From Onthophagus taurus (lineage: Eukaryota; Arthropoda; Insecta; Coleoptera; Scarabaeidae): a stretch of DNA of 64,000 bases. The DNA is taken from positions 9,431,501-9,495,500 of the forward strand of contig NC_091970.1 in assembly GCF_036711975.1 (NCBI RefSeq), written 5' to 3'. Both the position numbers and the translations under genes were made by a program. A model generated the notes under the pieces. The model did no database searches. It had not been told where the DNA came from and saw only the letters and a program-made list of their open reading frames with translations. This document shows positions 1 through 64,000 of the stretch, in pieces (the stretch's first letter is position 1; each line of letters begins with the position of its first letter).

Positions 1-1290
1 TGAATAACGAAAGCTCAAACGTCAATGTGACATATTTACTTCAAAACATGATAAAACAAAACTCCCTGTTAATTTTACCAACTTTACAACAATTTGACAG
101 GTATTATAGAAAAAAAATGAACTGAAAAAGGAATTTTTTACGTTCTTTTAATGCTAAACCTTTAAAAACTCCTAAAAAATTAAATTAAATTGACATTTTT
201 TGAAATTTTCACGTTCCAAATAATTATTAGTCTGTCAAATTGATTACCCATGTTTATAAGGTATATATAGTTCGTTTTTTTTCTATAATACTTGTCAATG
301 TAAATTATTTAGGGTTTCTGTTGGTATTATCTAGGACCCTTATAAAATTTATGTTGTTTCCCTGATTTTTGTAACATTTTCAGTAACTAAATAGTTGAGG
401 TTAAAATACTAATAAATTTTTAGATAAATACGATTTTAACGAAGTACATATTTGTTGTAAAAACATGCTACAAAGTAATTAATAGAATAAAATACTTTTT
501 CTAGGTAAATAAATGGCAAATAAACACCCCACAACACTTTTTATTCACCTTTTCTTTTTGAATAACGAAAGCTCAAACGTCAATGTGACATATTTACTTC
601 AAAACATGATAAAACAAAACTCCCTGTTAATTTTGCCAACTTTACAACAATTTGACAGGTATTATAGAAAAAAAATGAACTGAAAAAGGAATTTTTTTAT
701 GTTCTTTTAATGCTAAACCTTTAAAAACTCCTAAAAAATTAAATTAAATTGACATTTTTTGAAATTTTCACGTTCCAAATAATTATTAGTCTGTCAAATT
801 GATTACCCATGTTTATAAGGTATATATAGTTCGTTTTTTTTTTCTATAATACTTGTCAATGTAAATTATTTAGGGTTTCTGTTGGTATTATCTAGGACCC
901 TTATAAAATTTATGTTGTTTTCCTGATTTTTAGTAACATTTTCAGTAACTAAATAGTTGAGGTTAAAATACTAATAAATTTTTAGATAAATACGATTTTA
1001 ACGAAGTACATATTTGTTCTAAAAACATGCTACAAAGTAATTAATAGAATAAAATACTTTTTCTAGGTAAATAAATGGCAAATAAACACGCCACAACACT
1101 TTTTATTCACCTTTTCTTTTTGAATAACGAAAGCTCAAACGTCAATGTGACATATTTACTTCAAAACATGATAAAACAAAACTCCCTGTTAATTTTGCCA
1201 ACTTTACAACAATTTGACAGGTATTATAGAAAAAATATGAACTATACTTGTCAATGTAAATTTTTTAGGGTTTCTGTTGTTGATCTACCA
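1..1290. repeat. Tandem repeat, unit about 560 bp, 2.3 copies
   Basis: A block beginning TGAATAACGAAAGCTC recurs at 1, 559 and 1121, giving unit lengths of 558 and 562 bp. Copies 1 and 2 are nearly identical. Copy 3 has an internal deletion and stops near 1290. The array runs off the left edge, so the copy number is a minimum. It lies inside an intron of the minus-strand UBE4B gene. The short open frame across 1075-1368 is just repeat sequence and I do not call it a gene. From 1290 to 1726 I see only AT-rich intron. Confidence 0.9.
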
Positions 1291-1726
1291 CTACACCTGA
1301 TCAACAGTTCAGATCTGGAGTTTTATTTGATAAAGCCAAGACCACTTGAGGCTGAAACAATGCAATAACTGTGGCAATATGATGACCAGTTTGAGATAGA
1401 ATGTTGGAGAAAGCTATTTTTGTTTACAAATGTCAATCATCACTGAAGGAAAGTTAGGAAGTCAGTTTTCTTTTGAAATGTCAATAATCCAGGAAAAAGA
1501 ATGTTAGGTTAGGTTAGTTTTGTTTTGAAACCCCAATTATAGTGTGAAGGAATGCGATTTTTCGGTATATTCTACACTTTTCCACACTTTCTTTTTATTT
1601 TTAACGTATTTTGGAGTAATTTCGCATTGATTAAAAACAAAACCATCAATTTTTAAGGCACATAATGACTCTTGAAGGTTTCCAAAACAAATTTTAATAC
1701 ATTTTAAATCAAATAATCATTCTTAC

Positions 1727-2189
1727 CTCCATATTTTCAATCCCTGAATCAAAATCGGTGTTCAAAACGGTTTTATCACCACATCCCCCAACCTCATCAA
1801 CCTCCATATGTGTAGAACTCGTGTCGGAATCGCTTCGTTGAGGGGGTGGAGGCCTGGAGCGTTGTTTTGAACCCGACGGTGCATTAATATCGATGGGTTT
1901 ACTTGGAACTTGAAATATGTGTTCTTCAGAAGACTCCTTAGACCCCTCAGGACCATCAGTTGGGGATCGAACGATTTCCGAATCAATGCTATCGGTTCGA
2001 ATACCAGGGCTTTGTGAAAGTGGGGTTATCGGGGGCGATACAGACCCCGATGGCGACGGGGTAAAACCTCCAAGTCGTGCTAAACGCCTCCGACGTATCT
2101 AAATAAATTTATGAATTTGAAAATTTTGATCTTAACCTCAAAATGGTGTTCGAACTCAAACTCACCTCTTCTTGTGTTAATTCGCTCAT
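1727..2189 (-). CDS. UBE4B: Ubiquitin conjugation factor E4 B, first two coding exons
   Basis: UBE4B is a U-box E3/E4 ubiquitin ligase that lengthens ubiquitin chains. Only its N terminus is here. Exon 1 (2166-2189) encodes MSELTQEE and exon 2 (1727-2098) continues IRRRRLARLGG. Both junctions are phase 0, with donor GTGAG, acceptor AG and donor GTAAG. The start resembles the vertebrate N terminus (MEEL..EEIRRRRLARL), and exon 2 ends with DSGIENMEV, which I also recognise from UBE4B. Between them is a Ser/Pro/Asp-rich, probably disordered stretch, as in the family. The U-box and core lie beyond the left edge. It is divergently arranged with the gene at 2656. Confidence 0.88.
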
Positions 2190-2655
2190 ATTCTCGTCGT
2201 GATTCGATCCGGTGACTGTTTAAATTCTATCTGCGGACAAAGACGTGAACACGAAGGCGAAAATTTGAGGTGAAAACGCACAAAACAACAATGAACGTCA
2301 CGAAAGTCAGTCACCTTACAGCTGATGGTATAAACTGACGTTTAGACGGTGATCCGCCATTAATGTAACGATTGATAAAAAACAATGCGTCACAGTCTAA
2401 GTACAACTGAAATCAATGTCGAATCGTTCTAAAATTAAAAACCGCTTTCAAAACGCACTTATTCTAACAAATCTTTTCTTTGTTTAATACGTATTTATGC
2501 GTTTAAAAAGTAATAATGACAAAGTAAAATTTAAAAAAAAAAATGGGTTGGTACCATGTAAAAAAAGAGGAACGATTTTTTTTGACAAATGTCAAAAAGA
2601 AATAAGTCAAAATTTAAAATTGTTTATTAGCAAATTCGCGAAAAAAGCCACGAAA
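2190..2655. promoter_or_regulatory. Divergent promoter region between UBE4B and the tetraspan gene
   Basis: About 466 bp separate the two start codons, so this interval must hold both 5' UTRs and probably a shared bidirectional promoter. No clear TATA box was found. An open frame extends upstream of 2656 in phase with the plus-strand gene, but it is Lys/Phe-rich and does not look conserved, so I treat it as untranslated. Confidence 0.5.
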
Positions 2656-3271
2656 ATGAGCACCGCGAGTACCGCAGTTGTTAAAAAACCATCCGTTGAG
2701 GATCATTTAAGTTCGAAATGTATAGATGCGAAAGCACGGTCGACGAATTTTATCGCAATTTGTCTTTGGGGTATAGCCGCTATCGTTTCGGCCGCTAACA
2801 CAGAAGTGAGCCCTAATGCTACGGGAATTTCCGTCTCTATAAAAGCCCAAGATGTCCTTTTAATGTTATCGATGACTTATCTACTTGGAAAAGGACTAAG
2901 AGATGTATTATTTATTTAATTTGGCTTCATAAATAAAAATTTTTTTTTTAGGGTAATCATATCTTGGTTTTACCATGGATCGTTGCTTCAATTTGGAATA
3001 TGTACCACGTTCATTACGGAAGTTTATTGAGAATGGGAACCGTTTTAAAACAAACCCGAACAATATCTAAACTACCTTGGATTGCGCTTACTATTGATTT
3101 ACTAGGATTAGGTATAAATCAGTTTGATTTGACTCCTTCAAAATAACAATTATTTTTTTTTAAGTGGTACGATTGCTTTTAACGTGTCGCGTGGCACATG
3201 TTGCGATTACTCAATGGTGTAACAAACAACTTGAAAATCATCTTAGAAAAATACCGAAACGAAAACCATGA
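2656..3271 (+). CDS. Small multi-pass membrane protein, unrecognised family
   Basis: There are three exons: 2656-2904, 2952-3111 and 3165-3271. Phases agree across GT-AG introns of 47 and 53 nt, giving 171 residues. I do not recognise the family. Hydrophobic segments lie near residues 30-46 (NFIAICLWGIAAIVSAA), 63-78 (DVLLMLSMTYLLGKG), 86-97 (HILVLPWIVASIW) and 121-142 (LPWIALTIDLLGLVVRLLL). A polar C-terminal tail ends KIPKRKP. That suggests a four-pass membrane protein with a basic cytosolic tail. Very small introns and consistent phase argue for a real gene. The start was chosen at the ATG after a Kozak-like AAAATGAGC. Localisation and function are unknown. Confidence 0.7.
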
Positions 3272-3324
3272 TTTAATACAACAGATTTGGTTAAAGACTG
3301 AAACACTTTTTTAAGATCTCGAGA

Positions 3325-3330
3325 AATAAA
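3325..3330 (+). terminator. Poly(A) signal AATAAA of the tetraspan gene
   Basis: AATAAA lies 54 nt after the stop codon, a plausible 3' processing signal for the 2656-3271 gene. Confidence 0.6.
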
Positions 3331-4320
3331 TGAAAATTGTTTCGATTACTTTGTAGTTTGAATTATTTACAAATATATAACAAAGAATATAAAAAACAAC
3401 CTCTAGAGCTATTAAAAAATGTCATTTTTTTCAATGTCATTCAAAACGGAAGATGGCGGAGTGTTACCACCATGAAGTTCGCGCTAATATGCTACTTTAA
3501 AGGTGCTCTTAATTTCATAATAACTCGAAAACATTAATTTCGTAGATATTTACCGAATATTATTGATAAAGCATGGAATTTATTTTCACTCATGTGAGCA
3601 TCAAGTTTGAGCCACAAAAAACTGACGTGTGACGTGTTTCTAACTTCATGTTAAAAAGGGTTTTTTATGGTTGGCAATAAATAATTTGACGTTTACTAAA
3701 AAAAAATGAGTCAATAAATACAAATAAAAACAAAACGTTGCGTTAAAATGACAGATAATAAATTAATATGACGTTTACAAAGTAAAGTTTGGTTTTATCT
3801 TTGTGCATAATCACGTGGGAAATTAAAAATCCTTTAATTTGAGTCCAAACACGATCCAATTATCTTAAAAAACACCCGAGATATCCCACATTTAATTTTG
3901 ACATAACTTCAAAAAAGTGACAACCGGAAGTTGGTGGTGTTTATTGTTTTTTAAGATAACTCGACCGAGTTTGGGCTCATTTTAAAGGGAATTTAATGTA
4001 GATTACGAATACGGTGTTGGTTTAATTAAATTCTGTCAAAATAAAGACAAAATGGCGGATAATTCAATGAAAAATGATACGATGTAAACGAAATTAAGTT
4101 CACGGGGGACTTTTAAGTAAAAATATAGAATTTCGCTATTATTTTATTAAAATTATTAATCAAGATGGCGAAAAATATCAAATAATATTAATTTGACGTT
4201 TATAAAGTAAGGTTAGGTTCTTTTTTATTCATAATCGGGTGGGGAATTAAAAATTCTTTAAATCGAGTCCAAACTAGTCCCGATTATCTCAAAAAATATC
4301 CGAGATATCCAACATTTAAT
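3331..4320. repeat. Intergenic DNA with a diverged 130-bp duplication
   Basis: No convincing gene. A block containing GACGTTTA.AAAGTAA, GAGTCCAAAC and CGAGATATCC occurs at about 3770-3900 and again, diverged, at about 4190-4320. The second copy is cut by the Foldback-like element. Its last nine bases, ACATTTAAT (4312-4320), are the left target-site duplication. Confidence 0.6.
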
Positions 4321-4968
4321 ACCGGTGTGAAGACAGCAGTAAAAATATCCGATGATACCCGAACGCCCATAGACGTCCGTAATACCAGACACACGGGGGC
4401 TCAATTTTTTCGAACAAAAAAATATTACATTATCAACTTAAGAAGTTAATTACAGTATATTAAAAGTAATTAATAGATTTATCACTAATATCAAGGTATA
4501 ATTAGCAATTTTAATTAAAATAACTGGCTCCACCTCCCTTAATGGTTCGAAGATCCGCACCAAACTTTATATACGCCTTCTAAACATGATAAGAAATATA
4601 TTTATCGAAAGAAATTCCACTTGTAAAGGGTCCGCGGGGGTGAACTACCCCGCAGTAGATTATAATTTGCTCTACCGCCCTTATTCGGTCAAAGATCCGA
4701 ACCAAACTTTACACAAGTGATCTAGACTACGTTAGAATCAAATATCCATTAACAATTTCCACTTGCATAGGGACCGCGGGGGTGAACTACCCACCAGTAG
4801 ATTTTAATTACCCCTACCGCCCTTATTCGGGAGAAGATCCGAACCAAACTTTACACAAGTGATCTAGACTACATTAGAATCAAATATCCGTTAACAATTT
4901 CCACTTGCATAGGGACCGCGGGGGTGAACTACCCACCAGTAGATTTTAATTACCCCTACCGCCCATAT
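4321..4968 (+). repeat. Left inverted arm of the Foldback-like element
   Basis: About 330 bp of unique terminal sequence are followed by tandem units. GGGACCGCGGGGGTGAACTA recurs 143 bp apart near 4770 and 4912. Each unit also carries CGCCCTTATTCGG and GATCCGAACCAAACTTTAC. The arm stops at about 4968, where a piggyBac-like reading frame begins on the other strand. Confidence 0.85.
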
Positions 4969-5392
4969 TTACCATTTTAGATAAACTTGTTTTCTAATCA
5001 GATGCTTTTTGCACATAAATTCATAGCACTCATCACATTTTTTTGTTGTATAATTATTTTTAGCCCTACCAAATAATTGGCATCGTTCTCTGATTTTTCT
5101 TGAATGTGGATCTGTTTGCTGCGGTGTCGATGGAGTGTCTATATCTGTTGGTTCTTGGAGCTTTCCCTTTTGGGTTTTAACTACCATGTTGGTTCAGGGT
5201 AGTTATTTGGCTTCTTTCAATCAAAAATCCGTTCATCTTCAATGCCAAATTTTTTAGAAAATCTTTTCTAAATTGCGGCTTTGCTTTTGTTTGTCGCTGA
5301 AACTGTACAAAATGTGGGCATTTATTCTTGCCATATTTATTGTTGAAAAAAGAGGATTCAAATTCGAATTTATTTAGTATAAATGTTAACAA
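4969..5392 (-). pseudogene. piggyBac-like transposase C-terminal fragment
   Basis: Minus-strand translation gives a segment containing QFRKDFLKNLALKMNGFLIE. This resembles the piggyBac region just before its C-terminal zinc finger, where a basic Lys/Arg run precedes a hydrophobic helix. A second frame follows with CQ, KCDECYEFMCKKH and a short tail, matching the Cys-rich C-terminal finger in spacing (CxxC...CxxH). The two parts are in different frames around 5170-5190, and the catalytic domain is absent, so this is a dead fragment. It lies directly against the left Foldback arm. No TTAA-flanked piggyBac ends were found. Confidence 0.55.
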
Positions 5393-5789
5393 TATTTATA
5401 TAAATACGTCAGCAGTCTTAACTTTAGTACTTAACAAAAAAATCATCGAACATCCCGTTGTTTACAGAACAAAAACATTAACATTAACCACCAAAGTCAC
5501 GCAAGTGTATGGTGTCGCACAAATAGTCAGAGTACGAATAGTAGGCCTTCCGAATGAAAAAAGTTTTAATTTTATTCTTGAACAGTTCAGGAGGCAACCG
5601 AGCAATGTCGTTCGGTATTTTGTTATAGAATTTTACTCAAAGAAATTTAAAATGGCACTGACTTCGACCTAGTCTACAAAAGGTCGGTCTCAGTTGGGTA
5701 CCATTTCTAGTCCGATATTTATGTAAAGTGTCATGACTAATAAAGTCGTCGAGATTTCGCCTTACAAATATTACACATTCCAAAATGTA

Positions 5790-7166
5790 CAGGGTGGTTC
5801 AAATTCGATGTCCGAATAGCCTAACTCGGAAACTATAAGAGTTAGAAAAAAAGTAGCTTCCATGTCATGATCTCGTTTTTCGAGAAACTGCTAATGTCGA
5901 AAACCTCATAACGCTATCGTCTTTTGTTTGTCCCCTAGAGACCAAAATTGAAAATATCGTAAAACCAGCAAGTGCAATTATCTTCGTCATTATTCTAGGT
6001 GGAGTATTATAACTAAGACATTATATGGACACTTTTTTACAGAGAATTTGATGATGTAGACAAAAAAATTTTTTCGGTTTTAGATTTTGAGATATCATGA
6101 CAATTTTCATTTTTTTAAATGGAAACAACCACTGATTATTCGCTTATTATATTCTTTATTTTTTTCTAATTACAAAAATATAGGGTTCGAAAGGTCTATT
6201 TCTTATTGTTTTAGAATAAAGGTAAAAACAAACTTTTTTTTATAAAATTTCCATCTAGTGTCGTCGACGAAATTAAATTTACAGTTTCCTGTAAATTACG
6301 GTACTATAACTAAAAATTATTCTACTAAAAATTTATATAAAATTTACTTTATTTTCTAATATGTAACATTCTAACATGTTGAACTTTTCGTAATCCATCT
6401 TAAAAAACAGGATTTTTAAAGTGACACTTCAGAAAATTTTTGAATACAAACAAATGTTGCTATGTTTATTTGAATTCAAAAAAAACGTATGGCGCCATCT
6501 AACAATAATTTATTAAGTCATTTAAGAATAATATTAAATATTAATAAAAAATGTGAAATAGTGCAATCTATTCCAACTTTTGTATAATTACATATATAAA
6601 TTAAATAGTTCAACAAATATATTTGTTTCAAATATCAGAAATATGTTTTTTTAATTTTTAATTATAGTACCGTAATTTACAGGAAACTGTAAATTTAATT
6701 TCTTGGAAGACACTAAAACAAAAGTTAATTTTTTGCTTTATTCTAAAACAATAACAAATAGACCTGTTAAACCCTATATTTTTGTAATCAGAAAAAAATT
6801 ATTAATTATTAAGCGAATAATCAGTGGTTGTTTCCATTTAAAAAAACGAACATTGTGATAATATCTCAAAATCTAAAACCGAAAAAATTTTTTTGACTAC
6901 GTCATCAAATTCTCTGTAAAAAAGTGTCCATATAATGTCTTAGTTATAATACTCCAGCTATAATAATAACCAAGATAATTGCGCTTGCTGGTTTTACGAT
7001 ATTTTCAATTTTAGCCTCTAGCGGAAAAACAAAAGACGATAGTGCTATGAGGTTTTCGGCATTAGCAGTTTCTCGAAAAACGAGATCATGACATGTAAGC
7101 TACTTTTTTTCTAACTCTTATAGTTTCCGAGTTAGCCTATTCGGACATCGAATTTGAACCACCCTG
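5790..7166. mobile_element. Palindromic mariner-type element, arms about 520 bp
   Basis: The element begins CAGGGTGGTTCAAATTCGAT, ends with the inverse complement, and sits between TA dinucleotides (5788-5789 and 7167-7168). The two arms (5790 to about 6310 and about 6650 to 7166) are nearly complementary, so almost the whole 1377 bp can fold back. It has no transposase. Its ends resemble the larger element at 49360-51779, including the block ATCTCGTTTTTCGAGAAA in each arm. It is inserted in the LINE remnant. Removing it restores the LINE reading across TA (TFPA-LY-ILEC). Confidence 0.85.
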
Positions 7167-7334
7167 TACAATGCCGGAAAGGTATATTATGGTTTGTAAA
7201 GGACCTACGGCAATCATCTATGTATGTTAGCGAGTTTATTATGTCACGAACCTCAACAAACGTTGCTTGATCAATGGAAAACCCACAATCAGCAACATTA
7301 ATTTTTTGCAAAAGGCAATCAAACTTATCATCTA

Positions 7335-8365
7335 CAGTGTGTCCCCGGATAGGTGAAACGACTCTTATAAATTGTAAATTTTTTTCGATATTAACTGTCA
7401 TCTTTTGGGGTTCAGGCCTGCTTGATTAAAGACTAATTTTGAACATATTTTCAAATTTTAAAAAACAAGTGAGTGTTGATACTGAAGCTAAAACTTCTTG
7501 TGTGTCAGGTAAAGTACCTTTTCTGTTTACAGTATGGTAAAATGTTACTAAGAAATTTTATTCAGAATGAAAAGTTATGGCCACATGCAAATTTTCATCA
7601 GCCTACTTTGATAAAACCTATTGTTTATTATTTTCGTCAATAGTACCTTATTACGACTTTTTGTTTTGAGATTCAGATTATTAGAGAGAAATAAACAAAC
7701 CGTTCTGAAAATGTTCACAAGAAATTAAGTGTGTGTTCGCCCACAAAGGAAAACAGTTGATCATAGTTAATCAGTTTCATCATAATTTTTTTTTCTTAGA
7801 GTGAATACTTCCTGCTGTAAGAAATCTTTTGATTAAACGCCAACAAGTACTTCTTTTAATTGCAGTATTTGGAAATTTTTCACAAAATAAAGCAATAATC
7901 GGTTTTTTCCCGGTTCCATAACACTGGATCACGTAAACTTTTTCCTGTAATGTTAACATTCTGTTTAAAAAACACTTTAAGTTTACTAAATTACAGTTTG
8001 AGAGATTAACAGTGATAGGAAAGCAATTTTGTTTTTCCATGGCAGTCTTTGTTAGAAATAAAATTGTTTGATATGGATTTTTTCAAAGTAGGCCGATCAA
8101 TCGGAAAATTTGCATATGGCCATAGTTTTTCATTCTGAACAAAACTTCTTAGTAACACTTTCACGTACTGTAAACAGAAAAGGTACTTTACCTGCCACAA
8201 AAAGAGTTTTTCTTTCACTATCAAGGCTCACTTGTTTTTTAATAATTGATAATATATTCAAAATTAGTCGTTAATCAAGCAGGGCTAAACCCCAAAAGAT
8301 GACAATTAATATCGAAAAAATTTTACCTTTTATAAGAGTCGTTTCACCTATCCGGGGACACACTG
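7335..8365. mobile_element. Mariner-type element with remnant HTH coding
   Basis: The ends are CAGTGTGTCCCCGGATAGGT and its inverse complement, with TA on both sides (7333-7334 and 8366-8367). The arms are about 300 bp, containing AAAGTACCTTTTCTGTTTAC and its complement. In the loop, minus-strand 7780-8040 encodes LTLQEKVYVIQCYGTGKKP and CEKFPN..IKRSTCWRLIKRF. That matches the N-terminal helix-turn-helix (DUF4817-like) of a Tc1/mariner transposase group in insects. The catalytic DDE part is gone, so it is a deletion derivative. It is the second insertion in the LINE remnant. Confidence 0.8.
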
Positions 8366-8686
8366 TATGTTGGACTTTTTTAAGCCATTTAGTAGTTCAA
8401 GAGGTACCTTAATAAAGTAATCATTAACATCATTTGGATCGAATTTGGCTTTAATTTTGTCTATTTTGTAGGCGCGTTTTTTTATTAATTATTTCCCATA
8501 TAATTTTACCCGAAAGGATAAAGTCGACCTCCTGGTTTTTCTAGTTACTATACATTGACACATTTGACCATTTGTGTCAACGCCCCCCTTCGTATTGGTA
8601 ATTTAAATCTACCGGTGGGTAGTTTACCCCCGCGGTCCCTATGCAAGTGGAAATTGCTAACGGATATTTGATAACGTAGTCTAGAT

Positions 8687-10389
8687 GAGTTGTCTGGTTT
8701 CAATATCCCCTAAATCCATTTTTGGGCAAAAATGAGATATATACGCCATCTGTTAGAAAAAGTTGTTTTCTATAAAATACTCAATGATTTGTATTAAAAA
8801 ACTCGCGAATCCCTTAAAAATTCAAATCAAATAGACAGCCTTTAGATATTAAAGAGAGCTACTTTCGATTTATTTTTAATACTTCCTTCAACATCGGCTT
8901 TGGATCTCCTAGCACCGATGTTTGCTCTAAGTGTCTTGAACTCCGGGAAAAAATTAAAAATGAAAAGGTTGCATCTATTAAAACAGTGCTAACTACAGAA
9001 TACCGAATACATAAGCTCAGGGCCAAAGCATTTTTTGAACAGCTAAATGAGAAACGGGACGGCCTTCTGACAATTTCTTTTGATTGTCAGAAAAACTAAA
9101 GTGGTATTGCCCAAAATACCAGATCAAAGTACCTATTATAGTAGACAACTGTACATTTACAACTTCACTACTGTAGTGGGGCACTCACATATTCCGTTAA
9201 CAAAAGATAATGTTAAAATTTTCACGTGGACTGAAGATGAACATGCCAAGGGCGCCAACGAAATTGCAAGCTGCGTCTTTTACACTTTAAACAATAGTAA
9301 CTTAGAGGGAATGGATACACTTCGATTGGTCGCCGATGGATGCGGCGGCCAAAATAAAAATACCATTATGATATGTATGTTGTTCAAATGGCTAAGCAGT
9401 ATAAGCAGTTCTATTAGAACAATCGAGCTGGTGTTCCCAGTGGTTGGGCACTCCTACATTCCACCTAACAGGGTTTTTGCTACTATCGAAAAAGAAATAA
9501 GAAAGAAAGAAGAAATTGTAATTCCAGAAGAATACATAAATATTTTTCAAGGACATGCTACTGTTTTTAAACTTGGAAAAGATGTTCCCGATAGTGATTG
9601 GAAAGGTGCTGGTCAAAAAATCCTTAAGCCAGTGTCTCAGTGGCATTTTAAATTTAACCAATGTAAGAGATATATTATACGACGTGGCAAAAAAAACGCC
9701 ATCACCATTCGAGGTGAGTTATCTTACCGTTCAGACACCGGAACATTCAAAGAAGTTTTTAGGAAAAATCAAACCGCCATGAATATCCAGCCAAAAGAAA
9801 TTCCTACCGGAGTGAAACCAAAAGATCTGAAAATGAGAGATGTAAATAACTTGTTAAGCAAACATTATGGAAAGAACTGGAGAGCGGTAGAAAATTTGGC
9901 TTATTATAGAGATGTGTTGGGAAAATTTCAGAACAATAATATTCCTGGCGATTCTCGAGAAGACAGTGGGGACGAAGAGCCTAGTTTATGTGAATCAACC
10001 GAAAATATACCTGATGTTACAGTTTAAGAGTTTTTTAAGTACAGTTTTTAAATAACATATCTTTCAAAAAATAAAGTTTCCTGTTATTAGCTACAAAGAG
10101 ATTTGATTCACTTTCAATTCATGCCTAATCCATTTTGTTCAGATTCAAATGAGCCTTAATCCACAGTTTGGTAGCAAACGCAACCAAACACCATTTTTAA
10201 ATCCACTTTGTGATTTTTATATCTATTTCAAAAGACGTGGTTATAGAATTTTTGAAACTTCAGTAAGTCTTCTAATAACAAATAAATTATGTTTGAATTA
10301 TTAACGCCAAAATCACCCCAAAATACTTTTTTGCCGTTTTCTCAAAATCGAAAAATTTGGACTTAAGGGTATTTGAAACCAAACAACTC
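8687..10389 (+). mobile_element. Sola-like DNA transposon, decayed
   Basis: The ends GAGTTGTCTGGTTTCAA and TTGAAACCAAACAACTC form an imperfect inverted repeat. It is flanked by the 4-bp duplication AGAT (8683-8686 and 10390-10393), inside the CTAGATCACTTG word of a Foldback arm unit. A 4-bp duplication and GAG termini fit the Sola superfamily as I remember it. The total length of 1703 bp is too short for a complete copy. It carries the transposase remnant at 8850-10027. Confidence 0.6.
8850..10027 (+). pseudogene. Sola-like transposase with CGGQNKN motif, 5'-truncated and frameshifted
   Basis: A first frame (about 8850-9090) reads SYFRFIFNTSFNIGFGSP..DVCSKC and TISFDCQKN. The protein continues in another frame from about 9093 with VVLPKIPDQSTYYSRQLY, FTWTEDEHAKGANEIASC and LVADGCGGQNKN, then ELVFPVVGHSYIPPNRVF, to a stop at 10027. 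The D...CGGQNKN and GHS..PPDR-like motifs occur in a widespread family of insect transposon proteins (DUF7869-like, from memory). Here the N terminus is missing and one frameshift lies near 9085-9095, so it is inactive. The acidic tail (DSREDSGDEEPSLCE) is still open. Confidence 0.7.
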
Positions 10390-10624
10390 AGATCACTTGT
10401 GTAAAGTTTGGTTCGGATCTTCGACCGAATAAGGGCGGTAGGGTTAATTACAATCTACTGGTGGGTAGTTCACCCCTGCGGTCCCTATGCAAGTGGAAAT
10501 TGTTAACGGATATTTGATTCTAACGTAGTCTAGATCACTTGTGTAAAGTTTGGTTCGGATCTTCGACCGAATAAGGGCGGTAGGGGGTAATTAAAATCTA
10601 CTGGTGGGTAGTACACCCCCGCGG

Positions 10625-12592
10625 CACAGTGGTCCGAGCGGTAAGAAAACCCGATCGAAAATATTATTTTGGTGTTAGCAATTAGCTAGCTTTATGAAAC
10701 TTGGCATATGATTATAAGACCAAAAGGGTAATGTGTCAAAATTTGAATTAAATTCGTCAACCGGAAGTAGTACTACGCAAGCAGTACTTTATTTAAATTC
10801 ATACTCATTTTCTTTTCATATAAATTAGGACTTTAAAGAAGAATATTACTATAAAATTTTGTGCAAAACATTAGACGTATATTACTTCACATTTTCTTGT
10901 GTAATTACGTGATCGCAAATTCCTATCTAAATTGTTTTATAGAGGACCTATACCGGATGTCTCACGCAACTGGTTCGTTAGAACTTTTTTAGGTACCACT
11001 ATTCGTAGCGGTTTGAAATTTTGACAACATGGATTGTTCATTCGAAGCTTTCGGTCTAAAATACTTTCAAGATGGCCGCCACTTCCGGTCTACCGGATGT
11101 AGACCACAACTTCGTTATTTTAAATGGAATGCTATAGTTTTTAATGCACCTTTTAATTATATTAGACAAAATAAGTTGACTTTGATAAAAGTTATTGGTA
11201 CCTACCATTTTTCGTTTTCGAGTTATTTTGTTTTTAAGTTTTTCTTTGGCAAATTACTTTATGCTCTTTAAAACCTTATATCTCAGCCAACGCTCATTCA
11301 AAAAAGCTCTAAATTGGCACGATTACTCTTGAGATGTTGTCAAACAGATTGTCATTTGTTGTATTAAAGTATCTTATACAGGGTGGTCAAAAATTGAATT
11401 ATCGTTTCTCCATATTCAATGGTAAGAAAGTCGAAAATTTAGAGATTTTATTTCAGAATTAGTTGGTTAGATAGCTCAATTTTACTTAGCTTTTACTAAA
11501 AATGTTTTAAGAACTATTCGAGAATAAACTCATCGCTCTTAATTTGAAGTGATATTGGAGACCATAATACGTAAGTTTGCAGCCTACTTATAGTAGAATT
11601 TTCCCATGATACTGAGATAGTCCACATACATTTCAAATTATTCGAGATAATATAAAATATTTTGTTATATTCACCAACATAACAAAATTTATCTCAATTT
11701 GTGTGAGTCTTCTTCATTTTCTAAATCTTGTTCCTCTATATTTACTTCTTCATCATTATTGTCTTCTTCTTCACTTTCTTCATCATCATCATCATCTTCT
11801 TTACCTTCCTTTTCTTCTAGAGATTTGTCCAGTATAAGTAAATTTTTCATGTCTTCATTCATATTTTTACATCTTTCTGAACATTCTTTATAAAAGTTAC
11901 TAATAAATGGATCGGAGCTCAGTAATAGTCTTTTAAATAAATCTTCATTTGTTTGAAGTCTACCACATTTTCTTGTGTGACACTCTCTAAATCTGCGTAC
12001 TTGTTTGTTTTTTGCTTCTTGATAAATAAAATCCACAATTATGTGTTAAGTAATCTTTGACTGTCAATTTTTTGGTTAAGGCGCACGTTGGCGCAAGATT
12101 TCTTTCTTATGCTATGTACACCATACCTTCAGCAATAAAAAAATGTTAGCTACAATTGTTCGATTTTGTTCGCTCGCAAGATATTTAATTTAAAAGATTG
12201 AATGGTCAAAAAATATAAGTATTTATTGACGTCAATAGAAATGGTTGTAATTTTTTTCAACAAACATCTTTTGAAATTTGGAAAGGCGTAAAATGAAGAC
12301 CTTTCTGTACTTTATAAGAAACCAACGACACAATATTTTCAAGTAGTGATATACCATCTTTTTTGTTTTCTAAAGTTGTGTCTTTTTCTAAAAAATTTCC
12401 TTATACAAAATAAGGTAATTGTAATAGCAATTTATTTCGCGCAGTAGCTATTATAAAACACCAAAGACTTCATAAACTTCACTAAGAGTCTATTAATAGT
12501 TAAAATATATGTAACATTTAAAAAAACAACACTATAAAATTCTTTTTTCAATTGATTTTCGATCGGGTTTTGAGTGTTTTCGGACCACTGTG
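10625..12592. mobile_element. Transib-like element with RSS-like ends
   Basis: Both ends begin CACAGTGGTCCGA. The flanks are the 5-bp GC-rich duplication CGCGG (10620-10624 and 12593-12597). A CACWRTG terminus with a 5-bp CG-rich duplication is the Transib signature; Transib is the family related to RAG1. Left end: CACAGTG, 12 bp, AGAAAACCC. Right end: CACAGTG, 12 bp, TCAAAACCC. At 1968 bp it is too short for a full transposase, and only a possible C-terminal piece remains (11689-12036). It interrupts a tandem unit of the right Foldback arm. The middle holds anonymous AT-rich DNA, including a CAAGATGGCCGCC stretch near 11070. Confidence 0.7.
11689..12036 (-). pseudogene. Possible Transib transposase C-terminal fragment
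   Basis: The minus-strand frame reads CHTRKCGRLQTNEDLFKRLL then LLSSDPFISNFYKECSE, followed by a long Asp/Glu run. Basic residues followed by a leucine-rich SSDP stretch and an acidic tail fit what I recall of the ends of Transib-type transposases, and the position inside a Transib-ended element agrees. None of the catalytic residues is present. The acidic tail alone could be low-complexity coincidence. Confidence 0.4.
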
Positions 12593-13190
12593 CGCGGTCC
12601 CTATGCAAGTGGAAATTGTTAACGGATATTTGATTCTAATGTAGTCTAGAAGATTTGTGTAAAGTTTGGTTCGGATCTTTGACCGAATAAGGGCGGTAGG
12701 GTTAATTAAAATCTACTGGTGGGTAGTTCACCCCCGTGGTCCCTATGCAAGTGGAAATTGCTAACGGATATTTGATTCTAACGTAGTCTAGATCACTTGT
12801 GTAAAGTTTGGTTCGGATCTTTGACCGAATAAGGGCGGTAGAGCAAATTATAATCTACTGCGGGGTAATTCACCCCCGCGGACCCTTTGCAAGTGGAATT
12901 TCTTTCGATAAATATATTTCTTATCATGTCTAGAAGGCGTATATAAAGTTTGGTGCGGATCTTCGAACCAATAAGGGAGCTGGAGCCAGTTATTTTAATT
13001 AAAATTGCTAATTGTACCTTGATATTAGTGATAAATATATTAATTACTTTTAATATACTGTAATTAACTTCTTAAGTTGATAATGTAGTTTTTTTGTTCG
13101 AAAAAATTGAGCCCCCGTGTGTCCGGTATTACGGACGTTTATGGGCGTTCGGGTATCATCGGAAATTTTTACTGCTGTCTTCACACCGGT
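12593..13190 (-). repeat. Right inverted arm of the Foldback-like element (outer part)
   Basis: This is the inverse complement of 4321 to about 4968. The arm is in three pieces because two elements landed in it: about 8600-8686, 10390-10624 and 12593-13190. Rejoined it is about 915 bp, roughly 270 bp longer than the left arm, consistent with two extra 143-bp units. Confidence 0.85.
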
Positions 13191-13199
13191 ACATTTAAT

Positions 13200-13874
13200 A
13201 ACCTTCACAATATCTGTATAATAACTTGTTTTACTTACCGATATCTTTTAGTTAATCCCATGTCTTAAATGTTTCAATTAAGTACTCTTCATGCTTGATT
13301 TTGTATTATTCAATTAAATACTTCACTTCATAGGGCTATAAAATGGTTTTGAAGTCTCCAAGAGCGTCACATTCGATATTTTCTTCGTCGTTTTCTTATT
13401 TGTGTTAATATTAAATCATTTTCAAGTCTAAATATATCTTATAACGTGTAATCGGGATTGTAGGAAGGTTCTTGAAGTAGGTACCTTAAAAAATTTAGGA
13501 TGAATGAGTAAAGGAACAAATGTTTTAATCAATCCTATTCATTAACCAAATCTTTCAATTCTAATTTAGTTAAAGAATAGAATTGATTATATAAGATATG
13601 AATGGAAAAAAATAAAGTTAACTTACTGTTTATTTTATATAAAAAAAAAATAGAAAACTGTAACGGAATGAAACGCAACTACGAGATAATAATCATTAAC
13701 ACTAACATTTAAAACCTAGGAAAACTGTAACGGGGTGAAACACAATTATTATAATAATCATTAACACTTAAAACGTGTTTCTTTTCGAGTGTTTTCACCC
13801 AAAGAAAAAGAATCCCGCGCTAGAGGTAAATCAAAAAAAAATAATAATACGAGATTCAACGAAATACTAAGGAT
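13200..13874. other. Intergenic DNA and probable NASP 3' UTR
   Basis: This continues the target sequence interrupted by the Foldback-like element. Near 13660-13780 a 69-bp motif with GAAAACTGTAACGG.-TGAAAC and AATAATCATTAACACT is repeated twice. No reading frame of interest. Confidence 0.5.
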
Positions 13875-15153
13875 TTAACCTAGCGAAGGTTTCTTGGGTG
13901 GAGGAGGATTTGCGCTTGCGTCCTCGGGTTCTGATTTTCGTTTGCGTTTCACCAAATGCGAGATGTCGTTGGGTTTCTTATCGGATTCATCATCGGCTAC
14001 GACGGAATTTGATTCTTCCAACGTTTTTAATTGCTAATTTCGAAAAAACTTAATAAAAATTTTAATCTCTCGGTATCAAACAACGTACCTCCTCTTTAAA
14101 ATTCCTTAAATCGACGACTTTCTCCTCAATTTCCGGAATCACTTTTTGCATGTCTTTCACTTCCGCTTTGTGAAGCTCCCTTTCGGAACCTGCTAAATCT
14201 TTAATACGATTTTCAAGGACTTCTTTTGATTTATTATAATAATCAATTGCTTCATCTAATTTGTTTTCCATCGCAACAGCCATTCCTAGTTTATAATAAG
14301 CTTCTGCTAACATACGATTATTTTTATCTTCTAGTGTTCCTAACACGGCGATTGCTTCGTTTATATCGGTCATTGCAGCTTGGACATTTTCGCTTTCCAT
14401 CGAAATTTCTCCCAATGTTATTAAAGTATCTGCTAAAAATTTTTTTCCGCGATCTTCTCGTTTTGTATAAATTATTTTGGCTAGTTCAAGAATTTCCCAT
14501 GCTAGTTGGAGATCGGATGGTTCTTCTTCTTCTCCGTTTTCTTCTTGGCTTTTTGAACCACCTTCATTCTCTTTATTTTCAGAGGTAGAATTAATTTCTT
14601 CACCATTTAACTCAATTCCTTCAATTTGCTCATTTTTTGAATTATCCATTTCATCGTTTTCTTCATCATCATCTTCCTCCTCGCCAGAAATATCTTCCTC
14701 TTCTTCGTCTTCATCTTTCTCTTCACCATCAGCGACTTTTTCAGTTTCATTCTCAGAAACTTTTTTCGCATCACCTTTTTCAGCATCACCTTTTTCAACA
14801 TCACCTTTGTCGGTATCACCTTTTTCACCAGGAACTTTTTCAGCATCCTCATCATCACTAGAATCTTCTTCTTCCTCAGCCTCTTCACCAACTACAACTT
14901 CCTTTGGAACATTTTCCCCAAATGGGTCTCCTTCCATGCGAGCTAACTCCAATAAACTCTTTCCATATAACAAATAAATATCAGCCATCTCATCGTGTAA
15001 TTGATCCCCAAGCTTTTTCACACCCAATTCGCTTGCTTTTGAAAAATACAAGACCGCCTCGGCGTAATCTTTGGCGAGATAAGATCTTGCTCCTAAGTTG
15101 TGGAGGTCGTTGTAGGATTTTCCTTTGATGCTGATTGGGGGAGATTTCGGCAT
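13875..15153 (-). CDS. NASP: NASP-type histone chaperone
   Basis: NASP (SHNi-TPR family) binds histone H3-H4, and linker histone in some forms, and buffers the soluble histone pool in the nucleus. There are two exons: 14089-15153 (ATG at 15151-15153) and 13875-14033, phase 0, with donor GTACGT, for 407 residues. TPR-like helices lie at about residues 15-75 (LGARSYLAKDYAEAVLYF) and 220-330 (LAWEILELAKIIY, ADTLITLGEISMESENVQAA, AEAYYKLGMAVAME). The first TPR region is interrupted by the typical long acidic insert, residues about 85-215. That insert contains a KGDxEKGD tandem repeat. A coiled-coil-like segment follows. The second exon ends with DISHLVKRKRKSEPE, the conserved family tail and likely nuclear localisation signal. 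Confidence 0.93.
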
Positions 15154-16689
15154 CTAAAACGAAAATGTGAAAAGATCTTGAAAGAATGTTTGTTTGGAAA
15201 GTTTTAGGTTACGATTTTAGATGTTGCGCATGATGTTGGAAGAAATATAAAGGGGTGAGGATTCTGCGCGTTAAATCTGAGGTTGGATATCGATCGCGGT
15301 GGTTTTGTTGAAAACGTGAAAAAATAATATGATGCGGTGGTTTAAAAATCATGCAAAGTGATTTTTTTATTAACTCAATTTGTTTTTGGTGCGATTGGGA
15401 TTAAAAACTGATTAAGGTAAGGATGATTATAAAAAATATTGTTTTGTTGAAATTATTTAAACAAATTTAAGCTTGCAATTAAGTTAAAATATTAAAAATT
15501 TTATTGAATTAGATTTAGGTTAGATTCCTAAATAAAATTTTATTAATTCTATACAAATTTTCCAAAACTAACCTTAGAATTACGCTTTTTGTCACTATCA
15601 CCGATTGTGGATGCACGTTCCGCAGAGATAAAACAATGTTTTAAGGCAAATTCAAAGAGAAATAAAAGTTGAGGTTGTGTTTAAGTAAAAAAATGACAGG
15701 TTGAGTTCGCTGATTGACATTTGACAGGTTTAAATAAATAATTTATAAAAATAATTAAATTAAACCTTACAAAATATAAAATGGCTTTTAATAATAAAGA
15801 ATGCGACTCAATAAACCTATTTCCGACTATTATTGGTAAAACGTAAAACTGATTGTATTTCTACATTTCCAAAATGTTCACCTCCTAGCGTCGAAAAATG
15901 TAACTAAAAAGCGTGGTAATTTCAAAATATTAAACATTTGCGACAGATTTTAAATAATTTATTAACGACATCAAGTAATTTAAGCAGGGAATGAGGTAAC
16001 TTAATTACTAGCTGTTAATTAAACGAAAAATCGCTTAGCTTTAGTATCACATTAGCTACATTCATGATGATTCGTGACTAGGCTACGTTCAACAACAGTT
16101 ATCACTAAAATTAATAATTGACGTTATGTTTAAGTAAAAATTACAAAGTGCTTTAAGCAGGGAATGAGGTTATTTAATTACTAGCTGTTGATTAAATGAA
16201 AAATTACTTAGCTGTACTACCACATTAGCTGCTACATTTATGATGATTCGGTCTAGGCTACATTCAATAACATTTTTCACTAAAATTAATTGAGGTTATG
16301 TTTAAGTAAAAATGTCAAAAAGATAATTTATAAATTTGTAATTCATAAACAATTTAAGCAGCAATAAAATCTTGTAAACAATCTTTTATATTAACGTATG
16401 TGTTTAATTCGCAACGCGATTTTGTGTAAGATATATTTCAAAAATGATTTGTTTCTTAAATGTAAGGTGAAAATCTCCCCAGAACCACCCCTACAGCATC
16501 TATAAATAACACATTATTCGATCAATCCACCCAATTCAACCAGAATCGATCAAACAAAGTAAAAATACACACAACTTATACATTTTTTATTTTTATTTAC
16601 AGAAAAAAAAATTAATCAAACACCATCTTCACCACCACCACCACGAACAACAACAAATAAATTTAATATTATTAACTCCTTAAAAATTA
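15154..16689. other. Intergenic region with a 163-bp tandem duplication
   Basis: It lies between the divergent NASP and claudin-like genes and so holds their promoters. A block containing AAGCAGGGAATGAGGT, TTAATTACTAGCTGTT and CATGATGATTCG occurs at about 15983-16135 and again at about 16150-16310. A polypyrimidine/AG acceptor at 16602 (TTTATTTACAG) suggests that an exon of the claudin-like gene begins at 16603 after an upstream non-coding exon. Confidence 0.55.
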
Positions 16690-16794
16690 ATGCCGTCAAA
16701 ATTCCCCCAAAGGTCACCGCCAAATACGTCCGAGCATCAACTCGGCGCAACGGAATCGCCGGATTCGGCCTCGGATACCACTTCCTCCAATTGA
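16690..16794 (+). promoter_or_regulatory. Upstream ORF (34 codons) before the claudin-like gene
   Basis: ATG at 16690 opens a 34-codon frame (MPSKFPQRSPPN...TTSSN) that ends with TGA at 16792-16794, 65 nt before the main start. It is in a different frame from the main protein. The main frame is itself open upstream to about 16600 without an ATG. The uORF could dampen translation, or an N-terminal extension from an upstream exon could exist. Confidence 0.4.
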
Positions 16795-16859
16795 CAACAA
16801 AGAGGGCCCCCGCTGCCGTTCGAAGAACATCCTGTTACGACCCGTTAATCATCCCCGTT

Positions 16860-17811
16860 ATGGAAACGACATCAACGGGGGCGGACGAAGACGCCCCTTG
16901 GCACTGTGCTGTACCCCCTAGCGTATTCTTTTTATTGGGAACTTTGGTTTTAACGGCGTGCGCCACAGCAATGCTTTGTGGGGCCATCATGACCGATCAC
17001 TGGGAGGAAGTAACATGGGATGAACGCGAATTGAAACGATTAAGTAACGGAACTGAAGTCGAATTAGAATTCATTTTGGACCGAAAAGTGGTTAGGGTTC
17101 TTAATAGGGAGGCGTTTAGGAAAAAAAGGGGGACCACGTTTCTTGTACCGATGCATGGTGGGATTTGGACGTTATGTGTTAGTTTAAACGGTAAGAAATT
17201 AATTGTTAAGTGAATAAATTTGAAATAATTTGTATTGTAGAGGAAGAAATCGGTTTGTTGGATCAAGTCGATTTTCCAAAAATCCCACAATGTGTTAATT
17301 ATCTCTCAGGGCCCCCCAAAACAGAACCACGTCCCGATTGGCAACACCGAATGCAAAATTTATCAATTTCCTGCGCCTTAGTTTGTCTCATTATTTTAGG
17401 AACTGCCGCTTTAGTTGGAGCTTTTGGGGTTTGTCAGCACCAAATTAGCGCTGTTTTAGTTACAGGGGTTATGTATTTATTGGCGGGTAAGTTATAAAAC
17501 ATAACCTTAATAAGTTTTTTTTTAAATTTCTTTTTAAAGCATCATTCGCGTTATTCACATTAACAATAATCCATTTTAAAAGAGTTCAAAGTAAACCTCG
17601 ATTGGGGGTTGATGATGGAACCGCGGATGGTGTGGTGAGTTCTTCGAGTGCCCGAGGGGCTGAACATCTTTTCTCAGCACGCGTTTTTACAACATCATGG
17701 TCGTTAGATTTGGGATGGGGCGGAGTCGTTTTAACAGCGATGGCTTCGGTGCTTTGGATGCTTTTATCGAAAATCATGCGTTTTAACCCCATTCAAACAT
17801 CAATCAATTAA
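16860..17811 (+). CDS. Claudin/PMP22-like tetraspan membrane protein
   Basis: Exons are 16860-17190, 17241-17486 and 17540-17811 (introns 50 and 53 nt, phases consistent), for 282 residues. Four membrane segments are visible. TM1 is VFFLLGTLVLTACATAMLCG near residues 24-43. TM2 is ISCALVCLIILGTAALVGAF near 160. TM3 is AVLVTGVMYLLAASFALFTL near 186. TM4 is WGGVVLTAMASVLWML near 258. The first extracellular loop carries W (HWEEVTW) and GGIWTLC...PQC, close to the GLW-C-C signature of the PMP22/claudin/calcium-channel-gamma superfamily. Likely a junctional or channel-associated membrane protein. I cannot assign the exact orthologue. The start was taken at the first ATG in frame. Confidence 0.75.
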
Positions 17812-19118
17812 TTTCGATTTGAAAAACTGCCTCAAAATGCATAATAATAAAAATAACGCATAAAAAACGAATTGGAGGAGAATTCATCTTCAAGAAATTA
17901 CTTAAAACTATTTAAAAGAAGAATAAGTGAGTGATAAGGCTGTGATGAACGTGATGCAGTGAAAATCGGTGAACGAAAGGAAAGATTGGCCTTCGCTTTG
18001 TGCAATTCATGCTGGACCGTCCATATTTATTACAAACAATCAACGGTAGGCGATAATAAATCGATGTAAAATCAAATTAAGTCATACGAACAAATCTGAA
18101 CCCAAACGAAATCATTAACAGCTTAATGCACAGTTCCAAGGCGCCTAAGAGAGGTGTGCATTAAGTTAAAATTGCCTTAGACAACGCATGGCTAAATCGC
18201 TACAACATTATTCACGCACAATACAAAATGAAACAAATTAAGCTTATTGTAAATATCCGAACTGTTGTAAATTTTGCAAAAAAGAAACTAATAAAATCTT
18301 TATGCTGGTTGTAAATGGTTGTTTTCATTTTAGGTTATGTTTCTTATTAAATTTCTAATTGATTTTAACTCACCTTGATTGTAGATTGGTGTTTAAACGG
18401 CGAAGAATAACTTGCAGGTGATCTCAACGCGAACGAGATGTGCAAATGGCGAAAAACGGGAACATAAAAAATATAACCTCAAAAAATAAGCGCCAATCTA
18501 AAATTGACACTTCGCTTTTCTTGCCAACCTAAAAAAATAAAATTATTATTTTTGTTATCTTATTTGGTGTTAATGCAAAAAATGAATTATTAAATCGATT
18601 AATATAAATATATATTAATAAAAAAATGTGATTATGGGTATGATTCATAATGAATTAGAATAAAAAAAATTTTTATTTCGTTGTTTTAGGTTTTACGTCA
18701 AATCATTCTCATTAATTAAAGTTGATTAACTCACCTTTAATTCAGATTAATGTATTAATAATGGAGTCCAACTTGGAGGTGATCTTAACATGCAGAGGTA
18801 AAAACGGAAATATAAAAATTATAACCCCCAAAAATTAAGCGGTAATATCAAACTCTCAGTTGATTTTTGTTACCAACCTAAATTTAAAAAAGAAATCAAA
18901 TTAATTATTACAACAAAAAATAATTTTTTACAATTTAAAACATAAAAAATAACAAATTTGATTCACCCATTAAATAATTACATAATTTTTCTAATTATGA
19001 CTAATAATATTATTCGGAATTTAATTAAATTAATAAAAATAGGAATTCATTACCAACCTAAAAATTAACGAAGAGTGCACGTGTTTTGCAGACTTTAACA
19101 CCGGTGTTGAAAACAAAC
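17812..19118. other. Intergenic region with a diverged 200-bp duplication
   Basis: Two related blocks occur at about 18330-18540 and 18690-18890. Each has an AGGTTxT start, an ACTCACCTT word (a splice donor if read on the minus strand), AGGTGATCT and a CATAAAAA.TATAACC tail, and ends with TTGCCAACCTAAA or TTACCAACCTAAA. They could be an ancient segmental duplication or copies of a short mobile repeat. No protein-coding potential seen. Confidence 0.45.
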
Positions 19119-20645
19119 ATGGAAAACTACGAGAAAACCCTAAGGAAACTAGTAATCGACCTATTTAACGTAAACGCGGTAAAATTCGGCGAATTTAAAA
19201 CGAAAGTGGGTATTTTAACGCCGGTTTATTGCGATTTAAGGGTGGTCGTTAGTTATCCCAATATCTTAGTAAGTAAGACAAAGATGGCGAAAAATAAATT
19301 TGACAGCAAAAAAAAAGTGGCGCCATCTAGCGATAAAATCGATTTTAATTATTAAATTTGAATTTATTTAATGTTTTAGAGAGTTTTATCCGATTTAATC
19401 GAAGAAAAAACGAAAAATATTCGTTACGATTTAATTTGTGGCGTGCCATACACCGCTTTACCGATCGCCACAGCTTTATCGCTAAAAATAGATAAACCCA
19501 TGGTGATGCGAAGGAAAGAAAAGAAAGATTATGGTACAAAAAAGTTAATTGAAGGGGATTTTAACGACGGGGATCGTTGTTTGATTGTTGAAGACGTCGT
19601 AACATCCGGAGGGAGCGTTTTAGAAACGTGTCAAGATTTGCAAAACTCAGGGATTAAAGTTTCTGAAGCTGTGGTACTTTTAAATCGTGAACAAGGTGGG
19701 GAAACGATTTTAAAAGAAAATGGGATTAATATGATCGCCTTATTAACGTTGTCTCAATTAATATTGGTTTTAAAAGAGGAGAATTTAATTAATGAAGATG
19801 TTTATAAAAAAGTTTTAAAATATATTAAGGAAAATCAAATTAAAACAAAACATGAAATGAATCGATTAAAATTATCTTACTCAGAAAGGATTAAATATTG
19901 CAAAAATCCCGTTTCAAAAGAATTGTTTAAAATAATGGATGCGAAAAAATCGAATTTATGTGTAGCCGCCGATTTAACAAACGCTACCGATATTCTAAAC
20001 CTAGCCGAAGAAATAGGCCCCTTTATATGTTTATTAAAACTTCATGTGGACATCATTGAAGATTTCCACGAAAACTTTATAAAAAGATTACAAGAAATCG
20101 CTTCAACACACAACTTTTTATTATTTGAAGATAGAAAGTTCTCAGATATAGGAAAAACCGTCCAAAATCAATACACCAAAGGTATTTATCACATTTCTAA
20201 TTGGGCCACTTTAATCACAGCCCATTCGTTGATGGGAAATGGTACTTTAAGAGCCATCGAGCAATCAATGAGTCCAAATAAGAAATCTGGAGTGTTTTTA
20301 TTAGCAGAATCCAGCACCGAGGGGTTAATTAACCCCGAATACACAAAAGCAACGATTGAAATGGGTAAAACTCACATTGAAACTGTAACCGGATTCGTTT
20401 GTCAATCCCCCAAATTCTTGGATGAGCCCCAATTTATTCAATTAACACCCGGGGTTCAAATTAACGAATCAGCCGATGATTGCGATCAAAGATACACCTC
20501 TCCGGAAGCTGCAATAAACGAAAAAGGGGCCGATGTGGTCGTTGTGGGTCGTGGAATTACTAAATCGAACGATTTTGGGAAAATTGCTGAAAAATATCGA
20601 AGATTATTATGGGAATCTTACCAAAATAGGATTTCTATAGAGTAA
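19119..20645 (+). CDS. UMPS: Uridine 5'-monophosphate synthase (OPRT + OMP decarboxylase)
   Basis: This bifunctional enzyme makes the last two steps of de novo UMP synthesis: orotate + PRPP to OMP, then OMP to UMP + CO2 (fly rudimentary-like). Exons are 19119-19268 and 19380-20645, phase 0, for 471 residues (about 480 in human). The OPRT half has [29 protein letters not shown] and [16 protein letters not shown]. Its PRPP-binding loop is [14 protein letters not shown] at about 117-130. The decarboxylase half has KLHVDII (about 270) and the catalytic [12 protein letters not shown] near 297-308 (DxKxxD tetrad). It also has LTPGVQI and the phosphate-binding VVVGRGI. All key residues are present, so it looks functional. 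RPP38 starts 136 bp downstream on the same strand. Confidence 0.97.
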
Positions 20646-20669
20646 AATTAATATTTTTGTAATTTTTAT

Positions 20670-20675
20670 AATAAA
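20670..20675 (+). terminator. Poly(A) signal of UMPS
   Basis: AATAAA lies 25 nt after the UMPS stop codon and just before the RPP38 start region. Confidence 0.6.
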
Positions 20676-20781
20676 TTTCTTAACCTTAAACTTTATAATT
20701 TAGTACCAACTTATAAAAAAATAAAATCACCATATTAAAAAAAACATAACCTCACTTACATGTTTTATTTATAATTTAATA

Positions 20782-21662
20782 ATGTCCGAAACGATTTTGA
20801 AAGAAAAACAGCTCAAAAAAGCTTTGCGTAATAAAAAAAATAATAAGCAAACGATAAAAAATGTTTTATCAACCTCTGAAGAACTTTATTGGTAAAGAAA
20901 TCGAACATAACCTCAATTATTTATTATTAATTATTTTGTAGGCCGATTATAAAAGGAAACGATTTAAATGTTTTAAAAAATGCTTTAGAATCGTATTTAC
21001 CACGAATTAGACCACAAAAAGTTTCAATTAAATACTCTGAAATACAAAATTTAAAAAAGGAAGATCGGAAAGAATATAGATCGAAAAGAACTGAGGTTGT
21101 TAAATACGAGAATAATGATAACGAAAGTTTAACGTTTGGATTAAATCAAGTAAATAGGCTCGTTATTAATAAAACCGCCGATTTCGTTTTAATTTCAAGC
21201 AATGTGAGTCCCCGGTTCATTCTTGAAGGTCTTATTAGAGATTGTACGTTTTATAAGGTGCCTTATTTATTAGTACCGGATTTAAAAGCGATTTTACAAG
21301 AACGTTGTGGTATTAAAAGTATGATTATTGGATTTAAAAATTGTAAAATTTCGGAAAATTTAGGTTTATTAAAGAGGAGTTTTGAAGATGTTTATAAAAA
21401 TTATGATTTAAATTTGAAATGTGATGAATTAAAAAATGATTTAAAACAGGATGAGTTAAAAAAAGAGGAATTAAAAATTAATTTTGAGCCTGATGATGTT
21501 TATTTGAGGAGGAAGGATAAAAATGGAAGGGTTTTTCAACCAAGTTGTTGTAATTTGCAAAATGATTTTATCGGTTTTGAATCAATTAAATTTAAACCTT
21601 TGGTTGTTAAACGTATTAAAAGCGATTCGGAAAGGAATAAAAAGAAATTAAAAACTAAATAA
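20782..21662 (+). CDS. RPP38: Ribonuclease P/MRP protein subunit p38-like (L7Ae/L30e fold)
   Basis: RPP38 binds kink-turns in RNase P and MRP RNA and helps 5' processing of tRNA precursors and pre-rRNA processing in the nucleolus. Exons are 20782-20891 and 20942-21662 (phase 2, 50-nt intron), for 276 residues. The L7Ae-type core is at about residues 107-185. It includes TFGLNQVNRLVINKTADFVL, ISSNVSPRFILEGLIRDC, and VPYLLVPDLKAILQERCGIK followed by SMIIGFK. The basic N terminus and the Lys-rich, repetitive C terminus (DELKNDLKQDELKKEELK) are low-complexity. Identification is by the fold and by similarity to human RPP38 from memory. Another L7Ae-family member cannot be fully excluded. Confidence 0.78.
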
Positions 21663-21663
21663 A
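21658..21663 (+). terminator. Poly(A) signal overlapping the RPP38 stop codon
   Basis: AATAAA at 21658-21663 contains the TAA stop at 21660-21662. If used, the 3' UTR would be only some 15-30 nt long. Confidence 0.4.
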
Positions 21664-22102
21664 TATTAATTAAAATTTTTTTGTGTTTAATATCTTTTTC
21701 CCGCTTAATTTTGAATTTGACGTTGATGTATGAAGTTAGGTTTTAAGTTTAAAATTTTTTTTATTACTTTATTTTCTAATTTATATGTTTAAATAATATC
21801 TTTTTCTATTTTTTAATGATGATTTAATGTTATGTTTATTATATTACACAATAATTTTAACTGTTATTATTTTCCCGCTAAAATTTGAATTGAGGGTGTT
21901 TTAATCGCCGTATTAACCCCTACCCCTCTAAGAACGCAATAGAAATGGCGATCTCGTGTATTTTAATCATTATTTAAGGGTTGAACACGAGGATATTCAA
22001 ATAATAAATTAAAGGTAAGATTAATAATCACTTAAAATTAATAAAATAGGATAGAAATAAATAATTTTTATTGAATAGGTTGTAAATTGGTATTAATAAA
22101 GA
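21664..22102 (+). promoter_or_regulatory. Promoter and 5' UTR region of zinc-finger gene 1
   Basis: A donor (AAAG|GTAAGA, GT at 22015) and an acceptor (TTGAATAG, ending 22078) suggest a non-coding first exon ending at 22014, a 64-nt intron and an exon beginning at 22079, 24 nt before the ATG. Confidence 0.45.
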
Positions 22103-23194
22103 ATGAATTTTACACCATTTGGGGGGCACTTTTCCGCAACAATTCCTTCTATACATCAATTTACCGCAAAATTTGGACATGAAAATGGTCAAAACCCGGT
22201 TTGCCAACCAACAACTGAGACAAACAGCAGCCGTTATACTGCCAATGGGGTACCTTCGTTTACGCAACATCACCCCCCGCAACAAAACCTAATAAACACG
22301 GGTAAGTATCCACCTTCAACGTACAATTATTCGCATCAAAATCAACAAGAAAAAAGTAAAAGCAACGTTCAAGAACAACAACAACAGCAACAATCATCTC
22401 CGGCGGCTTCTTGGCAATCGTTGGCGGCCCCCGGATCGGCCGTTGCCGATTATCTTTCGCATTTACCCGCTTCGACGTTACCATTAAGTTTACATCACTT
22501 TTTAAAGTACTCGGCCGAAATTAAAAAGGAATCCGTCAATCAGCATCAACACCAACAACAGCAACAAAACCAACAAATTTTAAACAATGATTTGGTACCC
22601 GGTTCAAATTTGATGAGTACAAACGCGAGTTTATCGACGATAAATCACGCTCAACTCCAACCGAATCCCCCTGCGAAAAAGAAAAAGAAGAAAAAACCCG
22701 AAAAAGAGAAAAAACCAAAACCAAAACCTGGCGAAATTCGATTAACAACCGCTTTGGATGGTTCAACACTTTACTGTTGTCCGGAATGTCATATGGCTTA
22801 TCCAGAAAAAGAGTTATTAGAACAACACTTGGTGGGACATACCCTGGAACGACGTTTCGTCTGTGATATTTGCGGGGCCGGTTTAAAACGGAAAGACCAC
22901 CTAACCAGACACAAACAGTCGCATAACCCAGAACGACCGTACGTATGTACGGTTTGTTTAAAAGCGTTTAAACGCAAAGAACAACTCACTTTGCATTTTG
23001 TTATTCACTCCGGCGAGAAGAGACACGTTTGCACGGAGTGTGGAAAAGGTTTTTATCGGAAAGATCATCTGCGAAAGCACACTCGATCGCATATTGCGCG
23101 TAGAGTTAAAGCGGAATTATCGCAACAAAATCCCGGGAATTCCGGCGGTGTTAATTTACACTCCGGGGGTAATACGCAAAGTATTATATCTTAA
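22103..23194 (+). CDS. C2H2 zinc-finger protein with polyQ (paralogue 1)
   Basis: A single coding exon of 363 residues, probably a nuclear DNA-binding regulator. It begins MNFTPFGGHFSATIPS. Gln-rich tracts follow (about residues 91-97 and 149-158). Then come SLHHFLKYSAEIKKE, a basic stretch of lysines and prolines (about 192-211) that could act as a nuclear localisation signal, and PGEIRLTTALDGS. Four C2H2 fingers occupy about residues 222-332: CCPECHMAYPEKELLEQH, CDICGAGLKRKDHLTRH, CTVCLKAFKRKEQLTLH and CTECGKGFYRKDHLRKH. All zinc ligands are present. The gene at 34762-43117 shares the same start, hydrophobic motif, basic region and four fingers. I do not know the orthologue name with certainty. 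Confidence 0.88.
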   Translation: MNFTPFGGHFSATIPSIHQFTAKFGHENGQNPVCQPTTETNSSRYTANGVPSFTQHHPPQQNLINTGKYPPSTYNYSHQNQQEKSKSNVQEQQQQQQSSPAASWQSLAAPGSAVADYLSHLPASTLPLSLHHFLKYSAEIKKESVNQHQHQQQQQNQQILNNDLVPGSNLMSTNASLSTINHAQLQPNPPAKKKKKKKPEKEKKPKPKPGEIRLTTALDGSTLYCCPECHMAYPEKELLEQHLVGHTLERRFVCDICGAGLKRKDHLTRHKQSHNPERPYVCTVCLKAFKRKEQLTLHFVIHSGEKRHVCTECGKGFYRKDHLRKHTRSHIARRVKAELSQQNPGNSGGVNLHSGGNTQSIIS

Positions 23195-23250
23195 TTTAAA
23201 AAGAAATCGGGTTATAAAACGGTTTTTTTTATTTATTTTTTTTTTTTAAG

Positions 23251-23335
23251 ATATCGTCCTACCCGACGTATGCAACCAATATCACAATAGTGTAATATTG
23301 GTTGCATATTTACAATAATGACGTCTGGTACGATA
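23251..23335 (+). other. Long imperfect hairpin, miRNA-precursor-like or tiny MITE
   Basis: ATGCAACCAATAT and ATATTGGTTGCAT pair perfectly over 13 bp with a 12-nt loop (CACAATAGTGTA). An outer stem (TATCGTCCTACCCGACGT against GACGTCTGGTACGATA) also pairs with bulges, so about 85 nt can fold. It begins about 57 bp after the stop of zinc-finger gene 1, so it is probably in the 3' UTR. It could be a small RNA hairpin, a structured UTR element or a short fold-back transposon relic. Confidence 0.45.
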
Positions 23336-23999
23336 ATTAATTAACACACTGTATGTTTGTGTTTTAAGCTCGATTATAAATTAATAACGAAAAGTCAGTT
23401 TGAAATTTGATATTTACTCGATAATGTATTTTTCACCATCGACTTGTTAATTTACTGTTGATTTGTTTTATTTTATTCTAGTCATTTTTTTTGAGTAATT
23501 TTAATTTTTAATAGATTAGGGGAATTAGATGCGATTATTTAAAGTTTTTTATGGTGATTTTTAAGATTAGGATTATTAGATTTTATCATACATCGAGGTT
23601 ATATTTAAATACTTAGTAAGTTATTGGAATTTGATTAGATGTTGATTTACTTTGCAGAGACAACATAAAATTACTTTAATTTGAGACTAAACACGACCTT
23701 ATTTGGGTTAAAACAAATTGTTTTTTGTTTACCAATTTTAATTTGTTGACAACTGTTAGAGTTTGGACTTGTCATTTCTTCGAATTAACCGTTCATTAAA
23801 TATCCAACAATACGTTTGTTTATTGTGATATAGACGGTCTTATTTGACTAAATTGAGTGAATATGCAAACATTTTGGTTCTTTGTAGATATCATAATCGA
23901 GCATTTCCGGTTTAATTGTGGTACAGATTCGCAGAATGTTGCAGAAACGTCATCATGACATTTCTTAGCATCGTTATTAACTACTGTCAATATTATCCG
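23336..23999. other. AT-rich 3' flank of zinc-finger gene 1
   Basis: Nothing specific is seen beyond AT-rich DNA. The small minus-strand frame near 23820-24005 has no recognisable content. Confidence 0.4.
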
Positions 24000-25330
24000 T
24001 GACACTTGTCAGGTTTGATTGCTCACAATCAATTTTGATATTGTTAACATCGTTCTTAATTATTCTTTAAATCATTCTGGACAATTTCGACTCATTTCTC
24101 ATTTTAACATTACCTCTAATTACAACTCAATATCGTCCTGACATCTATTAACGTCATCTCTAACTGCTGTCAAAATCGTTTCTGTCATATGTCAAAGTAA
24201 TATCAAAGAATCTTCAATTTTTGATAAGTTTAAACTTATTTTAAAGAATTTTCTCTACTAAATATCCAATAAAACTTCGTTCTTAATCATTCTCTAAATC
24301 ATTTTGGACAATTTCGTCTCATTTTAACATTACCTTTGATTACAACTCAATATCGTCCTGACATCTATTAACGTCATCTCTAACTACTGTCAAAATCGTT
24401 TCTGTCATATGTCAAAGTAATATCAAAGAATCTTCATTTTTGGTAAGTTTGAACTTATTTAAAACGATTTTCTTTGTTAAATATCCAATAATTAAGACCA
24501 ATTTTAATTACTTTGTTAATTTTAATCGTCCTTAACTAGTGAGTATCGTCCGTGACATCTGTCAAGTTAATCCCTAACAGCATCACTCACAATCAATTTT
24601 GATATTGTTTAACATTGTTCTTAATCATTCTTTAAATCATTCTGGACAATTTCGACTCATTTCTCATTTTAACATTACCTCTAATTACAACTCAAGGTCT
24701 ATAGAACATAAGGTTACCCAATACCGATTCTCCTCCTCTGAGAGGCAAGGTGGGTCAGTGACGTAGCTGGTTCTATGAACAACACAACACGATGCGAGGT
24801 TTAAATATTTTATATAGACTGTACCCAAGACTGTACCACAGTATAGGCACGTATAGGCTATCTTTTATTCTGACTGTATCGAACCAGTGACGTCAATTTG
24901 CGGGGTAATAATCGATACTACAGAGGCGTAGGGAATGAGGCTTATGTTCTATAAACCTTGATTACAACTCAATATCGTCCTGACATCTATTAACGTCATC
25001 TCTAACTGCTCTCAAAATCGTTTCTGTCATATGTCAAAGTAATATTAAAGAATCTTCAATTTTTGGTAAGTTTAAACTTATTTTAAAGGATTTTCTCTAC
25101 TAAATATCGAATAAAACTTCGTTCTTAATCATTCTCTAAATCATTTTGGACAATTTCGTCTCATTTTAACATTACCTTTGATTACAACTCAATATCGTCC
25201 TGACATCTATTAGCGTCATCTCTAACTACTGTCAAAATCGTTTCTGACATCTGTCAAAGTAATATCAAAGAATCTTCATTTTTGGTAAGTTTAAACATAT
25301 TTTAAAAAATTTTTTCGTTTTATATCCAAC
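24000..25330. repeat. Tandem array, unit about 230 bp, five or six copies
   Basis: Each unit contains GTTCTTAATCATTCT.TAAAT, CATT.TGGACAATTTCG, AACTCAATATCGTCCTGACA and TATGTCAAAGTAATA-like words. Copies start near 24050, 24280, 24600 (short), 24955 and 25115. The copy near 24600 is interrupted by the MITE at 24694-24959. No coding potential. Confidence 0.85.
24694..24959. mobile_element. 266-bp MITE with 19-bp inverted ends
   Basis: The ends AAGGTCTATAGAACATAAG and CTTATGTTCTATAAACCTT differ at one position when paired. ATTACAACTC stands directly to the left (24684-24693) and again one base to the right (24961-24970), so the flanking direct repeat is about 10 bp. Part of that could come from the tandem repeat it landed in. 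The interior is more GC-rich than its surroundings and non-coding. Superfamily not determined. Confidence 0.75.
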
Positions 25331-26448
25331 AATTTAGTTGAATTTGAAGCTAAATTCAATACTTTCTATGTTTTTAATGATATAAATATAACCTCGATGA
25401 TGATGTAGATTACTTTAAAAAAAAGCTATATAAAAAGCAATTTAAAATTATACTTTAGTTATTAAAAATGAATACTAAAAAAGAAAAAAGTTGATTCCTT
25501 TAAATTTTTGGGATTTTCATGTGATATTTACAAAATTAACCGAGCAATACATTTTAGAATTATAGACAAGGAAAAAAAGCAACAAAAAGAAAATGTATAA
25601 AAAAGTTAGTTATTTAATTGATTATAATTTGTGATATCATTTTAAAAGTACAAACGAAAGATATTTACTGTTGATTTATTTATTATAAAAAGAATTTTTC
25701 TTTTATTTATTTATTTATTACGATTATTTTCCTTTTCGAGTGGTTAAGATATGGATATTGGAAAATTTTCTATTTGTTAAGGAATCGTTTCTGAATGTAC
25801 ATAAAGAAAAAAAAAGTATTTTTGTAGCAAAAAAAATTATTTGTTGTTTCGTTGAAATTAATTTTTCTTTAAAGAAAATCGTTTGTAGTTGTAAGTGAAA
25901 ACAATAAGAAAAATAGTACAAACGTTTTTGCCGTAATAATTGAAAATGATACCGAAACGAAAATATGATGTAATAATAATAATAACGATATTATTAATGA
26001 TAAAAAATAGTAATAGGAAGTAGGATTAACGAAAACCTATTTAAAAAAAAAAGTATGTTTAAACAAAATGGTTAGTTTTGTATTTTAAAAAGTAATAACG
26101 AACGAGGTTTTTGGGGAAATTACACTTTTTAATTAAAAAAAAGGATAATAATGAAACAAAAAAAGGGAAAAATAGAAGACAATCTTTAAAATCATTTTTT
26201 GTGAAGTGAAATTTCACCCGAAACGATTCCATTTTTACTTATTCGCTTTATACGCTTCCTGTATTGCTTTTCATAATTATTAAATAACATATAAACACTA
26301 CAACAAAGGTGTTTTAAAATTAAAACCAAAAACAACAAAACAAATAATAAATAACCTATTTATTTTCCTTTAAAATATTAAAATATACATTACAAATACT
26401 GTGATAAACACATGCAAAAAAAGAATTAATTACACTTAAATTTAGCAT
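25331..26448. other. AT-rich intergenic region and threonine aldolase 3' end
   Basis: Long A/T runs without a supported gene. The last 100 bp or so must contain the minus-strand 3' UTR of threonine aldolase. I see no repeats of note. Confidence 0.4.
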
Positions 26449-28338
26449 TTACATTTTCAACTTATCCTCAAATTCTTTTACAACCAACTTCAACTTACCA
26501 ATCGCTAGATCAACATCCTTTTCCGTTATCTCCCAATACAGAACGAATCGGGCACTGTTTGAATTTAAAGTGGTCGCCCTCAGATGAACTTTAACCTCAT
26601 CAGCGTCCTTAACCTCGTACAATCGTTTTAAAAACTCCGAAACAGTCACTCGTTTCGCGTCCAAATACACCATTAAAATGTTGGTTTGAACCGATTTTAA
26701 ATCTACTTTAAACAAATCGGATTGAAAGTCGCTTATTGCGCGGGCTATTTTCAATGTTCGGTCGTGATCGATTTTTAAACGACCAATCATTGAATCTAAA
26801 GCCACTAAACCCGCAGCGGCGATTATTCCCGATTGGCGCATCCCTCCTCCTAGAGCTTTACGAACTCTTGTAGCTCTAAAAATTAAATTAAAAAAGATTT
26901 TGTATTAAAATTAAGAATGGTGAAGGTTTTATTAATATACCTTTGAATGAATTGGGTACTTCCAAGTAATAAAGATCCAATTGGGGCCCCTAAACCTTTA
27001 CTGAGACAAAAACAAACTGTATCAATATCTTTTACAATTCTATTAACAGGGACGTTTAACGCAACGGCTGCGTTCATAATTCGGGCCCCATCCATATGGA
27101 CGGGGATTTTGTACGATTTTGAGATGGATGTTAATTCATCTAACCAAGATAATGGTAAAACTTTCCCCCCACAAATGTTGTGGGTGTTCTCAACGATGAT
27201 TAAAGAGGTTGTTGGTTCGTGACAATCGGGGTCCACGCGGATTTTACTCTTCATTTCTTCTAAACAAAAAGTCCCGTCGTCTAAATTTTTAACTAAGGCT
27301 TGTTGAACCCCCGCGATTTGAGCTGGACCACCTAAAATGATTAATAATGTTTGATTATTTATAAATAAAATCGTTTTGGGCGGTAACAGATAAAGATAAG
27401 AGGTCAATTGCCGCTAAAAATTTATCAAAGACCCCAACAATTACGAAATTAACGATTCTTATCTTTAAGAAGCAAAAAATTATGACGCAAAGATCAATTT
27501 TTTTTAATTTCCTTTTACATTCACTCACTCAAGACTTAATTATTACATAAAACATTCTCCTCAAGACTCAATAATCGATTATCATACCAAATATGAGTTA
27601 CCCTATGATTTAAAATCGATTATAAATGCAAATTTCTTCTTTCTACCTCCAATAATGACAAGCTTTTAACTTACCTTGCTCGAATTTAAAGGTGTGGCTA
27701 TTATCCCCACAAATTAATTCGCTACCTCTCTCTCTACAATGAACCATAACTGTAATTAAGAAGAATAATCATTAAGAAGCAATTAAGATAACAAAAACAT
27801 TCTAAAATTATCTCCAAAATAATTTTGTAGTTTTAAAATTAAAATTTAGAACATCTTGCCAATTATATAAACTATTTTAAATCATGGGGGGCTTGTCACA
27901 CCACGCCTTTCACGTCACAATGACGCAAATCCCGTCTAAAAAAAAATAAATAAATACACACAAGCATTTAAGCCCCCCTTTTCCTCATTTAATCTTAATT
28001 TATAACTTACTCGCTATTAAATTAGCCATTGTTCCTGATGGTACTAAAATCCCATCTTCTTTCCCCAACAATTCGCACGCTTTTTGTATTAATAAATTAA
28101 CCGTGGGGTCTTCCCCATAAACATCATCCCCAACAGGGGCCAAATACATTGCATCTCTCATCGCTTGGGTTGGTTTGCTGATAGTATCACTACGTAAATC
28201 AACGACGGGGTGCTCTTCGTGTCCATTAGAATAACCATTTGATGTTGCAGTCCCATTTGAAACCCCGTTAGAAAAACTTCCATTTGAGTACCCCACAGTG
28301 CGTCCTTTTTGGTGTCCGTTGGCGATTTCGTAAAGCAT
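26449..28338 (-). CDS. Low-specificity L-threonine aldolase
   Basis: This PLP enzyme cleaves L-threonine or allo-threonine to glycine and acetaldehyde. Exons in order are 28011-28338, 27675-27749, 26941-27331 and 26449-26875. Phases fit at all three introns, for 406 residues. After a Ser/Gly/Asn-rich leader (about residues 1-45, [11 protein letters not shown]) comes [19 protein letters not shown]. Then follow [11 protein letters not shown] and [20 protein letters not shown] is replaced by HMDGAR, a normal form. The PLP lysine lies in [10 protein letters not shown] at about residue 246. The C-terminal domain ends with [20 protein letters not shown]. It looks intact. The low-complexity leader is unlike bacterial enzymes. 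Confidence 0.95.
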
Positions 28339-28844
28339 CTTTTCAGTTTGACGGTTACTAAATAACTGGCTCTCACTCCAAGCGGTGTTATTTATATTTA
28401 TTTACCCCCCTATAAATCTTCGCAAGGTCGTCCGCTGTTAACGAAGCGTTTTAGAAAACGCAATCATGAGATTATGACATGACATGTCATACTGTGTTGT
28501 TATGAAGATTTTAAACGTTACCATGGCAACCTCTTGACAACTTAAAAAAAAAATAATTATTTTTTTTGAATAATAAGTGATTTTAAAACGAAATTTTTCG
28601 TTTAAAGTGATTAATTAGTGATTTCGTTCGATTAATTATTAATTTGACGATAAACGAATAAAAAATTTGTGTTAAAAATTTAATTTGAGTTGGTACAAAA
28701 AAAAATCCCCTAGATGTTACTAACGAATCCACGTGAAAGAAACTGACAAACGTCAAAATCGTTAAAACGTCAAAACAAATAATTAAAAGGATAAAAATCA
28801 TTATTCTCAAAGTTTAATGGAAAATTAACGTTAGATGGTGTGAA
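28339..28844. promoter_or_regulatory. Divergent promoter between threonine aldolase and the 99-residue gene
   Basis: 506 bp separate the two start codons on opposite strands, so the interval likely acts as a bidirectional promoter. It includes a direct ATGACATGACATGTCAT palindromic stretch near 28475. No other signal recognised. Confidence 0.45.
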
Positions 28845-29197
28845 ATGACTCAAAATAGGTAAAAAATTATTTTTTTATTAATAAGGTTCGATTAATTGTG
28901 TTAACTTGCAGGAAAAGAGGAAGGAACGTCTTAGAAGATGAAATGGAGTTTATGCCTCTTTCTAAACGTATTAATAACTTACATATAAACAATACGTTAT
29001 TGACAAATCCCCCAAATTTAGGAAATGGTGAATGGCCGGTGGCTTATGGGCTCCCAACGCCGCCGGAATCAAATAATGATTGGACAAGTTATAATCCGGA
29101 ACTATCAGAAACAGAAAATCCACATTATTACAATATTAATAAACTTTTGTATGAAATGTACATAGAGAGACAGCAAAGATCTAGGAATACTATGTAG
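28845..29197 (+). CDS. Small acidic/basic protein, 99 residues, possibly VCF/FAM104-like
   Basis: Exons are 28845-28858 (MTQN + 2 nt) and 28912-29197, phase 2, with a clear GTAAAA donor and TTGCAG acceptor. The start MTQNRKRGRNVLEDE carries a basic cluster like a nuclear localisation signal. LSKRINNLHI and GLPTPPE (a short proline motif) follow. The C terminus, NPHYYNINKLLYEMYIERQQ, is a predicted amphipathic helix. The layout (basic N terminus, disorder, C-terminal INxLLxExxxxR helix) reminds me of the vertebrate VCP cofactors VCF1/2 (FAM104), but this is only a guess. A real small gene is likely given the splice and the tail. Confidence 0.6.
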
Positions 29198-29799
29198 TGT
29201 TGCTGTGTCACTAATAATTATTAATTTAATTTTAATCATTTTTTTTATTTATATTATTATTATAATATCATTAGGTTAATTTAATCTAGATAATATTCCT
29301 AAATAATAAAGATGCTCTAAACGATTTCATTGCATATTTAAGTTAAACATCCTGTTATTTTTAGTTATTATTAATTTGTTAACTCATTTTAATTGCTAAA
29401 TCTTAATCTTACGTAATTTGGCGTGATTCTCAATAAAATAAACTTTATTGTGTAAGAAAAATAAAGCAAAAAGTACGCAAATGATATTTTGGAAACAAAT
29501 CTATGTTGAATTGTCGCAATGACCTACGCAAAACGATAATAAGACTTTTTTATAACATCGATTTTAATTTGTGTTATTAATATGATAAAAATTTTTTTTT
29601 TTTTGGTTATGTTGAAATTGTATTTTGAATATGACGTTTAAAAACAATATTAATTTTGATTTGTTATTAATTATTGATATTGTTATTAAATGAAATAGAG
29701 AATAGAAAAAAATTAATTAATTTATTTTTTATTTTTAAATTTAGCGCCAAAAATTGGAGGCCACGACGACAACAAACAGTAAAGAAACGATTGTAGCGC
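29198..29799. other. AT-rich intergenic region
   Basis: 3' UTR of the 99-residue gene followed by AT-rich DNA. Nothing else recognised. Confidence 0.4.
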
Positions 29800-30560
29800 C
29801 ACCTGCCGGAAATTGAATGAATCGCGCGCACATCACTCCTGGTTCTAGGCCGTTGTTGTGCGCGTAAAGCGTTTAGGTAGACGGCGTCCTCGTATCCATT
29901 TTGCTCTGTGTATATGAAAATCATTGGGGCGCAGTCCCGTTTAGTCCCATCGAAAACGTACCTCGTTCGATCGGAAGAGATTAGATGTTATTGTAAAACG
30001 TCGCGCCAACGTCGTCTCCGTTGTGCTGTTGCTGCTGCTTTTGAAACGGGTGAGTATGTAGCACGTAGGGTGTTCTAGAATATTTAGGCCCTCCCGCGTT
30101 CGGGCGCGTGGGAAGGGAGCCTCAAAACGGTGGAAGGGGTGCCCGGGACGTCCTCCGGTAGGACAGGAGTTCATCCCCACGTCGTGGCCCCAACCACCAC
30201 CATTTACTGCCCCCCCTCAGACCCCCCTTCCTTCCATTGAGGCGGCGGTGGCGGTTGCGTTGGCGGTATCCGCCGCCGTGGAGGAGATTCTGTCTCCATA
30301 TTTGCGCCATTCCGTGAAAGGTCTTTGACCTAAAAACGTTTCTACGGTTTTCGTTTGTGTGGAAACGTGGATGCTGATAAGAAAACGGACGCCATATTTT
30401 ATTGTTCATTACGATTTTCGTTTCGTTTTCGGAGGCGCCCCCCGTTCGGGGCCCCTCAAATTTGGAGTGGGGCTCAGAGGGGATATAGAGGGGAACGTCA
30501 GTAGGGGTTCACGCCTTTACGTACAATGTTCCTCGAAAAGTATTTTTACGTTTGTCATAC
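29800..30560 (+). promoter_or_regulatory. GC-rich island, putative promoter and first non-coding exon
   Basis: The stretch is distinctly GC- and CpG-richer than its surroundings. A strong donor (ACG|GGTGAGTATG near 30050) follows a candidate non-coding exon with GCTGTTGCTGCTGC. No open frame here looks conserved. The next plus-strand gene is zinc-finger gene 2 at 34762, so this is plausibly its distal promoter and first exon. Confidence 0.4.
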
Positions 30561-30759
30561 GAAGGACGTTTCGATTATTTCTTTCTCTTTTTGACGTTTA
30601 ACCTACGTGGTTATGTAATTGAATTGAAACTGTTTCTACGTCGAATTTTAACAAACTTTATCACTACAATAATCAAATTGCAATTTTTAGAAATGATGAA
30701 TCAACTAGGAAAAAACGCGTTAATGATTAATCAACATTTTATGAATCAACCAAAATTAT

Positions 30760-31050
30760 TCTATTAAATATTAATCATCTATTTATTATTAATTTATTAT
30801 TTTAAATTATTTTATAAATTTAACAAGTTGCTTACAGCTCCATCTATTGTATTTAAATCGAAAGATTAGTACCAACTTAAATTTTTTTTACCAAAAAATT
30901 CCTGTCAATTTTTAATTCAATGAAAATATTTATTAATTTAATTTCTTTTCTTCCTAGAAATTAATAACATGACTTTAATATATATTTATTACCCCAAAAA
31001 TGCGAAACTTACGAATAAATAACGTTCCAGGTAACAATAATTTTCCATCT
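30760..31050 (+). repeat. 290-bp dispersed duplicate, copy 1 (copy 2 at 33258-33555)
   Basis: The two copies share TATTAAATATTAATCATC, GCTCCATCTATTGTATTTAA, CGAAAGATTAGTACCAACTT and TTCCAGGTAACAATAATTTT in order. They lie 2.5 kb apart in the same orientation and are still very similar. The interval between them carries other repeats, so this looks like a segmental duplication. Confidence 0.8.
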
Positions 31051-31214
31051 CGGTGAATAGGCACCATTCCAAATGACGCAAAATTTATTTTGTGTTACAA
31101 CAAAACCCACTAAATTAGAATCTCTACGTTAAAAGGAGCTTCGAAAAATAAAGGAAACTCATGGTTTTGTCCGCCTAATAGAGTCTGTAAAAAAAACTAC
31201 GAAATTTTAATATA

Positions 31215-31345
31215 GTATACAGGGTCCTGAATTCGTTGTCAAACAACAAAGGCGAATATCTCACTTATTATCAAAGATGGAGTATTAAGATAGTAAAATC
31301 TCGTGAGATTTCTAAAATGTGTTTCCATAGAACCAAAATAACCAG
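31215..31345. mobile_element. Fragment of a CAGGGT-ended mariner-type palindrome
   Basis: CAGGGTCCTGAATTCGTTGT at 31220 and CTCACTTATTATCAAAGATG near 31260 match blocks in the arms of the element at 49360-51779. Only one arm is present. A similar one-armed fragment starts with CAGGTGTCTCAAATTCGTTG near 33691. Confidence 0.5.
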
Positions 31346-31489
31346 TACAAGTTGCGCTATAAATTATTTTTATTCCAAGTAGTAAGTAACAAGTATTTTT
31401 AGAAAGTACTTGAAGTAATAAGTAATTTTACTTGAAACTAAAATTTCAAGTACCCAATACAAAGTAATTACAACCCTTAAATTTATCTT

Positions 31490-32560
31490 GTATTTTTAAA
31501 TAATTAAGATTTTGCAAAATTTCCCAAATATATCTAGAGATTTAGCAACAATTTCCTAAATTGTTCAAAGACATCCTGTTATTTCCGAGTGAATCGAAAG
31601 CTTTTAAAGGATTTTTACAGAAATTGTACGAATTTCCAAAAAATCTAAGAAAAAAAGATATCCATTAATAATATCTAGGATTTTAACGATTCTCAAAGAT
31701 TCATATAAGCATTTCCAAGTGTTCCCATACAAACATAATCATTCAAAATACCAACATAATCCAACAAGTTTCCAGAGATTTCTATAGATATTCAGGTTTT
31801 CTAAAAGGTTTTATGAAAATTTCCAAATACATCCAAGGATTTTATACCAATTTTCAAAGATAACCAAATATTTCTAGAGATTTTAAGGAATATCCACAGA
31901 TTTACGAATTTCTTAGGATTTTTGAATATGTCCAAGGTTTTTGAATGATTTTTTAGAAAAATTAGAACGATTTCCAAAGATATCCAATGATTATTACGTA
32001 TGTCCAGGACTTTTAATTCTTCCCAGACACTTATGTATGCATTTTTTAGTATTTCCAGGAGATTTCCAAAAGATTTCAACGGATTTTCAAGTATATCATA
32101 AAAATTTTTCAAAATATCTAAGGTTATCTAGGATTTTGCAGAGATTTCTACAGAATTTCAAGTTGTTAGAAGATTTTATAGGAATTTCCAAACATATCTA
32201 GGGATTTTGAAACGATTTCCAAAAATTTTTATATACTACTCGGTATTTCTAAAAATTTTAAGGAATTTAGACACATTTTCAAAGCTATCTATCGATTTTT
32301 ATGGATATCTTAGGATTTTTGAGTGTATTCAAGGTTTTTGAATGATTTTTTAGAAAAATTAGAAGGATTTTCAATGACTATTACGAATGTTCATGACTTT
32401 TAATTCTTCCCAGACATTTATGTATGGATTTTTTAGTATTTCCAGGATATTTCCAAAAGATTTCAACGGATTTTCAAGTATACCATAAAAATTTCTCAAA
32501 ATATCTAAGGTTATCTAGGATTTTGCAGATTTCTACAGAATTTCAAATTTTTAGTTCCAG
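31490..32560. repeat. Degenerate short-period repeat, partly duplicated
   Basis: The stretch is built of words such as ATTTCCAAA, GATTTT and ATATCTAGG at roughly 10-25 bp spacing. A longer block (TTTTTGAATGATTTTTTAGA ... TTTCTACAGAATTTCAA) occurs at about 31930-32165 and at 32335-32550. The apparent open frames on both strands arise from this low complexity and are not genes. Confidence 0.65.
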
Positions 32561-32576
32561 GTAACAATTTTCCATC

Positions 32577-33255
32577 TTTAAGGTATGAAATTTCAATGAT
32601 TTGTAATGATGTAGAGATTAAATCCTAAAAAAAAATCAAGAGAAATGTCAAAATGTTAGGTTATGTTTTAAACAACACTTTATTTTTCACCAAATTTGCT
32701 TTTTCCCTATGTTGCAGTAGAATGTATGTATTTGTGTCTTGATGATCTAAATTTCAATCATTGTAGATTAAAATATAATGACGTAGAAGTTAAATTATAA
32801 AAAAATCGATAGAAACGTCAAAATGTTAGGTTATGTTTTAAACAGCATCTTCTTTTTCACAAAGTTTTCTTCTTTCTTATAATGAAATGGAATATACCTG
32901 TTGGTGTCTTGTTTGTTCGTCTTGATAATCTAAATTTCAATGATTGTAGATGTAATAATGTGGAAGTTAAATCGTAAAAAAATTAAGAGAAACGTCAAAA
33001 TGTTAGGTTATGTCATAAACAATATTTTTCACCAAGTTTTCTTTTTTCGTATGCTGCAATGGAATGTATGTATTTGTGTCTTGAATATTCGTCTTGATGA
33101 TCTAAATTTTAATCACTGTTGATTTAAATGTAATGATGTAGAAGGTAAATCATTAAAAAATCGAAAGAAACGTCAAAATCTTTTTCACCAAGTTTTCTTT
33201 TTTCGTATGTTGGAATGAATGTGTTGGTCTTGCTTGTTCGTATTGATAGTCTAAA
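32577..33255 (+). repeat. Outlying monomers of the zinc-finger gene 2 intron repeat
   Basis: Four monomers of about 170-180 bp contain GTCAAAATGTTAGGTTATGT, TTTCACCAA and GATGATCTAAATTTCAATCA. They match the start of the higher-order unit at 36035 but lie upstream of exon 1 of zinc-finger gene 2. Confidence 0.85.
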
Positions 33256-33257
33256 TT

Positions 33258-33555
33258 TCATCTATTAAATATTAATCATCTATTTATTATTAATTTATTA
33301 TTTTAAATTATTTTATAAGTTTAATAATAAACGATTGCTTACAGCTCCATCTATTGTATTTAAATCGAAAGATTAGTACCAACTTAAATTTTTTTTTACA
33401 AAAAATTCCTGTCAATTTTTAATTCAATGAAAATATTTATTAATTTAGCTTTTTTTCTTTCTAGAAATTAATAACATTACTTGAATATATATTTATTACT
33501 CTAAAAATGCGAAACTTAGGAATAAATAATGTTCCAGGTAACAATAATTTTCCAT
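33258..33555 (+). repeat. 290-bp dispersed duplicate, copy 2
   Basis: Second copy of 30760-31050 in the same orientation. It abuts the four outlying monomers of the intron repeat. Confidence 0.8.
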
Positions 33556-33559
33556 TTCA

Positions 33560-34255
33560 AATGACACAAAAATTATTTTGTGTTACAACAAAACTCATTA
33601 AATTAGAAAGGATTTACTAATCTATATACAATAAAATCTCTCATAAGCCTAATAGAGTGTGTAAAAAACCTATGAAATTTTAATATCTACAGGTGTCTCA
33701 AATTCGTTGTCCGCATATGATATGACAGATAAAAATTATAGAGATAAAAGTTAGAATTTGAGAAGAGGTTTTGCGAAAACAAATTGATGATGTCAAAAAC
33801 CCGTTATATTGTACTTAGTTATTTATTGATTACCAGTTATTAACCACCATTATGGTCACAATGAACCAATAGAAACGATTACGTCACATCCTGGTGGAAT
33901 TTAAAGTTATTTTAAAAGTTTAATTATGCGATTTTTAAATGTTTTTTTAGATGCAAGATGTTTTGAAGTAATATTAATTTCCTAATTGTTATTTCTTCTT
34001 GAAGCGATAAATTTCCATCGAGAATTTTAAGAATTTTTAAAATAACGGTAGTTGTCCGTGCGAATACCGGTACCCGTACAAAGTAACTGTACCGAGGCCG
34101 TGACGTCAAAACAGCTGCCGAAGAATCGTGAAAAGTACCGTTAAAAAGTACGACTATCCCTAAAAATATATGAAATAAACTTCTTTTAGGAACAAAGTTA
34201 AATTAAAAAAAATAAGAAAGTGTTTTAACTAAAACAATTGTAGAAAAGAAAAACT
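33560..34255. other. Non-coding DNA with one-armed transposon fragment
   Basis: Includes the mariner-type fragment near 33691-33810. The remainder is AT-rich and unremarkable until the GC-rich block at 34256. Confidence 0.4.
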
Positions 34256-34761
34256 TTAGAATCCGCATAGAGAATCTAACTCGCGCAGGTGAAAGTTAAG
34301 TCCGGGCATGGAAGTAGGTAATTGGGTCCTCGAACGTTTTCCCCCTCGACGCCTCACCGCCCCTTCGATTTCTCTTCTTTGCCTCTTTGTTCGTTTAGTT
34401 CGATTAGAAAAAGAGGAAAATGGTCGGTGTTTAGGTTGAATGGGTGGTGGGGGAGCGCCCCCGTCCACGTGACCTCGTCGACCCCACTTTCGAAACTCTT
34501 CGCCCACCTTTCCTCTACTGACGCGTCTTCGCGCGTTGTGAACGTTTTAAAGTTTTAAGCAGTGGTCCCCTTTTCGGGGGGTTTTTTCGCCCCTCCTGGT
34601 CTCTCCACGCAACAGGTTCTTATTTCGGGGGTTACCTCAAGGACTTTACTGTCAAAACATTTCAAAATAAGGTTATAAACAAAACTTTTAATTTTAATTT
34701 AAATTTTTTTATTATTTAAATTTTATTAAATAAATTTTTTTTTAAATTTTCAGATTAAAAA
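34256..34761 (+). promoter_or_regulatory. GC-rich block, putative proximal promoter of zinc-finger gene 2
   Basis: 34256-34640 is rich in C/G runs (CCCCCTCGACGCCTCACCGC, GGGGGGTTTTTTCGCCCC). A polypyrimidine acceptor at 34752 (TTTAAATTTTCAG) precedes the ATG at 34762 by 9 nt, so an upstream non-coding exon is spliced to this one. Confidence 0.45.
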
Positions 34762-37700
34762 ATGAATTTTACTCCTTTCGGTGTTGGTGTGCCCCTTACG
34801 GCGGCACTTCCGGTTGGCACGCAATTCACAACAGGAAAAATAACGCAAACGGGCACGACGACGAACGGACAAGTCGTCGGGGTGCTTCAAGGTTGTGAAA
34901 ATGGGGTACATTACATCCGGCCTTTGGATGCGAATGCTTTTGCGACGACGACACAAGCCCAAACTGCCCCCGCTGGACAACAGACGTTAATTACATTACC
35001 GATTACGATGCCAGGGGCGAAGCCCGGCGATCCACAACAAACTGTGCAAATACAGGTAGTTAATTCGGCAGCGCAACCTCCAACATCTCAAGCTCAGTCG
35101 CCAAAGTATCAAATCTCGCAAATACCGATTCAAACGTTTGGACAAGGTGCTACTGTTCTCACTGTTGCTTATAATTCTACGCAGGATGGTATACAAATTG
35201 TAAGTTTTAAATTAAACGTTATATTTGGGTTGGATATGAATTTTTAAGGTTATATTGAAAAATTTTAATTAATTAAGTATGTTGAATTTGATTCAGAAGC
35301 AAGATATGTTAATCATAAGTGATGATAATTTTCTTGATGTCTTATTTTAAGTCATTATTAAAAGATTTTAATTTATTCCCTATATATTTGCAGCAAGTTG
35401 GTGTGGAATTCTTCTAAGAAGGATAATTTTCCGGAAAATGTCTGTTTAATGCAATGTTATGAAGATGTTTTTCTTTATGAGGACACCAACAATGTCATAT
35501 TTACTGTGATTAAGAACTATTTATACAAGAATTGATCCATAATTTTTGATTCTGCACTTTTTCATCATTACATTTATATGGAAATCATGCAATTTGTAGC
35601 TGTTTAGACTACAACATAAGATATCATCCATGCATATACTTCATAAAATGTTAATGTGAATGTTTAAGTTTATGTGTGTCTTTTCAAACAAATAGAATTA
35701 CTTGCGTGTTAAGAACAGATCAAGATTCAAGGTTTAGACTTGGGAAAGGTAGTAATAGTCACTCAATCCACTCTGTAACTACCCCATGTTCTTTAAAGTG
35801 CATCATTCACATAACCTTACTTACAAAGGTAGTTCTATAAGTACTCAATCTGTAAAAATATATCTTTATTTCTCAACATAGTCCTCCTTTTAGTTGGATA
35901 CAACTTTTCCAATGGTGTTAATATCTTGTTTATTAGGAAAAACCGTCAATTTTTGTTGGGATAAATCTTTTATTATAAGCAACTTATCAAAAATACCTTT
36001 AAATGTGATGATAAAATTAATATTTTTACCTTTAAGGTATGAAATTTCAATGATTTGTAATGATGTAGAGATTAAATCCAAAAAAAAATCAAAAGAAATG
36101 TCAAAATGTTAGGTTATGTTTTAAACAACACTTTATTTTTCACCAAATTTGCTTTTTCCCTATGTTGCAGTAGAATGTATGTATTTGTGTCTTGATGATC
36201 TAAATTTCAATCATTGTAGATTAAAATGTAATGACGTAGAAGTTAAATTATAAAAAAATCGATAGAAACGTCAAAATGTTAGGTTATGTTTTAAACAGCA
36301 CCTTCTTTTTCACAAAGTTTTCTTCTTTCTTATATTGAAATGGAATATACCTGTTGGTGTCTTGTTTGTTCGTCTTGATAATCTAAATTTCAATGATTGT
36401 AGATGTAATAATGTGGAAGTTAAATCGTAAAAAAATCAAGAGAAACGTCAAAATATTAGGTTATGTCATAAACAATATTTTTCACCAAGTTTTCTTTTTT
36501 AGTATGTTTCAATGGAATGTAGGTATTTGTGTCTGGAATATTCGTCTTGATGATCTAAATTTTAATCATTATTGATTTGAATGTAATGATGTAGAAGGTA
36601 AATTATAAAAAAATTGAGAGAAACGTCAAAATATTAGGTTATGTTTTAAACAACACTTTATTTTTCACAAAATTTTCTTTTTTCGTATGTTGCAATGAAA
36701 TCTATGTAGTATTTGTGTCTTGATTATTGGTTTTGATGATCTAAATTTCAATCATTGTAGATTTAAATGTAATGATGTAGAAGTTAAATTATTAAAAAAT
36801 CGAGAGAAACGTCAAAATGTTAGGTTATGTTTTAAACAACAATTTCTTTTTCACCAAGTTTCCTTTTTTCGTATGTTGAAATGTATATATTGGTAACTTT
36901 TTTGTTCGTCTTGATGATCTAAATTTCAATCATTGTAGATTTAAATTTAATGGTTAGAAGTTAAATTATTAAAAAATCGAGAGAAACGTCAAAATGTTAG
37001 GTTATGTTTTATGCTTCAACAACACTTTCTTTTTTACAGTTTTCTTTTTTCGCTTTCTTTGGACTTAATCGCCCTTTCAGTGCAGTATTTGAGTCAATGG
37101 CCAAGGCAAAAACTCAATTTTATTACTTCTTTACTCTATTAACATTTAATCAATTCATTTACCACTATGATATTTATATTGGCCCCTCTTATTTATTGCC
37201 ATCTAATATTTGTTGTTGTAAATGCCTTTCTTGTGGTAGAATAGCTGGGTTCAAAATAACTTCAAAATCTTTTGATATAAATGAATAACATTTTATAAAG
37301 TAAAGTAACTTATTGTTTTATCAAAAGGAAACGTTATTAATGTAGATAATAATTCAGATTAACTCGCACCTCAGCACAGAACTATTTGAATTAATCACAG
37401 GAAATGTTCATAAATGGTGTTAATATCTTGTTTATTAGGAAAAACCGTCATGTTCCTTGTTACAGTCATTAACTGTTAATTTTTGTTGGGATAAATCTTT
37501 TATTATAAGCAACTTATCAAAAATACCTTTAAATGTGATGATAAAATTAATATTTTTACCTTTAAGGTATGAAATTTCAATGATTTGTAATGATGTAGAG
37601 ATTAAATCCTAAAAAAAAATCAAGAGAAATGTCAAAATGTTAGGTTATGTTTTAAACAACACTTTATTTTTCACCAAATTTGCTTTTTCCCTATGTTGCA

Positions 37701-40700
37701 GTAGAATGTATGTATTTGTGTCTTGATGATCTAAATTTCAATCATTGTAGATTAAAATGTAATGACGTAGAAGTTAAATTATAAAAAAATCGATAGAAAC
37801 GTCAAAATGTTAGGTTATGTTTTAAACAGCACCTTCTTTTTCACAAAGTTTTCTTTCTTATATTGAAATGGAATATACCTGTTGGTGTCTTGTTTGTTCG
37901 TCTTGATAATCTAAATTTCAATGATTGTAGATGTAATAATGTGGAAGTTAAATCGTAAAAAAATCAAGAGAAACGTCAAAATGTTAGGTTATGTCATAAA
38001 CAATATTTTTCACCAAGTCTTCTTTTTTAGTATGTTTCAATGGAATGTAGGTATTTGTGTCTGGAATATTCGTCTTGATGATCTAAATTTTAATCATTAT
38101 TGATTTGAATGTAATGATGTAGAAGGTAAATTATAAAAAAATTGAGAGAAACGTCAAAATATTAGGTTATGTTTTAAACAACACTTTATTTTTCACAAAA
38201 TTTTCTTTTTTCGTATGTTGCAATGAAATCTATGTAGTATTTGTGTCTTGATTATTGGTTTTGATGATCTAAATTTCAATCATTGTAGATTTAAATGTAA
38301 TGAGGTAGAAGTTAAATTATTAAAAAATCGAGAGAAACGTCAAAAAATTTAGGTTATGTTTTAAACAACAATTTCTTTTTCACCAAGTTTCCTTTTTTCG
38401 TATGTTGAAATGTATATATTGGTAACTTTCTTGTTTGTCTTGATGATCAATCATTGTAGATTTAAATTTAATGGTGTAGAAGTTAAATTATTAAAAAATC
38501 GAGAGAAACGTCAAAATGTTAGGTTATGTTTTATGTTTCAACAACACTTTCTTTTTTACAGTTTTCTTTTTTCGCTTTCTTTGGACTTAATCGCCCTTTC
38601 AGTGCAGTATTTGAGTCAATGGCCAAGGCAAAAACTCAATTTTATTACTTCTTTACTCTATTAGCATTTAATCAATTCATTTACCACTATGATATTTATA
38701 TTGGCCCCTCTTATTTATTGCCATCTAATATTTGTTGTTGTAAATGCCTTTCTTGTGGTAGAATAGCTGGGTTCAAAATAACCTCAAAATCTTTTGATAT
38801 AAATGAATAACATTTTATGAAGTAAAGTAACTTATTGTTTTATCAAAAGGAAACGTTATTAATGTAGATAATAATTCAGATAAAGTCACACCTCAGCACA
38901 GAACTATTTGAATTAATCACAGGAAATGTTCATAAATGGTGTTAACATCTTGTTTATTAGCAAAAACCGTCATGTTCCTTGTTACAGTTATTAACTGTCA
39001 ATTTTTGTTGGGATAAATCTTTTATTATAAGCAACTTATCAAAAATACCTTTAAATGTGATGATAAAATTAATATTTTTACCTTTAAGGTATGAAATTTC
39101 AATGATTTGTAATGATGTAGAGATTAAATCCAAAAAAAATCAAGAGAAATGTCAAAATGTTAGGTTATGTTTTAAACAACACTTTATTTTTCACCAAATT
39201 TGCTTTTTCCCTATGTTGCAGTAGAATGTATGTATTTGTGTCTTGATGATCTAAATTTCAATCATTGTAGATTAAAATATAATGACGTAGAAGTTAAATT
39301 ATAAAAAAATCGATAGAAACGTCAAAATGTTAGGTTATGTTTTAAACAGCACCTTCTTTTTCACAAAGTTTTCTTCTTTCTTATATTGAAATGGAATATA
39401 CCTGTTGGTGTCTTGTTTGTTCGTCTTGATAATCTAAATTTCAATGATTGTAGATGTAATAATGTGGAAGTTAAATCGTAAAAAAATCAAGAGAAACGTC
39501 AAAATGTTAGGTTATGTCATAAACAATATTTTTCACCAAGTTTTCTTTTTTAGTATGTTGCAATGGAATGTAGGTATTTGTGTCTTGAATATTCGTCTTG
39601 ATGATCTAAATTTTAATCATTATTGATTTGAATGTAATGATGTAGAAGGTAAATTATAAAAAAATTGAGAGAAACGTCAAAATATTAGGTTATGTTTTAA
39701 ACAACACTTTATTTTTCACAAAATTTTCTTTTTTCGTATGTTGCAATGAAATCTATGTAGTATTTGTGTCTTGATTATTGGTTTTGATGATCTAAATTTC
39801 AATCATTGTAGATTTAAATGTAATGATGTAGAAGTTAAATTATTAAAAAATCGAGAGAAACGTCAAAATGTTAGGTTATGTTTTAAACAACAATTTCTTT
39901 TTCACCAAGTTTCCTTTTTTCGTATGTTGAAATGTATATATTGGTAACTTTCTTGTTTGTCTTGATGATCAATCATTGTAGATTTAAATTTAATGGTGTA
40001 GAAGTTAAATTATTAAAAAATCGAGAGAAACGTCAAAATGTTAGGTTATGTTTTATGTTTCAACAACACTTTCTTTTTTACAGTTTTCTTTTTTCGCTTT
40101 CTTTGGACTTAATCGCCCTTTGAGTGCAGTATTTGAGTCAATGGCCAAGGCAAAAACTCAATTTTATTACTTCTTTACTCTATTAGCATTTAATCAATTC
40201 ATTTACCACTATGATATTTATATTGGCCCCTCTTATTTATTGCCATCTAATATTTGTTGTTGTAAATGCCTTTCTTGTGGTAGAATCTAGCTGGGTTCAA
40301 AATAACCTTAAAATCTTTTGATATAAATGAATAACATTTTATAAAGTAAAGTAACTTATTGTTTTATCAAAAGGAAACGTTATTAATGTAGATAATAATT
40401 CAGATAAAGTCGCATCTCAGCACAGAACTATTTGAATTAATCACAGGAAATGTTCATAAAGATATTTGTGTTCTTTATAATGCTTGACTTAGACTAAATT
40501 ATTTATTTGTTTAAATAACGTGAGTGCAGCGGTGTTCTAATAAGTCCAAACTTTTATCTACAGAGTCACAAATGTAAGCTTTGTGGAAGAAGAAGTAAGA
40601 AATAAATTTTTCTATTAATAATTATTAGTTATTGTAAAATTTTCAATCTAACCTTAAAGATATCTGAACCCAAAATCCACTATGTTGTATATAATAATAT

Positions 40701-43117
40701 GATTTAATTTAAAATTGCTTGTTAAATAATTTAAGTTGGATGGTCAAAATGGAATACCAGAAGGTATGACAGTGGTGGCAGCTATTCAACCCCAAGATAT
40801 ACAAATAATTCCCGCCCAAACCATTGACACATCAAATTCTGATAAAACAGGAAAGGAACTTATAACCCCTGTGGCATTAATAAAAAGTGAAAATAACAAA
40901 GACGATGTTGAAACGACGATATCAATGCCCACGACATACATTCAAACAAATTCCGTACAAGAATACCTAAAAATGCACAACAACTCGTTGCCGTTGGGTT
41001 TGCAACAATTCCTAAAATTCAACAACACGGAAGTAAAACGGGAACAAATCACCGAAGACGGAGTCATCGAGACAGTCGTTGAAACGGAAGCGACCGGCCA
41101 AACGCTAATCATGAACGAAATAGTCGAAGATATCGAACCTGAAGAACAAGGAACCGGCGGAACCGACGACAAAACGAAAAAGAAGAAAAAATACAAAAAG
41201 AAACCACCAAAACCGAAAAAACCAAAACCCGGTCAAGTTCATATAGCAACAGCTTTAGATGGAACCACGCTATTTTGTTGTCCAGAATGTCATATGGCGT
41301 ATCCAGAAAAAGAACTTTTAGAACAACACTTGATTGGGCACAAAATTGAAAGGCGGTTTATTTGCGATATTTGCGGCGCTGGATTAAAAAGGAAAGAACA
41401 TTTAGAACGACACAAATTGGGTCATAACCCCGAACGACCTTACGTGTGTTCGGTTTGTATGAAAGGTTTTAAACGGAAAGAGCACCTCAATTTGCACTAC
41501 GTTATTCATTCGGGTGAAAAAACCGAAATTTGCACGGAGTGTGGGAAAGGATTTTATCGAAAAGATCATTTAAGAAAACATGCGAGATCGCACGTAGCAC
41601 GGAGGGCGAAGGAAGCGCTACAACAACAACAACAACAACAACAGCAGCAACAACAACAAACGGGGATTAAAGAAGCAACAGTTACAATTCAGGTAAAAAA
41701 TTTATTACTTTTTCATTTTTTCACTTTTTTCTTTACATCTACAAAATGGTGTTATCGGTTTATTCAAAAAAATTCCATCTAAGCAACTTTGAATGTCCTG
41801 AAAAACTTCCTCGACGCTTTTATTTGAATCGATATAAGTAATTCGAGGACCGTACATGTCTAAGACGTCTTGTACCGTTTCTGTGAATGTAATTAATCGT
41901 TTTCTTATGGTTTCTTCGTTATCATCGCTTCGGCCGGAAGTTAACGCACGCTTTTTTAATCGTTCAACTAAAACGTCTTCGGGTGCGTCTAAGTATATAA
42001 AAGCTTCAATCGGGCCTACCTCTTTCTCAAATTCAACACCTTGCGTTTTTTCGCGGGGATAACCGTCGATTAAAAACCCGGTTGCGCTTTTACTTTCGTC
42101 GATCGTTGCGCGTAAAAGCTTTAAAATTTCATCGTTTGAGACTAGTTTACCTTCTTGAACGGTTTCGCTGAGGATCGCCGCCGATTTAGTTTGCGTGCTG
42201 ATTTTTGCCCGTATTAAATCGCCGGTTGAGATGTGATCGAGGTGGTATTTTTCGACGATTAGGTCGCATTGGGTTCCTTTACCGCTTCCGGGGCCCCCTA
42301 AAATGCATATTATCGGCCGACGGATCTTCGTTGACATTAATTTAAACACATATCGGGCGGATGTTGGGAGTATTTTAGATGGGTTACTAAAATTTTTCCA
42401 TTAATTTCTTTTTTTGACGTGAATTTTTTTATTTTTATTTGTGTTTGACATTTCATAAAACCGTGAACTGTCAATTTTACGTTTTTATAACACACTAGCG
42501 CCATCTTGTAATACAAATTATAATTAAATCATGTTGACAGCTAGTAATAATAATTTTAAATATTAATTTGTGTTACTGTTATGTATATAAAAGAGGTAAA
42601 TATATATGGTATTTAGTTCCTTTTCATCAAAAAATGTTGTTTAAAACATAATATTTATATAATTTTAAATTTAAGTAACGCCATCTTTCGCCATTTTTGT
42701 TTCAATTGACTTTAGTAACATAACCTCACTTTATAATCGTCAAAATTTTTAAGGTACCTAATTTTCAATTACAAATACAAGTACCGCAACACCACTTTCA
42801 AGGGGCGGAAAGTCAACAATAAATGTATATAGTATTTTAATTGCTTTTAACCAAAAATGGTTGTTTGGAACATAATAATTTTAAATTTAAATAACGCCAT
42901 CTTTCGTCATTTTTGTTTCAATAGACAATTAGTGACTTAACCTCACTTTATAAACGTCAAAATTTTTAAGGTGCCGAATTCTCAATTACAAATCCCGTTG
43001 CAAATACAAGTACCGCAACACCACCTTCAAGTGGCGGGAAGTCCAGAGGAGGAGTCCCCGCAAGTGAGTACAGTCGTTTTGCCGGCTTCGGACCCATTGG
43101 CGATTGTACCCCACTAA
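34762..43117 (+). CDS. C2H2 zinc-finger protein (paralogue 2), three coding exons
   Basis: Exons are 34762-35199, 40736-41692 and 42971-43117, all phase 0, for 513 residues. Residues 1-146 begin MNFTPFGVGVPLTAALPVGT and are Gln/Thr-rich. Exon 2 starts LDGQNGIPEGMTVVAAIQPQ. It carries LPLGLQQFLKFNNTEVKRE, a basic KKKKKYKKKPPKPKKPKP tract, and four C2H2 fingers (CCPECHMAYPEKELLEQH, CDICGAGLKRKEHLERH, CSVCMKGFKRKEHLNLH, CTECGKGFYRKDHLRKH). A 12-13 Gln run follows. Exon 3 encodes VPNSQLQIPLQIQVPQHH and ends LPASDPLAIVPH. It is a probable transcription factor, closely paralogous to 22103-23194. Intron 1 holds a repeat array and intron 2 holds adenylate kinase and an alternative last exon. Confidence 0.85.
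35905..40460 (+). repeat. Higher-order tandem repeat, three units of about 1.52 kb
   Basis: AAGGTATGAAATTTCAATGA starts corresponding positions near 36033, 37564 and 39087 (spacing about 1.53 and 1.52 kb). Each unit has six or seven diverged monomers of 160-190 bp sharing GAGAAACGTCAAAATGTTAG and TTTTCACCAAGTTTTCTTTT. A 500-bp segment without monomers follows, containing GCAGTATTTGAGTCAATGGC and GTTGTTGTAAATGCCTTTCT. Units are much more alike than monomers within a unit. The recurrent 94- and 60-residue open frames are copies of repeat sequence. Confidence 0.92.
41701..41706 (-). terminator. AK1: Poly(A) signal overlapping the adenylate kinase stop
   Basis: The minus-strand sequence at the stop reads TAATAAA, so AATAAA overlaps the stop codon by two bases. 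Cleavage 10-30 nt further would fall inside exon 2 of zinc-finger gene 2, making overlapping antisense 3' ends. Confidence 0.55.
41705..42349 (-). CDS. AK1: Adenylate kinase 1-type, intronless, antisense in an intron
   Basis: It transfers phosphate between ATP and AMP (2 ADP = ATP + AMP) in the cytosol. 214 residues with no introns. P-loop GGPGSGKGTQCD is at about residues 18-29, STGDLIRA at about 41-48, and DGYPREKTQG at about 93-102. The short LID segment is LKKRALTSGRSDDNEETIRK, typical of the AK1 class rather than long-LID AK2. A second ATG at MSTK (residue 5) is a possible start. The gene lies wholly inside intron 2 of zinc-finger gene 2 on the opposite strand. Its stop is 12 nt from that gene's donor. 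The C-terminal tail FCRCKEKSEKMKK is longer than in human AK1. Confidence 0.95.
   Translation of the reverse strand: MFKLMSTKIRRPIICILGGPGSGKGTQCDLIVEKYHLDHISTGDLIRAKISTQTKSAAILSETVQEGKLVSNDEILKLLRATIDESKSATGFLIDGYPREKTQGVEFEKEVGPIEAFIYLDAPEDVLVERLKKRALTSGRSDDNEETIRKRLITFTETVQDVLDMYGPRITYIDSNKSVEEVFQDIQSCLDGIFLNKPITPFCRCKEKSEKMKK
42350..42753. other. Adenylate kinase upstream region within zinc-finger intron 2
   Basis: This intronic interval must contain the adenylate kinase promoter. It includes GCGCCATCTTG near 42496. From about 42660 it is the first copy of a duplicated segment that also carries the alternative last exon. Confidence 0.4.
42754..42822 (+). other. Duplicate last exon of zinc-finger gene 2 (22 codons + stop)
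   Basis: After TTTTTAAG at 42753, the frame reads VPNFQLQIQVPQHHFQGAES then QQ and TAA (42820-42822), in phase with exon 2. It is a diverged copy of exon 3 (VPNSQLQIPLQIQVPQHH...), sitting in a tandem duplication of about 220 bp (about 42660-42870 and 42880-43090). Use of this exon would give a 487-residue isoform lacking the last 25 or so residues of exon 3. It may be a real alternative terminal exon or a decayed copy. Confidence 0.6.
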
Positions 43118-46010
43118 AACGGGGTGATCGTTTTAAAATAGGTGTACATATAAGATTGTATATTACTTGTATCTGTATATTAAAGAAGAAAGATTTTTTT
43201 GGTAACTTAAAGAAAATTATATATAAATAATTTAAATGAAATTGTGAGTGAGAGCGATGTTGCAAGAAAGATAAAGTTGTTTTTGTACAGGTTAGGTTGA
43301 AATAGTGCCTCTTAAAAAAGGTGAATCAAAGATATACTAATAAAGAAAGCGTAAGTTTAAATAAAAAAGAATTAAAAAGGAATTCTAAATTTTTCTACTT
43401 TGTTTTCTTTGATAATATCTTTAAATAGTTTAATTAAAAACATAATTTGTAATAAAATTTCATTTTTTCACTTTATAATACTTTGTATAGATAATTTATT
43501 GGTTTCGGGTTAATCGTAGCGTTTAATCGTAACAACAAAATAAAACCCTCGAATCTCGTTCTTTGTAATTTGTATTTTTTTAATGTAATTTATTCTTTTT
43601 TGTTAAAAGAACAAGTATTAAAACAGAACGGATCTTGTCTATTTTTTATTGAATCGGATCAGACGATAGATGCCTTAATAACGATATAAGCTATTTATTT
43701 TTCTTTTCTTTCTTGGCACCCCAAAATCCCCCCTCAATCCGTTCCGTGTTGAGGTCTTTTTTCGAATCGCAGTTTCAAGCGTTTCGGAATTTCCGTAGTA
43801 GTAAGACTTTTATACGATGTTGATCAGATTATTTTCTTTACATATATATACATATATATATTATAATAAATTACGAATTTTGTATTAAAAAGTATTGTGT
43901 GTTATTTCGTCCTTCGGAGGGGACGTTAAGCCGTCGGTCCCGGTAACCAGTTTAGGTTATCGTCATTCTATATGGATATTAAAATAAAGATATTAATTGG
44001 TAAGTCTTCTCCAAAGCTGAGGTATTGAGATATTACATTTAGTTTTGTTTCTTATAGATTGGAAGATTGAAAAAGGACTTTTTGGATCTGCAAAAAAGGA
44101 GCAATTTTTAGATACGACTTAATTGGAAGGTAAAGCTTGTTTTTATTTCAACGCTGGGTACAATTTCCCGTCTTAAAGTTTTTTAAAGTCTTTGAGGTTT
44201 GAAAATAAGAAATTATTATTAATCAGACAGAGCAGTGGTTGTACATTGGGATGTTTCTCACAAAATCGAATGCTTTATCGCTCTGAATTCTCTAATACAC
44301 TAAATAAAACGAAAAAATTGTTTAAATTTATTAAAAAAATCAATGACGAGTAGAAACATAACCTCACTTTTCTCCTCAATCTCCTTAATACCCAAATAAT
44401 TAAAAAAAGAGGTATTGCATAGTTTTAAATTACAAATTATATAATTCATATTAAAAATTATATTTAAGTAAAGTAAATTCTTTTGTATTTTCATCAATTT
44501 TACTTAAAAATTAGAAAAAACTTACATTTTCGTATAACCTAAAAGTGTCAAAAAAGATTCTAATTTAAAACTTCTTAGAGGCCGTATTTATTGAAATTAA
44601 GGAATGACACTTATTCTAAATTAAAGTTCAAAGCTTTCTCTTTAAAATGATGTATAGTAATTGTTGGGTTGGATTGGAAAAATATTGAAAAAGAGAATGT
44701 TGAAATACAGGTATTTTTGATAGGAGAACTGATTGTATGTCGAAATCCGCCCGTAAGAGGGCATTAGCGTCTATACTGAAATAATTTAATTAAACTAACA
44801 ATTTTGTTATTAATAGTGGGAATGATAAGAGATAACAGTAACAATTATTACCAGTATTATTTTTTTAATTTTAAAAGTATAAATTCCAATTCGTGTTATA
44901 TTTTTAAATTTGCTACTAAGAATATGATGCTGTGAAATTCAAATATGGCGGCATTATTTGACAGGTGTAATTGCATCTGAGGAATTCTCAACCAGTCGGA
45001 ACGTTAATTGGAGCCACATATTGGCTTCAAACAGTTTCCAAACAATTATTCTGTTGTTGGAGCTTTTATATATAATTATAAGCTCAATCCAACCTGTATT
45101 CCAGTGGTTCAGTTCTTAGCTGAATAATTTCAAAATATCTCCAACAGATGGCGCCACATGCGTTTAATTTTTAGTACGAAATCCGAATTTTAAGTACGAA
45201 ATTATTAATCAGACAGAGTGGTGGTTGTTTATTGAGTTATTTCTCACACAATCGAATACGTTATTACTCAGAATTCTTTAATACACTAAAAATAACGTAA
45301 ATTTGTTTAAATTAGTTTATTAAAAAAATCAATGACAGGTATAGGTGAGGATTATTTGAGATGGTGAAAACACGAGTTTATGTACGTTTTCATAATGTTA
45401 AAAAAATAACAGAGTTTATATCTTTTTATAAGATTTCTAACAGTAAATATTAAGTCAAATAAAAATTTCGTTCTCCTCCACATAGATGGAGCTAATTCAA
45501 TTCGAAGTTACCATAGTAACGCGATTTATTTTTAAACATGGCGTAACGCGGGTGCATTTTTATTTCTTTCGAATTCGTCTATTTATGGATTATGATGGAT
45601 TACCCCACCTTTTCCAATCTAAACGTTATCGACACCACTTCGCAACGAAATTCGACCTATTTCCGAATAAAAGTTCTATTTTTATAACCACCACCACCAA
45701 AAAAAAAAAAAAAGTAATCGATCTACATTACTACCTTAATGGATTTTGTAACTTAAAAAGTTTTACGGAAGAAATCTAAAACGATAAGATAATTGGGAAC
45801 CGTAAAAAGTAAATATGAAGAAAAACGTATACATACAGAAGTTTTAAACTGTTTGATTAACATCGGTTGGTGTGGTTCGATGTGGTTCAGTCGAGCGGCA
45901 AACGTCGTGAGGAGCGCGTAACATAACCTAAAAGTGTTCGCGGACTAGTTTTTACCTAAATAATAGTGAATTTCGTGGAATCGAAACGTTTCCTGTATGA
46001 AGTAGGTGAA
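43118..46010. other. Intergenic: zinc-finger 3' UTR to myosin promoter
   Basis: Contains the 3' UTR of zinc-finger gene 2 and the myosin 5' UTR near 45880-46010. A diverged 130-bp duplicate is present: ATCAGACAGAG.-GTGGTTGT, TTTCTCACA and AATCGAAT at about 44220-44350 and 45205-45335. The open frame at 45486-45779 has no recognisable domain and is interrupted by a CCACCACCACC and A-run region. No gene is supported. Confidence 0.45.
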
Positions 46011-49000
46011 ATGGCAACGACTAAAGAAGTAGGTGTCGGCGATTTCGTCCTTTTGGACAAAATCGACATCGACAATTTCATGAAAAACTTGGAACAGAGG
46101 TGAGTGTTGTTTTATACACCTTATTTACATTTGTCGACTCTCTTTTGTATACGTTTCCATGCAACAGGTATCTTTTTGTTTGTAAACAATCATAATAAGC
46201 ACTTTTTTGTTCTTTTGTCTTTACAAAGAATAATTTAATTTTACTTTTTTATAAAAGAACGAATTGTTGAATCATTTTCAAATGTGTGAATCATCTTTTT
46301 CGCGTTACAATTATGTGTAGCTCTCTAAAAATCCTTGGCGTCCTTTACATTCTTTTAATTGTTAATTAATTATACGATTTTTTTAGGTTATCGATTAATT
46401 AATATTAAAACGTTATATAAACCGTTGTTTTTATCACTCACACAATTTTCTACTTAATTTCGATGATCCAGATAAGATTAAAGATATAAATATCAGAAAA
46501 AACTGTTGAAGTTAATATCAAATACACAGAAATTAAATTTGTTGATTACCTCAAAAAGAATCAGATAACAAACAGCTAAGTTATTGATTAACGAGGCACC
46601 TGGTTAAATTTTATGTTTTTCTCATTCAAACTTAGACAGACACAAATCCATCAAATTTATAGCCTTTGCGCATTTTATCCTCGAAATGATTCATGATGAC
46701 ATTTCTTCTTTTTTAATATTGATTTTTGTTAATCTTTTATCTGTGTAATATTTAAACTGACGTAATAAGCAACCGCGAGATTAGTTTAAAAGGAAACCGG
46801 ATGTGATTTAACGCGTGTTGAAATTCTTTTTGTCTATCTCTGTTTTTTTTTTCTTTTGTAACGTTCTTTATTTATTTATTAACTGTTTTATTTCTTATTT
46901 TATTTGATATTGGTTATGATGTTTTTGTAAACATAACCTAAAATCGTAAAATGACGTTCATTATTAAAAAAGAAATGATTTCCTGCAATACCGGCCACCC
47001 TAAAAGTCCGACTAATCACTATATTGACGTTTACCAAAATGTCAAATATTTGAGTTTGAATGAATATCGATCAAATATTTGCATTATAGTAATTACCGAG
47101 AATCGGGGAGTTTACACAAGGTAAAACCCTGAACTTTTTATTTGGAACATTATTTATTTGAAAAAATTAATATTAAAAATATTCAAACGTTTGGGGTACG
47201 TTCGAATATAATTAATTATGAGTATAATTGATTACTTCAACATTATTTTATTCGCTTTTTAACTTTTCAAGGTAAGTGAATACACAAAAACACATTTTAT
47301 GTTAATATTTAAACAAATTTAAGCCATATTTAAATTTTTTAATCCAAATTTGTGTTTAAATCGGACCAAATCAGTGTAAGATGTCATTTAGGTTAACATA
47401 ACCTTTAAACAAACTTTTTTTGAACTGTCAAAATGTAAGCTACAATGTACGCTTTATGAGTTACTTGGAAGGTAAGAATTTAAGTGCTGGTTAACCTTCA
47501 AAAAAACAAAGTAAATAAGAAAAGAATAATAAAATCGAAATGGTATTACATCCCATTATGTCTACCTTTTTTAACTACCGGAAACCATAAATTTGCTTCG
47601 CCTCTTCTTGATTATTTATTTATTTATTTTTATACTTTTTCCGTATCATAAAATAAAGAATGTTAATTAACTTCAAGACTTTAAAATAACTTTAATTACG
47701 TATTAACAAGAAAAGGTTTAATTCAATTTTTAACTCGAGCGAAAATAGGTCATAATAAAGTTGTCCTTTACGGCAACGGAATATTTATTTAAAAAACAAC
47801 ACCCAACACGTCGTCAACGCTCAACACAGACAGAAACACCGATGAAGAGGAGTGTGACATCACTCTGCATACCATATGTAAAGTGACTCATAAAAAAAAC
47901 ACCTCTATGTAATTAAAAATCACCTACACAGTATTAAAAGAATTCTTATTTTCTCTTTTGCACTGTTATAGATGCAAAGATAATGAGTAACAATGGAAGT
48001 TTGAGGTGAAAGTGGTCGAAAACGTGATTTTGTTTGAAAGACGTTTTAAATCGATGAAAGTAAAAGTCGCAAACTCGCACATGTCCCTACTATTATTAAA
48101 GATTTGTTTGTTTTTGTACTGGATCCGATTCTGTTCTTGTTGGTTTACATTTCTATTCAGAAATGATCTAAACTTCAATGAACTTTAATTTTCTTTTGTG
48201 TATTATTTTATTAATTCGTATCTAATTTTTCAGATTTAAACACAATTACATTTACACTTACATCGGGGAAGTATGCGTTTCAGTAAACCCTTACAAACTC
48301 CTCAACATCTACGATTTATCCTACATCAACAAATACAAAGGTAAATAAATTGCTTTTATTATATTTTTGACGATTTTAATTTTTGTTATTGTAGGAAGGG
48401 AATTATTCGAAAATCCACCCCATATTTATGCAATAGCTGACGCTTCTTATAAAGTTATGAGACAACAAGGTCGCGATACTTGCATAGTTATCAGCGGTGA
48501 ATCGGGTTCCGGAAAAACCGAGGCTTCTAAAATTATCATGAAGTATATAGCCGCTGTTACAAATCAAGGTAATTTATTTATTTTGATTCATTTTAATTCT
48601 TTTTTTCTGAAAACGGCTTAAATTTCAATTAGAAACATTGTGACGTTTAAACGTCAAATTGACGTTTCTTGATTTAACGTTTCAAAAATTTATTTTTAAA
48701 TTTAAAACGATTTCAGAGAAAATAAAGTTTAAATAAAGTTAAAATTAATTATAATTTGTTGATTTCATTTATTTGAATAGATTTAGACCTATATCAATAT
48801 GGTTCTGGAATTTACAAAAGAAGTGCAGGTAACTTTAAAAAAATAAAATTACTGCACGGTTTTTGTGGTGACAACTAACTAAAATATTAACGATTTGGTT
48901 GAAGGTTTCTAACTGATTCTAATCTTTTGCATGAAATTAAAACGATTTTTTATTTATTACGTACAGTTAATTTCACATAAAATGCAATATACAAAAAGGA

Positions 49001-52000
49001 ACGCAGTGTCTATTATAGCTAGGGCACGGAACTTTTGTAACAAAACAATACGATTTCCCCCCTCCACTCGTTCTCAGCAGAAAATTTCATACGAAAGTTG
49101 TTCTAAATTAAATTCTAAAACGATTTTCTCAAAAACAACTTATAAGTATCATTTACAACTGCTTCGGGCATTGAAATAACATTTAATGACTGTTATCAGT
49201 TTTGCGCATTCTTTCGTCCATGGTACACAATATTACAGAAGTGACTAAGACAATGTTCGGAAAATGTTTTAATTGTTTTTCTCTGCTAAAATTACAATTA
49301 ATGTTAATGTATTGTACATCATTGGGTTCAGAAAAAAAAAACTCTATACATACTCTGTACAGGTGTCCCAATTTCGATGTCCACATAGGCTATCTCCGAA
49401 ACTAAAAGAGATAGAAAAAAAGTAGCTTACCTGTCATGATCTCGTTTTTCGAGAAAATGCTAATGCCGAAAACTCCGAACAGCTATCGTCTTTTGTTTTC
49501 GCCCTATCGGCAAAAACTGAAAATTTTGCGAAAACGACAATAGCGAATATCTCACTTATTATCAAAGATGGAGTATTATAAATAAAACATTATATGGGCA
49601 ACTTTTTACGAAGAATTCAGTGGCGTAGGTAGAATTTTTTTCCCATCTTTTATTTTCGAGATTTGAGACATAACTTTATTTTTTTAAATGGAAACCATAG
49701 TTGGGTATGACCTAAAATAATTTGTTATTTTCTTCTGATAACAAATATATATAGTTTGTGGGGTATATTTCTTATAGTTATTGAATAATTAACAAAAATT
49801 CATTTTGTTCTATCTAAAACTAATGGTTGTATTTAAAAGTTAATGTTGCTATGGTGATAACCATACATACTATGATGGAACTTAATGTATCAATTTTTTT
49901 TGTTCTTTCTAAAACTATTGTATGTATTTAAAACTTAATGTTGTTATGGTGATAACAATGTCACGATGGAAAACATTGGGTACGTTCAGCAGGTGTCAAC
50001 AGTTGAATTAAATCAGTCAGCTAGTTGTATGAGCTTTAATACAGCGGAACGAAATCGGCTGAACAAGCAATTGAGAATTAGCAGTTCAGCATAACCTAAA
50101 ACTATGGCCAACAATAATATTTTTGAAAATTTTGTGTTATTACAAGAGATAATGGATGATGATGTTGATTTTAAGGCTCATTTCATTTTATACAGTTCTG
50201 CCAGTTTTCAAAATTAAAGGGGAGAAACAAAAAATATTAATCATAACCTAGAATTTCACAACCGCTGACAAACTAAGCGCAGATTACTTACGCTGAGATA
50301 TTTACTAAACTGCTGCGTAACAGCGCTGACTTAGCATATCGTTCAGCCGCGACTGCTAATATAGCAACTTAACAGTTGACACCGGCTGAACGTGCCCATT
50401 GTTTCCAATTATTGCCAAAGTTTGTAGTAGTATTTAAAAATTCACTGACAACTCTGGCATTATGTGCTGGTGCTCCGTCATATTGAAAATATATCATTTG
50501 AGACTTATTTAATGGCAAATTGTCGACCAAAAGCACAATGTGCTGCCTTGATATATTGAGGTATTACCTGAGTTTAAGTTTTTATGGTAGATACTATATG
50601 CCAACATTCTATTATCTAAAAGGGCACACCATACATTGAACCTCAACCTTCTTTGAACACTCAGAGACTTCATTGGTCCAGATGACATTTTGAACAAACA
50701 GCAGATTATTTAATTTTTCTAAATATCATCTACAAAATTCTAATCTTAGATTGACATCTCCTGCACGTAAATAATGAGTTAGGCCCGCTTTGTATGGTTT
50801 ATACATATTTTTCTTTCATATTCGGAAGCAGCGGTTTTTGGGTCAGACGTCTTGTTCAATTTCTCTGCAAGATGTTGATGGATTTATCGCAAGTGAAGCC
50901 AACACATTGACTTCATCCTCTTGCAGGCCATTTTGGTATGTTTTTGCACGTGGTTTGGGGATGGACCAAAAATCTATTAAATTTTCTGCTAACCGGCTGA
51001 AGGTTCTTATGTGCGGTTGTCTTCTTTCCGAATACCTTGTGAAATATAATTCCGCGGCTAACGTCGCATTCTTATCTGATAACATATAGCATTCCATCAT
51101 GTTACATTTTCATAATTTTCGAAGTCCATTGTAAAGTTTTATTTAGTTTTGTTATACTTTGACACCTAACATGCTGGTGCATCATACCAGCTCATAATGC
51201 CAGAGTTGTTATCGAATTTTTAAATACAAACTTTGGCAATTATTTGATACATTATGTTCCATCATAGTATGTATGGTTATCACCATAGCAACATTAACTT
51301 TTAAATACATACATTATGTTTAGATAGAAAAAACATGAATTTTTGTTAATTATTCAATAACTATAAGAAATATGCCCCACAAACTATATATATTTGTTAT
51401 CAGAAGAAAATAACAAATTATTTTAGGTCATAGCCAACTATGGTTTCCATTTAAAAAAATAAAGTTACGTCAAAAATCTCGAAAATAAAAAATGGGAAAA
51501 ATATTCTACCTACGCCACTGAATTCTTCGTAAAAAGTTGCCCATATAATGTTTTATTTATAATACTCCATCTTTGATGATAAGTGAGATATTCGCGATTG
51601 TCGTTTTCGCATAATTTTCAGTTTTTGCCGATAGGACGAAAACAAAAGACGATAGCTGTTCGGAGTTTTCGGCATTAGCATTTTCTCGAAAAACGAGATC
51701 ATGACATGTAAGCTACTTTTTTTGTATCTCTTTTAGTTTCGGAGATAGCCTATGCGGACATCGAAATTGGGACACCCTGTACAATAACGTGTAGAAAAAC
51801 ATACCGAGCAGTTTGAAAATCAAAAGTTGATAATCGCTTGAAATTAAAGATGGTTTTGGAAAAAATCTATTTGTAGCATGCATCATAGTATTCATCAAAC
51901 CATTTCATTTGTTACCTCACTCATGAAAATCGGACTGTAAATGACAGAGTTACAGCTTGGGGCGTTTTTTGTGTGACACCTGTATATAAAATTTTTTTGA

Positions 52001-55000
52001 GGTTATGTTGTTAATTATTGATCAAATCAAAAAATTTTATTAACAATATTTGTTTAGAATTACTTCAGGAACAGTGTTTGTTAATATAATTTTTTGCTAA
52101 CTTGAAATTTTAATTTCCCTCTGAATAGTATGCTATCAAAATTAATTATCTCAATAATTATTGTTTCTATCAAAAAATGTTTTAAATAAAATTTGTTTCA
52201 ATTTCGATTTTGAATCAATTATCTTAATAAAAAAATTTTACATTTCTATTAATTAAGCATCCAAGTGTAATTATGTATAAAAACGGAAAAATTATTATTT
52301 TCAGGTTATCTCCTTAATTATTGATTAAATCAAAAAATGTTGTTAACAATATTTGTTAAGAATTGTTTCAGGAACAGTGTTTGTTAAAACAATTTTTTTC
52401 TAACTTGAAATTTTAATTTCCCACTGAACAGTATGGTACAAAAATTAATATTTTTGAGGTTATATCCTTATTGTTGATTTAATCAAAAAATGTTGTTAAC
52501 AAAATTTGTTTAGAATTACTTCAGGAACAGTGTTTGTTAATACAATTTTTTGCTAACTTGAAATTTTAATTTCCCTCTGAATAGTATGCTATCAGAATTA
52601 ATTATCTCGATAATTATTGTTTTTATCAAAAAATGTTTTAAATAAAATTTGTTTCAATTTCGATTTTGAATCAATTATCTTAATAAAAAAATTTTACATT
52701 TCTATTAATTAAGCATCCAAGTGTAATTATGTATAAAAACGGAAAAATTATTATTTTGAGGTTATCTCCTTAATTATTGATTAAATCAAAAAATTTTTTT
52801 AACAATGTTTGTTAAGAATTGCTTCAGGAACAGTGTTTGTTAAAACAATTTTTTTCTAACTTGAAATTTTAATTTCCCTCTGAATAGTATGCTATCAAAA
52901 TTAATTATCTCGATAATTATTGTTTTTATCAAAAAATGTTTTAAGTAAAATTTGTTTCAATTTCGATTTTGAATCAACTATCTTAATACAAAATTTTTAC
53001 ATTTCTATTAATTAAGCATCCAAGGGTAATTAAGTATAAAAACGGAAAAATTATTATTTTGAGGTTATCTCCTTAATTATTGATTTAATCAAAAAATGTT
53101 GTTAACAAAATTTGTTTAAAATTACTTCACTAATAGTGTTTCTTAATACAATTTTTTGCTAACTTGAAATTTTAATTTCCCTCTGAATAGTATGCTATCA
53201 AAATTAATTATCTCGATAATTATTGTTTCTATCAAAAAATTTTTTAAATAAAATTTGTTTCAATTTCGATTTTGAATCAATTATCTTAATAAAAAAATTT
53301 TACATTTCTATTAATTAAGCATCCAAGTGTAATTAAGTATAAAAACGGAAAATTTATTATTTTGAGGTTATCTCCTTAATTATTGATTAAATCAAAAAAT
53401 TTTGTTAACAATGTTTGTTAAGAATTGCTTCAGGAACAATTTTTGTTAACACAATTTTTTTCTAACTTGAAATTTTAATTTCCCACTGAACAGTATGGTG
53501 TTCTTTTAATCAGAACGAGTGGAGGGGGGGAATCGTATCGTTTTGTTACAAAAGTTCCGTGCCCTAATTATAGCTCAATAAAAATATAGCAACAACAATC
53601 TAAATCTCAACAATTTAATGCTGAATAACAAATAAAACTAGACTAACACTAGAACTAGAAACATTCGTTGCATATTTTTATTGCACTAAAACCAGACCTA
53701 GAACTAGAATCATTCGGGTTTAGTCGTGCGTCTCTTAAGACCTTTTCCAAGCAAAACTTTTCCTTTGCAAAACTACCCCAGGGTTGCATTTTATGTGGGA
53801 CAGTGCAAGTACGTAGTAGTTTTGTAACAATGGTTACTACATTCATGTATTGCGAGTTATATGAAGTTGCCGGTATAACTAATTATATTTTGTAAAATAG
53901 GTGGTCAAAAAGAAATTGAGCGGGTTAAAAACGTCCTAATACAATCGAACGCCGTTTTAGAAGCATTCGGAAACGCAAAAACTAACAGAAACGATAACTC
54001 ATCCCGTTTCGGAAAATACATGGACATCCACTTCGATTTTAAAGGAGACCCTATCGGGGGACACATCAACAAATATTTATTAGAAAAAAGTCGCGTTATT
54101 TACCAACAAAACGGCGAAAGAAATTTCCATTGCTTTTATCAGGTTAATATAACAACTTATTTATCTATAACAAAAATTTATTAATTTTGTAATCACTTTA
54201 GTTATTATTCGGAGCCCCGGAAGAGCAAATAAAAAAGCTCCATCTAACGAGGAAAGCTGAAAACTACCACTATCTCCGTCAAGGAAATTGTTCCATCGTA
54301 AATACAGTCGATGATAAACGCGATTATAAAGACGTAATGTCATCATTAAGTACCCTTCAATTCTCGAAAGATGATATCGACACACTTTGGAGAGTAGTCG
54401 CCGCCGTTTTACACCTGGGCGATATCGAGTTTAAAACGGATGACGATAAAATACAATTAAAAGACACCAAAGAATCGAAAGAAGTCGCGAATTTACTCAA
54501 AGTTCCTCACGATGAGCTCACAAAAGCCCTTTGCGAGCGGGTTATCGCCGCGCATGGGGATATTATGAGGAAAGAACACACTCAAACGGAAGCTTTTTAT
54601 GGTCGAGATGCGCTTGGAAAGGCGGTTTATGACCGATTGTTTACCTGGATAGTTGGGAAGATTAATTCGGCGATTTCCGTTGATGATAATAATATAAGTA
54701 AACACTATCGGAGTAGTTTAATTGGAGTTTTAGATATTTACGGGTTTGAAATTTTTGATAATAACAGTTTTGAGCAATTTTGTATTAATTATTGCAACGA
54801 AAAGCTCCAACAATTATTTATCGAGTTAGTTCTTAAGCAAGAACAAGAAGAATATAACCGAGAGGGAATCGCTTGGCAAAACATCGAATACTTCAACAAC
54901 CAAATTATTTGCGATTTAGTCGAAGCCCCTCACAAAGGGGTCATTGCGATTTTAGACGAGGCTTGTTTAAACGTCGGGAAAATAACCGATGAAATGTTGT

Positions 55001-56690
55001 TAGAGGCGATGGATAATAAGTTAAAAAATCACCATCATTACACTTCCCGCCAAATAAAACCCTCCGATAAAGAGTTGCGCCACAAAATCGATTTCCGAAT
55101 CACCCACTACGCTGGAGATGTGGCTTATTGCATTCACGGATTTTTAGATAAAAATAAAGATAGTTTATTCCAAGATTTTAAGCGATTATTGTTTCATTCT
55201 AGCGATAAAAACATATCGGAAATGTGGCCAGAAGGCGCGCAACATATCTCTCAAACAACGAAACGCCCCGTAACCGCTGGGACATCATTTAAAAACTCAA
55301 TGGCTGCTTTAGTACTAAACCTACAAAGTAAAGAGCCCCATTATATCCGTTGCATCAAACCCAACGAAATTAAATCCCCCATTACTTTCGACGAACAACG
55401 AGTTCGCCACCAAGTAAGTTATTTGGGGTTAGTTGAAAACGTTAGAGTTAGAAGAGCCGGATTTGCTTATAGACAACGTTACGATCGCTTCATAAAACGT
55501 TACAAAATGATTTCGCAATACACTTGGCCTAACTTCCGCAATGGCTCAGATCGAGATGGAACCCGAGTGATTATGGACGAATTAAAATTTAGCGACGACG
55601 TTAAATACGGTCATACAAAAGTATTTATTCGCTCACCGAAAACTTTATTTGCCTTAGAACAACGCCGGAACGACTTAATCCCGTCGATTGTGACGTTAAT
55701 TCAAAAAACGTGGAGAGGTTACGTTGCCCGCGAACAATACAAACGATTAAAAGCCGCTTACAAAATAATAACGATTTATCGATTCTACAAATTGAGAAAT
55801 TATTTGGACGCCTTACAATCGAAATTTAAGAACGCCAAAAATATGAGAGATTACGGAAAAAGTATTAAATGGCCCGCTCCGCCTTTACCGTTGAAAAACA
55901 CTGTTGGAATTCTCCGAGGCGCGTACAGGCGATGGAGAGCTTACATGATTTTGAGTAAAATCCCCAAATCGGAATGGCCCCAGTTAAAATTAAAAATCGC
56001 GGCCGCTTCCGTTTTTAGAAATAAACGACCCCATTTCGGGTTATCCCGGAAGTGGGAGGGAAATTATTTGAGTATTCACAGCGAAAACGTCGCTTACACA
56101 CTTTTTAACGAAAGCGTTAATAATTTAAAGAACACCCAACATTTTAAATCGGTGTTATTCTCTTCCTTTATCACCAAATTTAATCGATTTAATAAAGTGG
56201 CGGAGCGAGTGCTTTTGGTGACTGAAAACGCAATTTTTAAATTGGATACCATGAAATACAAGAATATGAAAGAGGGGATTGATGTAACGGCGATTACTGG
56301 ATTAAGTGTTTCACCAGGACAAGATCAGTTAATCATAATCCATTCTGGAAGTAATGATTTGGTGATTTCGTTGCATACAGTTACTAATGAGGATAGAATA
56401 GGGGAATTAGTCGGTGTTTTATGCAATCGTTATTTTGAGTAAGTAAAATTTGTTAAGAATTATTAAGATTAATTATTTAATTAATTTTTAGATTGAAAAA
56501 AACTGATTTACCGGTGACGGTTAATAAAGTTTTAAGCTGTACTTTGGGGAATAAACGACGACAAATCGCAATTCAGGTTCAATCCGACGTGGAAAAAGCT
56601 ACGTTCAGGAAAAGCGGTTCTGATATAGCATATTTACTGCCATCAAGTTACGCCGTTATGGAGAATGGCAACAGTCAATTCAAAAATTAG
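46011..56690 (+). CDS. Myo31DF: Class I unconventional myosin, Myo1D / Myo31DF type
   Basis: This single-headed, membrane-binding actin motor sets left-right organ chirality in flies. Exons are 46011-46099, 48234-48340, 48395-48568, [48781-48828], 53901-54142, 54202-56438 and 56492-56690. Phases fit, for 1015 residues (1031 with the bracketed exon; human MYO1D 1006). The motor has [21 protein letters not shown]-loop GESGSGKT (residues 100-107), switch [20 protein letters not shown] and switch [18 protein letters not shown]. It also has the VRCIKPNE-like [13 protein letters not shown]. Two IQ motifs follow ([32 protein letters not shown]). The basic TH1 tail has KWPAPPLPL and a PH-like ...[15 protein letters not shown]. 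It is all consistent with an intact protein. Confidence 0.95.
46100..48233 (+). other. Myo31DF: Myosin intron 1, no gene seen
   Basis: 2.1 kb of AT-rich intron between exons 1 and 2. It has several AACATAACCT words and one long palindrome-free AT stretch. The short frames near 48000-48190 have no recognisable content. Confidence 0.5.
48781..48828 (+). other. Myo31DF: 48-nt cassette exon, predicted loop-1 insert of the myosin
   Basis: It is flanked by AATAG and GTAACT, and it fits the phase of both neighbours (preceding exon ends CAA G, next begins GT GGT). Inclusion adds [16 protein letters not shown] between AAVTNQ (residue 123) and [11 protein letters not shown]. Skipping keeps the frame. 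In myosins this junction is the surface loop 1 near the nucleotide pocket, where alternative inserts alter ADP release. The human MYO1D I remember has no insert here. Confidence 0.6.
49978..50397. mobile_element. Harbinger-like MITE, 420 bp
   Basis: The ends GGGTACGTTCAGCAGGTGTC and GACACCGGCTGAACGTGCCC pair with few mismatches. ATT flanks both sides (49975-49977 and 50398-50400), a 3-bp duplication typical in size of PIF/Harbinger. A short frame at 50104 reads [20 protein letters not shown], reminiscent of the start of a Harbinger transposase. It lies inside the 49360-51779 element. Confidence 0.65.
50400..51110 (-). pseudogene. Tc1/mariner (DUF4817-type) transposase, broken
   Basis: Minus-strand frames give an N-terminal piece ([55 protein letters not shown]). 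Next comes a central piece with [20 protein letters not shown], then [15 protein letters not shown] with the second catalytic D. The pieces are in different frames. A similar DUF4817 start is seen in the deletion derivative at 7780-8040. Broken and not autonomous. Confidence 0.7.
51980..53500. repeat. Internal tandem array of the AGGGCAC element, alternating 300/150 bp
   Basis: CAGGAACAGTGTTTGTTAA recurs near 52068, 52369, 52521 and 52823, with diverged versions further on. Spacing alternates about 300 and 150 bp. Words shared by all copies include TTGCTAACTTGAAATTTTAA, ATTTCCCTCTGAATAGTATG, TTTCAATTTCGATTTTGAA and AGCATCCAAGTGTAATTA. The short half lacks the middle segment. Confidence 0.88.
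53576..53895 (+). other. Short repeat-like block before myosin exon 4
   Basis: CTAGAACTAGAA.CATTCG occurs twice (near 53650 and 53700), with ACTAGACTAACACTAGAACT and a GTCGTGCGTCTCTTAAGACC stretch. I suspect a dispersed insect repeat but could not find its ends. The open frame at 53668-53895 is probably fortuitous. Confidence 0.4.
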
Positions 56691-57189
56691 AAACAATCAA
56701 AGTATGTTAATTATTAAATATTTTACACTACTTAATTTAATCATGTGATTCTTACACTATACATCACAGAGACAGTGCCTTTCGTGCAAATCGACTGTTA
56801 TTAATTATTAACTTTATTGTCTAACTTTTTAAGCTATCAGAAAGATATAAGAATGTTGGACTTATTTAGTATTGTTCGTACTTACACAACGACTTTTTAT
56901 TTAGTTAACTTAAAAATTAGGCTTTTTCTTTGTGTAGAGTCGTTTTAAAAGCGAAGAAAATCGTTCTAAAAGAAGGGTTTATTGTACTGAGCTATCATTT
57001 TAGCGATAGGTGCCATTAATTAATTAATATTATTTTATACGTGTCATTTTTTTCAGATAATATTATTTATAAAACGTGTTTGAAAAAAAAAACGTGCCTT
57101 AAACTTATAAAAATAAAAAGAAAATTTATAAAATTGGTTTTTATCAACCCTATAATGCATATAGAAGATAAAACATTTTTGACTTTGAT

Positions 57190-60100
57190 TAACTATTGAC
57201 TAGTTTGTGCTCGTACTAAATTTTAGCAACAAATTATGTTTATTTAAAGAATTGTTTATAAAAAACTACATTACAAAATAGTTTGAGGTATTAGGGATAG
57301 ATGGCGCTAACCACGTAAGATCTTGTGATTAAAAAACGTGCTTTTAGTGCATAATTTTTAATTCGATTAATAAGTCAGTGTGTCATAAAAAAATTATATT
57401 TGCACTTAACTTTAACAACAAAAATCATTTTAATTTATAACAAAAGTTTATAAAAGAAAAATTAGGTAATTTTATAGCTTGAGATGTCACAAAGAGATGG
57501 CGTTAATCTCGTCAAGATTATATTTTTTTAAGTAAAAATTTGGTTCAAATTCGATTCACAACGGGCTAGTTTTATAAAAATTTGTGTTTGTACTTGATTT
57601 TAGTAACAAATTGTATTAATTTAACGAATTGTTTATAAAAAAATACATAGGAATATAGTGTGAGATATTAGGGATAGATGGCGCTAAGCTAACAACGTCA
57701 AAATTTTGTGTCAAAATGATTCATTCATTTTGATGAAATAAAATGTGTAATTGAGTGTTTTGTTGTGTTAAACGTGGTTTTTAGTGCATATTTTCGCGGA
57801 AAAAAAAAGGTAAAAATTACATTTTACATCCCTTAACAATGAGGTTATGTTGATTTTTTTTTTCTCTTAAGATAAAATTAGATTTTAATTCGATTAATAA
57901 TTGAGTGTATCATAAAAAAATTATATTTGCACTTAACTTTAACAATAAAAATCATTTTAATTTATAACAAAAGTTTATAAAAGAAATTTTATAACTTGAG
58001 ATGTCACAAAGAGATGGCGTTAATCTCGTCAAGATTATATTTTTTTTAAGTAAAAATTTGGTTCAAATTCGATTCATAATAGACTAGTTTTATAAAAATT
58101 TGTGTTTGTACTTGATTTTAGTAACAAATTGTATTAATTTAACGAATTGTTTATAAAAAAAAATACACAGGAATATAGTGTGACATATTAGGGATAGATG
58201 GCGCTAAGCTAACAACGTCAAAATTTTGTGTCAATATGATTCACTCGAATTCATTTTGATTAAATAAAACGTGTAATTGAGTGTTTTGTTGTGTTAAACG
58301 TGGTTTTTAGTACATATTTTTGCGTTACCAAACAGTTTTAGAGTGATGTAGGAAAAAAAAGGGTAAAAATTACATTTTACATCTCTTAACAATGAGGTTA
58401 TGTTTTGTTTTTTTTTTTTTTTAGATAAAATTAGATTTTAATTCGATTAATAGGTGAGTGTATCATAAAAAAATTACATTTGCACTTAACTTTAACAACA
58501 AAAATCATTTTAATTTATAACAAAAGTTTATAAAAGAAAAATTAGGTAATTTTATAGCTTGAGATGTCACAAAGAGATGGCGTTAATCTCGTCAAGATTA
58601 TATTTTTTTTAAGTAAAAATTTGGTTCAAATTCGATTCACAACGGACTAGTTTTATAAAAATTTGTGTTTGTACTTGATTTTAGTAACAAATTGTATTAA
58701 TTTAACGAATTGTTTATAAAGAAATACATAGGAATATAGTGTGAGATATTAGGGATAGATGGCGCTAAGCTAACAACGTCAAAATTTTGTGTCAAAGTGA
58801 TTCATTCGAATTCATTTTGATTAAATAAAATGTGTAATTGAGTGTTCTGTTGTGTTAAACGTGGTTTTTAGTGCATATTTTTGCGTTACCAAACAGTTTT
58901 AGAGTGATATAGAAAAAAGCAGGTAAAAATTATGTTTTTACATCCCTTAACAATGAGGTTATGTTATTTTCTTTTATAGATAAAAATTTGATTTTAATTC
59001 GATTAATAGGTGAGTATGTCATAAAAAAATTACATTTGCACTTAACTTTAACAACAAAAATCATTTTAATTTATAACAAAAGTTTATAAAAGAAAAATTA
59101 GGTAATTTTATAGCTTGAGATGTCACAAAGAGATGGCGTTAATCTCCTCAAGATTATATTTTTTTAAGTAAAAATTTGGTTCAAATTCGATTCACAACGG
59201 ACTAGTTTTATAAAAATTTGTGTTTGTACTTGATTTTAGTAACAGATTGTATTAATTTAACGAATTGTTTATAAAAAAATACATAGGAATGTAGTGTGAG
59301 ATATTAGGGATAGATGGCGCTAAGCTAACAACGTCAAAATTTTGTGTCAAAATGATTCATTCGAATTCATTTTGATTAAATAAAATGTGTAATTGAATGT
59401 TTTGTTGTGTTAAACGTGGTTTTTAGTGCATATTCTCGCGTTACCAAACAGTTTTAGAGTGATGTAGGAAAAAAAAGGGTAAAAATTACATATTACATCC
59501 CTTAACAATAAGGTTATGTTGTTTTTTTTTTGTAGATAAAATTAGATTTTAATTCGATTAATAGGTGAGTGTATCATAAAAAAATTACATTTGCACTTAA
59601 CTTTAACAACAAAAATCATTTTAATTTATAACAAATGTTTATAAAAGAAAGATTAGGTAATTTTATAGCTTGAGATGTCACAAAGAGATGGCGTTAATCT
59701 CGTCAAGATTATATTTTTTAAAGTAAAAATTTGGTTCAAATTCGATTCATAACGGACTAGTTTTATAAAAATTTGTGTTTGTACATGATTTTAGTAACAA
59801 ATTGTATTAATTTAACGAACTGTTTATAAAAAAATACATAGGAATATAGTGTGAGATATTAGGGATAGATGGCGCTAAGCTAACGTCAAAATTTTGTGTC
59901 AAAATGATTCATTCGAATTCATTTTGATTAAATAAAATGTGTAATTGAGTGTTTTGTTGTGTTAAACGTGGTTTTTAGTGCATATTTTTGCGTTACCAAA
60001 CATTTTTAGAGTGATATAGAAAAAAGCAGGTAAAAATTATGTTTTTACATCCCTTAACAATGAGGTTATGTTATTTTCTTTTATAGATAGAAATTTGATT

Positions 60101-60620
60101 TTAATTCGATTAATAGGTGAGTATGTCATAAAAAAATTGCATTTGCACTTAACTTTAACAACAAAAATCATTTTAATTTATACCAAAAGTTTATAAAAGA
60201 AAAATTAGGTAATTTTATAGCTTGAGATGTCACAAAGAGATGGCGCTAATCTCGTCAAGATTATATTTTTTTTAAGTAAAAATTTGGTTCAAATTCGATT
60301 CACAACGAACTAGTTTTATAAAAATTTGTGTTTGTACTTGATTTTAGTAACAAATTGTATTAATTTAACGAATTATTTATAAAAAAAGATATAGGAATAT
60401 AGTGTGAGTTATTAGGGATAGATGGCGCTAAGCTAACAACGTCAAAATTTTGTGTCAAAATGATTCATTCGAATTCATTTTGATTAAATAAAATGTGTAA
60501 TTGAGTGTTTTGTTGTGTTAAACGTGGTTTTTCGTGCATATTTTTGCGTTACCAAGCAGTTTTGGGGTGATATAGAAAAAAGCAGGTAAAAATTATGATT
60601 TTTATATCTATTAAAAATGA
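57190..60620 (+). repeat. Tandem array downstream of myosin, unit about 555 bp, six copies
   Basis: GAGATGTCACAAAGAGATGG recurs near 57481, 57997, 58561, 59117, 59671 and 60223. Five units are about 552-564 bp and one is about 516 bp. Each unit is a diverged dimer: GAGATGGCGTTAATCTC in one half and TAGATGGCGCTAAGCTAAC in the other, with parallel TTTATAAAA and TTTGTACTTGATTTTAG-type words. Every unit contains ATGAGGTTATGTT. The array fills the gap between the myosin 3' end and the INOS 3' end. Confidence 0.92.
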
Positions 60621-60696
60621 GGTTATGTTTTTGAAGTGACGTATTTAAACGTCAATGACGGTCATTAAAACGAAATTATTTAAATACCATTTCAAC

Positions 60697-60702
60697 TTTA
60701 TT
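60697..60702 (-). terminator. Candidate poly(A) signal of INOS
   Basis: Minus-strand AATAAA lies about 160 nt past the stop of the inositol phosphate synthase gene. Confidence 0.4.
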
Positions 60703-60864
60703 TAAGGAATTGTAATAATAAAATCGTGATTTCACAACTACAGAGATTCCAAAAATAATTAAAAAAATAATAAAATATAACAAAAATGGCCACTAACTAG
60801 GAATAGAAAAAACGTTCTTATTAATACTGGTCAATACTTAAAAAAACAATCTAAAACTCAACCC

Positions 60865-61703
60865 TTAATAGTCCCCATTAAGGATTAATGGATTACGTCC
60901 ATTTACCTTCTTGATTACCCCATGTTCCTTCATTAAAAACGGAACTTTATGTTCGAGCATCATATGAGAATCTGGAGGTAACCCAATGCACGCTTTTAAG
61001 ACGTTCTCTATGCACGCCCGTTGCTTAAAGAGAGCGTTTACCACCGGGGTACCATGTGGGACCAATGGTGCTTTACACAAATAGCTTAAAATCGATAAAA
61101 CCGGATGAAAAGAGCAAAATGATGTTTCCTTGTTTTTAAATTGAATTCGATTGCATAATTCGCCAAGAATCACCAAATCGAGTATTATAGGAGTTGCTAA
61201 AAGCGAATCTTCGCATGTGTTATGAACCACAATTGTGTTGGTGCCCCCACACATAATTTCTGAGGTGTATTCATCCATAGCGCGTTTAGAATCGCCTAAA
61301 ATAATGTTTTATTATTAACTACATAAATGGATTTGAATAATTAAAACTTACCAACATAGGGAACATATTTAATAACAACGCAATGGTCGGGTTTTTCTCC
61401 TTTTTTATATAAAATATTATTTGAGTCGACCATATCGTCGACAACATTGCTTTTAGAGACTTCCTTAGAACGGAATTGTAAAGGGGCTGATAAATTTTTG
61501 CCATCATTATTCCCCAAATGATTGTAACTGACGATGCTAACAGGTTTTATTCCAGCGCTAATCAAGAAATCAACCAAAACACTTTTTAGCTTGGTTTGTC
61601 CTGATTTGAAATCATCTCCGGCGATAAAAGTTCCAGCTTTTTCAGCCATCTCAATGATTCCCGGTACGAAAGTATTCTGTGGGGATCCATTAATATAACT
61701 CGA
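60865..61703 (-). CDS. Inos: Inositol-3-phosphate synthase, last two coding exons
   Basis: This NAD-dependent cytosolic enzyme turns glucose 6-phosphate into inositol 3-phosphate, the first step of inositol synthesis. Exons 61352-61703 and 60865-61295 (phase 1) give about 260 residues, roughly the C-terminal half of a 500-560-residue protein. Recognised motifs are [39 protein letters not shown] and [31 protein letters not shown] (joined across the exon boundary) and [20 protein letters not shown] follow. The protein ends [22 protein letters not shown] acceptor at 61704 precedes TCGAGTTAT. Upstream exons lie beyond the right edge, past the repeat element in the intron. Tail to tail with the myosin gene. 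Confidence 0.95.
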
Positions 61704-61925
61704 CTGAAAAAGAATATTTAAAAGAAATATATTAGAAAAATTATTTTTAGGTTACGTTTTCTTCTTAACACTACTTTTAGAAGTAAATTTGGTGGAAGAT
61801 AAAAAAACTAATAAAAGCTTAGTGAAAAACTGAAGATCTACGGAACAAAAGAGGTCGTTTTAAAAGTTTGAATTAAAAAAAAATTATTAAATTAAAAATC
61901 TAACCTCATTTTTTATGTCATAAAT

Positions 61926-64000
61926 AGGGCACGGAACTTTTGTAACAAAACAATACGATTTCCCCCCTCCACTCGTTCTCAGCAAAAAATTTCATACAAA
62001 AGTTGTTCTAAATTAAATTCTAAAACGGTTTTCTCAATAAAAAATTATATTAACAAAATTTGTTTAGAATTACTTCAGGAACAGTGTTTGTTAATACAAT
62101 TTTTTGCTAACTTGAAATTTTGATTTCCCTCTGAATAGTATGCTATCAAAATTAATTATCTCAATAATTATTGTTTCTATCAAAAAATGTTTTAAATAAA
62201 ATTTGTTTCAATTTCGATTTTGAATCAATTATCTCAATAAAAAAATTTTACATCTCTATTAATTAAGCATCTAAGTGTAATTATGTATAAAAACGGAAAA
62301 ATTATTATTTTGAGGTTATCTCCTTAATTATTGATTAAATCAAAAAATGTTGTTAACAATGTTTGTTAAGAATTGCTTCAGGAACAGTGTTTGTTAAAAC
62401 AATTTTTTTCTAACTTGAAATTTTAATTTCCCACTGAATAGTATGCTACAAAAATTAATATTTTTAAGGTTATATCCTTATTGTTGATTTAATCAAAAAA
62501 TGTTGTTAACAAAATTTGTTTAGAATTACTTCAGGAACAGTGTTTGTTAATACAATTTTTTGCTAACTTGAAATTTTGATTTCCCTCTGAATAGTATGCT
62601 ATCAAAATTAATTATCTCAATAATTATTGTTTTTATCAAAAAATGTTTTAAATAAAATTTGTTTCAATTTCGATTTTGAATCAATTATCTTAATAAAAAA
62701 ATTTTACATCTCTATTAATTAAGCATCTAAGTGTAATTATGTATAAAAACGGAAAAATTATTATTTTGAGGTTATCTCCTTAATTATTGATTAAATCAAA
62801 AAATTTTGTTAACAATGTTTGTTAAGAATTGCTTCAGGAACAGTGTTTGTTAAAACAATTTTTTTCTAACTTGAAATTTTAATTTCCCACTGAACAGTAT
62901 GCTATAAAAATTAATATTTTTGAGGTTATATCCTTATTGTTGATTTAATCAAAAAATGTTGTTAACAAAACTTGTTTAGAATTACTTCAGGAACAGTGTT
63001 TGTTAATACGATTTCTTGCTTACTTGATATTTTAATTTCCCTCTGAATAGTATGCTATCAAAATTAATTATCTCAATAATTATTGTTTCTATCAAAAAAT
63101 GTTTTAAATAAAATTTGTTTCAATTTCGATTTTGCATCAATTATCTTAATAAAAAAATGTTACATTTCTATTAATTAAGCATCCAAGTGTAATTATGTAT
63201 AAAAACGGAAAAATTATTATTTTGAGGTTATCTCCTTAATTATTGATTTAATCAAAAAATTTTGTTAACAAAATTTGTTTAGAATTGCTTCAGGAACAGT
63301 GTTTGTTAAAACAATTTTTTTCTAACTTGAAATTTTAATTTCCCACTGAACAGTATGGTACAAAAATTAATATTTTTGAGGTTATATCCTTATTGTTGAT
63401 TTAATCAAAAAATGTTGTTAACAAATTTTGTTTAGAATTACTTCAGGAGCAGTGTTTGTTAATACAATTTTTTGCTAACTTGAAATTTTAATTTCCCTCT
63501 GAATAGTACGCTATCAAAATTAATTATCTCAATAATTATTGTTTCTATCAAAAAATGTTTTAAATAAAGTTTGTTTCAATTTCGGTTTTGAATCAATATT
63601 CTTAATAAAAAATTTTTACATTTCTATTAATTAAGCATCCAAGTGTAATTATGTATAAAAACGGAAAAATTATTATTTTGAGGTTATCTCCTTAATTATT
63701 AATTTAATCAAAAAATTTTGTTAACAAAATTTGTTTAGAATTGCTTCAGGAACAGTGTTTGTTAAAACAATTTTTTTCTAACTTGAAATTTTAATTTCCC
63801 ACTGAACAGTATGGTACAAAAATTAATATTTTTGAGGTTATATCCTTATTGTTGATTTAATCAAAAAATGTTGTTAACAAAATTTGTTTAGAATTACTTC
63901 AGGAACAGTGTTTGTTAATACAATTTTTTGCTAACTTGAAATTTTAATTTCCCTCTGAATAGTATGCTATCAAAATTAATTATCTCAATAATTATTGTTT
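61926..64000. mobile_element. Second AGGGCAC-ended repeat element, runs off the window
   Basis: It starts AGGGCACGGAACTTTTGTAA, matching 49021 over about 120 bp. The tandem array with the same alternating 300/150 bp spacing follows: CAGGAACAGTGTTTGTTAA near 62078, 62382, 62534, 62837, 62988, 63290, 63446, 63748 and 63900. No end is reached. It sits in an intron of inositol-3-phosphate synthase. Its monomers are closer to those of the first copy than the two arrays' flanks are to each other. Confidence 0.85.

Follow-up and report, generated by a model that had tools for sequence, protein, structure and literature searches.

A foldback element with tandem-repeat arms in Onthophagus taurus, its later transposon insertions and its gene-bearing sister copies

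FB and FB-NOF of Drosophila melanogaster combine foldback arms and 9-bp target duplications with large gene-bearing copies beside the arms. It is common to find foldback elements whose mobilising enzyme is missing, an explicit case being Tetris of Drosophila virilis, which in the available excerpts of its description has long inverted arms with an outer domain followed by variable ~220-bp tandem units, a variable middle and 8-10 bp duplications, with no autonomous copy found (PMC4079207). The Mutator/Foldback element Tm1 of root-knot nematodes, again as excerpted, has foldback arms, mostly 9-bp duplications, both gene-bearing and empty forms, and a transposase of the Phantom type that contains FLYWCH and MULE domains (PMC3169594). 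The Repbase entry Rehavkus-1_TC of Tribolium castaneum is, in the excerpted descriptions, a 9.5 kb element with 9-bp duplications, a PHD-finger transposase and inverted termini built from 164 bp satellite units, mostly five and eight monomers (PMC6446971, PMC10218199).

The foldback family found here in Onthophagus taurus has the arm plan of Tetris as given in that excerpted account, and unlike Tetris its sister copies hold a transposase-like gene. Two traits of the excerpted Rehavkus accounts, 9-bp duplications and satellite units in the inverted termini, were looked for and found, while the unit itself differs from that of Rehavkus in being 142 bp long and in forming arrays of up to 80 units, a comparison made by description and not by sequence. 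The likeness to FB/FB-NOF, likewise one of general description and not of sequence, lies in the arms, the 9-bp duplications and the gene-bearing copies. Literature searches confined to openly licensed papers turned up no report of this foldback family.

The window, a 64,000-nucleotide stretch of contig NC_091970.1, contains an element of 8870 bp (4321-13190) that begins with ACCGGTGTGAAG at 4321, ends with the inverted counterpart at 13190 and is flanked on both sides by the 9-bp duplication ACATTTAAT (Table 1). Its inverted arms are complementary at 96% in one stretch of 503 nt and at 97% in another of 103 nt, and each consists of the ACCGGTGTGAAG end, a ~294-bp head and then tandem units, whose length, initially taken as 143 bp, is corrected to 142 bp by the TRF period. 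The right side is a single arm (8592-13190) divided by Sola-like and Transib inserts, and right-arm units elsewhere display the sequence without these interruptions. The initial annotation had proposed one foldback-like element with a real 9-bp duplication and had counted six foreign parts inside it, all of which is supported. The stretch from 4321 to 13190 is a genuine foldback element with later transposon invasions.

Table 1. Features of the foldback element in window coordinates.
Feature	Position	Strand	Evidence
Left 9-bp target duplication ACATTTAAT	4312..4320	+	other copies with different 9-bp duplications
Left arm head, end ACCGGTGTGAAG	4321..4614	+	
Left arm, ~2.5 tandem units of 142 bp	4615..4969	+	TRF
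Loop: ~1.25-kb family A loop plus two palindromic inserts	4970..8591	.	main pieces 92-98% identical to sister A loops
piggyBac-like fragment (C-terminal, cysteine-rich; open frame of 74 aa) within family loop	4972..5193	-	named by eye
LINE-type remnant, interrupted by two palindromes, also in sister loops	5375..8512	-	approximate boundaries, transferred from the C3 element
Palindromic element 1 (5790-7166) with TA duplications at 5788/7167	5788..7168	.	single TA in 7/7 sister loops
Palindromic element 2 (7335-8365) with TA duplications at 7333/8366	7333..8367	.	
Right arm, innermost piece	8592..8686	-	
Sola-like element, AGAT at 8683-8686 and 10390-10393	8687..10389	+	copies 93-100%
DUF7869 protein piece in Sola-like element	9071-10024		PF25273, E 1.5e-7
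Right arm, middle piece	10390..10624	-	
Transib element, CGCGG at 10620-10624 and 12593-12597	10625..12592	.	
Transib C-terminal coding remnant	11692-12045	-	
Right arm, outer piece including head and end CTTCACACCGGT	12593..13190	-	
Right 9-bp target duplication ACATTTAAT	13191..13199	+	

The genome (290.8 Mb, 33 contigs) was searched with a 24-base end pattern at up to two mismatches, giving 34 forward and 34 reverse matches (68 genome-wide); the reversed control of the same pattern gave zero. In addition to the window's element we read 27 others from the same genome, 28 in all. Both ends were present in 23, counting a gene-bearing element on C3 that was pieced together from L024, L037 and L032, and the five with a single recognised end each (L025, L026, L027, L035 and L036) were left out of the duplication count. 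The 9-bp duplications were perfect in 22 of the 23 and had one mismatch in the remaining element (L033). All 23 target sequences were distinct, with no strong consensus beyond AT-richness, and the chance of a random 9-bp match is ~4e-6 for each. A comparison of joined flanks with other fetched DNA uncovered paralogous empty sites, each holding a single target copy, for L009, L012 and L014, the target being identical for L012 and different by one base for L009 and L014. The ends and the 9-bp duplication are thus properties of the family and not chance.

The family also has the features that mark the foldback class: long inverted arms built from tandem units and variable among copies, together with fixed-length duplications next to the same ends. 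A count based on a unit motif gave between 0 and 80 units per arm across the 23 elements, and within a single element the arms were often very unequal (11 vs 80 units in the C3 element, 5 vs 27 in L019). Divergence between the two heads of an element averaged 2.0% for A-type heads (12 elements, among them C3) and 1.3% for B-type heads (nine elements), and between elements it averaged 2.4% and 1.6%, respectively. The heads of the window copy differ by 3.0%, placing it among the more diverged copies; those of L033 and L034 are far more diverged and fall outside both groups.

A search for copies that share their ends but differ in their loops, proposed in the initial annotation, found that such copies exist. 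Nine of the 23 elements have an A loop (the window copy, L010, L012-L016, L023 and L031) and nine a B loop (L017-L022 and L028-L030); the others are an A/B mosaic (L009), a different deletion form (L011), the gene-bearing C3 element and two diverged loops (L033 and L034). Minus its two palindromes, the window loop is an ordinary A loop, containing a piggyBac-like cysteine-rich fragment and a LINE-type remnant, both named by eye and from their relatives, with no firm family for either in Pfam or PDB. The piggyBac-like fragment had a weak Pfam match to Tc5_C (E 0.02), no relevant match in a PDB search, and distant matches of 32-47% in frames of up to 593 aa.

For the LINE piece, among the 150 of 948 candidates scored, at least 16 loci matched at 80-100% identity, 14 of them elements among the 28 read (the window's included) and two more on C6 and C3. 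Half of the elements read (14 of 28) contain the piece, so family members have carried LINE debris to many sites. Among the same scored candidates, the next-best relatives of its front part were only 52% identical, in frames of up to 950 aa, and the piggyBac-like piece is distributed likewise, a pattern that would suit a Pack-TIR-like vehicle that picked up both pieces by a mechanism of its own and multiplied them. However, nearer LINE relatives exist, as at least three further loci among those scored matched the last ~57 residues at 76-84%. Ordinary LINE insertion followed by internal deletion would also account for the piece: the matched parts lie ~1.04-1.08 kb apart in the long frames, indicating that the loop copy lacks most of the RT region, and the diverged L035 and L036 lack the piece at one point with the sequence on both sides kept. 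With the four private inserts bearing duplications of their own as well, capture is an unlikely explanation. No clean LINE target duplication was seen at the loop junction; a 13-bp candidate, suggested by overlapping BLAST ends, was rejected on inspection.

The duplications around the four private inserts were all as initially described, and full-length copies of all four are dispersed in the genome, which identifies them as transposable. The palindrome sites were checked in seven of the eight other A loops (L014 was left out): the first was uninterrupted in every one, and the second was empty in five and fell in a deletion in the remaining two. Palindrome 2 contains a weak HTH DUF4817 remnant (E 0.027, below the cut-off). 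Transib elements have ends starting with CAC and a 5-bp GC-rich duplication. Here, alongside the CGCGG duplication, transposase homology was found through a 726-aa frame in L033, which the coding remnant matches at E 3e-11 and which in turn matches PDB 6pqn (a Transib enzyme, listed as a DNA-mediated transposase) at E 2.6e-99. Sola elements have a 4-bp duplication and a Sola transposase; the insert at 8687-10389, which we take to be Sola-like, has the 4-bp AGAT duplication, and its only Pfam match is DUF7869.

Because each has duplications of its own, the Sola-like element, the Transib element and the two palindromes arrived by their own transposition, and nothing was seen to show that the foldback moved them. 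The earlier suggestion of mobilised foreign DNA therefore holds for the family-wide piggyBac and LINE debris and not for these four. Likewise, the proposed insertion order stands in that the shared debris is older than the inserts; the order among the four is not given, since none is nested in another. The lack of a transposase in the loop had been taken to suggest that the element may have mobilised foreign DNA; it does not imply any special mobilising ability, as the window copy appears to be a non-autonomous deletion derivative with transposase-like genes in its same-end sisters.

The gene-bearing element on C3 is 19.8 kb long and flanked on both sides by GTGATATCT. On the reverse strand its loop contains frames of 257 and 977 aa with one stop between them. 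The 977-aa frame has a Ulp1/C48 protease domain (PF02902, E 2e-10) and a PHD-like finger (PF00628, E 0.0015) with C4-H-C3 spacing by eye, which at 19.0 bits lies below the Pfam cut-off of 24. Pfam gave no transposase family match for the core of the protein. PF10551 (MULE) was unmatched in the 977-aa protein, its core piece and a relative at 29% identity, and FLYWCH, the other domain of the Tm1 transposase as excerpted, was likewise unmatched in the protein. Filing as a MULE was rejected as a direct match, PF10551 being absent from all protein scans, and KDZ/Zisupton, considered on account of Ulp1, was set aside with no KDZ among the listed Pfam families.

The relative comes from an uninterrupted 1,380-aa frame (1,650 bases fetched), and a PDB search with it gave no match. 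A two-sequence alignment showed that FDATG, VVTD, CCxHF and an SN-VE-K motif are kept in it. D-D-C2H-E is the catalytic pattern of Mutator-like enzymes, and the conserved motifs resemble such a core, a catalytic reading drawn by eye from these two sequences. By its architecture and PHD-like finger, and not by a direct sequence match, the family probably belongs to the Rehavkus group (Mutator-related). The finger of Rehavkus is a PHD finger in its excerpted descriptions, which contain no mention of a Ulp1/C48 domain, and searches of openly licensed papers added no further information about Sola or about Rehavkus in combination with Ulp1.

Seven loci match the protein with a best piece of at least 82%. 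Two lie in two-ended elements (C3 and L034), two (L026 and L035) have a recognised left end from which they lie 5-7 kb inward, two are at most 10 kb inward of a listed family end, and one has no listed end nearby. This last locus has a piggyBac-like loop match at a distance of 0.5 kb. In L026 the gene copy shares 99% DNA identity over 2.4 kb, roughly the front half of the gene, and broken elsewhere; no intact copy of the close gene family was seen, the two best (C3 and L026) being broken at different places. Two further observations bear on the history of the loop: in L011 position 561 of the C3 layout is joined to position 5310, and the diverged L035 and L036 run on without a break beyond the A-loop edge at 1283. 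This deletion join and this continuity argue that the short loops are deletions and not the ancestral state, so the gene-bearing layout is most likely ancestral and the short loops its deletion derivatives.

Alternatively, the protein could belong to a separate element lodged in some loops, with the foldbacks moved by an unseen transposase such as a true MULE or Phantom. NOF, lodged in the Drosophila FB element, is a precedent, and one paper is said to call FB-NOF non-autonomous in its title. The genome holds 16 PF10551 matches, none of which coincides with a match to the protein, the core of the 977-aa protein is unmatched in Pfam, and in L026 a 4.7-kb stretch separates the gene from the arm-side piece. 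Yet the junction of gene-side sequence with the arm in C3 recurs in L011 and L026, L035 and L036 are unbroken across the A-loop edge, and six of the seven gene loci lie in family elements or at most 10 kb inward of family ends. We therefore judge a separate lodged element to be quite improbable, and prefer a gene that belongs to the foldback family.

The empty-site comparison proposed in the initial annotation succeeded for the three paralogous sites above and not for the window copy, for which a joined-flank search found none among the 40 of 78 candidates scored. On its left the window copy borders on a dispersed repeat, about 415-424 bp long. Among those scored candidates, the joined query (600 bases, target ending at base 300) gave 148 matches, two of them the window's own flanks; all the remaining matches stopped by base 302, and the right flank was matched only once. 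Either the repeat array chanced to end there, or a later change removed it. The preceding repeat unit in the window also diverges from the right flank immediately past the target. This missing empty site, with a left flank that is a repeat stopping at the target, is what favors two separate insertions supplying the arms and an accidental 9-bp match, but the 22 other same-end elements also carry 9-bp duplications, 21 of them perfect and the last with a single mismatch, and share the same arm-loop-arm order, so that this explanation is already refuted for the family and has a negligible probability here.

Taken together, we have good confidence that the window holds a non-autonomous cut-and-paste foldback copy with a deletion-derived loop and four later inserts, served by a candidate transposase encoded in sister copies and best filed in the Rehavkus group. 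The candidate enzyme would be supplied in trans and bind the ends and arms, and the element would be excised and then inserted with a 9-bp stagger by the gene product; we infer the supply in trans, the catalysis and any role of the protease and PHD finger. The ancestral loop would have held the transposase gene beside the piggyBac-like fragment, with the LINE piece entering this loop next. Gene deletions would then have yielded the 1.25-kb short loop, which spread, and the window copy would afterwards have taken four independent transposon insertions, of which the loop received two and the right arm the other two. Arrays of the 142-bp unit would expand and contract between copies.

These findings point to a family that links tandem-armed foldbacks to a candidate transposase, in a poorly described group of insect transposons. 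The long arm of the gene-bearing copy, with 80 units over about 11 kb, suggests that the arms may be a live source of new satellite DNA. Tentatively, Tetris-like insect foldbacks might be the non-autonomous side of a transposase superfamily with PHD and Ulp1-protease domains, whose arms feed satellite DNA and whose loops ferry debris. Because one genome contains gene-bearing, deleted, mosaic and nested forms that share their ends, this species offers a way to test how the arms, the enzyme and the growth of satellites are connected.

Among the long frames (1,107-1,436 aa) of the O. taurus genome that are related at 29-30% to the transposase-like protein of the foldback family, four also contain a C48 match; in all probability these represent further transposons from its group. 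Of the 24 genome matches to the family's end that have one or two mismatches, 11 are clustered on contig C2, perhaps marking an older subfamily. The window also holds an inverted repeat-like sequence with 93-95% similarity to the flanks of L029, another copy of the family.

Immediately left of the foldback element lies a dispersed repeat (unit ~415-424 bp) that stops at the 9-bp target, and genome matches place copies of it in tandem on contigs C5, C11, C16, C3 and C7. Two further tandem repeats occur in the window, the 170-186-bp one in four blocks, the last three spaced ~1.5 kb apart.

Coordinates of repeats and family-related sequences
Feature	Location
Left-flank repeat	window 3745-4320
170-186-bp tandem repeat	window 32602-40096
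Inverted repeat-like sequence	window 49556-51582
Nested 153/303/456-bp tandem repeat, two arrays	window 51990-53497; 62039-64000
Cluster of mismatched ends	C2:28.67-30.51 Mb
Protein relatives	C1:19762011; C3:16044052; C15:5897409; C7:28721349
Transib-type frame	L033:6488-8665

The diverged family element L033 contains an uninterrupted Transib-type transposase frame of 726 aa, together with LINE-like pieces identified by eye, and transposon nesting thus recurs in the foldback family.
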